Positions 1 through 53,833 of a stretch of 53,833 nt of DNA are shown piece after piece. Source of the DNA: a virus. The notes below the pieces were generated by a model. The model was not told the origin of the DNA. It worked only from the letters and a program-made list of their open reading frames with translations, and made no database searches. Numbering within the stretch: the first letter of the stretch is position 1; each line of letters starts with the position of its first letter. The DNA lies in the IMG/VR virus record IMGVR_UViG_3300030012_004039, positions 1 through 53,833 of that record. One strand, written 5' to 3'. A program made the position numbers and the translations under genes.

Positions 1-1036
1 CATTATCATATTGAGGGTATATAAGTACCATAGCAGCCTCTTCGATAGTAAAGCCATCATATATAAGACCAGCCATCTCTACCGATGCCCTAGTACTAAT
101 ATGAGTACTAATACGAGGAGCTTCAGTATTCATTTCGGTGCGTGTATCGGCAACTATACCACTGATAGCATCTATATTATCTGTATCTAGATTAGGATAA
201 AGGTATCGCAAAAGCTCAGCCTCTTCAGTCTTCGCAAGCACATCCATCTCTACTATAATGAATCTATCTATCAAAGCTCTATCCATCACTCTAGTAGCAG
301 TATATTCATTACCGATATTAGCAGTAGCAATAAACGTTACACCTTTAGCAACCTTGATAGTAGGAGCACCTTCAGCCTCATCTAGCCTTAGATACCTTTG
401 TCCTTCATCTAATACAGTCATTAGTATATTATGAGCTTCCGGATGGGCACGGCTCAACTCATCTAAAAGGATCACAGCATTCTCAGTCTGAATAGCTTTC
501 ACAAACAAAGCCTCAGAGAATACAGTCCCATCCTCCTTATTGAAGTGGGTATTACCTATAAGAGTAGCTCGGGGATCTTGCGTAGCACCTAGGTTAAAAT
601 AGAAGTCCGGTCTCTCAAGAGCATTTACAACCGACTTCGCAGCCATAGTCTTACCACAACCAGCCGGGCCAGTCATCATAATATTCTTACCTCTCATAGC
701 GCAACGCATAAGGTATTTCCACTTGATATCAGTCATCTTCATAACTTCAGGACGAAGCTCAGGTGACTTCTGAATAAATTGCATTAGCTCTAACTGCTCT
801 TCAGGCACGTCTACCGGAGCATTAGCTTCTGCTATCATACGATCTATAGTCTTATTATCTATCTTAGACCATTTACCGTTCTCTAATACAAAGCTCATAT
901 CGTCATCGAACGCTTTCTGAGCTGTATTTTTCCATATAGTAGGATAGTTCTCTCCCGCTTGATTGAACGGAATGATATTATCCTTTGAATCTAGAGCTGT
1001 TAAGGTGCCCTCTACCTTTAAAATTTTTACTAACAT
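1..1036 (-). CDS. MoxR/CobS-like AAA+ ATPase (3' end outside window)
   Basis: Open reading frame starting at ATG 1036 and still open at base 1, so about 345 residues are visible and the C-terminus is missing. My own translation shows Walker A GPAGCGKT (about residues 123-130), Walker B VILLDE (about 188-193) and a sensor-1-like region with IATANIGNEYTATR, followed by DRALIDRF. This order is typical of MoxR/CbbQ/CobS AAA+ ATPases, which form hexameric rings and remodel or load cofactors into partner proteins together with a VWA-domain protein. The VWA protein encoded at 3125-5107 is the obvious partner. A promoter at 1062-1092 lies 25 nt upstream, so it can be expressed apart from the small genes between them. 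No Shine-Dalgarno is evident. CobS-like cobaltochelatase subunit is the alternative name; the generic MoxR call is safer. Confidence 0.85.
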   Translation of the reverse strand, partial: MLVKILKVEGTLTALDSKDNIIPFNQAGENYPTIWKNTAQKAFDDDMSFVLENGKWSKIDNKTIDRMIAEANAPVDVPEEQLELMQFIQKSPELRPEVMKMTDIKWKYLMRCAMRGKNIMMTGPAGCGKTMAAKSVVNALERPDFYFNLGATQDPRATLIGNTHFNKEDGTVFSEALFVKAIQTENAVILLDELSRAHPEAHNILMTVLDEGQRYLRLDEAEGAPTIKVAKGVTFIATANIGNEYTATRVMDRALIDRFIIVEMDVLAKTEEAELLRYLYPNLDTDNIDAISGIVADTRTEMNTEAPRISTHISTRASVEMAGLIYDGFTIEEAAMVLIYPQYDN

Positions 1037-1061
1037 AGTGTGTGTTTTTTTAAATTATACT

Positions 1062-1092
1062 TAAATATAAGAACTTTATTTCAATTAGGCAA
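1062..1092 (-). promoter_or_regulatory. Bacteroidota-type promoter for the AAA+ gene
   Basis: On the minus strand: TTG (1092-1090), 20 nt, then TATATTTA (1069-1062). This matches the Bacteroidota vegetative form (-33 TTG, -7 TAnnTTTG) and recurs at the same spacing throughout the window. The -33 box lies inside the 3' end of the upstream 42-residue gene. Leader to the ATG is 25 nt. Confidence 0.75.
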
Positions 1093-1213
1093 CTTTCTCC
1101 CCATTTATTTTCATAATATATTTCCACATTAATTCGTTGGAAATTATTCCTTGATCATACATTTCTACTGCTTCTGTCACAGTTTTCGGAGGGTCAAATA
1201 GTACTATAGCCAT
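1085..1213 (-). CDS. small hypothetical protein (42 aa)
   Basis: ATG at 1213, TAA at 1085-1087; reads MAIVLFDPPKTVTEAVEMYD and ends KINGEKVA. No recognised domain; it looks like a short helical, soluble protein. It has its own perfectly spaced promoter directly upstream (1236-1266) and ends just before the AAA+ gene promoter, which supports it being a real gene despite its size. The leader is A-rich and lacks a Shine-Dalgarno, as in many Bacteroidota genes. Confidence 0.55.
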   Translation of the reverse strand: MAIVLFDPPKTVTEAVEMYDQGIISNELMWKYIMKINGEKVA

Positions 1214-1235
1214 ATCTTATCTTTTTAATTATACA

Positions 1236-1266
1236 TAAATATAAGAACTATTTTTCAATTCTCCAA
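1236..1266 (-). promoter_or_regulatory. Bacteroidota-type promoter for the 42-aa gene
   Basis: Minus strand TTG (1266-1264), exactly 20 nt, TATATTTA (1243-1236). The spacer shares the AATAGTTCT end with the promoter at 5134-5164. Confidence 0.75.
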
Positions 1267-1488
1267 CTGTTTCCCCAGTTATTTTTCAGGTTTTTTCCGT
1301 AGTCTCCCAGGCAGAATATACACGTCCAAGAGGGATTCCATGGGGGAGAGAGGGGGTTATATAGGAAATTTCAGGGGCTCGCGACACATGGACATGATGT
1401 TCTCATATGAATAATACGCTTTCAACCCTATATATGCATATATACGTATATTACGATATACCGATATAACACTCTCTCTCGTACTACA
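1267..1488. other. non-coding stretch of unusual composition
   Basis: About 220 bases with no convincing gene. It is visibly richer in G and C than its surroundings, with a run of CCCCC/CTCTCTC on the minus strand near 1345-1365 and a TATATGCATATATACGTATA palindrome-like tract near 1431-1452. It lies between a 37-aa gene and a promoter. I see no clear hairpin-plus-U-tract terminator; a structured RNA, an origin-like site or remnant sequence remain possible. Confidence 0.35.
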
Positions 1489-1602
1489 CTATAAACATGG
1501 ACCGGAAGAGCAGCTATGCTTGGCTGCCCGCATACGTTCCTGTTCTATGTACCTCCAGTACCTGTTCCATCGTATGATACGTCGTATTACTCGTTTAAAC
1601 AT
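1489..1602 (-). CDS. small basic Arg/Trp-rich protein (37 aa)
   Basis: ATG at 1602, TAG at 1489-1491; reads MFKRVIRRIIRWNRYWRYIE and ends HSCSSGPCL. A strong Shine-Dalgarno (AAGGAGAT) sits 4-5 nt upstream, inside the end of the preceding membrane-protein gene, and the start overlaps that gene's stop, which suggests translational coupling. The peptide is very basic and amphipathic (R and W rich), so membrane or nucleic-acid contact is conceivable, but I do not recognise a family. Confidence 0.5.
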   Translation of the reverse strand: MFKRVIRRIIRWNRYWRYIEQERMRAAKHSCSSGPCL

Positions 1603-1990
1603 CTTTATCTCCTTTCTCTAGATAACTTTGCCATAGACCTGCAAACACAAACAATGCCGTAAAAGATACAAACATATACAGAACAAACCATGGAGTATAC
1701 GTCATATCACCTTTAACGAACACTGGTATTGCCATTACCGCCATCCATATCAGAAAGAACACGAAAGGATTCTTCTCCATTCGTTTCTCTATTCGTACAG
1801 TTCTTTCTGTATTAATTAATCTAGATAATGCATCTTGCATATCCTTACCGTATACCGGCTGTTTATGTATAGTACCATCTTTCTCACAGATAGTTATCAT
1901 ATACTTGCAATACCCTTTATGAGTAGTTGACTTCTTTAAAATTCGACAATCGATAGCCCTTCGACGGTCATACTTATGCTTTCTTTTCAT
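1595..1990 (-). CDS. two-TM membrane protein
   Basis: Unknown function. Reads MKRKHKYDRRRAIDCRILKK from ATG 1990, giving 131 residues. A basic N-terminal region of about 70 residues is followed by two hydrophobic segments (about residues 75-92 and 98-121) and an acidic C-terminus (EKGDKDV). An in-frame ATG at 2032 exists, but starting there would overlap the 24-codon gene at 2001-2075. The ATG at 1990, preceded by AAAGTAAAGAAT, fits better. The 3' end overlaps the next small gene and holds its ribosome binding site. Confidence 0.6.
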   Translation of the reverse strand: MKRKHKYDRRRAIDCRILKKSTTHKGYCKYMITICEKDGTIHKQPVYGKDMQDALSRLINTERTVRIEKRMEKNPFVFFLIWMAVMAIPVFVKGDMTYTPWFVLYMFVSFTALFVFAGLWQSYLEKGDKDV

Positions 1991-2000
1991 ATTCTTTACT

Positions 2001-2075
2001 TTAAAAATCTGGATCATCTGGATCAACTTCATCGATCAAATGATCTTTAACAAACTGTTTCCACCATTCATTCAT
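2001..2075 (-). CDS. tiny acidic protein (24 aa), possible
   Basis: ATG 2075, TAA 2001-2003; reads MNEWWKQFVKDHLIDEVDPD and ends DPDF. It fits exactly between the DUF4494-like gene (stop 2077-2079) and the membrane-protein gene (start 1990), with no other coding use of the space. The acidic DPDDPDF tail looks protein-like, but no Shine-Dalgarno is visible, so this is a tentative gene. Confidence 0.4.
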   Translation of the reverse strand: MNEWWKQFVKDHLIDEVDPDDPDF

Positions 2076-2076
2076 T

Positions 2077-2382
2077 CTACTTATCCACTGTTTCATTGTA
2101 TCTCGCTTTCACTTTATTCACTAACTCTTCGTCTGAAGGATACTCCGAGTCATCGTATGCATCTAATCTTTTGTTAGGATCATCGTATACATCGATTATT
2201 CTAGATTTCTTCACCTCTTTAACTTCGAAATCGTTCACATTCATACCAAAAGCTTTATGAGTGAGTGCCTCTGCTTCTGTGCATGACGCTGCATTCACTA
2301 GGTATCTTTCGGTAATTTTCTTTGCTTTTCCTTTGTCGTCAACGTCTACGTGTTGACATGTAACTTGATAATAAGTAATCAT
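2077..2382 (-). CDS. DUF4494-like protein
   Basis: 101 residues starting MITYYQVTCQHVDVDDKGKA. The pattern of an N-terminal beta hairpin (WY-x-V-x-V-like), then ITERYLVNAASCTEAEAL, then FEVKEVKKSRIIDVYDD resembles DUF4494, a small family found in Bacteroidota and their phages, of unknown function. The start overlaps the stop of the preceding 47-aa gene (ATGA), indicating coupled translation. The acidic C-terminal segment (SEYPSDEELVNK) is longer than the family core. Its presence supports a Bacteroidota host. Confidence 0.65.
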   Translation of the reverse strand: MITYYQVTCQHVDVDDKGKAKKITERYLVNAASCTEAEALTHKAFGMNVNDFEVKEVKKSRIIDVYDDPNKRLDAYDDSEYPSDEELVNKVKARYNETVDK

Positions 2383-2522
2383 TTTTTATCCTCTTTTAAT
2401 TTAATTAAACATTCTCTTAATCGTTCTATTAACACTGCAACCTCATCCGGTTCCATTGTAACTGCACAACATACATTCACATTATCTTCTATTTCTTGTA
2501 ATATTTCTAATGCTTCATCCAT
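2379..2522 (-). CDS. small acidic helical protein (47 aa)
   Basis: ATG 2522, TGA 2379-2381, overlapping the next start by 4 nt (ATGA). Reads MDEALEILQEIEDNVNVCCA and ends ECLIKLKEDKK. Predicted mostly helical, with a CC pair. It starts immediately after the stop of the upstream gene. Tight coupling on both sides supports a real gene; function unknown. Confidence 0.55.
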   Translation of the reverse strand: MDEALEILQEIEDNVNVCCAVTMEPDEVAVLIERLRECLIKLKEDKK

Positions 2523-2523
2523 G

Positions 2524-2823
2524 CTATTCGTAACTAACCTCGTCTTCTACAACTACCACATTGTTCATATCATTACGGAACTTCTTCGAGTTTCTATCCT
2601 CGATTTTATTCCAATGCGATACAATATCCAAGTTGATATACGCGCTCATTACGTCCTTAGCAAACGCCATATCCGGATACTTGAGAGCTATAATATTTCT
2701 CCCTTCCGCGTTCTCGATATAAAATCCGCCGCGTTCTCGGGCGCTCAACTTGCATCCCGGATATAATTTTTCTACTCTCTTACGAGCTTTTTTATATTGT
2801 GACTGTCTTCTTTCTATATTCAT
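2524..2823 (-). CDS. hypothetical protein (99 aa)
   Basis: Start chosen at ATG 2823 (MNIERRQSQYKKARKRVEKL), because the in-frame ATG at 2856 would overlap the upstream gene by 23 nt. The N-terminus is basic (YKKARKRVEKLYPGCK), the middle has RGGFYIENAEGRNII and ALKYPDMAFAKDVMSAY, which suggests a small alpha/beta fold, and the C-terminus is acidic (VVVVEDEVSYE). No family recognised. Confidence 0.6.
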   Translation of the reverse strand: MNIERRQSQYKKARKRVEKLYPGCKLSARERGGFYIENAEGRNIIALKYPDMAFAKDVMSAYINLDIVSHWNKIEDRNSKKFRNDMNNVVVVEDEVSYE

Positions 2824-2833
2824 ATTATTATTT

Positions 2834-3121
2834 TTAATCTGCAAATGGTTGATCATCTTGATCAGCTATATCACTTATTATCTCATCAACACTTTTTATT
2901 TGATCAGTAAAATCTCTATTTCTATTATACTGTTCGATATTCCATTGATCAGTATTTTCACTATCTTCTCGTTTATCTTCTAATCTAACAAACTCATCTC
3001 TAGTTATCTCTATTTGAACATAATCAGTCCAGTTAGTAGATTGAGGAGGTCCAAACTTATAATATTTAGTAATCTTACCTGATATAACATCATTTTTATG
3101 TATCCATATTAGTACTTTCAT
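2834..3121 (-). CDS. hypothetical protein (95 aa)
   Basis: Reads MKVLIWIHKNDVISGKITKY, a beta-strand-rich N-terminus (possible small barrel) with YVQIEITRDEFVRLED, then a polar, acidic, likely disordered tail (QYNRNRDFTDQIKSVDEII, ending DQDDQPFAD). It lies 3 nt downstream of the VWA gene, so it is probably in the same transcript. No function can be assigned. Confidence 0.6.
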   Translation of the reverse strand: MKVLIWIHKNDVISGKITKYYKFGPPQSTNWTDYVQIEITRDEFVRLEDKREDSENTDQWNIEQYNRNRDFTDQIKSVDEIISDIADQDDQPFAD

Positions 3122-3124
3122 ATA

Positions 3125-5107
3125 TTATCTCTCAATAAAAGTTTTATTCAACGTTTTAGCTAAAGGAATCAATTCAGTTACTCCAACATAAGCAGTAGAA
3201 TCTTTTCCGTACTTTTTATCGAACGATGCTCTAGATCTATCATTTAGTTCATTTCCATCAATAAAGTAGCTCAATACTTTAATACCAGCAGCTTTCATAT
3301 TCATTACTTGCTTTCTAGTATGAGTATCAGCAGAATCACCCCAGTAAACAAAAGCACCAGCTTCAAAATAAGGCTCACCGTCACTAAAGTTAATAAAGTA
3401 CTTATCAGTAGACTTATCACCCATATTAGTAATCTTATCTTGAATAGCTTCGAAACATAATCCAGCAGGAGTAGTTCCACCAGCTCTTAAATACTTAAAT
3501 AACTGAGTAATTTTAGAGAACTTATCTTTACTAGAATCGTAAGCAATCATCATAAGAGGCTTACAGCTATTACTATCACCTCCAACGATACTTCTATAAC
3601 TAATAACTACATTCATATTATTAGTCATACTAGCAGCTTTAGCGATCGCAACAGCAGCTACTTGAGCGTTTCTCCATCTTTCACCATTCATAGATCCAGA
3701 AGCATCAATAGATAAATGAAGAGACACATCATTATGACTAGAAGTTAATACTTTTTCAAATACAGCTTCAGCACCGTAACCTAGACTAGCAACAGCTCTT
3801 CTATCTAATTTACCAGTTCTCAAACGATTATACTTAAGAGTATTAGCTTGATTACGAACTTCTAACTTTCTACCTAGCATAGTACCTAATCTAACACCTC
3901 TATTAATCGTATCTTGCTGATAATTAGCATTTTTAACACCATACTCAGAACTATCATAAAGTAAGCAATCGTAAACACCAGCATCTATAAGCTCTTTATT
4001 AAACTTCTCGATAACGATACAGTCTACAGTAGGCTTTTTCCAAGCATTCCAGTTAGCATTAGCACCTTTACCAACTTCTTTAGCAGAAGCTCCTGACTTA
4101 CTAATAGCATTAACTTTCTTTCTATCAGCTTTAGACATATTAGACTTCTTAACGGCACCGTTCATAAAATCTTTCTGCTTTCTAACAGCGTTATTAAGCA
4201 TAGTTTTTTCTCTATTAGTAAGCTCAATATCACTACTATTACTACCTTTAGCTTCTTCACCTTCAGCAGTAGAACCATCATCATCACACTGACCTTCAGG
4301 AGTTTTAGACTCTTCACTCTGACCATTCTCACCATTCTCACAATTACAATCAGAAGGATCTTTCTCTTCTTGCTTTTCAGCTTCAGCACCCATAATACAA
4401 GTATCAATAACAACATATATCTCTTTAGCAACTTCAAGAGCATCATTAGAAGTCTTAAGTCTAGAAATATTACCAAGATCTAATAGTCTCCAAATCTCTC
4501 TCAATCCCTCAAGAGCATCTAAATCTCTATTCTTATTAGTAATATTAACAAGTCTGAACATATAAGAATCCCAATCTTCAGTTCTATATTCAGTAGACTT
4601 AAGACCTTTATCGATAGATTTCGAGTTAAAATACTTATTATACATAGAATCATAATAAGGTCTATAACCAGGAGCTGAAGTATAGATAAAATTATCAATT
4701 CTTCTATCTTCAACTACATTCATAATATCTTTAACTCTAGTCTTTACAGTCCAAGAATCAACACCTTCTCTAATAAGATCATTAGTATGATTACCAAGAT
4801 TCTTCAATAATTTAAAATCAGATAACTTAATATGAGAACCTTCATGAAGAGCTAAACCAACAGTAGCATCGAAGTTATTATCTTTTACATTAGCAGAAAT
4901 AGTAACTTTCTTACCATCAGTAAAAGAATCACTACCTTCGAACTTCACAGGAATATTCTGACCAGTTACAATCTGAACAAAATTACCTACAGCTCTCAAA
5001 GTAGAAGCTAATTTTACATAATCTTTACCTTCTGATACTTTACCAGTTAATACATCTTCGTTAGAGTTCCAGTCTCCTAACCAAAAATTTGAATGCGATC
5101 TAAACAT
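3125..5107 (-). CDS. VWA-domain protein with zincin-like N-terminal domain
   Basis: 660 residues. The N-terminal domain carries HEGSH (88-92), matching the HExxH zinc-peptidase motif, and NVVEDRRIDN (about 131-140), as in CobT/DUF2201-type proteins. A low-complexity acidic stretch (about 241-295, rich in E, D, S, G) follows, then a basic linker. The C-terminal von Willebrand A domain has the MIDAS residues DASGS (469-473), GGTTP (about 544-548) and FSDGE (about 575-579). Proteins of this layout work with MoxR/CobS-type AAA+ ATPases, here the gene at 1-1036. Two promoters lie just upstream (5134-5164, 5231-5261). The substrate is unknown; CobT-like cobalt insertion is one possibility, but the HExxH motif points to the metallopeptidase-like VWA families. 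Confidence 0.8.
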   Translation of the reverse strand: MFRSHSNFWLGDWNSNEDVLTGKVSEGKDYVKLASTLRAVGNFVQIVTGQNIPVKFEGSDSFTDGKKVTISANVKDNNFDATVGLALHEGSHIKLSDFKLLKNLGNHTNDLIREGVDSWTVKTRVKDIMNVVEDRRIDNFIYTSAPGYRPYYDSMYNKYFNSKSIDKGLKSTEYRTEDWDSYMFRLVNITNKNRDLDALEGLREIWRLLDLGNISRLKTSNDALEVAKEIYVVIDTCIMGAEAEKQEEKDPSDCNCENGENGQSEESKTPEGQCDDDGSTAEGEEAKGSNSSDIELTNREKTMLNNAVRKQKDFMNGAVKKSNMSKADRKKVNAISKSGASAKEVGKGANANWNAWKKPTVDCIVIEKFNKELIDAGVYDCLLYDSSEYGVKNANYQQDTINRGVRLGTMLGRKLEVRNQANTLKYNRLRTGKLDRRAVASLGYGAEAVFEKVLTSSHNDVSLHLSIDASGSMNGERWRNAQVAAVAIAKAASMTNNMNVVISYRSIVGGDSNSCKPLMMIAYDSSKDKFSKITQLFKYLRAGGTTPAGLCFEAIQDKITNMGDKSTDKYFINFSDGEPYFEAGAFVYWGDSADTHTRKQVMNMKAAGIKVLSYFIDGNELNDRSRASFDKKYGKDSTAYVGVTELIPLAKTLNKTFIER

Positions 5108-5133
5108 ATCTTATAGCGTTTTTATTTATAATA

Positions 5134-5164
5134 TAAATATAAGAACTATTTCTCAGGGAGGCAA
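5134..5164 (-). promoter_or_regulatory. Bacteroidota-type promoter for the VWA gene
   Basis: Minus strand TTG (5164-5162), 20 nt, TATATTTA (5141-5134), 26 nt ahead of the ATG at 5107. Confidence 0.75.
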
Positions 5165-5230
5165 CTATTTTCACAGTTATTTCCAAACTTTTTTAATAAT
5201 AAATCCTCCTAATAGCACTAATAACATACC

Positions 5231-5261
5231 TAAATATGGTAAAAAAATCTCAGACTAGCAA
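5231..5261 (-). promoter_or_regulatory. second, weaker promoter upstream of the VWA gene
   Basis: Minus strand TTG (5261-5259), 20 nt, CATATTTA (5238-5231). One mismatch to the -7 box used elsewhere, but identical spacing. It lies in tandem with the promoter at 5134-5164. No gene was found between 5108 and 5265. Confidence 0.5.
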
Positions 5262-5265
5262 CTTT

Positions 5266-5544
5266 TTACCAATGTTTTTTCAAAAAAAGTTCTCTGAAAT
5301 CATTACTTAAATCTTTAAAGTATTCAAGACTAGCTACATCAATCCATAACTGACCTTGAGCTTGATTATATTGTATTTTTAAAGTAGGATATGCAAAAGG
5401 ACGTAGCTGTTTAGGTATATCATCTTTTTCAATAAAATCAAATTTAATACGATTTTTGCTACAATATTCTTCGATAACTTTTAAAAATATTGCACATTGA
5501 ATGCAATCTTTATCAGTTAACATAGTAATTTTCTTTTCATTCAT
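5266..5544 (-). CDS. glutaredoxin/thioredoxin-fold protein
   Basis: 92 residues. Starts with a beta strand (KKITMLT) leading to a CIQC redox pair (residues 14-17), then a long helix, and has a YPT motif (about 52-54) at the place of the cis-proline loop. This is the glutaredoxin-like layout, close in size to phage NrdC-type proteins. It may reduce the phage ribonucleotide reductase, whose redox-active C-terminus is encoded near 52945, or other thiols. The start overlaps the HNH-like gene's stop (TAATG). Confidence 0.7.
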   Translation of the reverse strand: MNEKKITMLTDKDCIQCAIFLKVIEEYCSKNRIKFDFIEKDDIPKQLRPFAYPTLKIQYNQAQGQLWIDVASLEYFKDLSNDFRELFLKKHW

Positions 5545-6089
5545 TAGAATCCTCCATTTTTTTTATATTCACGTTTACCTGCTCTGGAATTACATGGATT
5601 CCCTACCTGCAGATAATAACAATTAAGACATAGAACTCTTAAATTTTCTAATTTATGATTAGTTTTATCTCCATCTAACCAATCCAACATTAACGGTACT
5701 GTATAATCAGTCATTCTACGTTCATCAAATCCACATACCTCACATTCTTCTGCTTTATATGCTTCTACAAACAAACGTTGCTTTAATTTAGCTGGAGGAT
5801 GATCTGGATGCTTACCTTCTATCACTTCATTAATGGGGTATCTATTTTTATACCCTTTTCTAGATTTATGCTTTAATCCTAAACCTCTTTGATTTTTATG
5901 TACTTCAAATAAGTTTCTACCATCTGAGCCGGTATACATCTCTGCATATTTCTTATAAGTTCTATAATCTACTCCAAGAAATCTAGCAGCTGCTCTATTA
6001 GATTGTGAATTATCCATAGCATGGCGAATTTCACTTTCTAAAATATTAAAACTACCTCCTCTACCGTTTCTTTTAAATTTCTTTGCCAT
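5544..6089 (-). CDS. HTH plus degenerate HNH-like zinc protein
   Basis: 181 residues from ATG 6089 (an upstream GTG in frame would deepen the overlap with the preceding gene). The N-terminus has a helix-turn-helix-like stretch (NRAAARFLGVDYRTYKKYA, about 31-49). The C-terminal half has two CxxC pairs (116/119 and 154/157) around a DWLDGDKTNHKLENLRVLC core, which is the HNH/beta-beta-alpha metal fold. The usual catalytic first His (HHxDG) is replaced (LDWLDG) and the His after the last CxxC is Tyr. I therefore read it as an HNH-fold protein that may bind rather than cut DNA. Confidence 0.65.
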   Translation of the reverse strand: MAKKFKRNGRGGSFNILESEIRHAMDNSQSNRAAARFLGVDYRTYKKYAEMYTGSDGRNLFEVHKNQRGLGLKHKSRKGYKNRYPINEVIEGKHPDHPPAKLKQRLFVEAYKAEECEVCGFDERRMTDYTVPLMLDWLDGDKTNHKLENLRVLCLNCYYLQVGNPCNSRAGKREYKKNGGF

Positions 6090-6282
6090 TGTATTGAACA
6101 CCACCTATTTCATAAGGGCAGTCATTTAATTTTTCTGACCAATCTTTACATTCTTTAATACAATTTTTGTAACCTTTAACTATTTTAGCTTCAATTTTTG
6201 TATTATCATTAAGATGTAAATTTATAATCCACTCATCTCTAGTATTTTTTTCAGTAGGTATTAGATATGCTTTCAAATACAT
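6073..6282 (-). CDS. hypothetical protein (69 aa)
   Basis: Reads MYLKAYLIPTEKNTRDEWII, beta-rich, with C41 and C45 separated by KE, and a third Cys further on. A good Shine-Dalgarno (GGAGG) lies 6-7 nt upstream, within the tiny ORF at 6282-6350. It overlaps the next gene by 17 nt. No family recognised. Confidence 0.55.
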   Translation of the reverse strand: MYLKAYLIPTEKNTRDEWIINLHLNDNTKIEAKIVKGYKNCIKECKDWSEKLNDCPYEIGGVQYNGKEI

Positions 6283-6350
6283 TATTTTACCTCCACATAT
6301 TTAAAGGGTATATCTCCCCATGTTGTTGTTGTAACCCAATATTTATCCAT
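6282..6350 (-). CDS. tiny protein (22 aa), possible leader peptide
   Basis: ATG 6350, TAA 6282-6284; reads MDKYWVTTTTWGDIPFKYVE and ends VK. Its start overlaps the stop of the upstream 65-aa gene and its stop overlaps the ATG of the next gene, so it fills the gap exactly and carries that gene's ribosome binding site. It may be a genuine micro-protein or simply a coupling peptide. Confidence 0.4.
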   Translation of the reverse strand: MDKYWVTTTTWGDIPFKYVEVK

Positions 6351-6540
6351 CATGTAACTCCTTATGTTTACTTCTATATTTCAGCATTACGTAAGTTAAT
6401 GATGAAGATTTTATATCATAATTATATAAAAGATTAATCATTTTTTTACATGCTGCTAAATGATATAAATTCTCACTTGAATTAATACATTCAATAACTT
6501 TATGAACTGCTCTATTCTTAAGTGTCATGTTTTTAATCAT
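6343..6540 (-). CDS. hypothetical protein (65 aa)
   Basis: Reads MIKNMTLKNRAVHKVIECIN, basic and helical throughout. The first ATG (6540) lies only 3 nt after a well-formed -7 box at 6544-6551, so either the transcript is leaderless or translation starts at the fifth codon (ATG 6528, MTLKNRAVH). No recognised domain. Confidence 0.55.
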   Translation of the reverse strand: MIKNMTLKNRAVHKVIECINSSENLYHLAACKKMINLLYNYDIKSSSLTYVMLKYRSKHKELHDG

Positions 6541-6543
6541 ATC

Positions 6544-6574
6544 AAAATATAAGAAAAAAATAGTTTATATGCAA
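6544..6574 (-). promoter_or_regulatory. Bacteroidota-type promoter
   Basis: Minus strand TTG (6574-6572), 20 nt, TATATTTT followed by G (6551-6543), so it even shows the full TAnnTTTG form. The TTG overlaps the 3' end of the membrane-protein gene 6575-7501. It drives the small-gene set 6540-5266. Confidence 0.7.
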
Positions 6575-7501
6575 CTATTTCTTCATCCTAATATTAATAT
6601 CAGGATATTCTCTCATAGTATTAATAACTATGTTTTTTATTTCATTTTTATCTAAATCTTGAACTATTTTTTTCTCAACTATAACAGGCTCTACCTTTTT
6701 TTCAGGTACTATAACTAAATCTTTATTTTTAATTTTACGTTTAGGCTTAACTTTTTCAAAAGCTACATTAGCTGCGATAACCATTGTTACTGCTAATGGA
6801 TCGAATACAAAAATAATTAGTAACATAAACCAATTTACTATTTGCTCCATTGGCTTATTAGTTAAATTAGCCATATATTTTAAAGGACCTAATTCTCTAG
6901 CTGATTCGTTACCTATTTGCATCTCTAATATTTTTACGTCATATAAAGCTATACTATCAGTAACTGCTGATAAATTATCTTTAGTTTCAGATAATTCCTT
7001 CTGTTTTATTTTCCTTACTCTAGATGAAGTAGTAGTAACTAATTGACCTGATTCTCTATCTACATACTGAATCATAGTAGGGTTAGCTAAAGCAGTGGTT
7101 AACTCACTTACTCTCAATTTATAATCATCTCTAGATTCTATAAATCTTGTTCTTTTAGCATCTAATATTTGAACTTGCTTATCTAAAAACTGAGATTCAG
7201 TATTAGTTTCTTGAAATGCACCTGAAAGAAATCCATATATACCACCGGAAGTAATTATCATTAATATAAACACTGCTAGAACTAAGTATGTTCTTAACCA
7301 TTTATTAATATCAGTCCAATATTGATATAATAAAGATGCAACTACTAATTTAGCTGCTTCTAGAGCTCCAGCCATTATAATAACTTCTAAAGAAGCTCCT
7401 GCAAATAATTTACTTAATCCAAAAACTGAATAAAAAGCTGCAGATACTGATACTGATAGAGCAGATATAGCAACTACACTTGGAAATAAATACTTTTTCA
7501 T
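6575..7501 (-). CDS. multi-TM membrane protein with coiled coil
   Basis: 308 residues. Hydrophobic segments at about 5-30, 36-58, 68-95 and 220-245, with a long polar helical region (about 98-205) between the third and fourth, likely a coiled coil exposed to one side of the membrane, and a basic Lys-rich C-terminal tail (KVKPKRKIKNKDL...). Phage-encoded membrane proteins with this outline are common in large marine phages but have no assigned role. It is transcribed directly after the head-type protein at 7505-7951. Confidence 0.6.
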   Translation of the reverse strand: MKKYLFPSVVAISALSVSVSAAFYSVFGLSKLFAGASLEVIIMAGALEAAKLVVASLLYQYWTDINKWLRTYLVLAVFILMIITSGGIYGFLSGAFQETNTESQFLDKQVQILDAKRTRFIESRDDYKLRVSELTTALANPTMIQYVDRESGQLVTTTSSRVRKIKQKELSETKDNLSAVTDSIALYDVKILEMQIGNESARELGPLKYMANLTNKPMEQIVNWFMLLIIFVFDPLAVTMVIAANVAFEKVKPKRKIKNKDLVIVPEKKVEPVIVEKKIVQDLDKNEIKNIVINTMREYPDINIRMKK

Positions 7502-7504
7502 AAC

Positions 7505-7951
7505 TTACCATTTTCGACAAGACCAGTACCTTGCTTTAGTTTTAGGTCCTGGATTATCACAATTATGTCTTGCTCTAAATGATTTTCTCCTTGCTGGATT
7601 ATCTTTTTTAATACTCATACCCTTTTGTCCAAAGTTTACTTTAACCACATTACCTTTAGGATTTTTTACATAAACTTTAAATTTTTTTACATCACCTTGC
7701 ATTATTTTATTAAGCTTAACTTTTCTACCTTGATATTCTGCTTCTTGAAATAATACAGGTTCTGAATGTTCGACTATTTCTAAACGTAATTTATTACTTC
7801 TATAAAGTACGCTTTCACTTTTACCTTTCTTTAGTTTATTACCAGCCTTAACAGCCGCTTTATAAGCTTTAGACCCTTTACGAGCTGATCTCTCTCCACG
7901 TTTCTTCTTCTGATTAATATTATGCCATAGTCCTTTACTTTGTTCTTTCAT
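7505..7951 (-). CDS. small basic virion-type protein with SFRARHNCDNPGPKTKARY motif
   Basis: 148 residues, strongly basic. N-terminal segment KGLWHNINQKKKRGE (about 6-20) and C-terminal RKSFRARHNCDNPG...KARYWSCRKW, a Cys/His/Trp-rich motif that I recognise as recurring in small proteins of large marine phages, often next to proteins with head-targeting peptides. The two Cys and the His could form a metal or structural site. Probably a packaged, DNA-associated head protein; that role is inferred from charge and neighbours. Confidence 0.5.
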   Translation of the reverse strand: MKEQSKGLWHNINQKKKRGERSARKGSKAYKAAVKAGNKLKKGKSESVLYRSNKLRLEIVEHSEPVLFQEAEYQGRKVKLNKIMQGDVKKFKVYVKNPKGNVVKVNFGQKGMSIKKDNPARRKSFRARHNCDNPGPKTKARYWSCRKW

Positions 7952-8919
7952 TACTTTCTCCCTGATTTCATGTTAGCACACCAGTGATACATCTTTCCCT
8001 TCTCACCACCATACTTTTTAGCTTTAGCTCTTAAATCAGTTACTGAGCCTTTACAACTAGCTCCTGAACGTTTTACTCTTCCAGGTCTACTTTTACCCTT
8101 TACTTTACCATCTCTAAAGTTTTCATCAAATTTATCATATCCTGATCCATAAGGTGCAGCTTTACCATCATGATCAGTTACTGTATTCTCTTTCATAGAT
8201 TTATATATTCTAGCAGCTACAGATTTAGCTCGTTCTTTAGATAATCCTGGATTATCTTTATATGTAGCTTGATAAATACCTTTAAGAGTATAATTTCTAC
8301 CTTTTTTTAATGTTACTCTATATCCTTTACCCTTAAATGCTCTTTTACCAGCATCTTTAGAAGGATCTTTAGCACTTGGAGCTTTACCGTGATGAAACTC
8401 TTTTTTTAATAAATCAGGTCCAGCAGGCTTTTTACCTATTTTTCCATTGATACCATATCCACAAGTACCCTCTTTAACTCTATCAGGAAGTTCTTCGTAA
8501 TCCTTTTTAGTCATTTTACTTGCTATTTTTTTAGCTGCATCTTTATCTGTAGCAAACATAAATCTTTGTTGAGCTTTAGATGCAAACTTTTCAGCCATTT
8601 TCTTTAAACTAGTTTCACTTTTCTTAACTGAATTGATATACTTTCTATATACTGCAGCTTGAGCAGTTTTACCAGCAGCTTTAGCTCTTTGTTCCATTGC
8701 TACTGCAGCTTGAACTTTATGTGCATGTTTTTTGCCTGATGATTTTATTTTACTTACTGACGCTTTAGCATCTTTTACTGTAGCAAATTTAAGACCATGA
8801 ATAGTTCCTTTAGGATTTTCATCAGTATATAGATCAGAATGAGAGGAAGAACCTCTATGTTGACCTTTCTTCCTTGGAATCCTAGGAGCTTCATTTAATA
8901 TGTCTTTTAATTTAATCAC
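7951..8919 (-). CDS. basic head-type protein with MIKLKDILNE targeting peptide
   Basis: 322 residues from a GTG start at 8919, chosen over the in-frame TTG at 8925 because it yields MIKLKDILNE followed by A, matching the N-termini encoded at 9238 (MIKLKNILNE) and 9726 (MIKIKDILTE). The peptide resembles T4 capsid-targeting sequences that end in a prohead protease site (hydrophobic-x-Glu before a small residue). The body is Lys/Ala rich and helical, with SKAQQRFMFA (about 115-124) and a C-terminal SCKGSVTDLRAKAKKYGGEK...HWCANMKSGRK segment recurring in marine phage proteins. The start overlaps the upstream gene. Likely an internal head protein. Confidence 0.6.
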   Translation of the reverse strand: MIKLKDILNEAPRIPRKKGQHRGSSSHSDLYTDENPKGTIHGLKFATVKDAKASVSKIKSSGKKHAHKVQAAVAMEQRAKAAGKTAQAAVYRKYINSVKKSETSLKKMAEKFASKAQQRFMFATDKDAAKKIASKMTKKDYEELPDRVKEGTCGYGINGKIGKKPAGPDLLKKEFHHGKAPSAKDPSKDAGKRAFKGKGYRVTLKKGRNYTLKGIYQATYKDNPGLSKERAKSVAARIYKSMKENTVTDHDGKAAPYGSGYDKFDENFRDGKVKGKSRPGRVKRSGASCKGSVTDLRAKAKKYGGEKGKMYHWCANMKSGRK

Positions 8920-9238
8920 CGTCAATCTTACCTATTTCAGGATGGTATCCTAACCAAACAAATTTAGGATGACCAAATGATTTACCATGTTCTCTAAAAT
9001 CGTCAGCAGGAGTATTAGCTGCTCTTAATTCAGCTGAAACTATATTATCAGGTGAGCCATACCAATAAGCTACATCATACCCTCCATCATTTTTCCATCT
9101 TACTATAAGTCCTCGCTTATGTTCATCAGTATCAGCTTGTAAAACTATTGTTTTACCCTTAGGTAATCTAAGGTCAGCATTAATCTCTTGAGGCTGTTCA
9201 TGAGAATCTTCATTTAATATATTTTTTAACTTAATCAT
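8912..9238 (-). CDS. small protein with MIKLKNILNE targeting peptide
   Basis: 108 residues. After the first 10 residues (MIKLKNILNE), which I read as a head-targeting peptide, comes an acidic beta-rich domain (RLPKGKTIVLQADTDEHKRG, then GLIVRWKNDGGYDVAYWYG). Unlike its neighbours it is not strongly basic. Its 3' end overlaps the next start by 8 nt. A TATATATA-rich tract with GATATTTATATA lies 6-17 nt upstream. Function unknown; packaging in the head is inferred from the N-terminal peptide. Confidence 0.55.
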   Translation of the reverse strand: MIKLKNILNEDSHEQPQEINADLRLPKGKTIVLQADTDEHKRGLIVRWKNDGGYDVAYWYGSPDNIVSAELRAANTPADDFREHGKSFGHPKFVWLGYHPEIGKIDGD

Positions 9239-9243
9239 ATATA

Positions 9244-9255
9244 TAAATATCAGCT
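9244..9255 (-). promoter_or_regulatory. possible second-type (late?) promoter element
   Basis: Minus strand GATATTTATATA just upstream of the head-type gene starting at 9238; the same element occurs at 19906-19917 upstream of the 524-aa head-type gene. There is no TTG at the -33 position, unlike the main promoter set. This is only suggestive in AT-rich DNA. Confidence 0.25.
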
Positions 9256-9726
9256 TTTACGCCATCCACCACCTAAACTTTTATATTTTTTAGCTGCCCA
9301 TGCATTAGCATAAGCAGATGGATATACATCAAACTTTTTTCTAGCTTGAGCTAAAGCGTATGCCCACTTGTCTGGCTTAGTTGGTTTATTTTTTTCAACT
9401 AATCTATTAATTTCTTGTAATTTTTGTTCTGTTGATACCATTTTCGGTTTCTTCCCTGGTTTACCCGTGCCTTTATATGCAGCACGTTTTCTTCTAGTTG
9501 CAGATGCTTTATCTTTCTTACTCATACTAGCAGCTTTAGAAGCTGGTACACATTTAGGATATGCTCGTTTACCACCAGCTCTAGATTTACTATCAGCGGA
9601 AGCACCACATTTAGGATGCTTACCGCTTTTAGTTTTACGAGACACATCAACCCATTTTTGACGGAACCATTTACCTAGCCCACCTCTTACTTTATCTTCG
9701 GTTAATATGTCTTTTATTTTAATCAT
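9250..9726 (-). CDS. basic head-type protein with MIKIKDILTE targeting peptide
   Basis: 158 residues, very basic. MIKIKDILTE is followed by a domain beginning RGGLGKWFRQKWVDVSRK, with paired KHPKCG and YPKCVPASKAA motifs and a basic SATRRKRAAYKG stretch, then a C-terminal YALAQARKKFDVYPSAYANA...GGGWRKS module. Both modules recur in small proteins of large marine phages (DUF5872/DUF6321-like, from memory). The Cys residues may bind a metal. Probably a DNA-associated internal head protein cleaved after Glu10. Confidence 0.6.
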   Translation of the reverse strand: MIKIKDILTEDKVRGGLGKWFRQKWVDVSRKTKSGKHPKCGASADSKSRAGGKRAYPKCVPASKAASMSKKDKASATRRKRAAYKGTGKPGKKPKMVSTEQKLQEINRLVEKNKPTKPDKWAYALAQARKKFDVYPSAYANAWAAKKYKSLGGGWRKS

Positions 9727-9785
9727 AATTCAGTATCAGGATACCAATTATCCCATTCATCTGGTTCTAAATTATACAATGTCAT
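9723..9785 (-). CDS. tiny acidic protein (20 aa), possible
   Basis: ATG 9785, TGA 9723-9725; reads MTLYNLEPDEWDNWYPDTEL. It overlaps the endolysin stop at one end and the next ATG (ATGA) at the other. Trp-rich and acidic. Exact fit between two genes suggests coupling; it could also be chance. Confidence 0.35.
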   Translation of the reverse strand: MTLYNLEPDEWDNWYPDTEL

Positions 9786-10374
9786 CACTCGTTAACAAAG
9801 TATACGTAAAATTATTATCCCACTTATCTCTAGCTGTTTGACAGATATCTAAAAAAGAATGCCAATCATCATTAGATGCAATTACTTGGCATCCTGCTGA
9901 CCATTTATCTACATATGTAGAGGTTTTGCCTGCATATTTAGTGGCTCTATGAATATTAATACCAAATAAACCTTCGTCTATAGTAGTATCATCAAAATCA
10001 TAATGTCCATCTTTATCTCTATCTCTATATACTTTTACAGATCTATGTTGTCCTAAAGCTAAATACCTTCCTTGATGTAATCTTAACTTATGAGATCCTC
10101 TGTATTGACCAGGTACTAATATAGCACATCCTTTATCTAACATAGGATTATCCATCCAATCATCACCTGGATCAGTCGTACATTCATAACAATGAAACTT
10201 CCATTCACCTTCATCTTTATACGATATAGTAATATGGTCATCGAACTTATTAGTCACTCTAGTTCCTGTAGCCATATTTCTTATTCCAACGATGTTAACG
10301 TTATAATCACCATTCTCAAACCATTTATAATCTTTAGCTTTTACGGCAGCTTCTACCTGTTCTCTTGTATACAT
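9772..10374 (-). CDS. L,D-transpeptidase-fold endolysin candidate
   Basis: 200 residues from ATG 10374 (AGGA 9 nt upstream; the in-frame ATG at 10395 would overlap the holin gene further). The segment FGINIHRATKYAGK...DKWSAGCQV contains His142, Ser159 and Cys162, the H...S-x-G-C arrangement of the YkuD L,D-transpeptidase fold, whose Cys acts on peptidoglycan peptides. There is no signal peptide. It lies directly after a 2-TM holin candidate, which supports a lysis role. The exact bond cut cannot be told from the sequence. Confidence 0.65.
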   Translation of the reverse strand: MYTREQVEAAVKAKDYKWFENGDYNVNIVGIRNMATGTRVTNKFDDHITISYKDEGEWKFHCYECTTDPGDDWMDNPMLDKGCAILVPGQYRGSHKLRLHQGRYLALGQHRSVKVYRDRDKDGHYDFDDTTIDEGLFGINIHRATKYAGKTSTYVDKWSAGCQVIASNDDWHSFLDICQTARDKWDNNFTYTLLTSDDIV

Positions 10375-10378
10375 ATTC

Positions 10379-10603
10379 TTATTTCCTATTTGCAAATTTT
10401 TCTAAACCTGCTATACCGAAGCAACCTAGAACTACCATCACAAATGAATTATAGATTGCTTCATTTATTACTAAATCATTCCCGACCCATCCTGTTATTA
10501 CGTCGGCTAACATTACAACAACCATTACTACAAAAGCACAAAAACCTATAATACTTTTTTCGTTCCAGGTGTTATCATCTTTAAATATATTTTTCCAGCT
10601 CAT
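10379..10603 (-). CDS. holin candidate (two TM)
   Basis: 74 residues from ATG 10603, preceded by AGAGGTAAT (good Shine-Dalgarno); the longer in-frame start at 10660 would overlap the upstream gene by over 50 nt. Two hydrophobic segments (about residues 18-37 and 49-65) separated by a short acidic loop (NDLVINEAIY), with a short charged C-terminus (EKFANRK). Size, topology and position immediately before the endolysin candidate fit a small phage holin that permeabilises the inner membrane. Confidence 0.6.
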   Translation of the reverse strand: MSWKNIFKDDNTWNEKSIIGFCAFVVMVVVMLADVITGWVGNDLVINEAIYNSFVMVVLGCFGIAGLEKFANRK

Positions 10604-10604
10604 A

Positions 10605-10931
10605 TTACCTCTTACAATATCCGTTTTTATTACGTTCTGTAGCCCAATATGCCCATACACCTGAAGCTACTAAAAATATTAGTCCCCACCAACCATTTAC
10701 ACCAAATAGACAGCCAGCTCCTAGTGCTAATAAATATCCACCGTAACACTTTATATAGCATTTTATCTTATCAATTAATCCTGATTCTACTGCTTCTTTA
10801 TATTCTTCTACGATTTTATCGTCAATTTCAGTTCTATCTAGTATTTCATGTAATTTATTCATTACTTTTTCATCAATAGTTGTTTTCTCTAATAATTTAT
10901 CAACAACTTTACTTAATTTACTTTTACCCAT
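10605..10931 (-). CDS. two-TM membrane protein of the lysis cassette
   Basis: 108 residues. The first 60 are charged and helical (KLHEILDRTEIDDKIVEEYKE), followed by two close hydrophobic segments (about 65-79 and 81-97) and a basic tail (ERNKNGYCKR). It sits between the thioredoxin-like gene and the holin candidate, and its stop overlaps the holin gene region. It may be a second holin, an antiholin or a pinholin partner; nothing in the sequence decides this. Confidence 0.55.
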   Translation of the reverse strand: MGKSKLSKVVDKLLEKTTIDEKVMNKLHEILDRTEIDDKIVEEYKEAVESGLIDKIKCYIKCYGGYLLALGAGCLFGVNGWWGLIFLVASGVWAYWATERNKNGYCKR

Positions 10932-10940
10932 TTTTATCTC

Positions 10941-11288
10941 CTAAAACGAATCCATTAATATTTCGTCAATTTTCTCTTGTACCTCTTCTTTAGTTGCTTT
11001 CATAGCAAAAGATATATCAGCTTGAAAACGTTTAACTTCTTCACCTTCATAAAAAATAATAATAGTCGGTACAACAACTATTTCATATTTATCTTGAGCT
11101 TTAGTATCAGTAGCTATATCACATTTTTTAATTTTAGCATCTTTTAAATCACCTACCCATTTAACATCAGCAGCTGAATTCCAACCAGCATTGAAATGAA
11201 CAATAGTAAGTTCACTTCCTACCTTTAATGTCTGTGTCATACCAAACACTGGAATCATTAAAAGTAGTATTAGTTTAAATAATTTCAT
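10941..11288 (-). CDS. exported thioredoxin-fold protein lacking the CxxC site
   Basis: 115 residues. The first 19 form a clear signal peptide (MKLFKLILLLMIPVFGMTQ). The mature part follows the thioredoxin fold: strand LTIVHFNAGW (28-36), helix, strand, then VVVPTIIIFYEGEEVKRF with the cis-proline VPT (73-75). At the active site the expected WCxxC is W-N-S-A, so both redox Cys are gone; one Cys remains at about 56. It is therefore likely a binding or chaperone-type periplasmic protein rather than an oxidoreductase. It lies in the envelope/lysis cassette. Confidence 0.7.
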   Translation of the reverse strand: MKLFKLILLLMIPVFGMTQTLKVGSELTIVHFNAGWNSAADVKWVGDLKDAKIKKCDIATDTKAQDKYEIVVVPTIIIFYEGEEVKRFQADISFAMKATKEEVQEKIDEILMDSF

Positions 11289-11290
11289 AA

Positions 11291-11581
11291 CTATCTCCTG
11301 TTTAATTCGTCGATTTTTTCTTCTATTCTATCAAGATCTTCTTTTATTTCTTCGACATCTTCTTGAGTATTTTCTATCGTTAAACGTATATTCTTATCTT
11401 TCATATCAAATTCCATACGCGTTACATCTGGTGGTGGAGGGATAGGCAATTCTTTAGCTTCTTCTATATCAGCTTGAAGAGCAAACCACATACCAATAAT
11501 TGTAGCCATAGCAAAACCTATTGCTATCAATGTTTTTATACTAACCTTAAAACCTGTGTCTTCATTTAATTCTTTTGCCAT
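11291..11581 (-). CDS. single-TM protein with C-terminal coiled coil (spanin-like?)
   Basis: 96 residues: short cytoplasmic N-terminus, one TM helix (about 13-36), a Pro-rich hinge (PIPPPPD), then a heptad-patterned coiled coil to the end (NTQEDVEEIKEDLDRIEEKI). This is the outline of an inner-membrane spanin (Rz-type) and it lies among lysis genes, but no separate outer-membrane spanin lipoprotein is evident. Tail-associated or envelope-tethering roles are alternatives. Confidence 0.5.
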   Translation of the reverse strand: MAKELNEDTGFKVSIKTLIAIGFAMATIIGMWFALQADIEEAKELPIPPPPDVTRMEFDMKDKNIRLTIENTQEDVEEIKEDLDRIEEKIDELNRR

Positions 11582-11593
11582 TTTAATTTACTC

Positions 11594-12718
11594 CTACCTT
11601 ATTACGTAGTTAATCCCTACGCTAAAATCGTGCCAGTTACGATTCCAATATTTGTTATATTTTCCTTCTAGAAAAACTCCTAAACTCTTATTAAATTTAT
11701 AACCAAATATTAATCCACCTGAATAATCTAACCACTGACCATTATTATAAGCGTGATATGAAAATTCATCACCATCATCATAATGATAAGGCATTAAATT
11801 ACCCCATGAATGTAACCAAAAGTCTTTAGTATAATGATAAAAATCAAAACCTACTACTAAAGAATATTCAAACGTTTGATCCAGTTGACCTCTCTTCTTT
11901 TCAGTATATTCAGATAAAACTTGAGGAACTACAACTCCTTCCCATATCTGAGTATTTTCAGCAACTAGATTACCTGATGGATCATAATAGCTTTCACCAC
12001 CTAATCCATCGAATTCAACAGTATACCCTTCTTGTAATGCTAAATAAGTATAATGTAAATTACCATTAGATAGTTTCCATTCTTCTAAAGGATCATAACC
12101 GTAAGGTTCAGAAAGTCTTTGAACAGTACCGATATTTAATGATAATTTTCTACCTAGATTCTGTCTATATCTTTGAGATGCTTCAAAATATTTTATATCA
12201 GCAAACCCATCTTCTAAATATTCAACTTTAGCAATCCATTTTTCTCCGACATATCTTAAAAAATGATGTTGATTAAGAAAATTAGTACCTTGTTGTCTAG
12301 TATAATCACCTTCAAATAAAAACTCAAACCCTTTTACTTTACCGATAGTAGCAGCATCTGAAAATGATTTCTCAGTTCCATCATAAAATACATTAGCTCT
12401 ATTTTCATATCCTAATCTGGCGATCTTTCTAACTCCAAAAGTAATTGAATAATCAAAAGGAGTTTCAATAGTATTAGTTTCTAATCCATTTGTTACTGAA
12501 TAAATATCTATATCGGATATAGAGTTACCTCCGTTTATAGCACCGTAAAATGTTGCAAATTTAAATAAATCATCTTTTAAAAACGATTTAACTTTACTTT
12601 CTTGAGCATGAGCACAGCTCGATATTAACATTAAGAAAGTTAAAAATACTAAACCTAGGAAAGCAGCTACTTTTCTTCGACAGCTTTCTTTATATTGTTT
12701 TGGTGTTCTCTCTGTCAT
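11594..12718 (-). CDS. phage-encoded outer-membrane beta-barrel protein
   Basis: 374 residues. A basic N-terminus and hydrophobic segment (about 17-34) end in LISSCAHAQ, readable as a signal peptidase I site (AHA before Q) or a lipobox (ISSC). The mature protein consists of alternating-residue amphipathic strands with many aromatic girdle residues (for example KGFEFLFEGDYTRQ, EYSLVVGFDFYHY, LIFGYKFNKSLGVFLEGKY) and ends DFSVGINYVIR, like a C-terminal outer-membrane strand. A barrel of roughly 14-16 strands is plausible. It overlaps the T9SS-type gene by 4 nt (ATGA), so the two are translationally coupled. Function unknown: receptor masking, superinfection exclusion or lysis are candidates. 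Confidence 0.7.
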   Translation of the reverse strand: MTERTPKQYKESCRRKVAAFLGLVFLTFLMLISSCAHAQESKVKSFLKDDLFKFATFYGAINGGNSISDIDIYSVTNGLETNTIETPFDYSITFGVRKIARLGYENRANVFYDGTEKSFSDAATIGKVKGFEFLFEGDYTRQQGTNFLNQHHFLRYVGEKWIAKVEYLEDGFADIKYFEASQRYRQNLGRKLSLNIGTVQRLSEPYGYDPLEEWKLSNGNLHYTYLALQEGYTVEFDGLGGESYYDPSGNLVAENTQIWEGVVVPQVLSEYTEKKRGQLDQTFEYSLVVGFDFYHYTKDFWLHSWGNLMPYHYDDGDEFSYHAYNNGQWLDYSGGLIFGYKFNKSLGVFLEGKYNKYWNRNWHDFSVGINYVIR

Positions 12719-15618
12719 TGTTTTACTACCCTCTTATTAAATCTTATATTATCATATATAATTATCAAGTTATACACTCCTGAATTAAGTTCTGATAGAT
12801 CGATTCTAGTATCTTTTGTATTTAAAATTCTTCTACCAGCCATATCCCATAATTCAATTTCTACATCTAATCTAGTTTCTATATTAAGAGTACTTTCAGT
12901 TGGATTAGGATATACAACTATACCACTTTCACCTAATTCATCAACTGATGTTGGCCATCCTTGCTCACAATAATCATACATTGACTGACAATTAGCATCC
13001 CAATCAGTAGTACAACAATAATCATCTACATCAATAACCCAAGCATAACATCCATCATTTAACCAATAAGGTATTCCTGGTCCTCCATAACATCCAGCAT
13101 CATATAGACAACTTGAATCCGATACATTAGCTAATGGATTAAAATTAAATGCTGAAACGTCTGTACATCCTTCTATAATTACTACACAAGTTCCATCATC
13201 GAAACATGCATCAGGATCATAATTTAATGCAGTTACATCCGTACAACCTCCTATATAACAACATGAATTATCTAGAGTGTTAGCTAGAGGATCATAATTT
13301 AATGCAGTTACATCCGTACAACCATAAACAAATGGTATACAGCTTCCATTGTCAGTATTTGCTGTAGGGTCGTAGTTAAATGATAAAGAATCAATACATC
13401 CATAAATATAAGGAATACATGAGCCGTTATCAGTATTAGCTGTTGTATCGTAGTTAAACATTGTTGGATCTGTACATCCATAAATTACAGGAATACAACT
13501 ATTATCATCGACATTAGCTAAAGGATTATAATTAAACGCTTGTGGGTCAGTACAGCCATAAACAGGATATATACAACCATTATTTACAGTTGCGTTAGAA
13601 TCATAATTTAATGCTGTAGTATCAGTACAACCTATATAGTAGCATGAGCCATCATCTACATTAGCATTTGAATTATAATTATCTGCAGTTGAATCCATAC
13701 ACCCATTTACTATTGCAATACACGAGCCATCATCCATATTTGCTAGAGAATCATAATTAAATGCAAATTCATTAGTACATCCATATATAAAAGGAATACA
13801 AGTTCCATCATCTGTATTTGCGTTTGGATTATAATTAAATGAATTTGTATCCATACAACCAAGTACTGTTGGAATACAAGTTGTTCCACAGAACGGAATA
13901 TCTACATATTTTGTCCAGAATGGAGATTCAAACGATTGAAGAGCTCCTTGTCCATTATTTGCAAAAGGATTCTGACCTTCATGCATTAATACAACACCAT
14001 TTGCATTTGTTAATTTAAATGAATTGTGCCATGTTTGAAATTGTACTTCCTGAGGTGGTTGTTGTGGTCCACCAACTTCAAAATATCTAACCTCTACAGG
14101 TACACCTGGATCTAATATTATATTCCATGTATTTTGATAATTTCCAGGTCCTAATGTATAAGTACCAAGATCAATTCCATTTTGATAGATACCAATAAAT
14201 GAGTTACCCCAACCATCTCCTCCAGCATCTCCTATCCATAACTCATAATTACAATCAGGTATAAGATCCATCATTGTAGCATTTGAATCATAATTAAATG
14301 CATTAGGATTAGTACAACCATAAGTATGTAATGTTGCACAAGAGCCATCGTCATTATTTGCTAAAGGATTAAATTCTACATAATCGTCATCAGTACAACC
14401 ATCTATTACTGGAATAGTAGGACATGGAGTTGCATTTAAAGCTCCAGAATATAATACATTTCCAAATCCTGGATTATCCATATACCAAATTGTATCTCCT
14501 GAACAATCATAAATATTGATAGCTCCATCCATTGTTCCACCTGATGTAGAGCCTGCCATACCATCACCGAAGTCATCATTAATAATCATTTCAAAAGCAG
14601 CATTTTGATCTACACAAAAAGTATACGTATAAGTTTGGCCTATATCATTAAAATCATAAGTTCCAACTGGATAATCAAATGTATTTCCTAATCCATCTAC
14701 AAACTGCCAACTTGTTTCGCCTGGCCAATTATCTAATGTTATATCTAAAGTTATTTGATATTGTGTTGCAGTATCACAAGTTGTACCAGCACAAGAACCA
14801 TCATCAAATGTTGCCCATGGATTATAAGATATCTGAGTTGGATCAGTACATCCTGCAATACATGGCGTTGGTGTATAAGCTATTGTATCAGATAAACTAC
14901 CATCTGCAAATTCTACCCAGCCATAATGCTCTACTTCCCAATTCGGAGGCATTTGTCCGTTTCCAGCATAAACTGCAAAATCTAAAGAGTTAGGTCCAAG
15001 TCCATATTGAAAAGGTCCAACTCCATCTTCGTTTGAATACCAAAAGAATACTGGCTGACAGCTGATATTACTGTCTAAAGTCCAAAAGAACTGAGCTAAT
15101 GTTTGACCATTTGGTAAGCAAGTTTGAGATGCTGAATAAGTAAGAAAGCCATCACAAGGAGGATAAGTACAAGACCCATCTTCTACAGTGGCAAGTGAAT
15201 CATAATTTGTAGCATTTATATCAGTACATCCTGATACTGGTGGAGCACATGGTGCTATAATTAAAGTATCAGTATAAAAAGAACCAAAATCACCCGCTAC
15301 ATACAGTAAAGTATCTTGACAATCATTTTGAATTAAAAACCAACCTTCTGGTGAACCATTAAATCCACCTAATCCATCACCATATTGATCATATAAATTA
15401 ACAACTATAGTTCCACCAAGAGGAATTATAGTATCATATAAAGTTTGATCAGTCATTATAGAATCAGACTGTGCAATAATTGGTGAACCATTTGGAGGTG
15501 TAATTGTCCAGCTGGTTTCTTCTGGATAATCATCCGTTAGTAATTGTACGTTAATCCAACTATTTTGACCTAATGTAACTAAAGGTAAAAAAGTTAGTAA
15601 AAATAAAAATAATCTCAT
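12715..15618 (-). CDS. secreted GCTD-repeat protein with T9SS sorting domain
   Basis: 967 residues. A signal peptide (residues 1-18, MRLFLFLLTFLPLVTLGQ) is followed by modules with DDYPEETSW or DNWPGETSW and D-x-x-GDGxxG (about 28-85 and 285-360), at least fourteen Cys-bounded repeats of the GCTDxxAxNYDxxAxxDD type (about 130-837), a CCTTDWDANCQSMYDYC motif, and a C-terminal domain (about 899-967) starting VVYPNPTESTLNI, with WDMAGRRI, LNSGVYNLIII and a basic end. The last part is a type A sorting domain of the Bacteroidota type IX secretion system, normally cleaved as the protein is secreted or anchored to the surface. The protein should use the host's Sec and T9SS. It is unrelated to any T4 protein I know and probably came from the host. 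Confidence 0.85.
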   Translation of the reverse strand: MRLFLFLLTFLPLVTLGQNSWINVQLLTDDYPEETSWTITPPNGSPIIAQSDSIMTDQTLYDTIIPLGGTIVVNLYDQYGDGLGGFNGSPEGWFLIQNDCQDTLLYVAGDFGSFYTDTLIIAPCAPPVSGCTDINATNYDSLATVEDGSCTYPPCDGFLTYSASQTCLPNGQTLAQFFWTLDSNISCQPVFFWYSNEDGVGPFQYGLGPNSLDFAVYAGNGQMPPNWEVEHYGWVEFADGSLSDTIAYTPTPCIAGCTDPTQISYNPWATFDDGSCAGTTCDTATQYQITLDITLDNWPGETSWQFVDGLGNTFDYPVGTYDFNDIGQTYTYTFCVDQNAAFEMIINDDFGDGMAGSTSGGTMDGAINIYDCSGDTIWYMDNPGFGNVLYSGALNATPCPTIPVIDGCTDDDYVEFNPLANNDDGSCATLHTYGCTNPNAFNYDSNATMMDLIPDCNYELWIGDAGGDGWGNSFIGIYQNGIDLGTYTLGPGNYQNTWNIILDPGVPVEVRYFEVGGPQQPPQEVQFQTWHNSFKLTNANGVVLMHEGQNPFANNGQGALQSFESPFWTKYVDIPFCGTTCIPTVLGCMDTNSFNYNPNANTDDGTCIPFIYGCTNEFAFNYDSLANMDDGSCIAIVNGCMDSTADNYNSNANVDDGSCYYIGCTDTTALNYDSNATVNNGCIYPVYGCTDPQAFNYNPLANVDDNSCIPVIYGCTDPTMFNYDTTANTDNGSCIPYIYGCIDSLSFNYDPTANTDNGSCIPFVYGCTDVTALNYDPLANTLDNSCCYIGGCTDVTALNYDPDACFDDGTCVVIIEGCTDVSAFNFNPLANVSDSSCLYDAGCYGGPGIPYWLNDGCYAWVIDVDDYCCTTDWDANCQSMYDYCEQGWPTSVDELGESGIVVYPNPTESTLNIETRLDVEIELWDMAGRRILNTKDTRIDLSELNSGVYNLIIIYDNIRFNKRVVKQ
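12718..12924 (-). other. T9SS type A C-terminal sorting domain coding segment
   Basis: Encodes about residues 899-967 of the repeat protein: the conserved YPNPT start, a beta-sandwich pattern with GRRI and SGVYNLII, and a Lys/Arg-rich end (RFNKRVVKQ). These are the hallmark blocks of Por-secretion/T9SS sorting domains. Confidence 0.8.
13108..15231 (-). repeat. GCTD-type protein repeats (about 14 copies)
   Basis: Repeats of about 25 residues, each starting GCTD, GCTN, GCMD or GCID and ending DDGSC or similar, dense in the 3' half (13108-13870) and interrupted by larger domains in the 5' half. An exact 36-nt direct repeat (13213-13248 and 13288-13323) is one repeat unit apart, which points to recent duplication or gene conversion. 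Confidence 0.8.
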
Positions 15619-15767
15619 ATTTGTACTCCAAAATTCAATATCAAGAACTTAAACTCTCTTCCCGGATTCCAATATATTTCTAGAACCGTTATTCTTGCAA
15701 ATCTAATTGTTATTTCAAATTTTTCTTTTTTATTGCCTTTTCTCCAGCTATTTATCCAATTTACCAT
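15615..15767 (-). CDS. small hypothetical protein (50 aa)
   Basis: Start chosen at ATG 15767 (MVNWINSWRKGNKKEKFEIT), preceded by GGAGAATAACG; the longer in-frame start would run deep into the nuclease gene. Its first 20 nt overlap the nuclease 3' end and its TGA overlaps the ATG of the T9SS-type gene. Beta-strand-rich (FEITIRFARITVLEIYW, then FKFLILNFGVQI). No family recognised. Confidence 0.55.
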   Translation of the reverse strand: MVNWINSWRKGNKKEKFEITIRFARITVLEIYWNPGREFKFLILNFGVQI

Positions 15768-16161
15768 CGTTATTCTCCTTGTAAACTTTTTTTGCGCCAC
15801 CTTCGTAAACATATGCGTGACCTTCATTAATTAACGTTTTATTAATATTATATTGAATACCTTCATTGTCTTCAATAAATAATTCTCCAAGTACTCTTCC
15901 GTACTTACCTACTCCGTAGGATTTTAATCGAAAATATCCAGACTTGCTGGACACTTTCTCTAATAATTCTTTATTTCTAGCTTTAGCTGCTAAACCAAGC
16001 TTTTTTTCTTCGAGGTTTCGAGTCCTTGACTCCCATGTATCTATTCCTTTGTATCGAATCCTTTTCTTGACCCATATATCGAACCCAACGTCGATAAGAG
16101 CATCAATAGTATCACCATCTACAACCCTTTCTAATTTACCTCTATAAATATACTTGTCCAT
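15748..16161 (-). CDS. staphylococcal nuclease-like (SNase/TNase) protein
   Basis: 137 residues. Shows the SNase core: VVDGDTID (13-20, calcium-binding Asp residues), KKRIRYKGIDTWESR (32-46, catalytic Arg and Glu44), and GVGKYGRVLGEL (83-94, second catalytic Arg89), then INKTLINEGHA. All key residues are present, so it is likely an active calcium-dependent nuclease acting on DNA or RNA. There is no signal peptide, so it acts inside the cell or in the virion. It lies between head-type genes and the envelope cassette; host DNA breakdown is a plausible role. Confidence 0.85.
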   Translation of the reverse strand: MDKYIYRGKLERVVDGDTIDALIDVGFDIWVKKRIRYKGIDTWESRTRNLEEKKLGLAAKARNKELLEKVSSKSGYFRLKSYGVGKYGRVLGELFIEDNEGIQYNINKTLINEGHAYVYEGGAKKVYKENNDGKLDK

Positions 16162-16724
16162 TATCTAGTACGACCGCCGAGTTTCTGTTCCATTTTCATA
16201 GTAAAAAACTCTAGTATTTCATATGGTTCAAAACCTTCATCTTCTAGATCATGATAAATATCAACAAGATAATTCAAAGCAGTTTTCATATTTCTTACGT
16301 GATGCAATCCATCCATTCTTCTGAATGTGCTGCTATCTAATCTTTCTGCTAATTGAATCTTACCTTCACCTAAAACTTTTACTACTTCTTTTTCCATAGC
16401 TGGAGACCATTTAGATAATTTACCACCAGCACCTAATCTATAAGCTCCATAACTAGCATATAATGCATAAACACCTCTACCGATCTTTACGTAGACATCA
16501 GAAGAATATTTATCATTTTTAGTAGCTAATAATTCTTTAACTTTAGGATCAGTTGAGTTTTTCTTAAGAAACTTCTCTACTGCTTTCTGTTGTGGCTCAG
16601 TAAATCTATATGCTAATGAGTTACCTTGAGCATTAATATCTTGATTCTTCATCACAGACATATTCTCACGAATCCATTTACCGTGATTAAATTTACCATC
16701 CTTATTTACATACTTTTCAGACAT
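16161..16724 (-). CDS. hypothetical protein (187 aa)
   Basis: Unknown. Basic, largely helical: an N-terminal polar part (NKDGKFNHGKWIRENMS), a middle YVKIGRGVYALYASYGAYRLGAGG stretch that is glycine/aromatic rich, and a C-terminal helical half ending KMEQKLGGRTR. It lies in the block of head-type proteins (16161-19877), stop overlapping the nuclease start by one base, so it may be a virion component. Confidence 0.5.
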   Translation of the reverse strand: MSEKYVNKDGKFNHGKWIRENMSVMKNQDINAQGNSLAYRFTEPQQKAVEKFLKKNSTDPKVKELLATKNDKYSSDVYVKIGRGVYALYASYGAYRLGAGGKLSKWSPAMEKEVVKVLGEGKIQLAERLDSSTFRRMDGLHHVRNMKTALNYLVDIYHDLEDEGFEPYEILEFFTMKMEQKLGGRTR

Positions 16725-16734
16725 TTATATTCTC

Positions 16735-17058
16735 CTATTTTATATTTTTCTTCATAAAATCAGTAACATACTTCATTAACTCTCGTTGTGCTGGTCTAAT
16801 ATCACTCGGCTCAGTCATAGGACCACTTTTCCAATCATTCCAAGCATCTTTGATTAACGTTAAACCTTGAGTTAATCCATCCATTATCTCAATATATTCT
16901 TCATTTATTGCAGAAGGGTGAGATGGATCTTTACCAGTTACTGTATTTTTCTTTTGATACTCTTTCATTACTGAACTTAAGGTTGGTAAAGGTTCACCAA
17001 ACTTTCTATTCTTAAATCCTGGAGCATTTGACTCCTTTAATATTTTCTTTAGTTTCAT
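16735..17058 (-). CDS. small protein with MKLKKILKES targeting-like peptide
   Basis: 107 residues. Starts MKLKKILKE then S, matching the pattern of the targeting peptides at 8919, 9238 and 9726. The remainder is helical with EYIEIMDGLTQGLTLIKDAW (about 54-73) and DIRPAQRELMKYVTDFMKKN at the C-terminus. No enzyme motif. Inferred to be packaged in the prohead and trimmed after Glu9. Confidence 0.5.
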   Translation of the reverse strand: MKLKKILKESNAPGFKNRKFGEPLPTLSSVMKEYQKKNTVTGKDPSHPSAINEEYIEIMDGLTQGLTLIKDAWNDWKSGPMTEPSDIRPAQRELMKYVTDFMKKNIK

Positions 17059-17068
17059 TTTATTGCTC

Positions 17069-18301
17069 CTAGAATTGTTCTAATTTATCTAACTGCTTCA
17101 TAAGCTTTTTAAACTCAGCTTTTTTCTTTTTATATTCTTTTTCTTTCTTTTCTATATCTCTTCCATATCTATCAGCTATTCTACCTCCTCCTGGTTCAGC
17201 TTCCTGTTCCATATCCATATGTAACTGTTTTAGATCGTTAGTAATATCTCTCATCTCATCTTCTACATCCATAATATTACCTTGCAATTTTTGCATTGCA
17301 TCAAATCTTTTCCAAACATTAGACGCTTCTTTAAGATTAGTTATTTTATTGCCTGTATTTTTAAATACTAAACCATCTTTTCTCAACATTAAAGCTAGCT
17401 CTCTTCCAAACTTGTTACCTCTAATATTAGAAAAAGCACTATTATTAGTTTTTCTATCCCACCCTGACCAGAAATTTTCTAATGCTTTAAAGAATGCATC
17501 AGGTCTAATTTGTTTAAGAAACTTAATTACTTTCTTTTCATTCTTTTTTATATATTTAGCGAAGTCCATGTATGCAAATTCATTAGGTTTTTCAGTAGGA
17601 AAAGGTACCCCTGTACTACCAAACTTACCATGCTTTCTAGCAGTAGCACTCATTTCATGTACTTTACTCTCAAATTTTATTTTTGATATTACATCAGCTG
17701 CGTTATAGTCTCGTGAATTTTTAATATCCATATACATATCATCAGTGATAGCTGGTATAAGTAATTGGTGAGGTTCAGTTCTATTATATTTTCCACCTTT
17801 CCAATTATTCTTTACCTTTGTCCAGCTATGTTTTCCAATCTTCATGGTTGTACCATTTTTAGCTAGCTCCATCTTTTTTCTTAACTCAGCTGTAAAGTTA
17901 CGCTTTCTTTGAGAATAGTCTTCAGTTAACTTGCCTTCTTTCAACTCTATACTAGTAACATGACCTTTCTGAAATGAATCAACATCTATTTTATATTTAG
18001 TGCCCATAACATCGTTAAAATCTTTAACAATTTTATTTAATACTTTACCAGGTCCCATATAAGAAGACATATTAAGAGTAATACCTCTTCTTAATATCTT
18101 CATATGTTTTAACGCTTTACCAAATCCATGATTATCAAACATCATTTTCATAGTATATTTAGCATCGCTTTTGTTGATAGCTTCATCAAGATCTTCTTCA
18201 CCTTTCATAAGTTTTCTACCTTTAGGATCTTTATGACCTTTCTTATGAAGCTCGTTAAATAGTTCTTCATATATCATATCTATTAATTGCGTTCTTAACA
18301 T
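17069..18301 (-). CDS. large basic head-type protein (410 aa)
   Basis: Unknown function. Starts MLRTQLIDMIYEELFNELHK, an amphipathic N-terminal helix that could serve as a targeting peptide. The body is Lys-rich, with a possible prohead protease-like site GKLTE before D, a central region with GKFGSTGVPFPTEKPNEFAY, and a C-terminal coiled coil with many Lys and Glu (KEKEYKKKKAEFKKLMKQL). Its stop abuts the next gene. Probably a scaffold or internal head protein, judged from composition and context only. Confidence 0.45.
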   Translation of the reverse strand: MLRTQLIDMIYEELFNELHKKGHKDPKGRKLMKGEEDLDEAINKSDAKYTMKMMFDNHGFGKALKHMKILRRGITLNMSSYMGPGKVLNKIVKDFNDVMGTKYKIDVDSFQKGHVTSIELKEGKLTEDYSQRKRNFTAELRKKMELAKNGTTMKIGKHSWTKVKNNWKGGKYNRTEPHQLLIPAITDDMYMDIKNSRDYNAADVISKIKFESKVHEMSATARKHGKFGSTGVPFPTEKPNEFAYMDFAKYIKKNEKKVIKFLKQIRPDAFFKALENFWSGWDRKTNNSAFSNIRGNKFGRELALMLRKDGLVFKNTGNKITNLKEASNVWKRFDAMQKLQGNIMDVEDEMRDITNDLKQLHMDMEQEAEPGGGRIADRYGRDIEKKEKEYKKKKAEFKKLMKQLDKLEQF

Positions 18302-18302
18302 A

Positions 18303-19877
18303 TTATCTACTCAGCCTTTTATTTGCAGCTTTATCAGTATCAAATCTTCTTAATCTATCTTTTTTATCTCTATAGAATACTAACTTTTCTTTCAGTTTAA
18401 CTTTCTGATTAGGAGTTAAATTAGCTATCTTTTCTTGAATACTAGTCTCTTTAACTAATTTAAGATCTTTTTCAGATGCACCTGCAGCACCCATACGATA
18501 TTTGTTTCTAAATCCTAGTGGTTGAATATTATATCTACCATCTCCAAAGTCATGTATTACTTTGTGCTTCTCGCCTTTATGTACACCTGATTTAGCTATT
18601 ACAATACTACCTTTCTTAATTTTAGCTTCACCTATAGATTCTTTTTTTCTTTTTTTTCTTCTCTTGTGTCCGTGATGAGATTCAGAAACGATTTTTAATT
18701 CGTTAACTGGAACATTCTTTACTACCTTTCCACTATCAAATTTAACATCATATTCAGTTACAACCCACTTGTTTCCTTCTTTAACTAAATTGTGATGTTC
18801 AGGTATACAAGTTCCAGCTCCATGCTCTTTATGGATAACTTTAGATGCACAATCATGCATATAACCTGGAGCAGCTTCTTTTACTTCTCTCTTAGGTCCA
18901 TGCTTTTTATATATATCTTTAAATTCTTTTTTAGCTTTAGGTGATAGATATCTTTCGATACCAAATGCATTTGCTGGCCCAATTAATGCTGCAATTCTAC
19001 CTTTCATTATTTGCTTACCATACTTTCTACCGTAAGGTGATCTCATAATAAAATCCATCATTCCTTGAGCTAAATCTTTCGACATCTTAATACCTTCAAT
19101 AGCAGATGTTCTTCCTTTAATTACATCTTCTAAACCAGCTTTAGTAGATATTTCGTTAATTTTACCTTCACCAACAATTCTAGTCATTAGTTTTGGATAT
19201 CCTGAAACTGTCATAAGGTTTTGTAGCATTTTTTTCAATACAGACTTATCAGAACCTTGAGCAGATGATAATTCATGTTTTATGTGATTTGTAAATGCTT
19301 TAACACTAGACTCAAATTCTTTTGCAAATCTTTTATCCATCGGAGCTTCATTAATTTTACTTTCTGATACTTCTTCTTCAGCTGAACCATGTGCAAAAGA
19401 TGTACCGTAAGTAGTATTAGCACCATATTCAGTCATCGTACCATCATATCTATTAGCTATTTCCATTACATGCATTTTAGCAAAACCTGTATCACGAGTA
19501 TAATCGTTATTAGTATGCATAGCTAAACTTCCTAACTCGTAACCGAATAGCATATTATTATCAATAGCTTCTTCGATTTGCTCAGGAGATGCTGAACCTT
19601 CTTCAACTACATCTTTTTCGATACCAAATACTTTATCTAAATGTTCAGCTGATTTTTTAGCATGATCTACTGCCATGCCTTCTAAATTTTCTTCTTTTAT
19701 CTTATTAAATAAAATTACTGCTGATTTACATATATCGAAATTTTCTGTTTTATAACCATATATTTCAATGTTTTCACCTCCACCGAAATGATCTGGTGTT
19801 TCTGCTTCTAATAAATGTTGTTCTAACATAACTTTAGCAGTTTCTTGCTTGATAATTTTTTTGATATCTAAAGCCAT
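18303..19877 (-). CDS. putative head polyprotein with several protease-like sites
   Basis: 524 residues. N-terminus IKKIIKQETAKVMLEQHLLE then A (cut expected after 24). Similar hydrophobic-x-Glu/small-residue sites recur: INE-A (177/178), VKE-A (334/335) and IGE-A (417/418), with INE-I at 242. They divide the chain into globular-looking parts: an acidic N-terminal domain, a helical Lys-rich domain, a domain with HDCASKVIHKEHGAGTC and WVVTEYDVKFDSG (about 341-400), and a KOW/SH3-like barrel (KKGSIVIAKSGVHKGEKHKV, about 421-475). This looks like a precursor processed by a T4 gp21-type prohead protease. The protease gene is not in the window. Confidence 0.5.
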   Translation of the reverse strand: MALDIKKIIKQETAKVMLEQHLLEAETPDHFGGGENIEIYGYKTENFDICKSAVILFNKIKEENLEGMAVDHAKKSAEHLDKVFGIEKDVVEEGSASPEQIEEAIDNNMLFGYELGSLAMHTNNDYTRDTGFAKMHVMEIANRYDGTMTEYGANTTYGTSFAHGSAEEEVSESKINEAPMDKRFAKEFESSVKAFTNHIKHELSSAQGSDKSVLKKMLQNLMTVSGYPKLMTRIVGEGKINEISTKAGLEDVIKGRTSAIEGIKMSKDLAQGMMDFIMRSPYGRKYGKQIMKGRIAALIGPANAFGIERYLSPKAKKEFKDIYKKHGPKREVKEAAPGYMHDCASKVIHKEHGAGTCIPEHHNLVKEGNKWVVTEYDVKFDSGKVVKNVPVNELKIVSESHHGHKRRKKRKKESIGEAKIKKGSIVIAKSGVHKGEKHKVIHDFGDGRYNIQPLGFRNKYRMGAAGASEKDLKLVKETSIQEKIANLTPNQKVKLKEKLVFYRDKKDRLRRFDTDKAANKRLSR

Positions 19878-19905
19878 TTTAATCTCCGAATTCTATATCT
19901 AGTCT

Positions 19906-19917
19906 TATATAAATATC
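19906..19917 (-). promoter_or_regulatory. possible second-type (late?) promoter element
   Basis: Minus strand GATATTTATATA in the gap upstream of the head-type gene that starts at 19877, the same 12 bases as at 9244-9255. A TTC rather than TTG lies 20 nt upstream. Suggestive only. Confidence 0.25.
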
Positions 19918-19930
19918 AACTAGTATATTA

Positions 19931-20098
19931 TTACACTGAAATATCGGTAGTTTTTACCCAGAATAGACGACCAGCTTTATCAGAAACTTGAACTTCTTTA
20001 TCGTTAAGTACTTGTATTTTTACTCTAGTACCTTCATATAACATTCCATTAGAAGTTTGAATATTTTTATTTATGCTTACTATATCTAATACCTTCAT
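19931..20098 (-). CDS. small SH3/KOW-like protein (55 aa)
   Basis: Start taken at ATG 20098 (MKVLDIVSINKNIQTSNGML); the in-frame ATG at 20116 is possible but increases overlap. Short beta strands (LYEGTRVKIQVLNDKEVQVS, RLFWVKTTDIS) suggest a small beta barrel. Ends just before the putative late element. Function unknown. Confidence 0.5.
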   Translation of the reverse strand: MKVLDIVSINKNIQTSNGMLYEGTRVKIQVLNDKEVQVSDKAGRLFWVKTTDISV

Positions 20099-20279
20099 TA
20101 ATACATCTTTTTGCATTTAAAATAGCTTCTTCTATATTTTTATATGGGCCTGCTACAGCATTTTTCTTATGAACTACAAATACTTCGGTAGGTTTTTTAA
20201 AAGTTATCTTCTGTCTTATCTCTAGATATCCTATCCTACAAACGTACTTACCTGATTTAGATTTAGCTGTTTTACTCAT
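20067..20279 (-). CDS. small basic protein (70 aa)
   Basis: Reads MSKTAKSKSGKYVCRIGYLE; a strand-rich core (EVFVVHKKNAVAGPYKNIEE) followed by a helix (EAILNAKRCINEGIRYSKHK). It resembles short AP2- or DUF-type beta-beta-alpha DNA-binding folds in outline, but I cannot name a family. Overlaps the next gene. Confidence 0.5.
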   Translation of the reverse strand: MSKTAKSKSGKYVCRIGYLEIRQKITFKKPTEVFVVHKKNAVAGPYKNIEEAILNAKRCINEGIRYSKHK

Positions 20280-20282
20280 TTA

Positions 20283-20423
20283 CTACTTATACTTCTTTTT
20301 TTTCTTTTTACGAGATTTATCAAAATCATCGTCGTCTTTTAATTTTTTCCTTTTAACTATTTTTTCTTTCCATTGAGAGTTATCACCTTCAAGATAATCT
20401 CTCCAATTTTGTACACGCTTCAT
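20283..20423 (-). CDS. small highly charged protein (46 aa)
   Basis: ATG 20423, TAG 20283-20285; reads MKRVQNWRDYLEGDNSQWKE and ends with a run of nine basic residues in SRKKKKKKYK. The N-terminus is an amphipathic helix resembling other targeting peptides of the window (RDYLE then G). Its ATG overlaps the TGA of the upstream gene, so the two are coupled. Probably DNA-associated. Confidence 0.5.
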   Translation of the reverse strand: MKRVQNWRDYLEGDNSQWKEKIVKRKKLKDDDDFDKSRKKKKKKYK

Positions 20424-20650
20424 TGAATCCTGACCTTTAATTTTTCTATTCTTTCTAGAAACTCTCCCACTGTAAGTGTTTCATTTCTATCGGTTTTTAT
20501 TACTAACGTACTTAATCTATCAGGATCTTTCTCGACAATATTCATTAGAGCTTTTAAACCTTGATCAGCCCAGAATACTCCAAAACCATTATCTGTTCCT
20601 ATAGTTAAATAACTTTCAGTTTCATCTTTATGTAATAATAAATATTCCAA
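20420..20650 (-). CDS. hypothetical protein (76 aa), TTG start
   Basis: The only plausible start is TTG at 20650; it is in the same frame as the upstream sugar dehydrogenase, from which it is separated only by that gene's TAA and one codon. Reads MEYLLLHKDETESYLTIGTD, then GFGVFWADQGLKALMNIVEK and a C-terminal helix. Low-level readthrough from the dehydrogenase is conceivable. Function unknown. Confidence 0.5.
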   Translation of the reverse strand: MEYLLLHKDETESYLTIGTDNGFGVFWADQGLKALMNIVEKDPDRLSTLVIKTDRNETLTVGEFLERIEKLKVRIQ

Positions 20651-20653
20651 AAA

Positions 20654-21574
20654 TTAATTTCCCATCTGATAATCCGAAGGAGTTAGGTATTTTAATGGAC
20701 TTCCTTCAGGCCATAAATTTAATTGTTTACTATCATGTTCAATAACAGCTCTACCCTTAAGTTGCTCCCAATCTTTTTCAGGTCTAACTTCTAAATTAGT
20801 TTTCCAACCTGCTTCTAAAGTATTCATAGGCGCATTTAATTCTCTACCCATACTAATTAAAGCGTTTACATCTTTAGGAAAGCAAGTTCCTCCATATCCT
20901 AACTTACCATCAGGACCAGGTACATGTAAATGACTGTCACCTATCCTTCCGTCAGAAGCAAATCCTTCAATAGCAGTTTCCCAATCTATATTTAGTATTG
21001 AACCTAATCTTTTAAATTCATTCATAATCGATACTTTAGTAGCAAAGAAAGTATTATTCATATATTTAATATATTCAGCAGTTGTAGGGTCAGTTATAAT
21101 AAAGTGACGTTTCATAAAGCGTTGTTTATAAAGCTTAACTATTTTATTACATAGCTCTTTTTTACCTCCAAAAACTACTCTTGCTTGAGTAAGCATATCA
21201 AGTTTAGCAGTTCGTTCAGTTAAAAATTCAGGACTAAAAATAATATCTAATTTTTTAAAACTCTCAATTAATTTATTTGTAGTTCCTGGTAATATAGTTG
21301 ACTTAATAATATAAGTAGGTCCAGGAGTAACTGAATTAAATACATTTTCAATAAATGATATATCTTGTGAACCATCTTTTTTCATAGGTGTTGGTACAGC
21401 TATAAATACAAAATCACATTTACAAACTTCTTCTAGTGTATGTGAACTTCTTAATGGATCAACATCGTAAATTCTAACATCTGAAGTAGGGCTGAATGCA
21501 TATGCGGTCGATTCACCTACAAACCCATTACCTATAATACCTACTTTATATTTTCTTTTAATATTATTTTTCAT
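20654..21574 (-). CDS. UDP-glucose/GDP-mannose dehydrogenase family, short form
   Basis: 306 residues. The N-terminal Rossmann domain has GIIGNGFVG (12-20); VPTP (60-63) and the STILPGTT segment (92-99) follow the family pattern. Catalytic Lys170 is in AEYIKYMNN and the catalytic Cys231 in GYGGTCFPKDVNAL. These enzymes oxidise the C6 of a nucleotide sugar to a uronic acid in two NAD-dependent steps. The usual chain is about 430 residues; here most of the C-terminal nucleotide-sugar-binding domain is missing, so activity or substrate may be altered. It is at the downstream end of the sugar cluster and could supply UDP-GlcNAc uronate (WbpA-type step) or UDP-glucuronate. Confidence 0.85.
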   Translation of the reverse strand: MKNNIKRKYKVGIIGNGFVGESTAYAFSPTSDVRIYDVDPLRSSHTLEEVCKCDFVFIAVPTPMKKDGSQDISFIENVFNSVTPGPTYIIKSTILPGTTNKLIESFKKLDIIFSPEFLTERTAKLDMLTQARVVFGGKKELCNKIVKLYKQRFMKRHFIITDPTTAEYIKYMNNTFFATKVSIMNEFKRLGSILNIDWETAIEGFASDGRIGDSHLHVPGPDGKLGYGGTCFPKDVNALISMGRELNAPMNTLEAGWKTNLEVRPEKDWEQLKGRAVIEHDSKQLNLWPEGSPLKYLTPSDYQMGN

Positions 21575-22329
21575 ATTTTATAATCTTCAATCTTTTTTCT
21601 AGGATAAAATCCCCATTTATAATTAAACCATTCATGACATGCTTGTTCTTTTTGAACTTTAGTACCTTTTTCTTTAGGTGTAACTTCTGTTCCGTATGAT
21701 ACAAAATGATAGAAATGAACTTTTAAACTTCTAACTAACTCATAACCTGCTAGATTACACTTATGGAAAAATTCCCAATCAACTACCCAAGCACCGGGAT
21801 AAGATTCATCCCATCCTCCTACAGTTAAATAGTCTTGTTTAGACATAAATATTGGTAAAGTTGATCCTTTAGGGGTAAGTTTATTTTCATAGCAATCCTC
21901 AGCAAATTTATTAAACTGATCCATATCAAATTCTTCAGGCTCTCCAAATGACTTAATTATCATTTCATCATACATACTAGGATTTGGTTCGATCTGGTTA
22001 GGAGTAATAACTCTACCTTGTTCATAATCTTCTAAAAGTAATTTATCCCATTCAGGAGGAAATACGTTATCATCATTTACAATTAAAATTTTATCTGATG
22101 ATGCGTTATATACTCCTAGATTAGTTGCTTTACATAATCCTTGATTAGTTTCTAAATCTAGAATACATATTTTACCAACATACTTATCAAGTATATGTTT
22201 ATTTAATTGATAAAAACCATCTACTACAACTATAATTTCGTTCGATTTAACTTGATTATCTAATGCTGATTTTAAGCATATTTCTAGAGCTTCAGGAGCT
22301 TTATATGTTGGTATAATTACACTTATCAT
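21571..22329 (-). CDS. family 2 glycosyltransferase
   Basis: 252 residues. Begins ISVIIPTYKAPEALEICLKS, the GT-A/GT2 N-terminus, with the nucleotide-sugar-binding region EIIVVVDGFY, LILVNDD-like ILIVNDDNVFP (DxD equivalent, about 88-98) and an acceptor region WDESYPGAWVVDWEFFHKCN (catalytic Asp/Glu). It probably transfers a sugar to a growing glycan or protein in the cytoplasm. Overlaps both neighbours by 4 nt. Confidence 0.8.
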   Translation of the reverse strand: MISVIIPTYKAPEALEICLKSALDNQVKSNEIIVVVDGFYQLNKHILDKYVGKICILDLETNQGLCKATNLGVYNASSDKILIVNDDNVFPPEWDKLLLEDYEQGRVITPNQIEPNPSMYDEMIIKSFGEPEEFDMDQFNKFAEDCYENKLTPKGSTLPIFMSKQDYLTVGGWDESYPGAWVVDWEFFHKCNLAGYELVRSLKVHFYHFVSYGTEVTPKEKGTKVQKEQACHEWFNYKWGFYPRKKIEDYKI

Positions 22330-23174
22330 AACGAGCTTATATATTCCTTTAATCTATCTTTAGGTTCCCATCCTAATAATTTTTTAGCATCATCATTTTC
22401 TCTTTTTGTTACTCTATAATTACCAGGTTGTTCTTCTATATAGCATGCACCAACATCAAATCTTTCTTTGAACATTTGATAAACTTCATTTATAGAATAA
22501 TTATTACCTGTACCTAATTCCCAAGCATCGTGGTGTTCTATACATTTAGTTGATACTTTATATAACCCATCTACAATATCATCTACGTGAGTAAAATCTC
22601 TCCTCTGTTCACCATCACCTACAATAGTAATTTGTTCACCATCACGTACTTGTCTTCTCCAAATTCCTGTAACAGCAGCCCAATCACCATCTACTATTTC
22701 ATGAGGTCCATAAACATTATAAAATCTACATATTTCAATTTCCATATCATATGTGTTTTTATACATTTTACAAATCTCTTCTCCAAGATGCTTACTAGTT
22801 GCATATGGTGATTGAAAAGGATTGTGCCATCTAGAAGATGATCCTGCATAAATAACTTTAGTTTCATATTGCATAGCAAACGCTAATACTCTTTCAGTAC
22901 CAACCGAATTTATATTTATAGTAAGCGATGGTTGATCGAAAGAAGGTTGTATTCTACTTAATCCAGCTAAATGAAAAATAACATCATAATTATTTACAAG
23001 TTTATTATTAATTTCTAATATACATCCTTTTATATATTTACAGCCATCTTGATGATTCTCTACTAAACCTGAATCATAGTTATCTAATGATGTAACTTTA
23101 TGACCTTCTTTAATAAGTTTCTTAATTAAATTTGTGCCTATAAATCCAGCACCTCCTGTTACTAATATTTCCAT
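22326..23174 (-). CDS. NAD-dependent sugar epimerase/dehydratase (extended SDR)
   Basis: 282 residues from ATG 23174; the in-frame start at 23243 would overlap the upstream gene more. The Rossmann motif is TGGAGFIGTNL (about 6-16), the catalytic pair YATSK (YxxxK) with upstream AGSSS, and RFYNVYGP follows, as in GalE/RmlB-type enzymes. It interconverts or dehydrates nucleotide sugars such as UDP-glucose or UDP-GlcNAc in the cytosol. The exact substrate cannot be told. It is in the glycan operon, overlapping the neighbours on both sides. Confidence 0.85.
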   Translation of the reverse strand: MEILVTGGAGFIGTNLIKKLIKEGHKVTSLDNYDSGLVENHQDGCKYIKGCILEINNKLVNNYDVIFHLAGLSRIQPSFDQPSLTININSVGTERVLAFAMQYETKVIYAGSSSRWHNPFQSPYATSKHLGEEICKMYKNTYDMEIEICRFYNVYGPHEIVDGDWAAVTGIWRRQVRDGEQITIVGDGEQRRDFTHVDDIVDGLYKVSTKCIEHHDAWELGTGNNYSINEVYQMFKERFDVGACYIEEQPGNYRVTKRENDDAKKLLGWEPKDRLKEYISSL

Positions 23175-23878
23175 ACTTTTTCCCAATCTATAATAGGTGA
23201 TAACATATTTCCTTCTACGTGAGTTGAATATCCTGGTATGCATGATATTAAATTAGAACCTTTCTCCCATAGTTCAGTAAACTTGTCATGATCTTTTGTC
23301 CACTTTTCTACTAAATCACAATACTTAACATGTATATCAAAATGTTTTTTAAGTGTACTAAATTTACAAGCGTATGTATTAGTTGTTGATGGAGTAGATC
23401 TCCAATGAACACTTTTAGTAGCTATAACTTTTGAAGTTAAATTTTCATACATAGATAAATAATATTTATCAGGGTGATCATATAAAGTAAAATAATCTGC
23501 TCCTACCATATTTACACCCTCTTCTAATATATCTACCCATCCATATTTATGAAGATAATCATCTTCTACAAAATAAATTATATCTTCATCATTATATGGT
23601 TTTTCGATAACATAATTTAATAAATTTAAAAATGATTGAGCGTCATTACCACCTTTAATACTTACAGTTTTACAATCTTTATTATTTAAAAAATGATCTT
23701 CTATACTACCATTACCACTATCATGAAAAGCAGTATATTCTACTTTATCATTATACTTATCGTCAAATAAAGTTAGCATAAAATGATCAAATATTTTTTC
23801 TCTATCAAACCAAACAGGTCTAGGTTTACTAGCTGATTGTTCTGAGAAGTTACAATGTCTTTGAAATATTCTTATCAT
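23162..23878 (-). CDS. probable glycosyltransferase (GT-A type)
   Basis: 238 residues. Begins MIRIFQRHCNFSEQSASKPR; contains a Rossmann-like half and DEDIIYFVEDDYLHKYGW (about 96-113), where EDD sits at the DxD metal/nucleotide site position, then YFTLYDHPDKY and a C-terminal HV...GNMLSP. This resembles small glycosyltransferases found in capsule clusters. Overlaps the epimerase gene by 13 nt. Confidence 0.6.
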   Translation of the reverse strand: MIRIFQRHCNFSEQSASKPRPVWFDREKIFDHFMLTLFDDKYNDKVEYTAFHDSGNGSIEDHFLNNKDCKTVSIKGGNDAQSFLNLLNYVIEKPYNDEDIIYFVEDDYLHKYGWVDILEEGVNMVGADYFTLYDHPDKYYLSMYENLTSKVIATKSVHWRSTPSTTNTYACKFSTLKKHFDIHVKYCDLVEKWTKDHDKFTELWEKGSNLISCIPGYSTHVEGNMLSPIIDWEKVWKY

Positions 23879-24050
23879 TAATTAGTTCCCACATTTTACC
23901 TATTTCAGTATTTTCAGTACCTTTATAAATTTGTCCTGTTTCTTGATCGATCAGTAACCACTTCGAAGGACATAAAGTAATTATTTTTAATTCAATAGGC
24001 TTTTCTAAGTCTTTAACTTTTTTATTATTTATTATTCTAGTATTTCTCAT
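23850..24050 (-). CDS. hypothetical protein (66 aa)
   Basis: Reads MRNTRIINNKKVKDLEKPIE, then KWLLIDQETGQIYKGTENTE: a short beta-rich protein coupled to genes on both sides (overlaps of 4 and 29 nt) in the glycan operon. No function recognised. Confidence 0.55.
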   Translation of the reverse strand: MRNTRIINNKKVKDLEKPIELKIITLCPSKWLLIDQETGQIYKGTENTEIGKMWELINDKNISKTL

Positions 24051-24838
24051 AAGTACTTTAAAAAGTTTTCACCAAAATTATCAGAAATAAATTGTCTGCC
24101 GTCATCAGAAGAAGAGTGCATATTTAATGTTCGTTCATACTCTTGATTATCTCTTTCATTTTTATAGAAATCAATATTATAATCTACATGCTCTTTATTA
24201 TCAAAATTATATTCAGAGATATCAATAATAACACCTGGATTAATTTTTACTGTTCTATAACCTAATGAGTTGTAATGATTACCTATCTTATCACCTATAA
24301 ACTTATGCGGCCAGTCTTTCATAGTTTTATACCAAAGTTGAAATTTATCTAATCGAGCTCCAGCATAAAAAACAGTATCATAGATTTCTAAATTATTAAA
24401 TATTATTTTATCTTTAAAATTAGGATCAAGAGTTTTTCCTCTACAAAAATATCCGACTTTTCTTTCACGTTGTAATCCTAATGATCCTATTTTAACATCC
24501 GAGTTAAATACTTCTAAACATTGTGAAAACCATGTTTCATCAGGAAGTACCCAGTAATCGTTATCTAACGGTAAAATATAGTCAAAATCATTTTCTGAAT
24601 AATATTGAGTTAACAGTTTCCATGCACCTGGAACTCTCAAGTTTTCTTCAGGAAATATTAATCCTAACTTATACTTTTCTTGGTTTAATTCTAACCACTC
24701 TCTTGTACCATCAGTTGATCCATTATCGCAAACTATTATTTGTGAGTTAGCAGGCTTTACTTTATTTAAACATTCAATAGTTCCTTGCGTAAATGACTTA
24801 CGCTGGTATGATACAATATATATTAACAGTTTATTCAT
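24047..24838 (-). CDS. family 2 glycosyltransferase
   Basis: 263 residues. LLIYIVSYQRKSFTQGTIEC (3-22), IIVCDNGSTDGTREWL (about 34-49) and DYILPLDNDYWVLPDETW (about 85-103, DND as the DxD site) are classic GT2 motifs. A cytoplasmic transferase of the glycan cluster; donor and acceptor unknown. Confidence 0.8.
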   Translation of the reverse strand: MNKLLIYIVSYQRKSFTQGTIECLNKVKPANSQIIVCDNGSTDGTREWLELNQEKYKLGLIFPEENLRVPGAWKLLTQYYSENDFDYILPLDNDYWVLPDETWFSQCLEVFNSDVKIGSLGLQRERKVGYFCRGKTLDPNFKDKIIFNNLEIYDTVFYAGARLDKFQLWYKTMKDWPHKFIGDKIGNHYNSLGYRTVKINPGVIIDISEYNFDNKEHVDYNIDFYKNERDNQEYERTLNMHSSSDDGRQFISDNFGENFLKYL

Positions 24839-24839
24839 A

Positions 24840-25478
24840 TTAAAAAATTACTCTTATTACTTCAAACGTTTCAGCAAGATCTAAATCAACTTGATTCCCT
24901 CTAACTATTAATAATGATTTTATATACTCCTCATTAGTATAAGTTCTAAATGATTGTGAGTTATATTCTAAAATTGAATCAACTTTATTTTTTAGATCTT
25001 CTTCTTGTACTTCAATAAAACATCTATTACTTATATCTAAATTATTCCAAGGTAATTCAAAACCTAATATATTAGTCTTTTTAAACGCTCTTACTCCTTC
25101 ATTATATATAGTATTATGATCTTGATGGATATCATAAGAACTAGGTAAAAGAACTAAATCAGGTTGAATTTTCTTTCTTAATCTAATCATATGTTCTAAT
25201 ATATCTTGCCTACTTTCCGGCAACTTTCTAACTTTATATCTTAAGATTTCAATATTATCTTTAGGTATTCCTAATTTGCTTCCTGCATTAATTATTTCTT
25301 TCGACGTAATATCACTAGGAAACTCTTCAGGTATAGATTCTTCGCATATTGAAAAGGCTACATAATATACTTCTTTTCCTTCTCTACAAAATCTTGAAAT
25401 TGTAGCTCCTGCTCCTATCTCTCCATCATCTGTATGAGCTCCTAAAATTAATACTTTTTTAAATGCATTAGTTATCAT
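24840..25478 (-). CDS. PIG-L/LmbE family deacetylase
   Basis: 212 residues. The zinc site AHTDDGEIG (14-22) replaces the usual AHPDDE with a Thr and a one-residue shift (H15, D17, D18), and the second site DIHQDH (116-121) is intact. Family members remove N-acetyl groups from GlcNAc-type sugars. In this cluster it could prepare a free amine on an amino sugar for re-acylation by the neighbouring formyltransferase (25468-26451) or the acyltransferase (28834-29310). Overlaps the upstream gene by 11 nt. Confidence 0.8.
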   Translation of the reverse strand: MITNAFKKVLILGAHTDDGEIGAGATISRFCREGKEVYYVAFSICEESIPEEFPSDITSKEIINAGSKLGIPKDNIEILRYKVRKLPESRQDILEHMIRLRKKIQPDLVLLPSSYDIHQDHNTIYNEGVRAFKKTNILGFELPWNNLDISNRCFIEVQEEDLKNKVDSILEYNSQSFRTYTNEEYIKSLLIVRGNQVDLDLAETFEVIRVIF

Positions 25479-26451
25479 TTAATACCTCCTTATCATAATA
25501 TCCATACTTATTCAGATCAAAATAATGTATTAATTCTGAACCATTATTTAAAATATCTCCTTTATTCACATTACCTTCATAGTTATTAATTAATAATAAC
25601 CCTCCCATAACTTTAACAATAAATTTACCATTAGAGAATAATTCTACAACTTCACCATTAGATGCTTTTTCATAACTAAAATATAAAGTATCTAATATTT
25701 GTGCGTTATATATTATTAATTTTTTATTATTATTAAAAGTATATGCTCCATTAAATGGTTTAGTAACAGCTCTTATAAATCTTTGTAATGCATATATATC
25801 ACTATTCCAATCTATTAAACTATCACTTGGAGTTCTTTTAGGATAATATGTAGGTATAATATTTTTTTGCTTTTTAAGATTAAAATTATTATTAAAAAGA
25901 TCATTAATATTTTTTATAATTAAATAATACATTGATATTGTATTCTTAAAATGCATAGTTTCGCCTGTATCGTGTTCAGTTATATTAAACTTCACAGTAT
26001 CTAAAATATCACCTGAATCTATACCTGAATCATATTTAAATAAATTTGTATAGAAAGACTTTCTACCTTCTATAATTGACCAATTCATCGGAGACCTTCC
26101 TCTACCTAGAGGTAAATCCATACAACTTCCGTGCATTCCAAAAGCTCCTATAGAAAATGAATCTAATATTTCTCCTGGTATTAATCTTTGCCATCCTACA
26201 ACAAACGCAATATCTATATTTAAGCTACATATATATTTAATATCTTGAGAATCTTTTAAGCTGTATTTATTACAATGATATATATCTATATTATTAAAAT
26301 CCTGTAAATTGCTATAATCAGCTACCTCACATATCTTTCCTTTCTCAGGAGAAATAGTAATAATATTACTAATATTAATATGTTTTGATAAGTTATTTAT
26401 CAAAAATCTAGTTGTATTTTTACATCCAAAAATAGCTACCTTTTTATCCAT
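25468..26451 (-). CDS. sugar N-formyltransferase (Fmt/ArnA/WlaRD-like)
   Basis: 327 residues. The 10-formyl-THF-dependent core is visible: FGMHGSCMDLPLGRGRSPMN (about 104-123, catalytic His107) and DSGIDSGDIL (141-150, catalytic Asp145). The Asn usually two residues before His is Gly, as occurs in several sugar formyltransferase groups. A C-terminal substrate domain (about 200-327) follows. It probably formylates an amino group of a nucleotide amino sugar. It sits between the deacetylase and the oxidoreductase in one overlapping operon. Confidence 0.8.
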   Translation of the reverse strand: MDKKVAIFGCKNTTRFLINNLSKHINISNIITISPEKGKICEVADYSNLQDFNNIDIYHCNKYSLKDSQDIKYICSLNIDIAFVVGWQRLIPGEILDSFSIGAFGMHGSCMDLPLGRGRSPMNWSIIEGRKSFYTNLFKYDSGIDSGDILDTVKFNITEHDTGETMHFKNTISMYYLIIKNINDLFNNNFNLKKQKNIIPTYYPKRTPSDSLIDWNSDIYALQRFIRAVTKPFNGAYTFNNNKKLIIYNAQILDTLYFSYEKASNGEVVELFSNGKFIVKVMGGLLLINNYEGNVNKGDILNNGSELIHYFDLNKYGYYDKEVLNDN

Positions 26452-27451
26452 ATTTTATTCCAGCCTTATCATAAATATTTTTTATTAATATAAGAACATT
26501 TTTTGTTTCTTCCAACTTAAACTTATGAAGATTTTTATAAACATCAGGATGATTAGGACATGAACCTTGATAGGAACCATACGAGTTTGGATCTTTAGAA
26601 TATGAATAATGCTTTAGTAAATTTTCATATTTAACAGTTGAGCCGTTACTTAAAAAATTAGCTGATTCAATTACGTTTAGCGCTTTACCACCGATTTTTA
26701 AATAGCCATTTGATCCCATAAGTACTATAGAGCTTTCAATATTATGAGGTTCAGCTGCAATAGTAGATTCTATAGTACCACCGAAGCTTCCATAATCAGC
26801 TAATGAATAAACTGTATCTTCTATAACACCGTCTTTATGTTTAGTAGTATATGTATTAGTTCCTATAATTCTTTTAGGAAGACCTATAAGTAATTGTAGA
26901 ATATCTAAATAATGAATACCAGTTTCATATAATATACCACCACCTACTTTTGGTTCACCTCTCCAACCTGAAAAATATTCTAGTGGTCTTTGCCATCTTT
27001 GAGTAAATGAAAATCCTCGTATATCACCTAACAATTTTTGATTTAATATTTCTTTAGCTAACTCAACTGTAGGATTTAGACGAACTTGTAAAACGCAATA
27101 AGCATTTTTATTTTCTTTTCTAGCTACATATATAATATCTTCAATATCATTTGAAGTAAAAGCAACAGGTTTTTCAATTAATATATCACAGCAATTTTCA
27201 AGTGCAAAAATAGCCTGCTCTTTATGTAATGAATTAGGAGTAGCAATAACTATAAAATTAACATCTTCATTTACTATCATCTCTTTATAATCAGAGTATC
27301 CTTTTACTGAATATCTTGATGCTAGACTATCAACTAATGACGTTTGTATATCACATAGTGAGACTAACTTAAATTTTTTATTAGATTCTACTGCTTCAAT
27401 ATGTCGAGGAAATATTCCACCACAACCTATAATTCCAACTTTATATTTCAT
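26444..27451 (-). CDS. Gfo/Idh/MocA oxidoreductase (WlbA/WbpB-like)
   Basis: 335 residues. NAD site GIIGCGGIF (6-14), DILIEKPVAF (about 89-98; the EKP motif), and GGGILYETGIHYLDIL (about 168-183) are diagnostic of the family. WlbA/WbpB members oxidise C3 of UDP-N-acetyl-glucosaminuronate before a DegT aminotransferase installs the amine. Both a DegT enzyme (28020) and a matching hexapeptide acyltransferase (28834) lie two genes away, which supports that reading. Confidence 0.8.
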   Translation of the reverse strand: MKYKVGIIGCGGIFPRHIEAVESNKKFKLVSLCDIQTSLVDSLASRYSVKGYSDYKEMIVNEDVNFIVIATPNSLHKEQAIFALENCCDILIEKPVAFTSNDIEDIIYVARKENKNAYCVLQVRLNPTVELAKEILNQKLLGDIRGFSFTQRWQRPLEYFSGWRGEPKVGGGILYETGIHYLDILQLLIGLPKRIIGTNTYTTKHKDGVIEDTVYSLADYGSFGGTIESTIAAEPHNIESSIVLMGSNGYLKIGGKALNVIESANFLSNGSTVKYENLLKHYSYSKDPNSYGSYQGSCPNHPDVYKNLHKFKLEETKNVLILIKNIYDKAGIKYG

Positions 27452-28017
27452 TTGCTATACACGTAAAATACTTGAGGTATTGAAGAAAGAGAATCTTCAT
27501 CCCAATGTATTAATTTTAAATTATTTTTTTTAATTATATTTTTATAATCTCTAGTAAAACAATAGCTAGAACTTAATGTTTCGCCATTTTTATACCAAGT
27601 TATTACTATTACTTTTTTGCCTATTCTTGATAATTCTCTAATTAATTCATCAATTTCAGTTTCTGGGCTATGAATCAAAACTTCAAACGCACAAACAATA
27701 TCAAATTCATTATCTTTAAAAGGGGTTTTAATAGTATTATCTTTATCAATAATATATTGTTGAATTTTTAACCCTTGACTATCGCATTTTTGTTTTAATC
27801 TTTCTTCATACGCACTAGAAATATCAAAAAAGTTAATATGAGTCTGATCTTTATATAACTCTATCATACGTCCTATACCAGGACCATATTCTAATATATT
27901 TAAATTTTTAGTTATAAAAGGTTTAACTAAATTAACATGATTGTAAGTTTGAGACCTACAAAAATCATTGTTAGGATCTTTTCTATTATTCCAATAATTA
28001 ATTTTATTATATGTCAT
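27448..28017 (-). CDS. class I SAM-dependent methyltransferase
   Basis: 189 residues. Motif I ILEYGPGIGR (41-50), an acidic loop INFFDIS and motif IV-like EFDIVCAFEVLIHSP are typical of methyltransferase type 11 proteins. It may O- or N-methylate a sugar of the cluster's product. Substrate unknown. Overlaps the oxidoreductase by 4 nt. Confidence 0.75.
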   Translation of the reverse strand: MTYNKINYWNNRKDPNNDFCRSQTYNHVNLVKPFITKNLNILEYGPGIGRMIELYKDQTHINFFDISSAYEERLKQKCDSQGLKIQQYIIDKDNTIKTPFKDNEFDIVCAFEVLIHSPETEIDELIRELSRIGKKVIVITWYKNGETLSSSYCFTRDYKNIIKKNNLKLIHWDEDSLSSIPQVFYVYSK

Positions 28018-28019
28018 AA

Positions 28020-28829
28020 TTACCCTTTAAAATAATTTTCCTTAATAAATTTAGCCGTCTTTTCAGCTATAGGACAATCACCTGTAATACCTAAACGTTT
28101 AATAGCAGGCTGATCGTACACAACATAAGGATAATGACCATTCTTTATATTTCTAAAACCTAATTCAGCTTCTATTCCTTTCATATGTAACTTCATCTGA
28201 CTATAAGCTAACAAGCATAAAGGTTCAGCTAATCTAAAGTTAAAACCAATATACTCATGATGATATTTACTTGTTTGACCTTGGTTACATATAGCTCTAA
28301 CCTTATCAGAATCTATTCTAGAATCTTTAGGAATACAAATCATACCACCTTCAAAAGTATTTATATTTTTAGTCTTCTGAAATGAAAATGTACCTACATC
28401 AGACATCATACCTGCCATTCTACCTTTTGATTTAGCACCAAACGATTGAGATGTATCTTCGATAACTACTATGTTATGCTTATCAGCTATTCTATTTATT
28501 CTATCCATATCACAAACAGTACCAAATAAGTGTACAGGCATTATAGCTTTAGTTCTAGAAGTAATAGCTTGTTCGATAAGATTAACATTTATTAAATAAT
28601 CATCTTCATTTATATCTACAAACACTGGTTTAGCACCTGCAATAATTATCGATGTAACAGTAGATATAAAAGTAAATGGAGTAGTTATAACTTCATCTCC
28701 TGGTTTAAGATCCATAGACCATAAAGGAGCAATAATAGCACTACTTCCATTATTTACTGCTATACAATCTTTAAGATCAAAACGTTCCTTAACGTAATCT
28801 TCAAATATATTCCTTATAACTATAGGCAT
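28020..28829 (-). CDS. DegT/DnrJ/EryC1-type sugar aminotransferase, shortened
   Basis: 269 residues against about 370 for the family. The PLP core is complete: NNGSSA (26-31), DEVITTPFTF (45-54), VVIEDTSQSFGA (121-132; Asp125) and SFQKTKN with the Schiff-base Lys154. The N-terminus is about 20 residues short. After QMKLHMKGIEAELG the chain jumps to HYPYVVYDQPAIKRL and ends, so most of the small C-terminal domain (about 90 residues) seems deleted. It would transfer an amino group to a keto nucleotide sugar, if active. Confidence 0.8.
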   Translation of the reverse strand: MPIVIRNIFEDYVKERFDLKDCIAVNNGSSAIIAPLWSMDLKPGDEVITTPFTFISTVTSIIIAGAKPVFVDINEDDYLINVNLIEQAITSRTKAIMPVHLFGTVCDMDRINRIADKHNIVVIEDTSQSFGAKSKGRMAGMMSDVGTFSFQKTKNINTFEGGMICIPKDSRIDSDKVRAICNQGQTSKYHHEYIGFNFRLAEPLCLLAYSQMKLHMKGIEAELGFRNIKNGHYPYVVYDQPAIKRLGITGDCPIAEKTAKFIKENYFKG

Positions 28830-28833
28830 TTAT

Positions 28834-29310
28834 TTAATCTCTTATCTCTTTTATTTTAGCTGGATTACCATATGCTAGAGCTCCTTCAGGCATATCTTTA
28901 GTAACTACAGAACCAGCACCTATAAGTACGTTTGATTCTATAGTATTGCCACATATTATAGTTGAATTAGCTCCTATAGAAGAAAAGCTTTTAATTAAAG
29001 TTTTTCTAAAATTTACTCTAGTCCATTCACCTTGAGCTTTAGGATAGAGATCATTAGTAGTAATTACATTAGGTCCAATAAAAACATTATTCTCTATCTC
29101 TACACCTTCATATAAAATACTATGATTTTGTATCTTACAATCATCGCCAACTATAACTCCTGGTCCAATATGAACTCCTTCTCCAATCACACAATTTTTA
29201 CCTATTTTAGCTCCTTTACTGATATGAGAGAAAGCCCATATTTTAGTTCCCTCTCCAATAACTGTATTGCCGTCAATTATTGCAGTTTCATGTATAAAAG
29301 TATTTATCAT
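28834..29310 (-). CDS. hexapeptide acyltransferase (WlbB/WbpD-like)
   Basis: 158 residues of left-handed beta-helix hexapeptide repeats (GEGTKIWAFSHISKGAKIG, then VIGEGVHIGPGVIVG, VLIGAGSVVTKDMP). The sequence IHETAIIDGNTVIGEGTKIW closely follows the 3-N-acetyltransferases that finish UDP-GlcNAc(3NAc)A synthesis. A trimeric enzyme using an acyl-CoA donor is expected. It lies directly upstream of the aminotransferase. Confidence 0.85.
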   Translation of the reverse strand: MINTFIHETAIIDGNTVIGEGTKIWAFSHISKGAKIGKNCVIGEGVHIGPGVIVGDDCKIQNHSILYEGVEIENNVFIGPNVITTNDLYPKAQGEWTRVNFRKTLIKSFSSIGANSTIICGNTIESNVLIGAGSVVTKDMPEGALAYGNPAKIKEIRD

Positions 29311-30614
29311 AAGTCCCAGTCCTTCATTAATTGTAAAACAAAACTACTATTTTTATTTAAATCTTCTAAAGTAAAAGTTTCAGGAAATTTTAAACCAATA
29401 TTATTAGCATAATAAATAGCAGTTTGCTTAAAAAATCTATTAAACGTTTTATAATTAGCAGTAAATCTACTATTAATCATTAAAGTACCTCTACCCCATT
29501 TAAAATCCATTATAAATTTTAAACTATCAGATGCCATTGCTATATCCATAGTCTCACTATTGGATAATACTAAACTTGATGCAGTGATATCATATTTTAC
29601 ATTGATTCCTAAATCAGTAAGATGAATTATAGATGGTGTTAAATAACCAGCTTTTTTTGTCCTTAAAATAGCTTGCCAGTTATTTTTTGACTTTATTTTA
29701 GTAATCATTTTATTAAATGATTCTTGTAACTGATCAAAACTATAAGACGGTGAACTTACAAAAGGTCCTTCTATTTTACTTTGAAAATCTTTTTCATACA
29801 AATCTATATTAGTTTTATTTAATTCTTCAGACCATTCTGAATCTAATGTCCATGTATCTTCAGGATAAAAAACTAAAGTTTTACAAGGTAAAGTTTTTAA
29901 ATATTTATATGATTCTTTTATTCTAATTGTATTTTCATTCCAGTAATTATTTTCTTCATGACAAAAATAAATAAAACTTGCAAATGGTACAATGTATTTA
30001 GGATCTAAAACTTCAACTTGCTTTGATATTTGATCTTCAATAATTTCTCTAGCAATCTTAGGTCCAGTTAAATCACCTTTATTACCAACCCAATTAGCAT
30101 AACCAAACTGAGTATAAAGAACATCTATACTTCCTAATTTATCTTTTACTTCTTGTAGCATCTCTATATCATACAATCTACAATCATTAAGATTTAATAA
30201 AGAATTATCTTTATCTTTAGCATATAGCCATGAATCAAATCCATCAGTACCGTTTACAATAGTTAAATCATTACATAGTTTTTCTTCTTTAAAAGGTTCT
30301 AATTCTCTAACTTTAAATCCTTGATTAATGCAAAAATCTTTGACTTTATTATCGATAGTTTTTTGAAATAGAATAGTTATATCTTTTCTTTTTTCTTCAG
30401 GAATAGATTTAATATCAGGAACACTAAAATGGTCTGGATGTTCATGGGAGTACCATATATAATTAAAATCTAAATCAGCTAATTTAAATTTAGGGGTAGT
30501 TAGTAGATCCCAACCTTCATTAAATACTTTACCAGTATACCAAGGATCACAAACTATTCTGCTTTTCCCTGATTCTATTAATATGGACGAATGTCCTAAA
30601 AATTTTGTTTTCAT
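29307..30614 (-). CDS. metallo-beta-lactamase-fold protein (CMAH/UlaG-like)
   Basis: 435 residues. Begins TKFLGHSSILIESGKSRIVC with CDPWYTG, then the metal motif SHEHPDHFS (HxHxDH, 57-62). This N-terminal layout resembles the UlaG/CMP-sialic-acid-hydroxylase branch of the MBL fold; a second half with TPSIIHLTDLG and INSRFTANYKTFNRFF is a family-specific extension. It is the first gene after a strong promoter and heads the nucleotide-sugar gene run, so it probably acts on a sugar or lipid-linked sugar. Reaction unknown. Confidence 0.7.
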   Translation of the reverse strand: MKTKFLGHSSILIESGKSRIVCDPWYTGKVFNEGWDLLTTPKFKLADLDFNYIWYSHEHPDHFSVPDIKSIPEEKRKDITILFQKTIDNKVKDFCINQGFKVRELEPFKEEKLCNDLTIVNGTDGFDSWLYAKDKDNSLLNLNDCRLYDIEMLQEVKDKLGSIDVLYTQFGYANWVGNKGDLTGPKIAREIIEDQISKQVEVLDPKYIVPFASFIYFCHEENNYWNENTIRIKESYKYLKTLPCKTLVFYPEDTWTLDSEWSEELNKTNIDLYEKDFQSKIEGPFVSSPSYSFDQLQESFNKMITKIKSKNNWQAILRTKKAGYLTPSIIHLTDLGINVKYDITASSLVLSNSETMDIAMASDSLKFIMDFKWGRGTLMINSRFTANYKTFNRFFKQTAIYYANNIGLKFPETFTLEDLNKNSSFVLQLMKDWDL

Positions 30615-30641
30615 ATTATATTCTCTTTTTTATTATTATAC

Positions 30642-30672
30642 ATAATATATGAAAAAATTTTCATTTAAGCAA
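30642..30672 (-). promoter_or_regulatory. Bacteroidota-type promoter of the sugar-modifying operon
   Basis: Minus strand TTG (30672-30670), 20 nt, TATATTAT (30649-30642), 27 nt before the ATG at 30614. The -33 box overlaps the end of the upstream glycosyltransferase gene. It would drive the overlapping gene string from 30614 down to about 20654. Confidence 0.65.
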
Positions 30673-31672
30673 TTAATTCCTTAAATTGTTTAACTATATT
30701 TTTAGGGTTGTAAGCATCCTCAATCCACATACCAACACCTTGCATATATTCAATCATACTTTCTTTAGATATATTTTTAATAAACTGAGTTAATATTTCT
30801 CTTAATTCTTCCTCGTTACTAGTCAACGGAACAACAGGAGTTTCATACTTACCAGTTAATTTATATAAAGAATCAGAACTATTATTAATTGTACTGAATG
30901 TTAAATTAGATAGTAATAATGCTTCTAAAGATGCTAATCCATACCCTCCACAGGTTTCATTTATTTGATCTAAATAAAATAGCGATTTTTCTTTTTCTTT
31001 AATAACTTCAGAGTAAGGTATATTTTGTAATACTTTATATTTAAATAATTTTGGATCTAAATTTAAACTACTAATGATTGAGTTAAAAGTAGATGTACCT
31101 TTAATACTTGCTTTTGAAGGTATATGTAATATTGTCCAAGGCAATGTATCTATTTTTTTCTTAAAGGTATCAATAAAATTTTTAAAATTAAATTCTTTAA
31201 TATATTGATAAGGTAGAAGTGGTAGATCATTATTATTTTTAGGAGATAATCTATATAAATCTATAGCATAAAAATGTTTAAAAATTTTATCTCGCAATGG
31301 ATGTATATTATAATATCTAAATGAATCTCTATAACAGGTGCCTGGATGCCATATACAAAACTTTGCATCAATATCAAATAAATTTAAATGATATATTGAG
31401 CTAAATTTTTCAATAGTTGTATATAAATTTTGAGTAGCATATTCTTCAGAAAAAATTATATAATCACTTTCCAATAAAAATTTTTTAGAATCTTCTATAT
31501 CCTTCTTATTATATGTTGATAAATCATAATCATGCGGTGTTGTATAATTATACGGATGCTTTTCTATACAAATAGATTTAGATACAATGTCATCACTATG
31601 CTTATTTAGGCAATAAGAGTATTCAGTTAATACGTTAGCAAAATCAGCTATAGATAAAAAACTTATTTTCAT
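30665..31672 (-). CDS. probable GT-B glycosyltransferase
   Basis: 335 residues. N-terminal Rossmann-like half without strong motifs; the C-terminal half has TILHIPSKASIKGTSTFNSI (about 181-200) and NETCGGYGLASLEALLLSN (about 257-275), corresponding to the donor-binding GxxEGFGxxxxEAxxxG region of GT4-type enzymes but with E replaced by GGYG. A divergent family-4-like transferase is the best reading. Confidence 0.6.
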   Translation of the reverse strand: MKISFLSIADFANVLTEYSYCLNKHSDDIVSKSICIEKHPYNYTTPHDYDLSTYNKKDIEDSKKFLLESDYIIFSEEYATQNLYTTIEKFSSIYHLNLFDIDAKFCIWHPGTCYRDSFRYYNIHPLRDKIFKHFYAIDLYRLSPKNNNDLPLLPYQYIKEFNFKNFIDTFKKKIDTLPWTILHIPSKASIKGTSTFNSIISSLNLDPKLFKYKVLQNIPYSEVIKEKEKSLFYLDQINETCGGYGLASLEALLLSNLTFSTINNSSDSLYKLTGKYETPVVPLTSNEEELREILTQFIKNISKESMIEYMQGVGMWIEDAYNPKNIVKQFKELIA

Positions 31673-32295
31673 ATTGTTTCATAAAAAGCGTTTTGCTTCT
31701 CTTGCCTTCCGATATTTTTAGGGTGATATAAAGCATATTTTTCTTCAGCTGGAAGATTTGCAAATTTAGTATATCCTTTTAATTGTTCATGTACCGGTTT
31801 AATCCAATATATATTTTCATTATTTTTATATATTCTCATCTGCCAGTCAGGAAAGTTAACCCAGCCATATTCATTCATTTTCCATCCCCATTTAGCGATA
31901 TGCTGATCAGTAATACCAGCAACAGTATTAACTCTAGGAACCCAATACGCTTCTATATCAGAATTAGATTCTAATATATACGGTAGCGCTTTAATTAAAT
32001 ATTCACTTGGTTGTTCATCTGCATCTATTTGAAATATCCAATCACCGCTACAACTTTTATTTAAGTTATTTTTATATGCTGCAAAATTTTTATTTAATGC
32101 AAATTGATTCAATGTATATTCAGACATTGGTTTATTTTCAAATTTTTCACATATATTAATAACTTCTGGAGTTGCATTCATATCCATTTGAACTACAACT
32201 TGATCTTGTTCACGTTTATTTTCCAATAAAAATGATAATAATTTTTCTATTTCTTTATGTTCATTACATACTGTAATCGCGTAACTTATTTTCAT
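31669..32295 (-). CDS. family 2 glycosyltransferase
   Basis: 208 residues. ISYAITVCNEHKEIEKLLSF (3-22), a shortened donor region, and GDWIFQIDADEQPSEYLIKA (about 83-102; DADE as the DxD site) mark a GT2 enzyme of the WaaE/KdtX-like small type. It ends with a Trp-rich acceptor region (WGWKMNEYGWVNFPDWQMRI). Coupled to neighbours by 4-nt overlap. Confidence 0.8.
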   Translation of the reverse strand: MKISYAITVCNEHKEIEKLLSFLLENKREQDQVVVQMDMNATPEVINICEKFENKPMSEYTLNQFALNKNFAAYKNNLNKSCSGDWIFQIDADEQPSEYLIKALPYILESNSDIEAYWVPRVNTVAGITDQHIAKWGWKMNEYGWVNFPDWQMRIYKNNENIYWIKPVHEQLKGYTKFANLPAEEKYALYHPKNIGRQEKQNAFYETI

Positions 32296-32296
32296 A

Positions 32297-32749
32297 CTAT
32301 CTTTCCACTTGTTCGTTTAAATCAGGCCCAAAATCATAATCTAAAAGTTGAAGTCCTGTTATATTTTTTAAGATAAGAGTTCTATAACTAGCATTTAATT
32401 TATTAGCTAGTAATGGTTTTACTTTACCTTCATAAAGTCTTCTAGATGATATAGCCATATTAATTTTAGGTAAATTTACTCCTCTAGCTTTTTGAAATCT
32501 AGGAATAACTCTTATACCAAATAATTTAGCAAATGATCTATAATCAGGAATAGTAATCTCATTCATACTTAAACAATGTAGTTTAGGATTTTTATCTACA
32601 GGCCATCTTGGATTAAGTACAGTAGCTACGTATTGTTTACCTTCTCCAGCTACCGTCTTATATCTAAAAGTAACGACCATACCCTTTTCCAATTGAGTAT
32701 TGTTTATTATATGTCTTGTATTTCCTAATTTTAAATGTACTGCTAACAT
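32297..32749 (-). CDS. hypothetical protein, possible structural (150 aa)
   Basis: Beta-rich N-terminal half with a small barrel pattern (QLEKGMVVTFRYKTVAGEGK, YVATVLNPRWPVDKNPKLHC) and a basic helical C-terminus (FGIRVIPRFQKARGVNLPK, RRLYEGKVKPLL). It does not look like a sugar enzyme, although it sits between glycosyltransferase genes. With the next gene it may be a virion component pair. No family named. Confidence 0.55.
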   Translation of the reverse strand: MLAVHLKLGNTRHIINNTQLEKGMVVTFRYKTVAGEGKQYVATVLNPRWPVDKNPKLHCLSMNEITIPDYRSFAKLFGIRVIPRFQKARGVNLPKINMAISSRRLYEGKVKPLLANKLNASYRTLILKNITGLQLLDYDFGPDLNEQVER

Positions 32750-33132
32750 TATTGCATTCCTAAATATACTAGCGCTTCTTTGAATTGATCAAACTTTTTT
32801 GCATCTTCAATTGCTACTCTAGTAGTATAAGTTTTACCTGATTCATCAATAGAAAATTTACTAGCTTCACTAGAATCTATTCCAACTACAGGAGCAACTA
32901 ACCATGAATATTTATCAACTGTACCATCAGGAAACAAAATTCCAGCTGGAAGAGTAATAGTAGTAAGGTACCAATTTCTACCACCTTCTACTTTTTTAGT
33001 ATCTCTTATTAATTGCGTAACAGTAGCTTCAAATTTTTCACAAGCGTTACTATTTTCAGTAAATGATTCTCTAGTAAAATAGCCAGTATCTATATCTAAT
33101 TTATCTTCACCTTCATTTATAATATTACTCAT
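32749..33132 (-). CDS. hypothetical protein, possible structural (127 aa)
   Basis: Acidic N-terminus (IINEGEDKLDIDTGYFTRES), then a beta-rich core (WYLTTITLPAGILFPDGTVD, SWLVAPVVGIDSSE) and a short helical end. One-base overlap with the following gene and 8-nt overlap with the upstream glycosyltransferase. No enzymatic motif seen. Confidence 0.55.
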   Translation of the reverse strand: MSNIINEGEDKLDIDTGYFTRESFTENSNACEKFEATVTQLIRDTKKVEGGRNWYLTTITLPAGILFPDGTVDKYSWLVAPVVGIDSSEASKFSIDESGKTYTTRVAIEDAKKFDQFKEALVYLGMQ

Positions 33133-34408
33133 TTACTTTCTCCATTTTAGGTAATTTAAGTGTAGGTAATTTTAACTTAACAGGTTCTGGAATATTATCA
33201 TTTAATATCTCAGAAAATTGCTCTTTCATCATATCAAGAGTAAAATTATCTTTAACGTATTTTCTTTGCTTTCTAGATGTAGTTAAAAAAGTTTTATATT
33301 TTCTATACACATCTTTAATTAATTTACTAGCGTAACCATAATCAGCAAAAAACCATTGAGATCCTTCTTCAATAAGACCTTTTTGTAATACTGATTTATG
33401 AACTTGAGCTAATTTACCAGGAATTCTGAAACCATAATTATTTAAGAAATCAACATGACCTGACCAGTTAGTAGCAATAGTTGGTTTACCTGTTACAGAA
33501 AATTCTAATAGAGGTCTACCGAATCCTTCTCCATGAGTTAAAGATAGCATAGCTTTAACTTTAGGATGATTATATAAACTATTCATTTCTTGAGGAGTTA
33601 GATCACCGTGAAGTAAATATATTTTAGGCATTTTATCGATATTACCACCCATTCCGTTATATATAGATTTTATTCTTTTTTCCATATCATATCTATCCAT
33701 AACACTAAAAGTAGCTGAACTAGTTTTAAGAATAAGGGCAGGTTTCGTTTGCATATTTTTAAAGGTATGAATAAATGTTTGAATAGTTCCACCTATATCT
33801 TTTCTATCATGACCAAGTTCTCCTTGAAGCCAATGACCTACACATAAAAAACAAAAGCTTTCTTTTATTTCATCAATACCCTTAATAGGAATTAATTCAT
33901 CACTAGGAGTTTTATCAAATATCTTTGTATCTAATCCTTCAAACAGTACATGAATAGGCTTTTCTAACTGGAAACTATTTACTACGTTTCCTTGTTTATC
34001 TTTTTCGTCATATTTAGACTGCTCGAATACCATTTTAGAGTGATGAGAAGGAACAATATTTATATCCATATTATTCATACCTTTAATCCACTCGATCGAA
34101 ACTCTATCAGTTTCAATACCTGCAGTAATTCCAATATTAAATTTACCAACAGCTTGAAATTCATTAGGTACTGATATTTGAATCCATACATCAGGTTGAG
34201 AAGTAAGAGGTGTACCCATTGGCATAACTAATTTAGCGATTTCAGGCTCATTTTTAAGCTCAGTTCTAGGACACCAACCCCATCTTTGATCAATTATTTG
34301 AATATTAAATTTATCCATGGATATTAAACTTTTAATAATATCTCTAGAATGATCACCATATCCACTTCTACTAGAAGCTGGACAGCTTATAACTAAATTT
34401 TGCTTCAT
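33125..34408 (-). CDS. family 4 glycosyltransferase
   Basis: 427 residues. N-terminal PASSRSGYGDHSRDIIKSLI, a GT-B acceptor-domain start; C-terminal donor site LTHGEGFGRPLLEFSVTGKP (about 291-310, the EGFGRPLLE motif) and TNWSGHVDFL. A GGAGTACTAAT ribosome site precedes the ATG. It retains all donor motifs, so activity is likely. The acceptor may be a glycan or a virion protein. Confidence 0.8.
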   Translation of the reverse strand: MKQNLVISCPASSRSGYGDHSRDIIKSLISMDKFNIQIIDQRWGWCPRTELKNEPEIAKLVMPMGTPLTSQPDVWIQISVPNEFQAVGKFNIGITAGIETDRVSIEWIKGMNNMDINIVPSHHSKMVFEQSKYDEKDKQGNVVNSFQLEKPIHVLFEGLDTKIFDKTPSDELIPIKGIDEIKESFCFLCVGHWLQGELGHDRKDIGGTIQTFIHTFKNMQTKPALILKTSSATFSVMDRYDMEKRIKSIYNGMGGNIDKMPKIYLLHGDLTPQEMNSLYNHPKVKAMLSLTHGEGFGRPLLEFSVTGKPTIATNWSGHVDFLNNYGFRIPGKLAQVHKSVLQKGLIEEGSQWFFADYGYASKLIKDVYRKYKTFLTTSRKQRKYVKDNFTLDMMKEQFSEILNDNIPEPVKLKLPTLKLPKMEKVNE

Positions 34409-35808
34409 ATTAGTACTCCTCTATTTATTTTAGGCAATGGTAAAGTCATATCTTTTACTATATATCTATCTCTAGGTTTAAAATTATTTAAACATCTATC
34501 AATACTTTCAATTGCACTATTACACATACCTTTAGCTGAAAATCCTTTTAATATAGCCCACTCTCTACCTTCTATACCTTTCTTTAATCTATTTTCAGGA
34601 GTAACATCCCACCAATATTTTAAACCATTAGTTATTTGATTTATCGATACTCTAGAATCATAAATATAAGGAGTAAGAGGAGAGCCTTGCAAGTTCATTT
34701 GCGGCCATAGTGGATAAGTCCAACTTCCATGATCGGTAGACATATCACCAGTTGAGTTACTTGGCATTTCAGCTGTAAAATTATCTACTGTAGTATCTTT
34801 ACCATTAACTTTGAATCCCATTTGATCTTGTAATCCACCTATAACAGTAGCTATAGTAGGTGTACCTGCCATCATTGATTCCATATGAGATAATCCGAAT
34901 CCTTCAGCTGAAGAAGGGTTACAAGTAACATCAGCACAGTTATATAAGTAATTTAATTGTTTACTATCTAATTTATTATTACTAAACGCTACTTTATAAT
35001 CACATAAAGCATTTGTTACTGCAGGGAGATCAGTTCCTGCATTATCTACTGGATCAGTATGCAAAACTAATAAACATTTTTCAGCATCTTCTTTAGGTAA
35101 TTTTTCGCAGAATTTTTGATAAGCTAAAATTAAATCAGAAGTTCTTTTTCTCTGAATATTTCTACTATTAAATAAAGCTATAAAATTAATATCTTGACCT
35201 CTAGTTAATTCTTTTCTAAACTGAATAAAATCTTTATCAGATCTATCGATAGGGTAAAATATATTCTCATCGATACCATGAGGTACATAAGTAAGATCTA
35301 CACCTTCTTTTCTTGGTTTATTAACGCAAACATGCTTATTAATACCATAAGTTTGTTTTGAAATAGCCATTAATAAATCACATGATTCGTAGAATGGCTC
35401 ATTCCAATGAGGAAACGGAAGATCATCCCATATATTATAATACATGAGAGGAATATTTTGTCTCAACTCATGCTCCATATTATATAGCCATTGCCAGAAT
35501 CTAGGATCAGTAAAATGAACGATACCTTCAATACCTTTCTCTAAATTCATAACTTCTCTTAAAGTTTGCTCATTTCCATATCCATCAACAGGATAAACTT
35601 TAACATAAGCATCATCTATATTCTTTTTTTCATTTATCTCTTTCGATAAATCAAATATTTTTCCTTTATCAGGATGTTTAACTGCACCACCTATCTGAAC
35701 CCAGTCATATTTATGAACAGTTCCTAATACTAATTCTTTAGACATTGTACCAACGCCTGAAGGTATTCTAATATCATCAGATAGTAGTAATAATTTTTTC
35801 TTTGACAT
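34405..35808 (-). CDS. family 4 glycosyltransferase
   Basis: 467 residues. LLLLSDDIRIPSGVGTMSKE (5-24) is the glycine-rich acceptor-domain loop; NSRNIQRKRTSDLILAYQKF (about 215-234) and NPSSAEGFGLSHMESMMAGT (about 301-320) are the donor-domain motifs of GT4 (E-x7-E). First gene of the glycan block in transcription order, following the RHH gene. Overlaps the next transferase by 4 nt. Confidence 0.85.
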   Translation of the reverse strand: MSKKKLLLLSDDIRIPSGVGTMSKELVLGTVHKYDWVQIGGAVKHPDKGKIFDLSKEINEKKNIDDAYVKVYPVDGYGNEQTLREVMNLEKGIEGIVHFTDPRFWQWLYNMEHELRQNIPLMYYNIWDDLPFPHWNEPFYESCDLLMAISKQTYGINKHVCVNKPRKEGVDLTYVPHGIDENIFYPIDRSDKDFIQFRKELTRGQDINFIALFNSRNIQRKRTSDLILAYQKFCEKLPKEDAEKCLLVLHTDPVDNAGTDLPAVTNALCDYKVAFSNNKLDSKQLNYLYNCADVTCNPSSAEGFGLSHMESMMAGTPTIATVIGGLQDQMGFKVNGKDTTVDNFTAEMPSNSTGDMSTDHGSWTYPLWPQMNLQGSPLTPYIYDSRVSINQITNGLKYWWDVTPENRLKKGIEGREWAILKGFSAKGMCNSAIESIDRCLNNFKPRDRYIVKDMTLPLPKINRGVLI

Positions 35809-35815
35809 AACTTCC

Positions 35816-35986
35816 CTACTTATTATTTATTAATTTTCTAAAATCTTTATCTTGTAAATATAACTCCATAGCTATATTAACTAATTTTTGAAACGTAATA
35901 CCGTTTTCGATACACATTACTTTAAATTCTTTATGATTTTTTCTGTCGACATTAACCGACGTTAATAACTTTTTATTGTGTTCCAT
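35816..35986 (-). CDS. ribbon-helix-helix-like small regulator (56 aa)
   Basis: ATG 35986 chosen because GGAG lies 7 nt upstream; another ATG at 35992 is too close to it. A beta strand with alternating residues (LLTSVNVDRKNHKEFKVMC, about 7-25) is followed by two helices (ENGITFQKLVNIAMELYLQD), the MetJ/Arc/CopG-type fold that binds DNA as a dimer. It precedes the glycosyltransferase block, so it might regulate it or the phage's own promoters. Confidence 0.65.
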   Translation of the reverse strand: MEHNKKLLTSVNVDRKNHKEFKVMCIENGITFQKLVNIAMELYLQDKDFRKLINNK

Positions 35987-36028
35987 AACCATTCTCCGTA
36001 TATATAAATATACATATATATGCTCAAA

Positions 36029-36424
36029 CTACGACATAATGACAACTTTTTTTCCTTTCTTTTTAGCTTCTTTAATAGTATAATGAGTACCATTAGAATC
36101 GTCCGTTGTAAATGCGATAAGATAATCTACATAATTAGCTAACATTTTATTTCTTTGAAAAAAATATTTAGTACTATATTCTTTACCATAATATGCGTCG
36201 TGTAAAGCTGAATATAAATTACGTTGAGTATGAGCAGGATTAAATTCAAGATATTTACAGTCTAATTCAAGAGCATATTTTTTAGCATATTTATCAGCTC
36301 CGTCTTTACAACCACCTGAAACTATAACTAGTTCATTATCAAATTCATTTTTAAGTTTCCAGATCATCTCTCGAATCTTTCTCTTATTTTCATAAGTACG
36401 TGAACCAATTATACCTACGCGCAT
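36029..36424 (-). CDS. SLOG-family (YspA/DUF2493-like) protein
   Basis: 131 residues from ATG 36424 (GGAGAG ribosome site). MRVGIIGSRTYENKRKIREM (GSR loop) and VIVSGGCKDGADKYAKKYAL (SGG-x-GAD) are the nucleotide-binding features of the SLOG Rossmann-like superfamily, and the C-terminal KKGKKVVIM strand completes the fold. Family members bind nucleotides or nucleotide-derived ligands and are frequent in phages. Exact ligand unknown. Confidence 0.75.
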   Translation of the reverse strand: MRVGIIGSRTYENKRKIREMIWKLKNEFDNELVIVSGGCKDGADKYAKKYALELDCKYLEFNPAHTQRNLYSALHDAYYGKEYSTKYFFQRNKMLANYVDYLIAFTTDDSNGTHYTIKEAKKKGKKVVIMS

Positions 36425-37314
36425 ACTCTCTCCTTCACTGGACATAAGTCATGTCGATCTTTAAACTCGCAGTACTTACAATTCTTTCTATTTTTACCAG
36501 CAACACCTATATGATTACGTTCAAGATTATAAGAACCATCTTCGTTAAATGCATTAGTTACAAACTCATCTACCGATCTATTTATCTTATTAAGAGTAGG
36601 CTTACCAGATGCAGGAGTAAATATTTGAACTCTCTTCTGAGGAAAGTCAGTATTCTCCCATAACTTACGTTTTACTATAAAATACTCTACTCTAATATTA
36701 TCTACAGGAACATTAAACTGCTTTGCATAATAAGACTTATAAAGAACTAATTGAGCAGTTTTAGTCTTATCAGCTTTTTGATACTTATTCCACCCCATAG
36801 TAGAAGTTTTTATATCGATAATTTTATATGAATTATCTCTTTTATCTTTTATAATAAGATCTATATAACCCTTAAACTTTACATTCTCGTTAACTGACAT
36901 CTTTATATCTAAAGGAGTTTCAACACCGATTAGTTCATGATTACGTTTTTGAAAGTATGCACCTCTATTCTTAAATATAAACTCTAATATCAAACAACCT
37001 TGCTCATAAAACTCACCCATTTCTTGAGCATTAGTAAAATCTTTTTCATTACCCATAGCTAAAGCTTTACGATATTCTTTAGCCATATAACCTTTCAATA
37101 TTTTTTTCCAATCTTCTCTATCAGCAGCAGCTGCAGATTCTTCATACATAATAGTAAGATAAGCCTGAAGAGTTTCATGAAAAGCAGAACCAAATAGAGT
37201 ATAGATAGACTGAGAATACTCAGCTAATTTATCTACATAGTTAAGTTTCCACCTCTTCGGGCAGTTAGCATACATTGTATACTGAGAATATGATATTTTA
37301 CTTCCACTTGCCAT
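36415..37314 (-). CDS. Cas4/AddB-like PD-(D/E)XK nuclease with iron-sulfur cysteines
   Basis: 299 residues. An early Cys (C18, in MYANCPKRW), GSAFHETLQAY (about 42-52), FKGYIDLIIKD (Asp of the PD motif), YKIIDIKTSTMG (E/D-x-K) and QLVLYK form the nuclease core. Cys279, Cys282 and Cys291 near the C-terminus (NCKYCEFKDRHDLC) could complete a 4Fe-4S cluster with C18. This is the Cas4/AddB/RecB-nuclease-like layout. A role in recombination, end processing or host DNA degradation is likely. Overlaps the Nmad1-like gene by 17 nt. Confidence 0.8.
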   Translation of the reverse strand: MASGSKISYSQYTMYANCPKRWKLNYVDKLAEYSQSIYTLFGSAFHETLQAYLTIMYEESAAAADREDWKKILKGYMAKEYRKALAMGNEKDFTNAQEMGEFYEQGCLILEFIFKNRGAYFQKRNHELIGVETPLDIKMSVNENVKFKGYIDLIIKDKRDNSYKIIDIKTSTMGWNKYQKADKTKTAQLVLYKSYYAKQFNVPVDNIRVEYFIVKRKLWENTDFPQKRVQIFTPASGKPTLNKINRSVDEFVTNAFNEDGSYNLERNHIGVAGKNRKNCKYCEFKDRHDLCPVKERVCA

Positions 37315-37645
37315 TACTAACTATTTGAGCTATTATTCCATATATTGATAGATCTTGAAAAGTATCTTTTATCGATTCAGTTTTAACATTAGCATTCTTT
37401 TTAAATAATACTAACTGCTTTAATCTATTTATTTTATCATTTATTCTAAACCAAAGTCCAGTCATTGCAACATGAACTTCTTCTTCGGTATCTAAATTAG
37501 TACCAACTGATATATTACCTTTACCATAATCCATCATTTTACTAGCAAACAATTCATACTGCTCTAACTGTATTCTTTCATACGCTTTCGCTATTTCAGG
37601 ATAAGTTTCTTTAAGTTGATCTCTACTATTTAAAAATTTCTTCAT
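37298..37645 (-). CDS. nucleotide modification associated domain 1 (DUF1599-like)
   Basis: 115 residues, helical. The segment FASKMMDYGKGNISVG (about 33-48), then AMTGLWFRINDKINRLKQLV (about 60-79) and ESIKDTFQDLSIYGIIAQ (about 91-108) match the helical DUF1599/Nmad1 pattern with its E/D pairs, related to all-alpha NTP pyrophosphatases. The family is associated with phages carrying modified nucleotides; it may remove a competing dNTP or handle the modified one. Good Shine-Dalgarno (GGAGATACTT). Confidence 0.7.
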   Translation of the reverse strand: MKKFLNSRDQLKETYPEIAKAYERIQLEQYELFASKMMDYGKGNISVGTNLDTEEEVHVAMTGLWFRINDKINRLKQLVLFKKNANVKTESIKDTFQDLSIYGIIAQIVSNGKWK

Positions 37646-38664
37646 ATAAGTATCTCCTTATTTATCTTCATGCTCTCTAATAGAGCATTCTCTTTAGCTT
37701 TCGCCTCTAACATAATATCAATATCTAATCCATAAGTATTGATAGGCTTCTTACAATAATCAGCATGAGCAGTAGCTCTTACTTTATCATAATCTTTCTT
37801 TAGTTTACTAAAAGTAGGCCAGTCATCTAAATCATCGAAATCTATATTATTATTATCACACATATCCATAAGAGTCTTTCTCTTCTCTTCTCGTCTAGAT
37901 TCAGAGTAATGAGTACATTGAGTTATACCTTCAGGCCAAGTAGTAGCAGCTAAACGTAAAGCTTCTTCTTCAGTTAATCCATCAGTATGAAAAGTATGAT
38001 GAAAATAATCAAACGTAATCGGTATACCGATAACAGTATAAAAATAATCATATAACATTTGAACTGACCACATACCAGGTTTATCATCATTCTCAATAAC
38101 TAATCGCTTCTTAAGATTATCAGATAAAGACATCCATGCCTTGATCCATCTATCAGCAGTCGCTTGAGCGTCACCATACATACCACCAATATGAATATTT
38201 ATTTTATTCTCAAACGAAGGTTCAAAGCCCATCATATCAAACATTTCACTATGACGTTCTAAACCAATAATAGACTTCTTAACTACATCAGGATTAGGAG
38301 ATCCTAATACAGTAAAAGGTCCAGGATGAGTAGTTAAACGATGCCCATGCTTTCTAGCATATTCACCGGCTTCAAATAAAGCATCACATATCTCATCATA
38401 CTGAGGTAGTTTTTTAAGTTCATAATGATCATGCCAAGGTATAAGTTCAGAACCTACCCTGAATAATCTAATACCAAAGTCTTCATTCCACTTTAGATAA
38501 GTTAATAAATCTTTAGCGTTCATTAAAGCTCGCTCACCAAGTAAATGGTAATTATCAGGCCACCAAGTAGCTTTACGAGCAGTTCTAGAGGTAGTAACAG
38601 GTCCACCTAACTTCTTCGGGCGACCAGTTAACCCCATATTTACACATGCGTATCCTATTCTCAT
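37642..38664 (-). CDS. uvsE: UV damage endonuclease (UvdE/UvsE)
   Basis: 340 residues. MRIGYACVNMGL, then FRVGSELIPWHDH, the LTTHPGPFTVLGSPN strand and NKINIHIGGMYGD, VIENDD and FDYFHH motifs match UvdE TIM-barrel enzymes, which nick DNA 5' of UV photoproducts using metal ions. The His/Glu/Asp ligands appear intact. A marine surface-water phage would benefit from such repair. It has its own promoter (38679-38709) and a short A-rich leader without Shine-Dalgarno. Confidence 0.9.
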   Translation of the reverse strand: MRIGYACVNMGLTGRPKKLGGPVTTSRTARKATWWPDNYHLLGERALMNAKDLLTYLKWNEDFGIRLFRVGSELIPWHDHYELKKLPQYDEICDALFEAGEYARKHGHRLTTHPGPFTVLGSPNPDVVKKSIIGLERHSEMFDMMGFEPSFENKINIHIGGMYGDAQATADRWIKAWMSLSDNLKKRLVIENDDKPGMWSVQMLYDYFYTVIGIPITFDYFHHTFHTDGLTEEEALRLAATTWPEGITQCTHYSESRREEKRKTLMDMCDNNNIDFDDLDDWPTFSKLKKDYDKVRATAHADYCKKPINTYGLDIDIMLEAKAKENALLESMKINKEILI

Positions 38665-38678
38665 AATTAATTTTTATT

Positions 38679-38709
38679 TAAATATACGAAATTTATTTCG
38701 ATTTAGCAA
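38679..38709 (-). promoter_or_regulatory. Bacteroidota-type promoter for uvsE
   Basis: Minus strand TTG (38709-38707), 20 nt, TATATTTA (38686-38679), 14 nt before the ATG at 38664. Confidence 0.75.
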
Positions 38710-38965
38710 CTTTTTTACCTTTAATATATCTAATAAATACCTTTTGTTTAGGTAGTAAATTACATAACATTTTATAATGTAGTTTTTTAGGTAACGAATA
38801 ATATTTTTGAGTATGATCTAATAGACCTGTATAATGTTTATACATCGATAACCATCTATTCATCATATATGGATTATATGATTTCCAATCCGATTCTGAG
38901 TATGTATCAGGATCAGCTTTTATATGGGTTACATTTGCGATATGTTGAAATATAGTCTTACTCAC
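38693..38965 (-). CDS. clamp loader small subunit, gp62-like
   Basis: 90 residues with a GTG start at 38965 that overlaps the zinc-ribbon gene's stop. WKSYNPYMMNRWLSMYKHYT (about 27-46) and LPKKLHYKMLCNLLPKQKVF (about 58-77) match the short gp62-type clamp-loader subunits of T4-like marine phages, although it is much shorter than T4 gp62. The neighbours encode the large subunit (39197-40108) and the clamp, which supports the call. Confidence 0.7.
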   Translation of the reverse strand: MSKTIFQHIANVTHIKADPDTYSESDWKSYNPYMMNRWLSMYKHYTGLLDHTQKYYSLPKKLHYKMLCNLLPKQKVFIRYIKGKKVAKSK

Positions 38966-39197
38966 TATTTAGTTCCATTTCCTTAGGTAAAAACATTTCA
39001 TTTATATGTCCACAGTCAGCACATCTATAAATCTGTAAAGGTATTAGATTAGCTTTACCTGTAGGTGATAAAACTGCAGATAATTTCTTAAATAAAAATG
39101 TAGGTTCAAAGCATTGAGAACCACATTTATCACATAATACATCTTCTAAATCATTAGGATTTATATTCATATTTAATCCAGGTTTATCTCTTTCCAT
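38958..39197 (-). CDS. zinc-ribbon protein (79 aa)
   Basis: Two Cys pairs, CDKCGSQC (about 22-29) and CADCGH (about 59-64), form a zinc ribbon around a beta-rich linker. The ATG at 39197 overlaps the stop of the clamp loader gene; an alternative start at 39173 (MNINPNDLED) is possible. Encoded between the two clamp-loader subunits, so it may contribute to late transcription or the replisome; role unproven. Confidence 0.65.
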   Translation of the reverse strand: MERDKPGLNMNINPNDLEDVLCDKCGSQCFEPTFLFKKLSAVLSPTGKANLIPLQIYRCADCGHINEMFLPKEMELNSE

Positions 39198-40108
39198 TAT
39201 TTACACTCCTGTAACAATTTATAAAACATTCCCATAATATTAATCTCTTTATCAACTGAGAATGCAGATTGATATTGAGCTTCAGCGAGTATAAGTATAC
39301 AAGCAGCTACATCTTTAGCGTATTCGTCTACGTTATCGAAAAGATATCTATACATATCTTCAAAATTCTTAACCTGACTGTCAGCAATAATTTGTCGGAT
39401 TCTGGTAAATGATTTACCAGTTTTAAGTTCGTCTAAAACTTTAGTCATATAATCCATCTCTAATAAAGATGCTTCATCAATAACTATTTTACCATCTACT
39501 ATCTGACGTTGTAAAGCGTTAATAGATCTACGAATATCAGGATAAGTAGAATTAACTATAGTAACGATAGCTTCTTTATCTTCTACTATCGTCTCACTTT
39601 TCGTAATAAAAAGTAAACGCTCAGCGACATCTTTCCTAGACGGAGGAGTAACACCAAATACTTGACATCTACTCTGAACAGGATCTATAATTTTCTCAAC
39701 ATAATTGCAAGTTAAAATAAATCTTGTATGTCTAGAGAAAGTTTCCATTATATTTCTTAATGCTGCTTGAGCATTAGGAGTCATATAATCAGCTTCATCT
39801 AATATAACAACTTTAAGAGGACTAAAACCAACACTACTAGAAAACTCTCTAATTTTATTTCTAACAGTATCTACATTATTCTCATCAGAAGCATTTATAT
39901 AGATATAATCACATTCTATATTCTTAATTATTAATTTAGCTAAAGTAGTTTTACCTGTACCAGCTTTACCATATAAAAGCAGGTGAGGTATATCACCGTT
40001 TTTTAGATATACCTCTACCTTACTCTTTATAGAATCATTTCCAATATAATCTTTTAATTCAACGGGTCTATATTTTTCAACCCATAAAGTATTCTCTGTA
40101 TTTATCAT
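39197..40108 (-). CDS. sliding-clamp loader large subunit (gp44-like, AAA+)
   Basis: 303 residues. WVEKYRPVELKDYIG (9-23), Walker A GKAGTGKT (47-54), Walker B VVILDEAD (100-107) and SRC motif (146-148) identify an RFC/gp44-type AAA+ clamp loader that opens the sliding clamp onto primed DNA. The ATG is only 4 nt after the -7 box at 40113-40120, so the transcript from that promoter would be leaderless; readthrough from groEL could supply a second one. C-terminal region similar in length to T4 gp44. Confidence 0.9.
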   Translation of the reverse strand: MINTENTLWVEKYRPVELKDYIGNDSIKSKVEVYLKNGDIPHLLLYGKAGTGKTTLAKLIIKNIECDYIYINASDENNVDTVRNKIREFSSSVGFSPLKVVILDEADYMTPNAQAALRNIMETFSRHTRFILTCNYVEKIIDPVQSRCQVFGVTPPSRKDVAERLLFITKSETIVEDKEAIVTIVNSTYPDIRRSINALQRQIVDGKIVIDEASLLEMDYMTKVLDELKTGKSFTRIRQIIADSQVKNFEDMYRYLFDNVDEYAKDVAACILILAEAQYQSAFSVDKEINIMGMFYKLLQECK

Positions 40109-40112
40109 ATTC

Positions 40113-42056
<1,944 letters not shown>

Positions 42057-42060
42057 AACT

Positions 42061-42768
42061 TTATTCTCCGTCTATTTGTTTATTGACTAATAAGTACTCT
42101 GACTTATGTAACGTATTATTAAATTTTATTCTAGCTAACCCTACCGGGCTTATCTCTAAAGTACCCTCAGTACCTTTATTTGCAACGATTATTTCTCTTA
42201 CTAAATTAGAAGAGAAATGAATAGTTTGTATATCATCTTGAGTATTTATATCAAAACTAATTCTATTAGTATTTGTATTAGAATAGCCGAAGGTAATCTT
42301 TCTACCTATAACATCAGATTCGATAGTAAAAAAATCACTATCAGGTAAAGCACCATATGACTTTACGAATCTAGTTATAAAATTATCATCTATTTTAATA
42401 GTAGCAGTAAAAGAAGGGGTCATTTTTAATGATGGAACTTTAGGTATAACATCAAGATCAGCTAATACATATGAAAAATCAGTATATTTATCTTGAAACA
42501 TCAAGCTAGTTTTACTAGTATTTATTTCTATCTCTTCATCGAGTATAGAAAGCATTCTAACTAACTGAGATGTTTCGTAAATACCGAATTCATCATCGTG
42601 AATACCTGTAATATTAGTCTTTATAGTACCTTTTAAAGTTTTATCAGTAGATACAAAATTAGTAGTAATATTATCAGAACCAGTTTTCCATTTTACCGAT
42701 TCAACATTACCACCTAGCGCATATCTATTAATAAATCCTAAAAGTTTAGTCTTCTCTATCTTCGTCAT
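42061..42768 (-). CDS. sliding clamp (gp45-like)
   Basis: 235 residues, the size of T4 gp45. Beta-rich throughout, with YALGGNVESVKWKTGSDNIT, LVRMLSILDEEIEINTSKTS, and a C-terminal half VGLARIKFNNTLHKSEYLLV. Position between DNA polymerase and clamp loader genes confirms the call. It forms a trimeric ring holding the polymerase on DNA, and in T4-like phages also activates late promoters. The start overlaps a small upstream gene by 23 nt. Confidence 0.85.
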   Translation of the reverse strand: MTKIEKTKLLGFINRYALGGNVESVKWKTGSDNITTNFVSTDKTLKGTIKTNITGIHDDEFGIYETSQLVRMLSILDEEIEINTSKTSLMFQDKYTDFSYVLADLDVIPKVPSLKMTPSFTATIKIDDNFITRFVKSYGALPDSDFFTIESDVIGRKITFGYSNTNTNRISFDINTQDDIQTIHFSSNLVREIIVANKGTEGTLEISPVGLARIKFNNTLHKSEYLLVNKQIDGE

Positions 42769-42895
42769 AATATAACCAATTTTTTATTTTAAATATTGCA
42801 TAACTAACAGTCGGGATTCCCATAAATGCATGCCAAATATTTGGATGCCAAGTATCACCGCAAAACCCGAATAAATGTCTTAAAAACTCTATCAT
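42746..42895 (-). CDS. small protein with CGDxWHPN motif and hydrophobic segment (49 aa)
   Basis: ATG 42895, TAA 42746-42748; reads MIEFLRHLFGFCGDTWHPNI, with a Cys-Gly-Asp-x-Trp-His-Pro-Asn stretch, a moderately hydrophobic segment (WHAFMGIPTVSYAIF) and an acidic end (YYDEDRED). It is the first gene after the promoter at 42900-42930, with only 4 nt between the -7 box and the ATG, and it overlaps the clamp gene. Reminiscent of short membrane peptides in marine phages; function unknown. Confidence 0.55.
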   Translation of the reverse strand: MIEFLRHLFGFCGDTWHPNIWHAFMGIPTVSYAIFKIKNWLYYDEDRED

Positions 42896-42899
42896 ATAA

Positions 42900-42930
42900 T
42901 AAATATAAGAAACTTTACTCAAAATACCTA
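42900..42930 (-). promoter_or_regulatory. promoter-like site for the clamp/chaperonin genes
   Basis: Minus strand TATATTTA (42907-42900) with TAG (42930-42928) instead of TTG at the 20-nt position. The TAG is also the stop codon of the DNA polymerase gene. Confidence 0.5.
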
Positions 42931-45459
42931 CGAAAAGTCGAAAAATTTATGTACTTGCCTCATAGACTCAGAAGGTAAATCACCCCAGTTCATTGCACTA
43001 TAAAAAGCACCTAATTTATTATTTAACTCTCTAGTAAATATCATATTATAATCTATATACTTTTTAATAAAATCTATAACGTTATCAGGATCATCATAAT
43101 TTTTAAATGCTATAGCTCCTAACCCAAAAGGATTCTGACGTAGATAAACCCATTTAATTTTATCACCGCTTCTAATCTCTCCTAATTGAGTATTACCAGT
43201 TCTGCGTAACATATTATTATAAGCAACCGCTGCTTTAACATGAGCAGGAGCTCCTTTAGATAATTCAATTAAATTATCTTCATCTTTAAATATATGCTTC
43301 TCTATATTTTTAACTCCAGTAGATTTAGCTATATCACCTACTTCCATTTTTTTCATATCATCTTTAAAATCTAATATCATTTCATCTATAGCATCCTGAG
43401 TTTTATTCTCTAAAATACCTTTCAAAACATCAGCCATAAATGTTCTCATAGCGGTAGGAAAGTTAGATCTAACAACATCTATACCCTTAACATCTAATTT
43501 ATCTACTGTATGACCTTCTACGTTAATAACCCATTGAGCGTATCTTTTTTTAGCTATCCATATTCCTGCTTTAGCAATATTCTCTTGCTTAATATCAAAC
43601 CTATGCTCAGTTACACCATGAATACGTTTAGCGTATAAATCATACATACGATTAATAAAATCCTGAACTTCTTCAGTAATCGGAAATATAGCTTTCGTCA
43701 TAGCAGATTTATCTTCATGATCTATATTAGGATATCTATGTAATATAAGAGGTTTAGCAGAAAAAAATACTGAATCAGTATCAGTATAAATACAATAATC
43801 TTTATCTTTAGTTCCTAATTCATCGTTATAGAATTTACTACCAAATTCGCCAGTAGCTTTAATAAGTTGCTGACCTGTAAGAGTAACAGCTTCTGCGTTA
43901 TCTATATCGAAGAATCTAAAAGTTTTATTACCTAATACACCATACATACTATTAAGTAGAATTTTAGTCGTATATTGAAGTTGATCGAAATAAGCAGCTT
44001 TAGCTTCATCTCCTTCTTTCTCATATTTTTTACGTAAATTCTTATATTCTACTCTTTCATCAAACCATCTATCTAATATCGAAGGTATCAGTCCAGCACG
44101 TTCAGTTTTATATATAGCTCCATTAGAAGCTATAGAGCATTGCTCTAAAGATAAAAGCTCTTGAAGATCTTTAGTAGATAACTTTTTATACTTACCATCA
44201 ATATGTAAAGTCCACTCTCTATCTTTTAACGCTCTCCAGTCTTCAGTACTAAAATCATCAACTACACCTAATTTAGTTTCAGGAGATATATTTAAAGTCA
44301 TAATAATAGAAGGATAAAGAGAAGTTAAATCTAAATCGTATATCCATTCATAACGACCCGGGTTAGGTACTTTTACAAAAGCACCAGAAAATTTACTTTC
44401 CTTAACTACATTATACGGCTTATTCTGAGTAACAATACCTAATCTTCTTGTATGCGTAAGTATAGCACCTTCTTGATATGCAGAAGTTATATGAATCTGC
44501 TGATAAGGTATATGACCTTTATGACATATAGTTCTACATAGATCGATAAATTTAAGTTTATCATCTAAACGTTTAACGATCTCAACGTCATTTAAGTTAT
44601 ATTCAATATACTTATTTATATCACGTTCAAATAAATCATCTAAATTACCTTCATACTCGATCTTACCAAGATTTACCTCATGCTTACCAATAGCGTCTAA
44701 TCGATAAGAAGGTTGCTCTCCCATAGTAAATTTTTTATATAAAAGCATATAATCTAAAATAGATACACCTTCTATAAACCACTTACCTATACCTTCTCTA
44801 TAATTAATAATACCAACAGGACTTAACGTTCTAACAGCTGCTTCACCTAATACTCTAGCTGTACGATTTAGTAGATACGGAATATCAAAACCTTCTATAT
44901 TCCAACCAGTAATAATATGCGGTTGTATTTGACTAAATTTCTCTAGAAAAGTTTCTAATAACCCTTCTTCGGTAGCAAAACTTAATATCTCTACATTGCC
45001 ATTTACTGAATTTTCAACTCTACTATCTTCATCTAAAACTAATACACAGTATTCATCAGTTAGTTTTTCATGCCAAGCGATAGCAGTAATTTTATTTATA
45101 GGATTCTGCCAGTCAGGAAATCCATGAAGTATCTCGGTCTCTATATCGAAATTCATCTCTCTATGACCGGTACTAGGCTCGTCAGTATCGCCATACTTAT
45201 CGATTAAAACTCTAGTTTCTAAAGGTACGTCAGTTTCATAATATAAATGCTGCGTCTCAGGATGCTTTGCAGCTTCACCTACCTCTTTAGTTACTTTAAT
45301 TTTACGAACCCATTTACCATCGATAGCTTTTTTAGCTCCTCGAGGATCTTTAACATAACCATACAAATACGGGTTAAGAGATTCGACTATATAGCCATCA
45401 CTATCATCCCATAAATGCACTTTACGTTTATTTCTATCTATGTATATACTTTGATACAA
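42928..45459 (-). CDS. family B DNA polymerase (gp43-like)
   Basis: 843 residues with a TTG start (45459; no ATG upstream before a stop). Exonuclease motifs FDIETEI (104-110) and WNIEGFDIPYLLNR; polymerase motifs DLTSLYPSI (motif A), KILLNSMYGVLGN (motif B) and YTDTDSVFF (motif C) are intact, so both polymerising and 3'-5' proofreading activities are expected. The C-terminus HKFFDFS resembles the clamp-binding tail of T4 gp43. Slightly shorter than T4 gp43. It copies the genome with the clamp and loader encoded downstream. Confidence 0.95.
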   Translation of the reverse strand: MYQSIYIDRNKRKVHLWDDSDGYIVESLNPYLYGYVKDPRGAKKAIDGKWVRKIKVTKEVGEAAKHPETQHLYYETDVPLETRVLIDKYGDTDEPSTGHREMNFDIETEILHGFPDWQNPINKITAIAWHEKLTDEYCVLVLDEDSRVENSVNGNVEILSFATEEGLLETFLEKFSQIQPHIITGWNIEGFDIPYLLNRTARVLGEAAVRTLSPVGIINYREGIGKWFIEGVSILDYMLLYKKFTMGEQPSYRLDAIGKHEVNLGKIEYEGNLDDLFERDINKYIEYNLNDVEIVKRLDDKLKFIDLCRTICHKGHIPYQQIHITSAYQEGAILTHTRRLGIVTQNKPYNVVKESKFSGAFVKVPNPGRYEWIYDLDLTSLYPSIIMTLNISPETKLGVVDDFSTEDWRALKDREWTLHIDGKYKKLSTKDLQELLSLEQCSIASNGAIYKTERAGLIPSILDRWFDERVEYKNLRKKYEKEGDEAKAAYFDQLQYTTKILLNSMYGVLGNKTFRFFDIDNAEAVTLTGQQLIKATGEFGSKFYNDELGTKDKDYCIYTDTDSVFFSAKPLILHRYPNIDHEDKSAMTKAIFPITEEVQDFINRMYDLYAKRIHGVTEHRFDIKQENIAKAGIWIAKKRYAQWVINVEGHTVDKLDVKGIDVVRSNFPTAMRTFMADVLKGILENKTQDAIDEMILDFKDDMKKMEVGDIAKSTGVKNIEKHIFKDEDNLIELSKGAPAHVKAAVAYNNMLRRTGNTQLGEIRSGDKIKWVYLRQNPFGLGAIAFKNYDDPDNVIDFIKKYIDYNMIFTRELNNKLGAFYSAMNWGDLPSESMRQVHKFFDFS

Positions 45460-45460
45460 A

Positions 45461-45616
45461 TTATACTAATTCTTCGATTATACCTATTGCTTCACTTATA
45501 ACTAATAAAATAACAGCAGCTAAAATACTAAAAGGTAAACATATATATCCTGCGATACGGATACCTGACTTAATAAAGCTTACTAACTGATGTAGTTTAG
45601 GATCTGGATAATTCAT
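45461..45616 (-). CDS. small membrane protein (51 aa)
   Basis: ATG 45616 overlapping the stop of the dCTP deaminase-like gene (TAATG), TAA 45461-45463; reads MNYPDPKLHQLVSFIKSGIR, then one TM helix (AGYICLPFSILAAVILLVIS) and a short acidic end (EAIGIIEELV). The DNA polymerase start follows after one base. Function unknown; orientation N-in/C-out or reverse cannot be fixed. Confidence 0.6.
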   Translation of the reverse strand: MNYPDPKLHQLVSFIKSGIRIAGYICLPFSILAAVILLVISEAIGIIEELV

Positions 45617-46107
45617 TATTTTCTCTGTTTATCGTTTTGAAATTGACCGTCATATAATTCACCTTCATTATTTTCATGAAAGTACATTTGAGCTACTCTA
45701 GCATTTTTTTCTATAAATAAATCGTTAGTTACAATCATAACAGTACCGATATTATCTGTATAAAATCCAGGATCAAAAATAGAGCTAGCAATTATAGCAC
45801 CGTTTCTTAATAAAGATGATCTCTGTCTTACCATTGCAGTTCTAGTAGCAGGAATATTACAACCTTCATTCATAGTTACATCATATGTACCCGGGTGCAA
45901 TAACCAACCTTCTCTACCATTTACAATATCTAACTCGATATCAACTAAATCACCTACTATAGTTTTATCAGTTAATACATGACCAATAGATCCACCAGTC
46001 TTCTTAATCTCTTTCGCACTTAAGTCGTAACCAACTTGCGCAGGTTTACCTTTAGCATTATCTAATACTATTAAACCTTCTTCTAAAATTTCTTTCGCAT
46101 TTAACAT
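45616..46107 (-). CDS. dCTP deaminase/dUTPase-family protein
   Basis: 163 residues from ATG 46107 (AGAGGTTATAAA ahead). The trimeric dUTPase/DCD core is seen as GLIVLDNAKGKPAQVGYDLS (N-terminal strand and Asp), WLLHPGTYDVTMNE, RQRSSLLRNGAIIASSIFDP (about 94-113, the conserved RSSL motif and phosphate loop) and a C-terminal IEKNARVAQMYF. It would deaminate dCTP or hydrolyse dUTP, keeping uracil out of DNA and feeding dTMP synthesis. Belongs to the nucleotide block. Confidence 0.8.
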   Translation of the reverse strand: MLNAKEILEEGLIVLDNAKGKPAQVGYDLSAKEIKKTGGSIGHVLTDKTIVGDLVDIELDIVNGREGWLLHPGTYDVTMNEGCNIPATRTAMVRQRSSLLRNGAIIASSIFDPGFYTDNIGTVMIVTNDLFIEKNARVAQMYFHENNEGELYDGQFQNDKQRK

Positions 46108-46124
46108 TTTATAACCTCTCTTAT

Positions 46125-47144
46125 TTATGAAATATGAATTAAACTTGACCACAACTCATGAGGTACATCATTACTAAACTTACTATCAGGAGCAAGTATA
46201 ACTGATACAGCATCATGAGAATGTAACGATTCTTGATGCGAACAAATAACTCTAAAGTCTTTTACTCTATCGTCTTTAATTAATTGCTCATATAATAATC
46301 TAGCAGCATCTTCTACAAACTTAAGGTAAGAACCATTAAGTTCAGCAAAAGCCATTTCATCTTCTCTCTTCACTACTACTTGAGTTTCAGTTTTAAGAGC
46401 ATTAGCGCACATCTCTTGAAGATCTTCTATCCATACTATATCGTCAAACTCTATAGATATTCTAGCAACTGAACGTTGCGAATGAGATACAGTAGCTTTA
46501 TTTCTATATTTTCTAGCATGCTCTGCAAGTTCATAAGAACAAGGACAAGCAGAAGAATATACAAAGTCGAAATGCAAGAACTTTATAAAATTACCTTTAT
46601 CATCGATATTACCTTCTAACGTACAATTATAATATTGATATCCAGCGTTATCAGATCTTAACGAAGGTTGTAAGATAGGATAAGAAAAATGTAGTCCGAT
46701 CTTTGCATCAAACGTTTCTAAATCATCTTTATACTTCATTAATATTTCATCTAACTTATCATAAACCTTTTCATCTTTATACTTATAGAAAGATCTCATA
46801 ATACGTGACATATTAATACCTTTCTTATGAGCAGCTAAAGATACAGTACCAGTAACTTTAGTTTCAAGTTCTATATCTCCTCCACCTCTCTTATCATATT
46901 TTAGAGGTAATCTAAAATTATGAATACCTACTTGTTGGATAGCTACAGGAGCTCCTTGAATAAGCGAAGACGGACCATTCTGTAAATCAGGAAACGTCTT
47001 TATATCATCCTTAGTAGGTTTATATTTAGTATCATAATCTCTATTCGGTTCATAATACTTTACTGAATGTTCATTAGCAGGAGCTTCTACAGTAGATTCT
47101 GCATCACCAATCCATTCATATTTTTCGTTACTTTTTTTATTCAT
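46125..47144 (-). CDS. folE2: GTP cyclohydrolase IB (FolE2, GCYH-IB)
   Basis: 339 residues. GTVSLAAHKKGINMSRIMRS (99-118) and VYSSACPCSYELAEH (196-209) hold the metal/catalytic Cys200 and His residues of the FolE2 family; QQVGIHNFRLPLKY and the C-terminal SHQESLHSHDAVSV also fit. It opens GTP to dihydroneopterin triphosphate, the first step of folate and of queuosine/7-deazaguanine synthesis. With QueD, QueE, QueC and QueF nearby, the latter use is likely. Strong promoter at 47167-47197 and ribosome site AAAGGAG. Confidence 0.9.
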   Translation of the reverse strand: MNKKSNEKYEWIGDAESTVEAPANEHSVKYYEPNRDYDTKYKPTKDDIKTFPDLQNGPSSLIQGAPVAIQQVGIHNFRLPLKYDKRGGGDIELETKVTGTVSLAAHKKGINMSRIMRSFYKYKDEKVYDKLDEILMKYKDDLETFDAKIGLHFSYPILQPSLRSDNAGYQYYNCTLEGNIDDKGNFIKFLHFDFVYSSACPCSYELAEHARKYRNKATVSHSQRSVARISIEFDDIVWIEDLQEMCANALKTETQVVVKREDEMAFAELNGSYLKFVEDAARLLYEQLIKDDRVKDFRVICSHQESLHSHDAVSVILAPDSKFSNDVPHELWSSLIHIS

Positions 47145-47166
47145 ATTTCTCTCCTTTAATATTGAT

Positions 47167-47197
47167 TAAATATAAGAAATTATATTCATTTATCCAA
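47167..47197 (-). promoter_or_regulatory. Bacteroidota-type promoter for folE2
   Basis: Minus strand TTG (47197-47195), 20 nt, TATATTTA (47174-47167), 22 nt before the ATG at 47144. The TTG lies in the end of the phosphoribosyltransferase gene. Confidence 0.75.
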
Positions 47198-47587
47198 CTT
47201 ATAATCTTGAATAGTTTCAGCTTCTGGTTGTTCCCAAGGATAAATAATCCAATCATCAGTTTTATGTTCAACAGACCATATATCAGGAGTAACTGCAGAT
47301 GTATGAGGTTTATAATGCAATACAGCCGTTTGATAATCTTCTGCTTTCCACTGTTTTAAAGTATGACCGCTATCAGCAATATCATCAACTATTAATACTT
47401 GCCATGAACCATAAAAATGAGGAGTATTAGTTAACGGTATATTTAATTTATGAGATAACATTACCGCAGGAATTAATCCTCCTCTAGATAGTCCGTGTAT
47501 ATACTTAACATCTTCAAAGTTATTATTTATACCATCAGCTAATATATCAACTAAATCTTCAATGTCATGCCAATCTAAAGTAATCAT
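47186..47587 (-). CDS. phosphoribosyltransferase-fold protein
   Basis: 133 residues. The PRPP loop VLIVDDIADSGHTL (64-77) is intact, preceded by YIHGLSRGGLIPAVMLSHKL (the purine PRTase glycine-rich start). It resembles xanthine/hypoxanthine-type PRTases shortened in the hood region. It could salvage purine bases, or conceivably attach ribose phosphate to a deazaguanine base, since it lies within the preQ1 gene block. Ribosome site GAGAGAGG upstream. Confidence 0.75.
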   Translation of the reverse strand: MITLDWHDIEDLVDILADGINNNFEDVKYIHGLSRGGLIPAVMLSHKLNIPLTNTPHFYGSWQVLIVDDIADSGHTLKQWKAEDYQTAVLHYKPHTSAVTPDIWSVEHKTDDWIIYPWEQPEAETIQDYKLDK

Positions 47588-48357
47588 ACACCTCTCTCAG
47601 TATCATAAGCAATAATATGATCTCGACCAGTCATATTATATCCATGCTCTGCAACCATCTCAAATATTAATGGATACATTTTAATTAATTGTTCTCTAGT
47701 ATCGCCTGCAGGCATAACAAAAGTTTTATCTTTCGGTATATTAAGCTCAACTCTATAATCTTCTATCTCTTTAAGATTTTCATCAGTTCCATCCCATACA
47801 GGTTTATAATGATAATCTTTATGAAAATTAATCATACGTTTTATAGAATCAGTATTTAGTCTTTTTCTATTATGAATTTTAATAAATCTTTCGTCAACAA
47901 CTTTCCCAGCAGGTGTAATAGCGCCAACAACAGGGACGCTATTACTAAATTTAGGACTAAGGCTAATAACGTCAATAGGATAATCGGTTTCAACAAAAGC
48001 AGATCCTTCAGTCTCGATAGTAATAATAATATTTCTTTCATGAGCAAAATGCGTTAACTCATTAACCAACGCTGGATGCATAGTTGGTGACCCACCGGTT
48101 AACATCATTTCTTTTACTTGTGGGTTCTCGTCATATATTTTGACTATATCATTAAAGGTAAACGTACCTTTTTCTGGATGTATAGAAGTATACCATGAAT
48201 CACACCAACCACCTTCTCCGAAGTAGCAACGGTGAGTACAGCCAGTTGTTCTGACTGCAATAGTTGGTCGACCGAATCTTGAACCTTCTGACTGCACACA
48301 ACGATATACTTCTAAAACAGGAAGTATTTTATCGTAATCTTCTATACGTTTACGCAT
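47584..48357 (-). CDS. queE: 7-carboxy-7-deazaguanine synthase, radical SAM (QueE)
   Basis: 257 residues from ATG 48357 (a TTG nine bases upstream is too close to the GGAGGAGG ribosome site). LEVYRCVQSEGSRFGRPTIA (15-34) is the QueE N-terminus. The cluster motif is Cys40-x3-Cys44-x7-Cys52 (CTHRCYFGEGGWC) rather than the standard CX3CX2C; MLTGGSPTMHP follows as SAM-binding. It converts 6-carboxytetrahydropterin to CDG. Overlaps queC by 8 nt and the PRTase by 4 nt. Confidence 0.85.
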   Translation of the reverse strand: MRKRIEDYDKILPVLEVYRCVQSEGSRFGRPTIAVRTTGCTHRCYFGEGGWCDSWYTSIHPEKGTFTFNDIVKIYDENPQVKEMMLTGGSPTMHPALVNELTHFAHERNIIITIETEGSAFVETDYPIDVISLSPKFSNSVPVVGAITPAGKVVDERFIKIHNRKRLNTDSIKRMINFHKDYHYKPVWDGTDENLKEIEDYRVELNIPKDKTFVMPAGDTREQLIKMYPLIFEMVAEHGYNMTGRDHIIAYDTERGV

Positions 48358-49135
48358 GCTTCGCAAGTACCTCCTCCACGTGTTTCTTTGCTACTTCCCA
48401 ACCATCAATATACTCAACAGGATCTTTTCTACCTAAAGCGATAAAAGCTTCGATTCTTTCAACTGAAGAAGCTGATTTATAATCAGATCTTCCTAATGAA
48501 TCAGGCTTATAAGATGTATTAGTTCTCTTATAAACTTCGTTAAAGTCAATATTCATTTTATCACAACACTTTAATCCATCTTGTAATATATCTAATTTAT
48601 CTCCATATAGATAAGGTGTATAATAACTTACACTTTGAGCATTCCAGTTACCTTCAGCAAACGCTTTATAATCTGCATCTCTAAACTCTTGTCTACAATC
48701 AGGATATATTGCGTGATCTCCAGCATGAATACCCATAGCAATCTGTACTTCGCACTCTTTTTCATTAGCTATAGATAAAGCTACTGCCTGGATTAACGAA
48801 GAAAATATTTTATTTCTATTAGGTACTACTGTATCTTTCATATTTTCTTCTTCATAGTGACCTTCCGGTACTTCTTCTCCTCCTTGTACTAAATTAGAAC
48901 TAATCATATCTTTTAATCCTAAAAGAGTAATACATTGATAATTTACAGGGTATCCATTTTCTTTTAAATAACCTATTAATTCTGCTGCTCTTTTAAGTTC
49001 TATATTATGTTTCTGTCCATAATCAAAACTCATAGCAGTTACTTCATAATCGTTTGCCAACAGGTGTAGCAGAACTGTTGACGAATCCATACCACCACTT
49101 AACGATAGTACAGCTTGTTTTTTACTTTTAGCCAT
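48350..49135 (-). CDS. queC: 7-cyano-7-deazaguanine synthase (QueC)
   Basis: 261 residues from ATG 49135 (GGAG six bases upstream; an ATG at 49147 is less likely). The ATP-binding PP-loop is SLSGGMDSST (11-20), with SFDYGQKHNIEL, VVPNRNKIFSSL and MGIHAGDHAIYPDCR following the family. QueC turns CDG into preQ0 using ATP and ammonia. The usual C-terminal four-Cys zinc site is absent: residues 202-232 (NTSYKPDSLGRSDYKSASS) contain no Cys at all, while VERIEAF is retained. Confidence 0.85.
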   Translation of the reverse strand: MAKSKKQAVLSLSGGMDSSTVLLHLLANDYEVTAMSFDYGQKHNIELKRAAELIGYLKENGYPVNYQCITLLGLKDMISSNLVQGGEEVPEGHYEEENMKDTVVPNRNKIFSSLIQAVALSIANEKECEVQIAMGIHAGDHAIYPDCRQEFRDADYKAFAEGNWNAQSVSYYTPYLYGDKLDILQDGLKCCDKMNIDFNEVYKRTNTSYKPDSLGRSDYKSASSVERIEAFIALGRKDPVEYIDGWEVAKKHVEEVLAKHA

Positions 49136-49147
49136 TTTATTCTCCAT

Positions 49148-50050
49148 TTATTGTCTTAATGTTTTTTCGTTAACAAAATCTTTATCCGTAAACTCACCAG
49201 GAATAAGCATATCTGAAGTAGCTCTAACTGGATTAATATCTATACCACCTCTACGTGTATATAAACAACAAACCATTAACTCTTCAGGCTTAAACCTATC
49301 CATCAAATGCTTATAAACCATTTCACATATCTCTTCATGAAAGTGAGATACTTTCCTATGCGATACTACATATTTAGCAAACGATTCTGCAGTTACAGTT
49401 TCTTCACCTTTCATATATACGTATATATCACCCCAATCAGGTTGGTTAGTAACTCTACAATTAGATCTTAACAAGTCAGTATGAAAATAAACTTCATCAC
49501 CATCTTCACCTTCTAATTGACTTTCATCAGATTTATAAGCTGTAAAATCTAGAGTATCTAGATCTACTATACTCTCTATATTTTGAAATCTATCGAATCC
49601 TATCCACATATCATTCCCATAAGGGTCTAAATCTTTAGTTGTATGTAATTTACATTCAACATTATCTTCTAGTAATTCCGATAGATCTTTAGATACACGA
49701 GTTTCTATCTCGTTAATACATTCTTCTTTAGTATCTCCGAACTTAGACATATTAAATGAGTTTAAATATAATTTAATACTTTTAGATTCAACGTGATATT
49801 TAGAATCAGCAGAACAAACTATCTTTAATAAACCAGAAACTGGTCTACCTTTTTTAGTTAACGCTGATACTTCATATGCATTCCATACATCATAACCTAT
49901 AAATGGCAACTTTTTTTCGTTAATACCATATGCGGTTCTATTTAATTCTCTAGGTACTTTTACAAGTAGTGACTTATCATACAAATCTGAATAAGCACTT
50001 ACTGTTTGACCTAAATGTTTACTAGCAATTTCAATTACTTGATTACTCAT
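49148..50050 (-). CDS. queF: NADPH-dependent 7-cyano-7-deazaguanine reductase (QueF)
   Basis: 300 residues, bimodular (type II) QueF. The first module has HVESKSIKLYLNSFNMSKF (substrate-binding Glu and ESKS motif), the second LRSNCRVTNQPDWGDIYVYM (catalytic Cys in SNC) and FHEEICEMVYKHL. It reduces the nitrile of preQ0 to the aminomethyl of preQ1 with two NADPH. So this phage goes to preQ1, not preQ0. Overlaps the P-loop kinase gene by 8 nt. Confidence 0.9.
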   Translation of the reverse strand: MSNQVIEIASKHLGQTVSAYSDLYDKSLLVKVPRELNRTAYGINEKKLPFIGYDVWNAYEVSALTKKGRPVSGLLKIVCSADSKYHVESKSIKLYLNSFNMSKFGDTKEECINEIETRVSKDLSELLEDNVECKLHTTKDLDPYGNDMWIGFDRFQNIESIVDLDTLDFTAYKSDESQLEGEDGDEVYFHTDLLRSNCRVTNQPDWGDIYVYMKGEETVTAESFAKYVVSHRKVSHFHEEICEMVYKHLMDRFKPEELMVCCLYTRRGGIDINPVRATSDMLIPGEFTDKDFVNEKTLRQ

Positions 50051-50573
50051 TTATTGTCTCCTTTATTTGTTTAATTCTACTTTTAACTGAGCCTGTTAAG
50101 TGAATAACAGGTACTTCACATTCTAATATATACTGTTCAAATAGCTTAACTATCTGTTTTTGAAATCCTTCATCTACACTTCTTACTCCGTCATCTTCCA
50201 TATCGAACTCAGGCGATAAATAAAATATATAATCGTATTTATCTATAATTTTAGTAAATACATTTTCAGCGAAATCCATAACCCATTCAGCTATCTGACC
50301 TTTCTCATACATACATCTAGTATATACTACACCGTCCAATGCACACCTATCCATTACTGCTTTCTCTTTTAATACATTTGATATATGACTATTCATAATT
50401 AATAGTTGAGTCATATCATCACCACCTTCATTAATCTTAAGACCTTTCTTTGTCATACGTCTAGTTATTTCGTCAATAAACTCGTAATCATATTTAAAAT
50501 CTTTATCTTTTTTTAACTCGTTAAGCAAAGTAGTTTTACCGGTACTCTGCGCTCCTGTAAATGCTATTCTCAT
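50043..50573 (-). CDS. P-loop NTPase / nucleoside-kinase-like protein
   Basis: 176 residues. Walker A GAQSTGKT (7-14) at the N-terminus, EFIDEITRRM, AVMDRCALDGVVYTRCM (substrate/DR motif) and YDYIFYLSPEF are as in NadR-type/AAA_28 kinases and deoxynucleoside kinases. It could phosphorylate a nucleoside, nucleotide or NAD precursor. Its place within the preQ1 block suggests nucleotide metabolism, but the substrate is open. Confidence 0.7.
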   Translation of the reverse strand: MRIAFTGAQSTGKTTLLNELKKDKDFKYDYEFIDEITRRMTKKGLKINEGGDDMTQLLIMNSHISNVLKEKAVMDRCALDGVVYTRCMYEKGQIAEWVMDFAENVFTKIIDKYDYIFYLSPEFDMEDDGVRSVDEGFQKQIVKLFEQYILECEVPVIHLTGSVKSRIKQIKETINE

Positions 50574-51097
50574 AATTTTTCTCTTAAAAAATTAACCCAC
50601 ATATTTAAACTTCTATCTCTTAATATACGAAAAAAATCTTCAAGTTCCAAATCAAACGTATTAAATCTTTCTTCTAAAATAATTTCACCTTCATCTACTC
50701 CTTCAGTAACTCTATGTAATACTGCGCCTGCAACAGGATGCTTACTTTCGAATGCTCTTATTTGCGGATCTTTACCTTTTAATTCAGGATATTTAGTTAT
50801 TAGACCCGGGTGACCATTATATATTTCATATTTATTACAAATTTCAGGTGGCATTATTCTTAACCATCCATGTAAAGTAATAATAGGATTTTCATATAAC
50901 CCACAAACAAACTCCAACTGCTTTAAATCAGGTTTATTAGCTACTTCAGAATAATAAGGAATATTTTCGTTTATCTTTCTAACATCATTAGGTCTATGAT
51001 TTGTAATTATAATACTAGGACGTTTACCTAATTTATCTATAATATCTACTATCTCAGAGCCCGTCTGACTAAAAAATGCAATCCAAGGTCTAGCCAT
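50570..51097 (-). CDS. PurN-like formyltransferase within the preQ1 block
   Basis: 175 residues from ATG 51097 (the longer in-frame start would add an improbable hydrophobic tail). The formyl-THF transferase triad is complete: Asn94 and His96 in YNGHPGL, and Asp135 in GVDEGEI, with TLHGWLRIMPPEI upstream and GAVLHRVTEG between. It is shorter than PurN and lies in a preQ1/DpdA block, with no purine synthesis genes nearby. I infer that it formylates the aminomethyl group of preQ1 (base or in DNA); ordinary GAR formylation is the alternative. Confidence 0.75.
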   Translation of the reverse strand: MARPWIAFFSQTGSEIVDIIDKLGKRPSIIITNHRPNDVRKINENIPYYSEVANKPDLKQLEFVCGLYENPIITLHGWLRIMPPEICNKYEIYNGHPGLITKYPELKGKDPQIRAFESKHPVAGAVLHRVTEGVDEGEIILEERFNTFDLELEDFFRILRDRSLNMWVNFLREKL

Positions 51098-51878
51098 TTG
51101 CGTAAGTCCTAAAATATTGAATATTATGATTAATATCATAAAGTTGCTCATTAGTTATTTCTACATCTAATAAATCTACTAACTTTATAGATTCTTTAGT
51201 TTGTAATCCGTAATGTTTATAAGCTATACCTTTAATTCCATGAACGATAGGGTTACTAGTATCTACTGACTCTATCCATTTATAACTATGATATAAAGCA
51301 AACTCTTGAGGCAATCCACAACCTAACAAATGATGAGGTTTATTAGTATTTATTACTCCTGCTTTAAGTAAATTAGCTAACATTGCTGCTCTACCTAACA
51401 TCCAACTCATATACTTATTTTCATGAGGAACTATTTCTTCGTATACTGAATAATCGAATGATATTGCAATTTTATCTACTTCAGCATGCTTATCCATATA
51501 TACATAACAATCCGCTATTTCATCAGGAGTTTTACCTTGTACAACACCTATCTTTTTACCCGGTATATTTTTATAGTTTCTATTCCAATCTTCCATCTGC
51601 TTCATAGTTTTTCCAACATCTTCTAATGCATCAGGTACTATATATTCAGTAGGTTTTAACTTTTCAACCCATTTAGCGAAAGAATCATTATCGTAAGCTT
51701 CACCTAATTCGAAAATACTATTATCTAATAATACATGTCTACCTAATTTTACACTATCCATATAAAATTTAAGATACTCTTCATCTTTATCAAACAGATG
51801 AACTAAAGCATAATCATAATCATTAAAATCTAAACTTTTTTGAAATAAACATTTCGGAACTTCATGTGATATTAACAT
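51090..51878 (-). CDS. dpdA: DpdA/TGT-like transglycosylase (short form)
   Basis: 262 residues. Motifs line up with tRNA-guanine transglycosylase and phage DpdA proteins: HVLLDNSIFELGE (48-60, substrate Asp52), YIVPDALED (about 79-87), IGVVQGKTPDEI (110-121, VQG), KPHHLLGCGLPQEF (180-193) and SVDTSNPIVHG (204-214, candidate nucleophile Asp206). The TGT zinc-binding C-terminal domain is absent, as expected for the DNA-acting phage branch. It would exchange guanine in DNA for preQ1. Ribosome site AGGAGATAGTT; overlaps the formyltransferase by 8 nt. Confidence 0.8.
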   Translation of the reverse strand: MLISHEVPKCLFQKSLDFNDYDYALVHLFDKDEEYLKFYMDSVKLGRHVLLDNSIFELGEAYDNDSFAKWVEKLKPTEYIVPDALEDVGKTMKQMEDWNRNYKNIPGKKIGVVQGKTPDEIADCYVYMDKHAEVDKIAISFDYSVYEEIVPHENKYMSWMLGRAAMLANLLKAGVINTNKPHHLLGCGLPQEFALYHSYKWIESVDTSNPIVHGIKGIAYKHYGLQTKESIKLVDLLDVEITNEQLYDINHNIQYFRTYANG

Positions 51879-51880
51879 AA

Positions 51881-52339
51881 CTATCTCCTATAAATTGCTG
51901 TATTTTTACCATGCTCCATAAACTCTACCTCTCTTATAATAACTCTATCTTCTGTCTCTTCATAAATAAATTTACTTAATTTATTGTATATATATTCAGC
52001 AAATTTTTCTGCACCAGTAGCATCTATCTCCCTTAACTGAATAATACCTGAAGCATGAAGATTTCTAAAATTATTAATATAAGGATCATCTTTAGCTACT
52101 ATAACGGTATGATCAAACATCCAATCCATCCACTCTTTAGGTGACTTTCCATCTATTTTAGTTTTAGCTCTTTTCATGCCACCGAAATCCCATACCCAGT
52201 TTCTATGATCTAAATCACCTTCAAAGGTAACTCTAAATGATACACCATAACCATGTAAATATTGACAGTGAGTTGTATTAGCTTTCCATTGTCTAAAACA
52301 ACAACTAAAACCATCAAATAATTTAGTACTTCTATACAT
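51881..52339 (-). CDS. queD: 6-carboxytetrahydropterin synthase-like (QueD)
   Basis: 152 residues from ATG 52339, which has GGAG six bases ahead; the ATG at 52351 lies only 5 nt after the promoter -7 box. HCQYLHGYG (24-32) holds the catalytic Cys25, DFGGMK, MFDHTVIVAKDDP and ATGAEKFAEYI follow QueD. Two of the three usual zinc His positions differ (FSCCF for FSxxH, LHGY for LHGH), apparently a variant shared by phage/marine QueD relatives. It converts dihydroneopterin triphosphate to 6-carboxytetrahydropterin for QueE. Confidence 0.8.
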   Translation of the reverse strand: MYRSTKLFDGFSCCFRQWKANTTHCQYLHGYGVSFRVTFEGDLDHRNWVWDFGGMKRAKTKIDGKSPKEWMDWMFDHTVIVAKDDPYINNFRNLHASGIIQLREIDATGAEKFAEYIYNKLSKFIYEETEDRVIIREVEFMEHGKNTAIYRR

Positions 52340-52356
52340 AACTTTCTCCATTATTA

Positions 52357-52387
52357 TTAATATAAGAAAAATAGTTTAAATAACCTA
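52357..52387 (-). promoter_or_regulatory. promoter-like site for the queD-led operon
   Basis: Minus strand TATATTAA (52364-52357) with TAG (52387-52385) in place of TTG at 20 nt. Spacing is as in the other promoters, the -33 box is one base off. Confidence 0.5.
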
Positions 52388-52894
52388 CTATTTTACTTTT
52401 AAATATTTTTTATATTTATCACCCATATTATTAAAGTAATTAGTACGTAATAAACTTTTATGAGCTTTAGAAAGTATTTTTCTATCAGCTACATTAATTA
52501 AAAAATATGGTGATTTACTTCGTATATTAAATCCTTTAACTTCAGTAGTATCATTTGGATTAAAACATATACATTTGTATTTTTCAAAACCTGATTTTTT
52601 AAGTAATCTATTGATAAAATTTTGATATTTATATGTATCTTTGCTTAATAAAAGTTCATTGGTTTTTTGTACAAATAAAGCACTATCGTAATCTGACTTA
52701 GTAAATTTTTCCATCTTATCGATAATACTTTCTTTTTCAGGATCAAATATTTCTATCATTAATTTATTTTTATCAACTTCAGCACCAACGAAAGGACATG
52801 GAGCCATTCCCCCATATTCCTCTCTTGGTGTTCTTAATATTTTTATCCAACTATTAATTTTTTCTTTAAAATTTGTATAAGGACATTTACTCAT
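52388..52894 (-). CDS. hypothetical protein (168 aa)
   Basis: Unknown. Early Cys residues (MSKCPYTNF, MAPCPFVGAE), an acidic mid-part (EIFDPEKESIIDKMEKFTKS) and a C-terminal half with IRSKSPYFLINVADRK and LRTNYFNNMGDKYKKYL, basic and helical. It looks like a small enzyme or adaptor rather than a structural protein, but no motif is diagnostic. It lies between the ribonucleotide reductase and QueD. Confidence 0.55.
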   Translation of the reverse strand: MSKCPYTNFKEKINSWIKILRTPREEYGGMAPCPFVGAEVDKNKLMIEIFDPEKESIIDKMEKFTKSDYDSALFVQKTNELLLSKDTYKYQNFINRLLKKSGFEKYKCICFNPNDTTEVKGFNIRSKSPYFLINVADRKILSKAHKSLLRTNYFNNMGDKYKKYLKVK

Positions 52895-52938
52895 AACTTA
52901 AATAGGTATTCCATGATATAACTTTTCTATCCAACACA

Positions 52939-53833
52939 TTAAGTAATCTCACATGCACCTCCAGCACATGCAAGTTCACCTGTTAAATTAGTTTCATCTC
53001 TTTCTTCAACTATTCTAGATAAATCAACATCTGATAAAGCTCTCATCATTTCAGTATAAGTTTTTTTATCGATATCCTCGAAAGGTGCTTGAGTATATGT
53101 TCCACCATCATAAGGTAATACTGATAAACCATTATAGTATTTTCTATTCTGCCACATCCACTCTCCTGCAGCTTCCCACTCATTTTCTTTAAGCGATATA
53201 GTAGCTGATACATTATGGGTATTAGATCCAGCTCTATGACCAGGTTTAATCCATTCTTGAGCAACTTTCTTTACTCTATCTAATAAATCAAATGGAGACT
53301 CAGTTCTTAAAATAGAACCTTCGGGAGCTTTTTGAGGTATTTGAATTACTGCAGTATCATGTGGTCTAAAATATTCGTCTTCTACTAAAGCTGAATGGTT
53401 TTCTTTTAAATAAGGATATATAGCTTCATTTTTACCAACACGAACTCTTCTAATATAATAATCATTATGCCATGCGTGAATACCTGAACTGGTACCAAGA
53501 GTTAGAGATGTAGTACCAGCCGGCTTTACAGTAGTAGTTCTAGCAGATTTTTTTATACCAATAAGTTTAGCTACTCTTGCATTTTCTTTTTTAACTTCTT
53601 TAGCAGCTTCTTCCATATCATACCCTAAAACTGTACCAGAACCTATACCAGTCATTGATACACCTATAAGAGCGTCTTTTTCAGTAGTCTCTCTCCATAT
53701 ATCTCTTAAATAATGAAATTGAGTATAACCTGCTTGTAAAGTTCCTATAAATGCTGCAGCTTTTACTCTATTATTTAAATCTTCTTGAGATTGAATATTA
53801 GATACATTTACTTCGCATAAATTACAGAACTGA
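52939..53833 (-). CDS. ribonucleotide reductase large subunit, likely class II (5' end outside window)
   Basis: 298 residues of the C-terminal part are in the window; the frame stays open to base 53833. FCNLCEVNVS (just inside the edge), SMTGIGSGTVLG, VKPAGTTSLTLGTSSGIHAW (the phosphate-binding PGTT loop), HDTAVIQIPQKAPEG and a C-terminal CAGGACEI pair, which is the redox-active Cys pair re-reduced by thioredoxin-like proteins. The overall pattern fits adenosylcobalamin-dependent (class II, NrdJ-type) reductase rather than T4 NrdA, but the deciding 5' part is missing. It supplies dNTPs. Confidence 0.7.
   Translation of the reverse strand, partial: QFCNLCEVNVSNIQSQEDLNNRVKAAAFIGTLQAGYTQFHYLRDIWRETTEKDALIGVSMTGIGSGTVLGYDMEEAAKEVKKENARVAKLIGIKKSARTTTVKPAGTTSLTLGTSSGIHAWHNDYYIRRVRVGKNEAIYPYLKENHSALVEDEYFRPHDTAVIQIPQKAPEGSILRTESPFDLLDRVKKVAQEWIKPGHRAGSNTHNVSATISLKENEWEAAGEWMWQNRKYYNGLSVLPYDGGTYTQAPFEDIDKKTYTEMMRALSDVDLSRIVEERDETNLTGELACAGGACEIT

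Follow-up and report, generated by a model that had tools for sequence, protein, structure and literature searches.

A candidate diamino-sugar cassette with a compact DegT aminotransferase in a T4-like aquatic phage

Which sugar would a phage make with its own suite of sugar-nucleotide genes, and where would it put that sugar? The window analysed here, a stretch of 53,833 nucleotides from the IMG/VR virus record IMGVR_UViG_3300030012_004039, raises this question with a cassette whose enzymes had been named in a preliminary description and are indeed encoded by intact ORFs at 20654-30614, on the minus strand like all features given below. The carrier had been taken for a phage, and T4-like terminase, portal, capsid and sheath genes in the same 104-kb record agree with this; the source is a T4-like aquatic phage akin to Flavobacterium phages including immuto. 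Matches to the UDPG_MGDP dehydrogenase, Epimerase, PIG-L, formyltransferase, GFO_IDH_MocA, methyltransferase, DegT and Hexapep families lie far over the Pfam thresholds. The locus is best read as a swappable cassette of two sugar-nucleotide modules with soluble glycosyltransferases, and its genes, judged by their sequences, are very likely to direct the synthesis of an uncommon 2,3-diamino sugar, to be used in a glycan that the phage itself makes. We lean, with some reserve, towards the whole scheme, in which such a cassette would yield a UDP-2,3-diamino-2,3-dideoxy sugar destined most likely for a virion protein, on the strength of the genes identified and their homology, of active-site residues that are all in place, of the selection measured and of the gene neighbourhoods.

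The WbpB-, WbpE- and WbpD-like steps proposed earlier are borne out by homology and by the clustering of their genes in the order HEX (N-acetyltransferase), DegT (aminotransferase), MT (methyltransferase) and Gfo. The Gfo/Idh/MocA protein (26444..27451; PF01408, 88 bits) is predicted to be a WbpB/WlbA-like NDP-sugar 3-dehydrogenase: compared with solved structures, the viral profile scores 180 and 167 bits against WlbA (3q2i and 3q2k) and 127 bits against the next, so that WlbA is its nearest solved relative by a margin of 40 bits or more. Likewise, the left-handed beta-helix protein HEX (28834..29310; PF00132, 114 bits) has WlbB as its nearest solved relative (3mqg/3mqh, 120 bits over nearly the full length) and is a predicted WbpD/WlbB-like N-acetyltransferase. 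Of 45 distinct viral DegT loci, 13 have HEX as the immediate upstream neighbour of DegT and 14 have Gfo/Idh as the immediate downstream one; two contigs show a contiguous HEX-DegT-Gfo arrangement, and the closest cellular DegTs are frequently found within operons of dehydrogenase, Gfo, HEX and DegT. Two observations count against the scheme. About a dozen viral loci pair Gfo/Idh with HEX and have no DegT within 8 kb. Some compact DegTs adjoin SDRs instead of Gfo/Idh, and the source of the keto-sugar may therefore vary.

The deacetylase, formyltransferase and methyltransferase genes of the preliminary description are present beside this group and supported by Pfam. They encode a PIG-L/LmbE N-deacetylase (24840..25478; PF02585, 64 bits; metal motifs HTDD and HQDH), an ArnA-like sugar N-formyltransferase (25468..26451; PF00551/PF02911) and a SAM-dependent methyltransferase (27448..28017; PF13649, 40.6 bits). 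ArnA is the best solved relative of the formyltransferase, in which the position of the catalytic Asn is occupied by Gly and the motif G-x-HGS is found in all three close viral members. Next to HEX lies a gene that the preliminary description had passed over, encoding a metallo-beta-lactamase-fold protein (29307..30614; PF13483, 33.5 bits) with a 59% homologue near another viral Gfo/Idh-HEX pair. It resembles CMP-Neu5Ac hydroxylase by eye only, and an assignment to a known enzyme was rejected, with no solved relative below E 0.05.

Exact substrates, acylation order and acceptor are our proposals in what follows. In module B, made up of HEX, the compact DegT, the methyltransferase, Gfo/Idh, the formyltransferase and PIG-L, the WlbA-like Gfo/Idh would oxidise C3 of a UDP-N-acetylhexosamine (host UDP-GlcNAcA, or UDP-GlcNAc itself), the WbpE-like DegT would place an amino group at C3 and HEX would then N-acetylate it; PIG-L and the formyltransferase may replace N-acetyl by N-formyl, and further methylation may come from the methyltransferase, to give a UDP-2,3-diamino-2,3-dideoxy sugar. 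That the product is neutral, with UDP-GlcNAc oxidised and aminated directly at C3 to UDP-GlcNAc3NAc or its N-formyl form and no uronic acid made, is a serious possibility though not the favoured one. WbpA-type dehydrogenases occur in none of the 41 viral loci with this Gfo/Idh versus 7 of 13 cellular loci (p = 1e-5), which leaves the earlier claim of a near-complete route including WbpA unsupported, and among NCBIfam models the Gfo/Idh scores highest with the archaeal UDP-GlcNAc 3-dehydrogenase (104 bits). A precedent exists in GnnA/GnnB, which oxidise and aminate UDP-GlcNAc directly at C3 for lipid A sugars; this route to UDP-GlcNAc3N, a Gfo/Idh 3-oxidation and then a DegT amination with no 6-oxidation, would fit the missing WbpA, whereas the phage cassette differs from it in including a WlbB-type N-acyltransferase. 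On the other side, the nearest solved relatives of the dehydrogenase, the WlbA enzymes, use UDP-GlcNAcA (PMC10622841), which can come from the host; only with such a supply could the product be a uronic acid. Wbp genes are scattered in Porphyromonas gingivalis (Bacteroidota), and in Bordetella pertussis the wbpA homologues lie apart from the wlb cluster (PMC4031482). The WbpI 2-epimerase (PF02350) found no match in the 104-kb record, which is itself a fragment, so that missing genes may sit elsewhere in the genome.

For the assembly of the glycan, the previously counted seven glycosyltransferases hold for 20654-35808, but only three of them fall within 20654-30614. Four pass the Pfam cut-off: the GT2 enzymes at 21571..22329 (PF00535, 71 bits), 24047..24838 (PF00535, 45 bits) and 31669..32295 (PF00535, 35 bits; 46% in immuto) and a GT4 enzyme at 34405..35808 (PF00534, 45 bits; 46% to an immuto glycosyltransferase). 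A GT4-like protein at 33125..34408 (47% to immuto gp90) stays below it with 23 bits for PF00534 and, like the genes starting at 31669 and 34405, is a conserved border gene. Two further candidates are put forward from motifs and from synteny in viral relatives and have no Pfam match, one with an EDD motif (23162..23878; homologue in Microcystis phage Mel-JY01, 46%) and a putative GT-B enzyme with an E-x7-E-like motif (30665..31672); searching the 104-kb record with PF13439 added nothing. These soluble phage glycosyltransferases would join the sugars of both modules, most likely on a virion protein. Neither an initiating transferase (PF02397) nor a flippase (PF01943), as would mark a lipid-linked O-antigen or capsule locus, was matched in the 104-kb record, and 20654-35808 holds no predicted membrane protein. 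Because no such lipid-carrier machinery was found, we favour virion glycosylation over a change of the host surface. A remodelling of the host's surface glycan in the course of infection, which might serve to block superinfection, is suggested by a gene make-up that resembles O-antigen loci and varies among related phages, but it appears unlikely for a cluster with neither of these two functions nor a membrane protein, since phage serotype-conversion operons do carry membrane proteins.

The aminotransferase of module B (28020..28829; PF01041, 240 bits) is unusual in having only 269 residues, with its PLP lysine at K154, a shortness that had gone unmentioned in the preliminary description. Its PF01041 match spans positions 29-235 of the 360 in the profile, and it is about 98 residues shorter than its cellular relatives; set against one relative, it is without 32 residues at the N-terminus, 47 in the small domain and 18 at the C-terminus. 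The full-length small domain and N-terminal segment of the DegT/DnrJ/EryC1/StrS family are thus missing, and this holds across a virus-only clade of 45 distinct sequences. Such losses could mark a decayed or non-catalytic remnant, which we consider improbable given a similar length in nearly all members of a single clade, residues D125, Q128, S149, K154, N197 and R199 of the PLP site that are invariant across 43 viral sequences, strong purifying selection (dN/dS 0.04-0.09) and a confidently predicted fold. The model (pLDDT 90) superposes on WbpE and also on WlaRF/WlaRG, Pcryo_0616 and QdtB (Z 30, 2.0-2.4 A), all of them sugar 3-aminotransferases, so that the protein is predicted to act as a WbpE-like 3-aminotransferase in shortened form, its C3 specificity resting on similarity. 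A local truncation or assembly error is countered by the recurrent length and by a stop codon immediately upstream of the start. A recent host copy was rejected as well: the 80 nearest cellular DegTs measure 333-499 aa, and in one bacterial order, entered by way of a Flavobacteriaceae genome and covered with 148 genomes, open frames span 362-459 aa among the 48 matches listed. The 104-kb record contains no second, full-length DegT, and the DegT forms of phages Yong-DA, DLP5, RN05-S and S-CAM7 have 348-431 aa.

Module A consists of a short nucleotide-sugar 6-dehydrogenase, UGD (20654..21574), and an SDR that the preliminary description had not mentioned, and would supply UDP-GlcA and UDP-GalA. 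The SDR (PF01370, 150 bits from residue 26) is a probable UDP-uronate 4-epimerase at 22326..23174; the annotated ORF reaches 23243, but the Rossmann fold starts at Met24, about position 23174. It lacks an Asp/Glu after the catalytic Ser and is therefore neither a 4,6-dehydratase nor a UXS. UGD had been taken for WbpA, carrying UDP-GlcNAc towards UDP-GlcNAc(3NAc)A, and the cassette does hold a 6-dehydrogenase with the GGxCFPKD motif kept, beside WbpB-, WbpE- and WbpD-like enzymes. We nevertheless reject this assignment as very improbable. UGD clusters with UDP-glucose dehydrogenases, scoring 125 bits against AglM and 110 against TuaD versus 43 against WecC and 23.5 against TviB, the reverse of true WbpA-position enzymes. 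It matches PF00984/PF03721 only, so that in place of the three-domain plan of nucleotide sugar 6-dehydrogenases it has just the N-terminal and central domains, the C-terminal UDP-binding domain (PF03720) finding no match anywhere in the 104-kb record; the aligned viral forms have 267-306 aa, and relatives are likewise short. Its neighbourhood speaks against WbpA too, with the SDR adjoining UGD in most viral relatives and no WbpA-type enzyme at the viral Gfo/Idh loci. Placement of the sugars on phage DNA bases would have parallels in the glucosylated DNA of T-even phages, the pentose on cytosine in Shewanella phage Thanatos (PMC12838424) and the 7-deazaguanine DNA genes of the relative immuto, but is highly improbable and was dismissed, as the thymidylate synthase/hydroxymethylase family (PF00303) is absent from the 104-kb record and seven transferases plus acyl chemistry go beyond known base-modification needs.

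With the Wbp/Wlb pathway of Pseudomonas aeruginosa and Bordetella pertussis, whose products are UDP-GlcNAc(3NAc)A and UDP-ManNAc(3NAc)A, the phage cassette thus shares co-encoded WbpB/WlbA-, WbpE- and WbpD/WlbB-like enzymes, but no WbpA-type dehydrogenase and no WbpI were found, its DegT is shorter, and it carries the extra formyltransferase, deacetylase and methyltransferase. Flavobacterium phage immuto (Immutovirus) has the same backbone of PD-(D/E)XK, GT4, GT4 and GT2 genes (46-47% identical) followed by sugar genes, which differ in that there is no Gfo/Idh and a full-length DegT is accompanied by a separate 214-aa DegT-like protein. Mimivirus/Megavirus likewise encode an amino-sugar route of their own, with the aminotransferase L136 and the acetyltransferase L142, beside virion-glycan glycosyltransferases, but they are eukaryotic giant viruses that make a 4-amino sugar via a dehydratase (PMC4691112), and the solved L136 chain, at 356 aa, is not compact like the phage DegT.

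The pathway chemistry is already known; new are the shortened aminotransferase and its viral setting, and we found no paper on the compact DegT or the cassette in a search of the literature on phage sugar-nucleotide genes and virion glycosylation that covered few subscription journals. We tentatively propose that T4-like phages, many of them aquatic, evolved a minimal sugar 3-aminotransferase, a fold-type-I PLP enzyme some 98 residues smaller and not seen in any cellular genome searched, that would work with a WlbA-type dehydrogenase and no WbpA to place 2,3-diamino sugars on the virion, in cassettes swapped like those for serotypes. If true, phages would make rare bacterial diamino sugars with streamlined enzymes of their own, as giant viruses make viosamine, and the compact DegT would show the minimum of the DegT fold needed for sugar transamination. 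The missing WbpA step frames host supply versus a neutral sugar as a question for assays, and variation by cassette exchange would suggest that diversifying pressure acts on virion glycans.

The window covers bases 1-53833 within an IMG/VR virus record, which is 104,035 bases long and encodes a T4-like terminase, portal, major head protein, tail sheath, DNA polymerase and GroEL; the record is a fragment, and each absence from it is weakened accordingly. Its capsid protein is closest to those of Flavobacterium phage immuto and Microcystis phage Mel-JY01 (55-57% identity), which makes a host in the Bacteroidota plausible. Two further products of the window are a GroEL-like chaperonin (40127-41761), which scores 537 bits against the phage groEL family, and, at 37642-38664, a UvdE UV endonuclease (182 bits). 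Positions 20654-35808 on the minus strand form a single run of mostly sugar genes, every one intact, with Pfam matches to a dehydrogenase, SDR, PIG-L, formyltransferase, Gfo/Idh, methyltransferase, DegT, hexapeptide and glycosyltransferases, so the sugar genes named in the preliminary description are real.

That description also proposed a near-complete WbpA-B-E-D route from UDP-GlcNAc to UDP-GlcNAc(3NAc)A, reading the chemistry correctly for three steps and overreading the fourth. A profile of 11 viral members of the Gfo/Idh (26444-27451) placed WlbA of Chromobacterium and Bordetella (3q2i and 3q2k) at the top of the solved structures with 180 and 167 bits, the next scoring 127. The best solved match of the hexapeptide enzyme (28834-29310) is 3mqg, a WlbB-type enzyme, and the structural matches of the DegT (28020-28829) include WbpE plus other sugar 3-aminotransferases. 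It is established that WlbA and WbpB oxidize UDP-GlcNAcA at C3, followed by amination by WbpE and acetylation by WbpD (PMC10622841).

The short dehydrogenase (20654-21574) does not qualify as WbpA. It has only the N-terminal and central Pfam domains, PF03720 has no match anywhere in the 104,035-base record, and its NCBIfam scores favor the UDP-glucose dehydrogenases AglM (125 bits) and TuaD (110) over WecC (43) and TviB (23.5), an order reversed for the dehydrogenases that cellular operons carry in the WbpA position. Using profiles built here, a WbpA-type enzyme was found at 7 of 13 cellular versus none of 41 viral loci with a WlbA-like Gfo/Idh (Fisher p = 1e-5), a contrast that is indicative given differently gathered sets, some near-duplicate loci and flanks of ca. 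8 kb (viral) or 6 kb (cellular). Also against WbpA, the dehydrogenase adjoins an SDR (here 22326-23174, annotated to 23243) in most relatives. The SDR lacks an acid residue following the catalytic Ser, which argues for a putative epimerase and not a dehydratase, and we read the pair as a UDP-GlcA/UDP-GalA supply. The SDR is short as well, its stretch between the catalytic Ser and Tyr having ca. 13 residues fewer than that of GalE; shortening recurs in several sugar enzymes of these phages.

A uronic product would require host-supplied UDP-GlcNAcA, the substrate of the nearest solved Gfo/Idh relatives, since the phage record supplies no WbpA. A neutral product made in the manner of GnnA/GnnB, the precedent for this alternative, is nearly as probable. 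For the uronic product, hosts are able to supply the WbpA step; in Porphyromonas gingivalis (Bacteroidota), Wbp genes of mutant-backed function are dispersed over the genome (PMC4031482).

The most unusual feature of the locus, overlooked in the preliminary description, is the compact aminotransferase. This 269-aa DegT, whose start codon directly follows a stop codon, is missing four stretches present in a 361-aa relative that belongs to a wbp-like operon (residues 1-32, 243-278, 291-301 and 344-361 of the relative). Contig scans found the compact form at 48 viral loci (45 distinct sequences), nearly all of 266-291 aa, with one of 318 aa (upstream start) and another split over two frames; the best 80 cellular relatives have 333-499 aa, and, in one bacterial order entered via a Flavobacteriaceae genome, the 48 cellular matches listed across 148 genomes have open frames measuring 362-459 aa. 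Some viruses with the compact form also have full-length DegTs. The viral form is a single clade (support 100) on a long stem in a FastTree tree, whose root is therefore unsure, with invariant PLP-site residues and pairwise dN/dS of 0.04-0.09 where synonymous sites are unsaturated. The AlphaFold2 model, built on 43 viral sequences (pLDDT 89.9, pTM 0.90), aligns 259-261 residues with WbpE at 2.0-2.4 Å (Z 30); as matches within one Z unit were counted as tied, the predicted structure points to a sugar 3-aminotransferase-like enzyme in general, not to WbpE in particular. Phage immuto encodes a 214-aa DegT-like protein annotated WecE (L165:22504-23148) that lacks the N-terminal part and stops shortly after a GWNF motif. 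BLAST gave no match between this protein and the window DegT, suggesting that compaction may have occurred in phages on more than one occasion.

The formyltransferase (25468-26451) has Gly at the Asn place of the usual catalytic Asn-His-Asp triad, a change shared with close viral homologues at two loci (L121 and L141), while other viral ones keep Asn. The 435-aa metallo-beta-lactamase-fold protein within the cluster (29307-30614) has a 59% homologue close to a viral Gfo/Idh-hexapeptide pair (L207); by eye, its N-terminal motif resembles CMP-Neu5Ac hydroxylase. That it modifies N-acyl groups is only a guess.

No membrane protein is predicted in 20654-35808 (the sole borderline match is a soluble DegT segment), and neither an initiating transferase nor a flippase has a match in the fragmentary 104,035-base record. 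This speaks for sugar transfer in the cytoplasm, most simply to a virion protein as candidate acceptor, and against a lipid-linked surface polysaccharide. Giant viruses take the same approach with viosamine (PMC4691112). DNA modification is less likely because no hydroxymethylase-type enzyme was matched in the fragmentary record.

DegT is immediately preceded by the hexapeptide gene in 13 of the 45 distinct viral loci, immediately followed by Gfo/Idh in 14 and followed by an SDR in 9. At eleven other viral loci (L192-L197, L203, L205, L206, L012 and L005), Gfo/Idh and hexapeptide genes are adjoining or nearly so, and no DegT was recognizable within ca. 8 kb, some contigs being shorter. Six viral loci (L127, L144 and others) encode a 228-250 aa protein after the compact DegT with the N-terminus GIHQPNF.PW, which looks like a putative WbqC family member. 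Across related phages, the GT4-GT4-GT2 border of glycosyltransferase genes (31669-35808) is constant and the adjoining sugar genes vary; this pattern suggests an exchangeable cassette, whose logic resembles that of O-antigen loci.

Follow-up and report, generated by a model that had tools for sequence, protein, structure and literature searches.

The window, the whole 53,833-nucleotide stretch of IMG/VR record IMGVR_UViG_3300030012_004039 that was analysed, carries on its minus strand an operon of overlapping genes (positions 46125 to 52351) encoding FolE2, QueE, QueC, QueF, a formyltransferase, a TGT-fold DpdA, and QueD (Table 1). The original prediction had placed these genes in one block, and each of them was found there; two further genes within the overlapping chain, a short phosphoribosyltransferase (PRTase) and a P-loop kinase, were absent from it. 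A dCTP-deaminase/dUTPase-like gene overlaps FolE2 by 28 nt and probably belongs to nucleotide metabolism, outside the modification proper. The window holds a second formyltransferase (25468 to 26451), which was considered as a preQ1 candidate and rejected on account of its formyl-transferase C-terminal domain and its location in a glycan cluster.

Table 1. Genes of the predicted 7-deazaguanine operon and the adjoining gene, with the match or motif bearing on each assignment
Feature	Position	Strand	Evidence
QueD-like 6-carboxytetrahydropterin synthase, 156 aa	51881-52351	-	PF01242 E 2e-15; phrog_2389 E 4e-39
DpdA, predicted DNA-guanine transglycosylase, 262 aa	51090-51878	-	motifs LDNS, GVVQG, HLLGC, DTS
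DpdN-type formyltransferase, candidate preQ1 formyltransferase, 175 aa	50570-51097	-	PF00551 E 3e-10
P-loop kinase, AAA_28 / NadR-kinase / thymidylate-kinase-like, 176 aa	50043-50573	-	PF13521 E 7e-19; phrog_2107 E 4e-27
QueF, NADPH-dependent preQ0 reductase (to preQ1), 300 aa	49148-50050	-	36% to E. coli QueF
QueC	48350-49147	-	PF06508 E 1e-36
QueE-like radical SAM 7-carboxy-7-deazaguanine synthase, 260 aa	47584-48366	-	phrog_2076 E 3e-47; PF04055
Short xanthine/guanine-type PRTase, 133 aa	47186-47587	-	NCBIfam xanthine PRTase E 6e-12; PDB 1vdm E 2e-12
FolE2, type IB GTP cyclohydrolase, first step from GTP, 339 aa	46125-47144	-	NF010200 above cut-off, E 2e-80
dCTP-deaminase/dUTPase-like gene	45616-46152	-	PF22769 E 7e-11

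The FolE, QueD, QueE, and QueC genes for preQ0 share their operon with DpdA, and the slot taken by FolE2 in the window is occupied by a type I FolE in the closely related cluster L006. Alignment of QueF to its E. coli counterpart shows that the SNC, QPDWG, and HE motifs and the NADPH motif ESKSxKLYLNSFN are all kept; with this NADPH motif and the catalytic Cys and Asp, it has the marks of a nitrile reductase as opposed to a QueF-L amidotransferase. Two observations count against our preferred reading of the operon: QueD, QueE, QueC, and QueF each score below their NCBIfam equivalog cut-offs, and the AAHR-type His site with which QueD binds zinc reads CCFR in the window.

DpdA shares 61% identity with the protein annotated as DpdA in Flavobacterium phage immuto_2-6A and has no match in Pfam or NCBIfam. 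A search of the PDB with its sequence profile found no chain, and hhalign against E. coli TGT returned a low probability; the fold was therefore assigned by structure prediction. The AlphaFold2 model (pLDDT 93) matched tRNA-guanine transglycosylases exclusively among its top 50 PDB hits, with a best E value of 2e-8. The guanine-exchange motifs that had been predicted are in place, as the Asp residues of LDNS and DTS are invariant and the motifs are collinear with those of E. coli TGT. Judged from the model, the DpdA-like gene is a TGT-fold transglycosylase. The Pfam TGT model matched none of five phage records, although two of these have a known DpdA relative, and it is thus unusable for counting DpdA.

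Among distinct viral DpdA loci with QueF, the formyltransferase was present in 108 of 113, always within 1.5 kb of DpdA and, in 95 of those 108, within 200 nt of it. The P-loop kinase was found in 90 of the 113; the PRTase was not found in 56 and the kinase not in 23, some of these loci being truncated. Since both are absent from part of the set, neither appears indispensable. Over 100 viral loci carry the cassette, which excludes chance, and the arrangement of DpdA, DpdN, kinase, and QueF is found widely among viral contigs. For the CP220-type Campylobacter phages, whose DpdA is related, phage searches gave no hit to either DpdN or QueF. DpdN thus accompanies QueF and is missing from these phages, as would be expected of an enzyme acting on the aminomethyl group of preQ1.

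The PRTase retains the PRPP loop (VDDxxDSGxT) and a WIxxPWE C-terminus but is a short form that scores under its equivalog cut-off. FolE lies directly downstream of it in 50 of 56 loci, and four phages whose DpdA is of another type carry a PRTase-FolE fusion, a fusion of the PRTase to FolE being present, for example, in the cultured Pseudomonas phage NP1; these arrangements, upstream of FolE or fused to it, suggest that the enzyme is a candidate recycler of the guanine ejected by DpdA. The PRTases of Cellulophaga phiST and Brevundimonas MaInes were left out of this support, as no recognised DpdA adjoins them. In Brevundimonas MaInes, FolE adjoins the PRTase. Host PRTases could also recycle guanine, which counts against a dedicated role. 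We consider it unlikely that the PRTase instead converts a 7-deazaguanine base into a nucleotide: xanthine-guanine PRTases use oxopurines, deazapurines are similar in shape, and the substrate of a short form without part of the usual fold is uncertain, but a nucleotide route would be superfluous where DpdA inserts the base, and the fusion to FolE suggests a role in GTP supply, at the beginning of the pathway rather than the end. The kinase resembles NadR, deoxynucleoside, and thymidylate kinases only weakly; a member of its family also directly follows DpdA in Campylobacter phage CP220.

The formyltransferase starts at 51097, a position equivalent to that at which its relatives begin, so that its overlap with DpdA is exactly the 8 nt first proposed. 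It is an N/H/D-triad enzyme beside DpdA and QueF and is related to the gene of immuto_2-6A (54% identity; 77% in L005/L006). The triad, reported as intact in the original prediction, consists of N94, H96, and D135 and is invariant in 13 diverse members. A weak second family match is to the formyltetrahydrofolate deformylase PurU, which might suggest that the enzyme is a deformylase or hydrolase, or that it moves a group other than formyl, leaving another aminomethyl derivative as the final base. We regard this as very unlikely, as the enzyme retains all three catalytic residues and, on the folate side, the LRI motif; PurU proteins have an additional N-terminal domain, which is missing here.

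The fold is like that of GAR transformylase, and the best PDB relatives by both structure and sequence are PurN proteins. It could accordingly be argued that the gene is a genuine PurN that boosts purine synthesis during infection, with plain preQ1 in the DNA, and an annotated PurN-type gene is present in cyanophage P-SSM7. Several results make this highly improbable. The protein scores 43 bits against the curated PurN equivalog, whose cut-off is 150. Its phosphate loop reads SQTGSE, with Glu15 aligned to PurN Asn13; the G-S-N with which PurN holds the GAR phosphate is G-x-E here, and the Glu is found in all 91 distinct relatives that retain the SQTG loop. The formyltransferase also tracks DpdA and QueF, as described above, and no de novo purine gene is annotated among the operon neighbours. 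The earlier statement that purine-synthesis neighbours are lacking holds to that extent, but the chain does contain the purine-salvage-type PRTase. Together with the absence of the gene from Campylobacter phages with no QueF hit, these results support formylation of preQ1.

QueA makes queuosine by acting on the amine of preQ1, which formylation would block. It is scarcely credible that the pathway feeds queuosine of host tRNA and not phage DNA, even though QueD, QueE, QueC, and QueF are the standard precursor enzymes for tRNA queuosine, since DpdA is short (262 aa) and kin to the DpdA of phages with reportedly modified DNA (PMC6884629).

We conclude that the operon most probably makes 7-(formylamino)methyl-7-deazaguanine in phage DNA, the identity of the base being deduced from the genes. 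FolE2, QueD, QueE, and QueC would convert GTP to preQ0, and QueF would convert preQ0 to preQ1; the DpdN-type enzyme would place a formyl group on the aminomethyl nitrogen, the donor most likely being 10-formyl-tetrahydrofolate, and DpdA would insert the deazaguanine base into finished DNA in exchange for guanine. We lean slightly toward formylation at the free-base stage, before insertion, because DpdN is an acidic protein consisting of little more than the PurN fold, with no extension for binding DNA. The PRTase would most likely turn the guanine released by DpdA into GMP, perhaps with help from the P-loop kinase, and this GMP would rejoin the GTP pool feeding FolE2. By analogy with other 7-deazaguanine phages, we infer that the modified base protects the phage DNA from restriction or host nucleases (PMC6884629).

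A GNAT acyltransferase adjoins DpdA in 4 of the 5 loci without the formyltransferase, compared with none of 75 records in which the formyltransferase is present, which suggests undescribed acyl-preQ1 bases in the former. We tentatively propose, as a possible extension, that phages replacing their DNA guanine close a guanine cycle with a dedicated minimal PRTase, either on its own or as a FolE fusion, which would turn the ejected guanine into GMP for the same operon to make into the next deazaguanine, and that unrelated GNATs attach other acyl groups to preQ1 where the formyltransferase is absent, giving DNA bases yet to be described. Through these results, an uncultured phage is linked to one particular DNA base, itself rare. 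Two questions follow: whether other acyl groups are carried on preQ1 in DNA, and what becomes of the guanine ejected by the transglycosylase. By calculation, complete replacement of G in 100 progeny genomes would bring that guanine to about 5 mM per cell.

Formyl-preQ1 chemistry appears to be known already, and the window would be a further case. The relevant paper, Cui et al. 2023 (NAR 51:9214), is listed among the references of PMC13329287 and PMC12783734. Cui et al. 2023 reportedly described a pathway (fdPreQ1/DpdN/DpdA3) in which a preQ1 formyltransferase beside DpdA and QueF leads to 2'-deoxy-7-(formylamino)methyl-7-deazaguanine, and are said to have named the base fdPreQ1 and the enzyme DpdN; the window likewise has a candidate enzyme of this kind adjoining DpdA and QueF. 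To our knowledge, neither a role for the PRTase nor the GNAT-bearing variants were described there, and the GNAT observation and the position of the PRTase look new. In the cultured relative Flavobacterium phage vB_FspM_immuto_2-6A (NC_055915), DpdA (61%), the formyltransferase (54%), the kinase (38%), and QueF (57%) follow the same order, and the PRTase, QueE, and QueD are also present; immuto_2-6A differs in having a type I FolE in place of FolE2, a cluster without QueC, other genes interspersed, and a family A DNA polymerase, whereas that of the window is family B. The Campylobacter phage CP220 group resembles the window in its related DpdA (47%), followed directly by the same kinase family, and differs in the DpdN and QueF left unmatched by our phage searches; its DNA is reported to contain dADG (PMC6884629, citing Crippen et al. 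2019). Streptococcus phage Dp-1 encodes FolE, QueD, QueE, QueC, a QueF-type enzyme, and DpdA, and carries preQ1 in its DNA, with about 1.7% of G replaced by dPreQ1 without a formyl group (PMC6884629). Dp-1 and the window thus have the preQ1 route and DpdA in common, but the base of Dp-1 is unformylated, whereas that of the window is predicted to be formylated.

The virus record containing the window is 104,035 bases long, and every gene of interest lies on its minus strand, the majority abutting or overlapping one another (see table). FolE2, QueC, QueF, and QueD were confirmed by family searches, as was a QueE-like radical SAM protein, which upholds the pathway enzymes of the original prediction; its coordinates for the block and its 8-nt overlap were also correct, but it missed a phosphoribosyltransferase (PRTase) and a P-loop kinase inside the overlapping chain. 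QueD carries CCFR in place of the usual AAHR zinc histidine, for which a nearby histidine may substitute; the QueD of another locus, L099, likewise lacks it. In the closest relative, L006, most shared genes are 84 to 96% identical to those of the window and the PRTase and formyltransferase 73 to 77%; a type I FolE occupies the slot of FolE2, a recent exchange of unrelated enzymes for one step.

Coordinates of window genes and of features in related viral loci
Feature	Locus	Coordinates	Strand	Junction with next row, or position
QueD	window	51881-52351	minus	2-nt gap
DpdA	window	51090-51878	minus	8-nt overlap
Formyltransferase	window	50570-51097	minus	4-nt overlap
P-loop kinase	window	50043-50573	minus	8-nt overlap
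QueF	window	49148-50050	minus	abutting
QueC	window		minus	17-nt overlap
QueE	window		minus	4-nt overlap
PRTase	window	47186-47587	minus	41-nt gap
FolE2	window	46125-47144	minus	
GroEL and GroES	window	40127-42056	minus	
Surface-sugar cluster	window	21571-31672	minus	
Second formyltransferase	window	25468-26451		inside sugar cluster
Type I FolE	L006	10839-11560		FolE2 slot
P-loop kinase	L004	10819-11361		
PRTase-FolE fusion	L259	4974-5867		
PRTase-FolE fusion	L262	3998-4900		
PRTase-FolE fusion	L263	3902-4795		
PRTase-FolE fusion	L264	3962-4849		
GMP-reductase-like	L029	8552-9535		between formyltransferase and kinase
GNAT	L083	6120-7076		fused to kinase
GNAT	L163	9548-10009		between kinase and QueF
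349-aa protein	L163	8006-9052		between DpdA and kinase
FkbH-like HAD-GNAT	L082	3306-5218		between DpdA and kinase
FkbH-like HAD-GNAT	L167	6897-8809		between DpdA and kinase
GNAT	L099	9601-10014		just upstream of DpdA

The 262-aa DpdA matched none of the Pfam and NCBIfam models; its identity is 61% with the annotated DpdA of Flavobacterium phage immuto_2-6A and 47% with a hypothetical protein from the CP220 group of Campylobacter phages. The 50 best PDB matches of an AlphaFold2 model built with 11 relatives (pLDDT 93.4) were all tRNA-guanine transglycosylases (best E 2e-8), the aspartate motifs LDNS and DTS are invariant, and GVVQG and HLLGC align with E. coli TGT. In QueF, the SNC...QPDWG and HE residues of the E. 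coli enzyme are conserved together with the NADPH motif ESKSxKLYLNSFN, so that preQ1, rather than archaeosine, is its expected product; dPreQ1 was found in the DNA of Streptococcus phage Dp-1, which has a QueF-type enzyme (Hutinet et al. 2019, PMC6884629).

The formyltransferase model (pLDDT 91.7) matches GAR transformylases, and the intact Asn/His/Asp triad that had been predicted is borne out by N94, H96, and D135, which are invariant and equivalent to the PurN catalytic residues. As a PurN, the protein was rejected at 43 bits against a cutoff of 150. In PurN structures, Gly-Ser-Asn holds the substrate phosphate; this family has SQTGxE at that position, with the glutamate present in 91/91 distinct members keeping the SQTG loop. 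A fixed acid at the expected phosphate site argues against GAR as the substrate, and the glutamate would be suited to recognizing the guanine edge of preQ1. The second formyltransferase looks like a sugar N-formyltransferase; its cluster includes glycosyltransferase-like genes, a sugar epimerase, a DegT-like aminotransferase, a PIG-L-like deacetylase, and an acyltransferase. Elsewhere in the window, the GroEL and GroES pair adjoins a sliding clamp and a family B DNA polymerase.

Relatives of the formyltransferase and DpdA were gathered by scanning a viral collection of 2.9 million contigs. The formyltransferase was present in 108 of 113 distinct DpdA loci having QueF, counts that describe the window's clade rather than all DpdAs, as loci were picked by similarity to DpdAs of that clade; it lay within 1.5 kb of DpdA in 108/108 and within 200 nt in 95. 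Searches of annotated phages matched a related DpdA and the kinase in CP220-type phages, where neither DpdN nor QueF gave a match; according to PMC6884629, citing Crippen et al. 2019, the DNA of these phages carries dADG. The formyltransferase therefore goes with the capacity for preQ1 production, the pattern predicted for an enzyme that acts on the preQ1 amine. In Flavobacterium-type phages as in Campylobacter phages, the kinase adjoins DpdA; it is possibly an unnamed part of DpdA systems.

Four of the five loci lacking the formyltransferase (L083, L099, L163, L167, and L219; L167 is a longer copy of L082) carry a GNAT acyltransferase. The L083 and L163 proteins have only weak matches to Pfam GNAT models, and the HAD-GNAT gene adjoins a glyoxalase-fold gene. 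Of 75 formyltransferase-bearing records searched with one GNAT model (PF13673), none had a match less than 1 kb from the DpdA-QueF span; the few that appeared were at least 16 kb distant (distances calculated by hand from contig ranges). By exact counting, the probability of 4/5 versus 0/75 arising by chance is about 3 in 1 million assuming independent loci, an independence that is only partial. The four GNATs are scarcely alike (best E 0.002), which suggests separate gains. This pattern fits an operon with a slot for preQ1-amine acylation in which formyl is the usual choice, making these GNATs candidates for producing other acyl-preQ1 DNA bases. The L163 349-aa protein has no Pfam match and appears amidoligase-like by eye.

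The PRTase has xanthine phosphoribosyltransferase as its best curated match (E 6e-12) and a purine PRTase as its best solved-structure relative, and it lies immediately upstream of FolE in 50/56 loci having both. In four phages whose DpdA is longer and of another type (Stenotrophomonas Bhz54, Vibrio VpKK5, Pseudomonas NP1, and Sphingomonas MMDA13), the N-terminal ~115 residues of the ~295- to 300-aa FolE are the same short PRTase, carrying PRGG, hydrophobic-DDxxDSGxT, and WxxxPWE motifs (E 5e-13 to 9e-9 against the viral PRTase profile; best of 1,000 shuffled controls, E 0.69). No phosphoribosyltransferase is mentioned in PMC6884629 or in PMC7472734. These fusions, annotated merely as GTP cyclohydrolase, adjoin DpdA or stand one gene off. 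Each DpdA exchange frees one guanine per inserted base, and the window's DpdA group is reportedly capable of complete G replacement (Cui et al. in 2023). With all G replaced, 100 progeny, and a 104-kb genome of 30.7% GC, we calculate ~3.2 million freed guanines, or ~5 mM in 1 fL, far above guanine solubility, which is tens of micromolar. From this genome context, we infer that the PRTase returns DpdA-freed guanine to GMP and GTP, which would both remove guanine and supply FolE; the GMP-reductase-like gene is a further pointer to guanine nucleotide handling.

PMC13329287 and PMC12783734 both give the title of Cui et al. 2023 (Nucleic Acids Res 51:9214) among their references. The literature searched, which excluded the text of that paper, contained no mention of the PRTase link or the GNAT variants. 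Cui et al. are said to have studied immuto_2-6A among other phages and to have named the base fdPreQ1 and the enzyme DpdN. We take the predicted modified base and the formyltransferase of the window to be these two, in which case the modification itself is already known.
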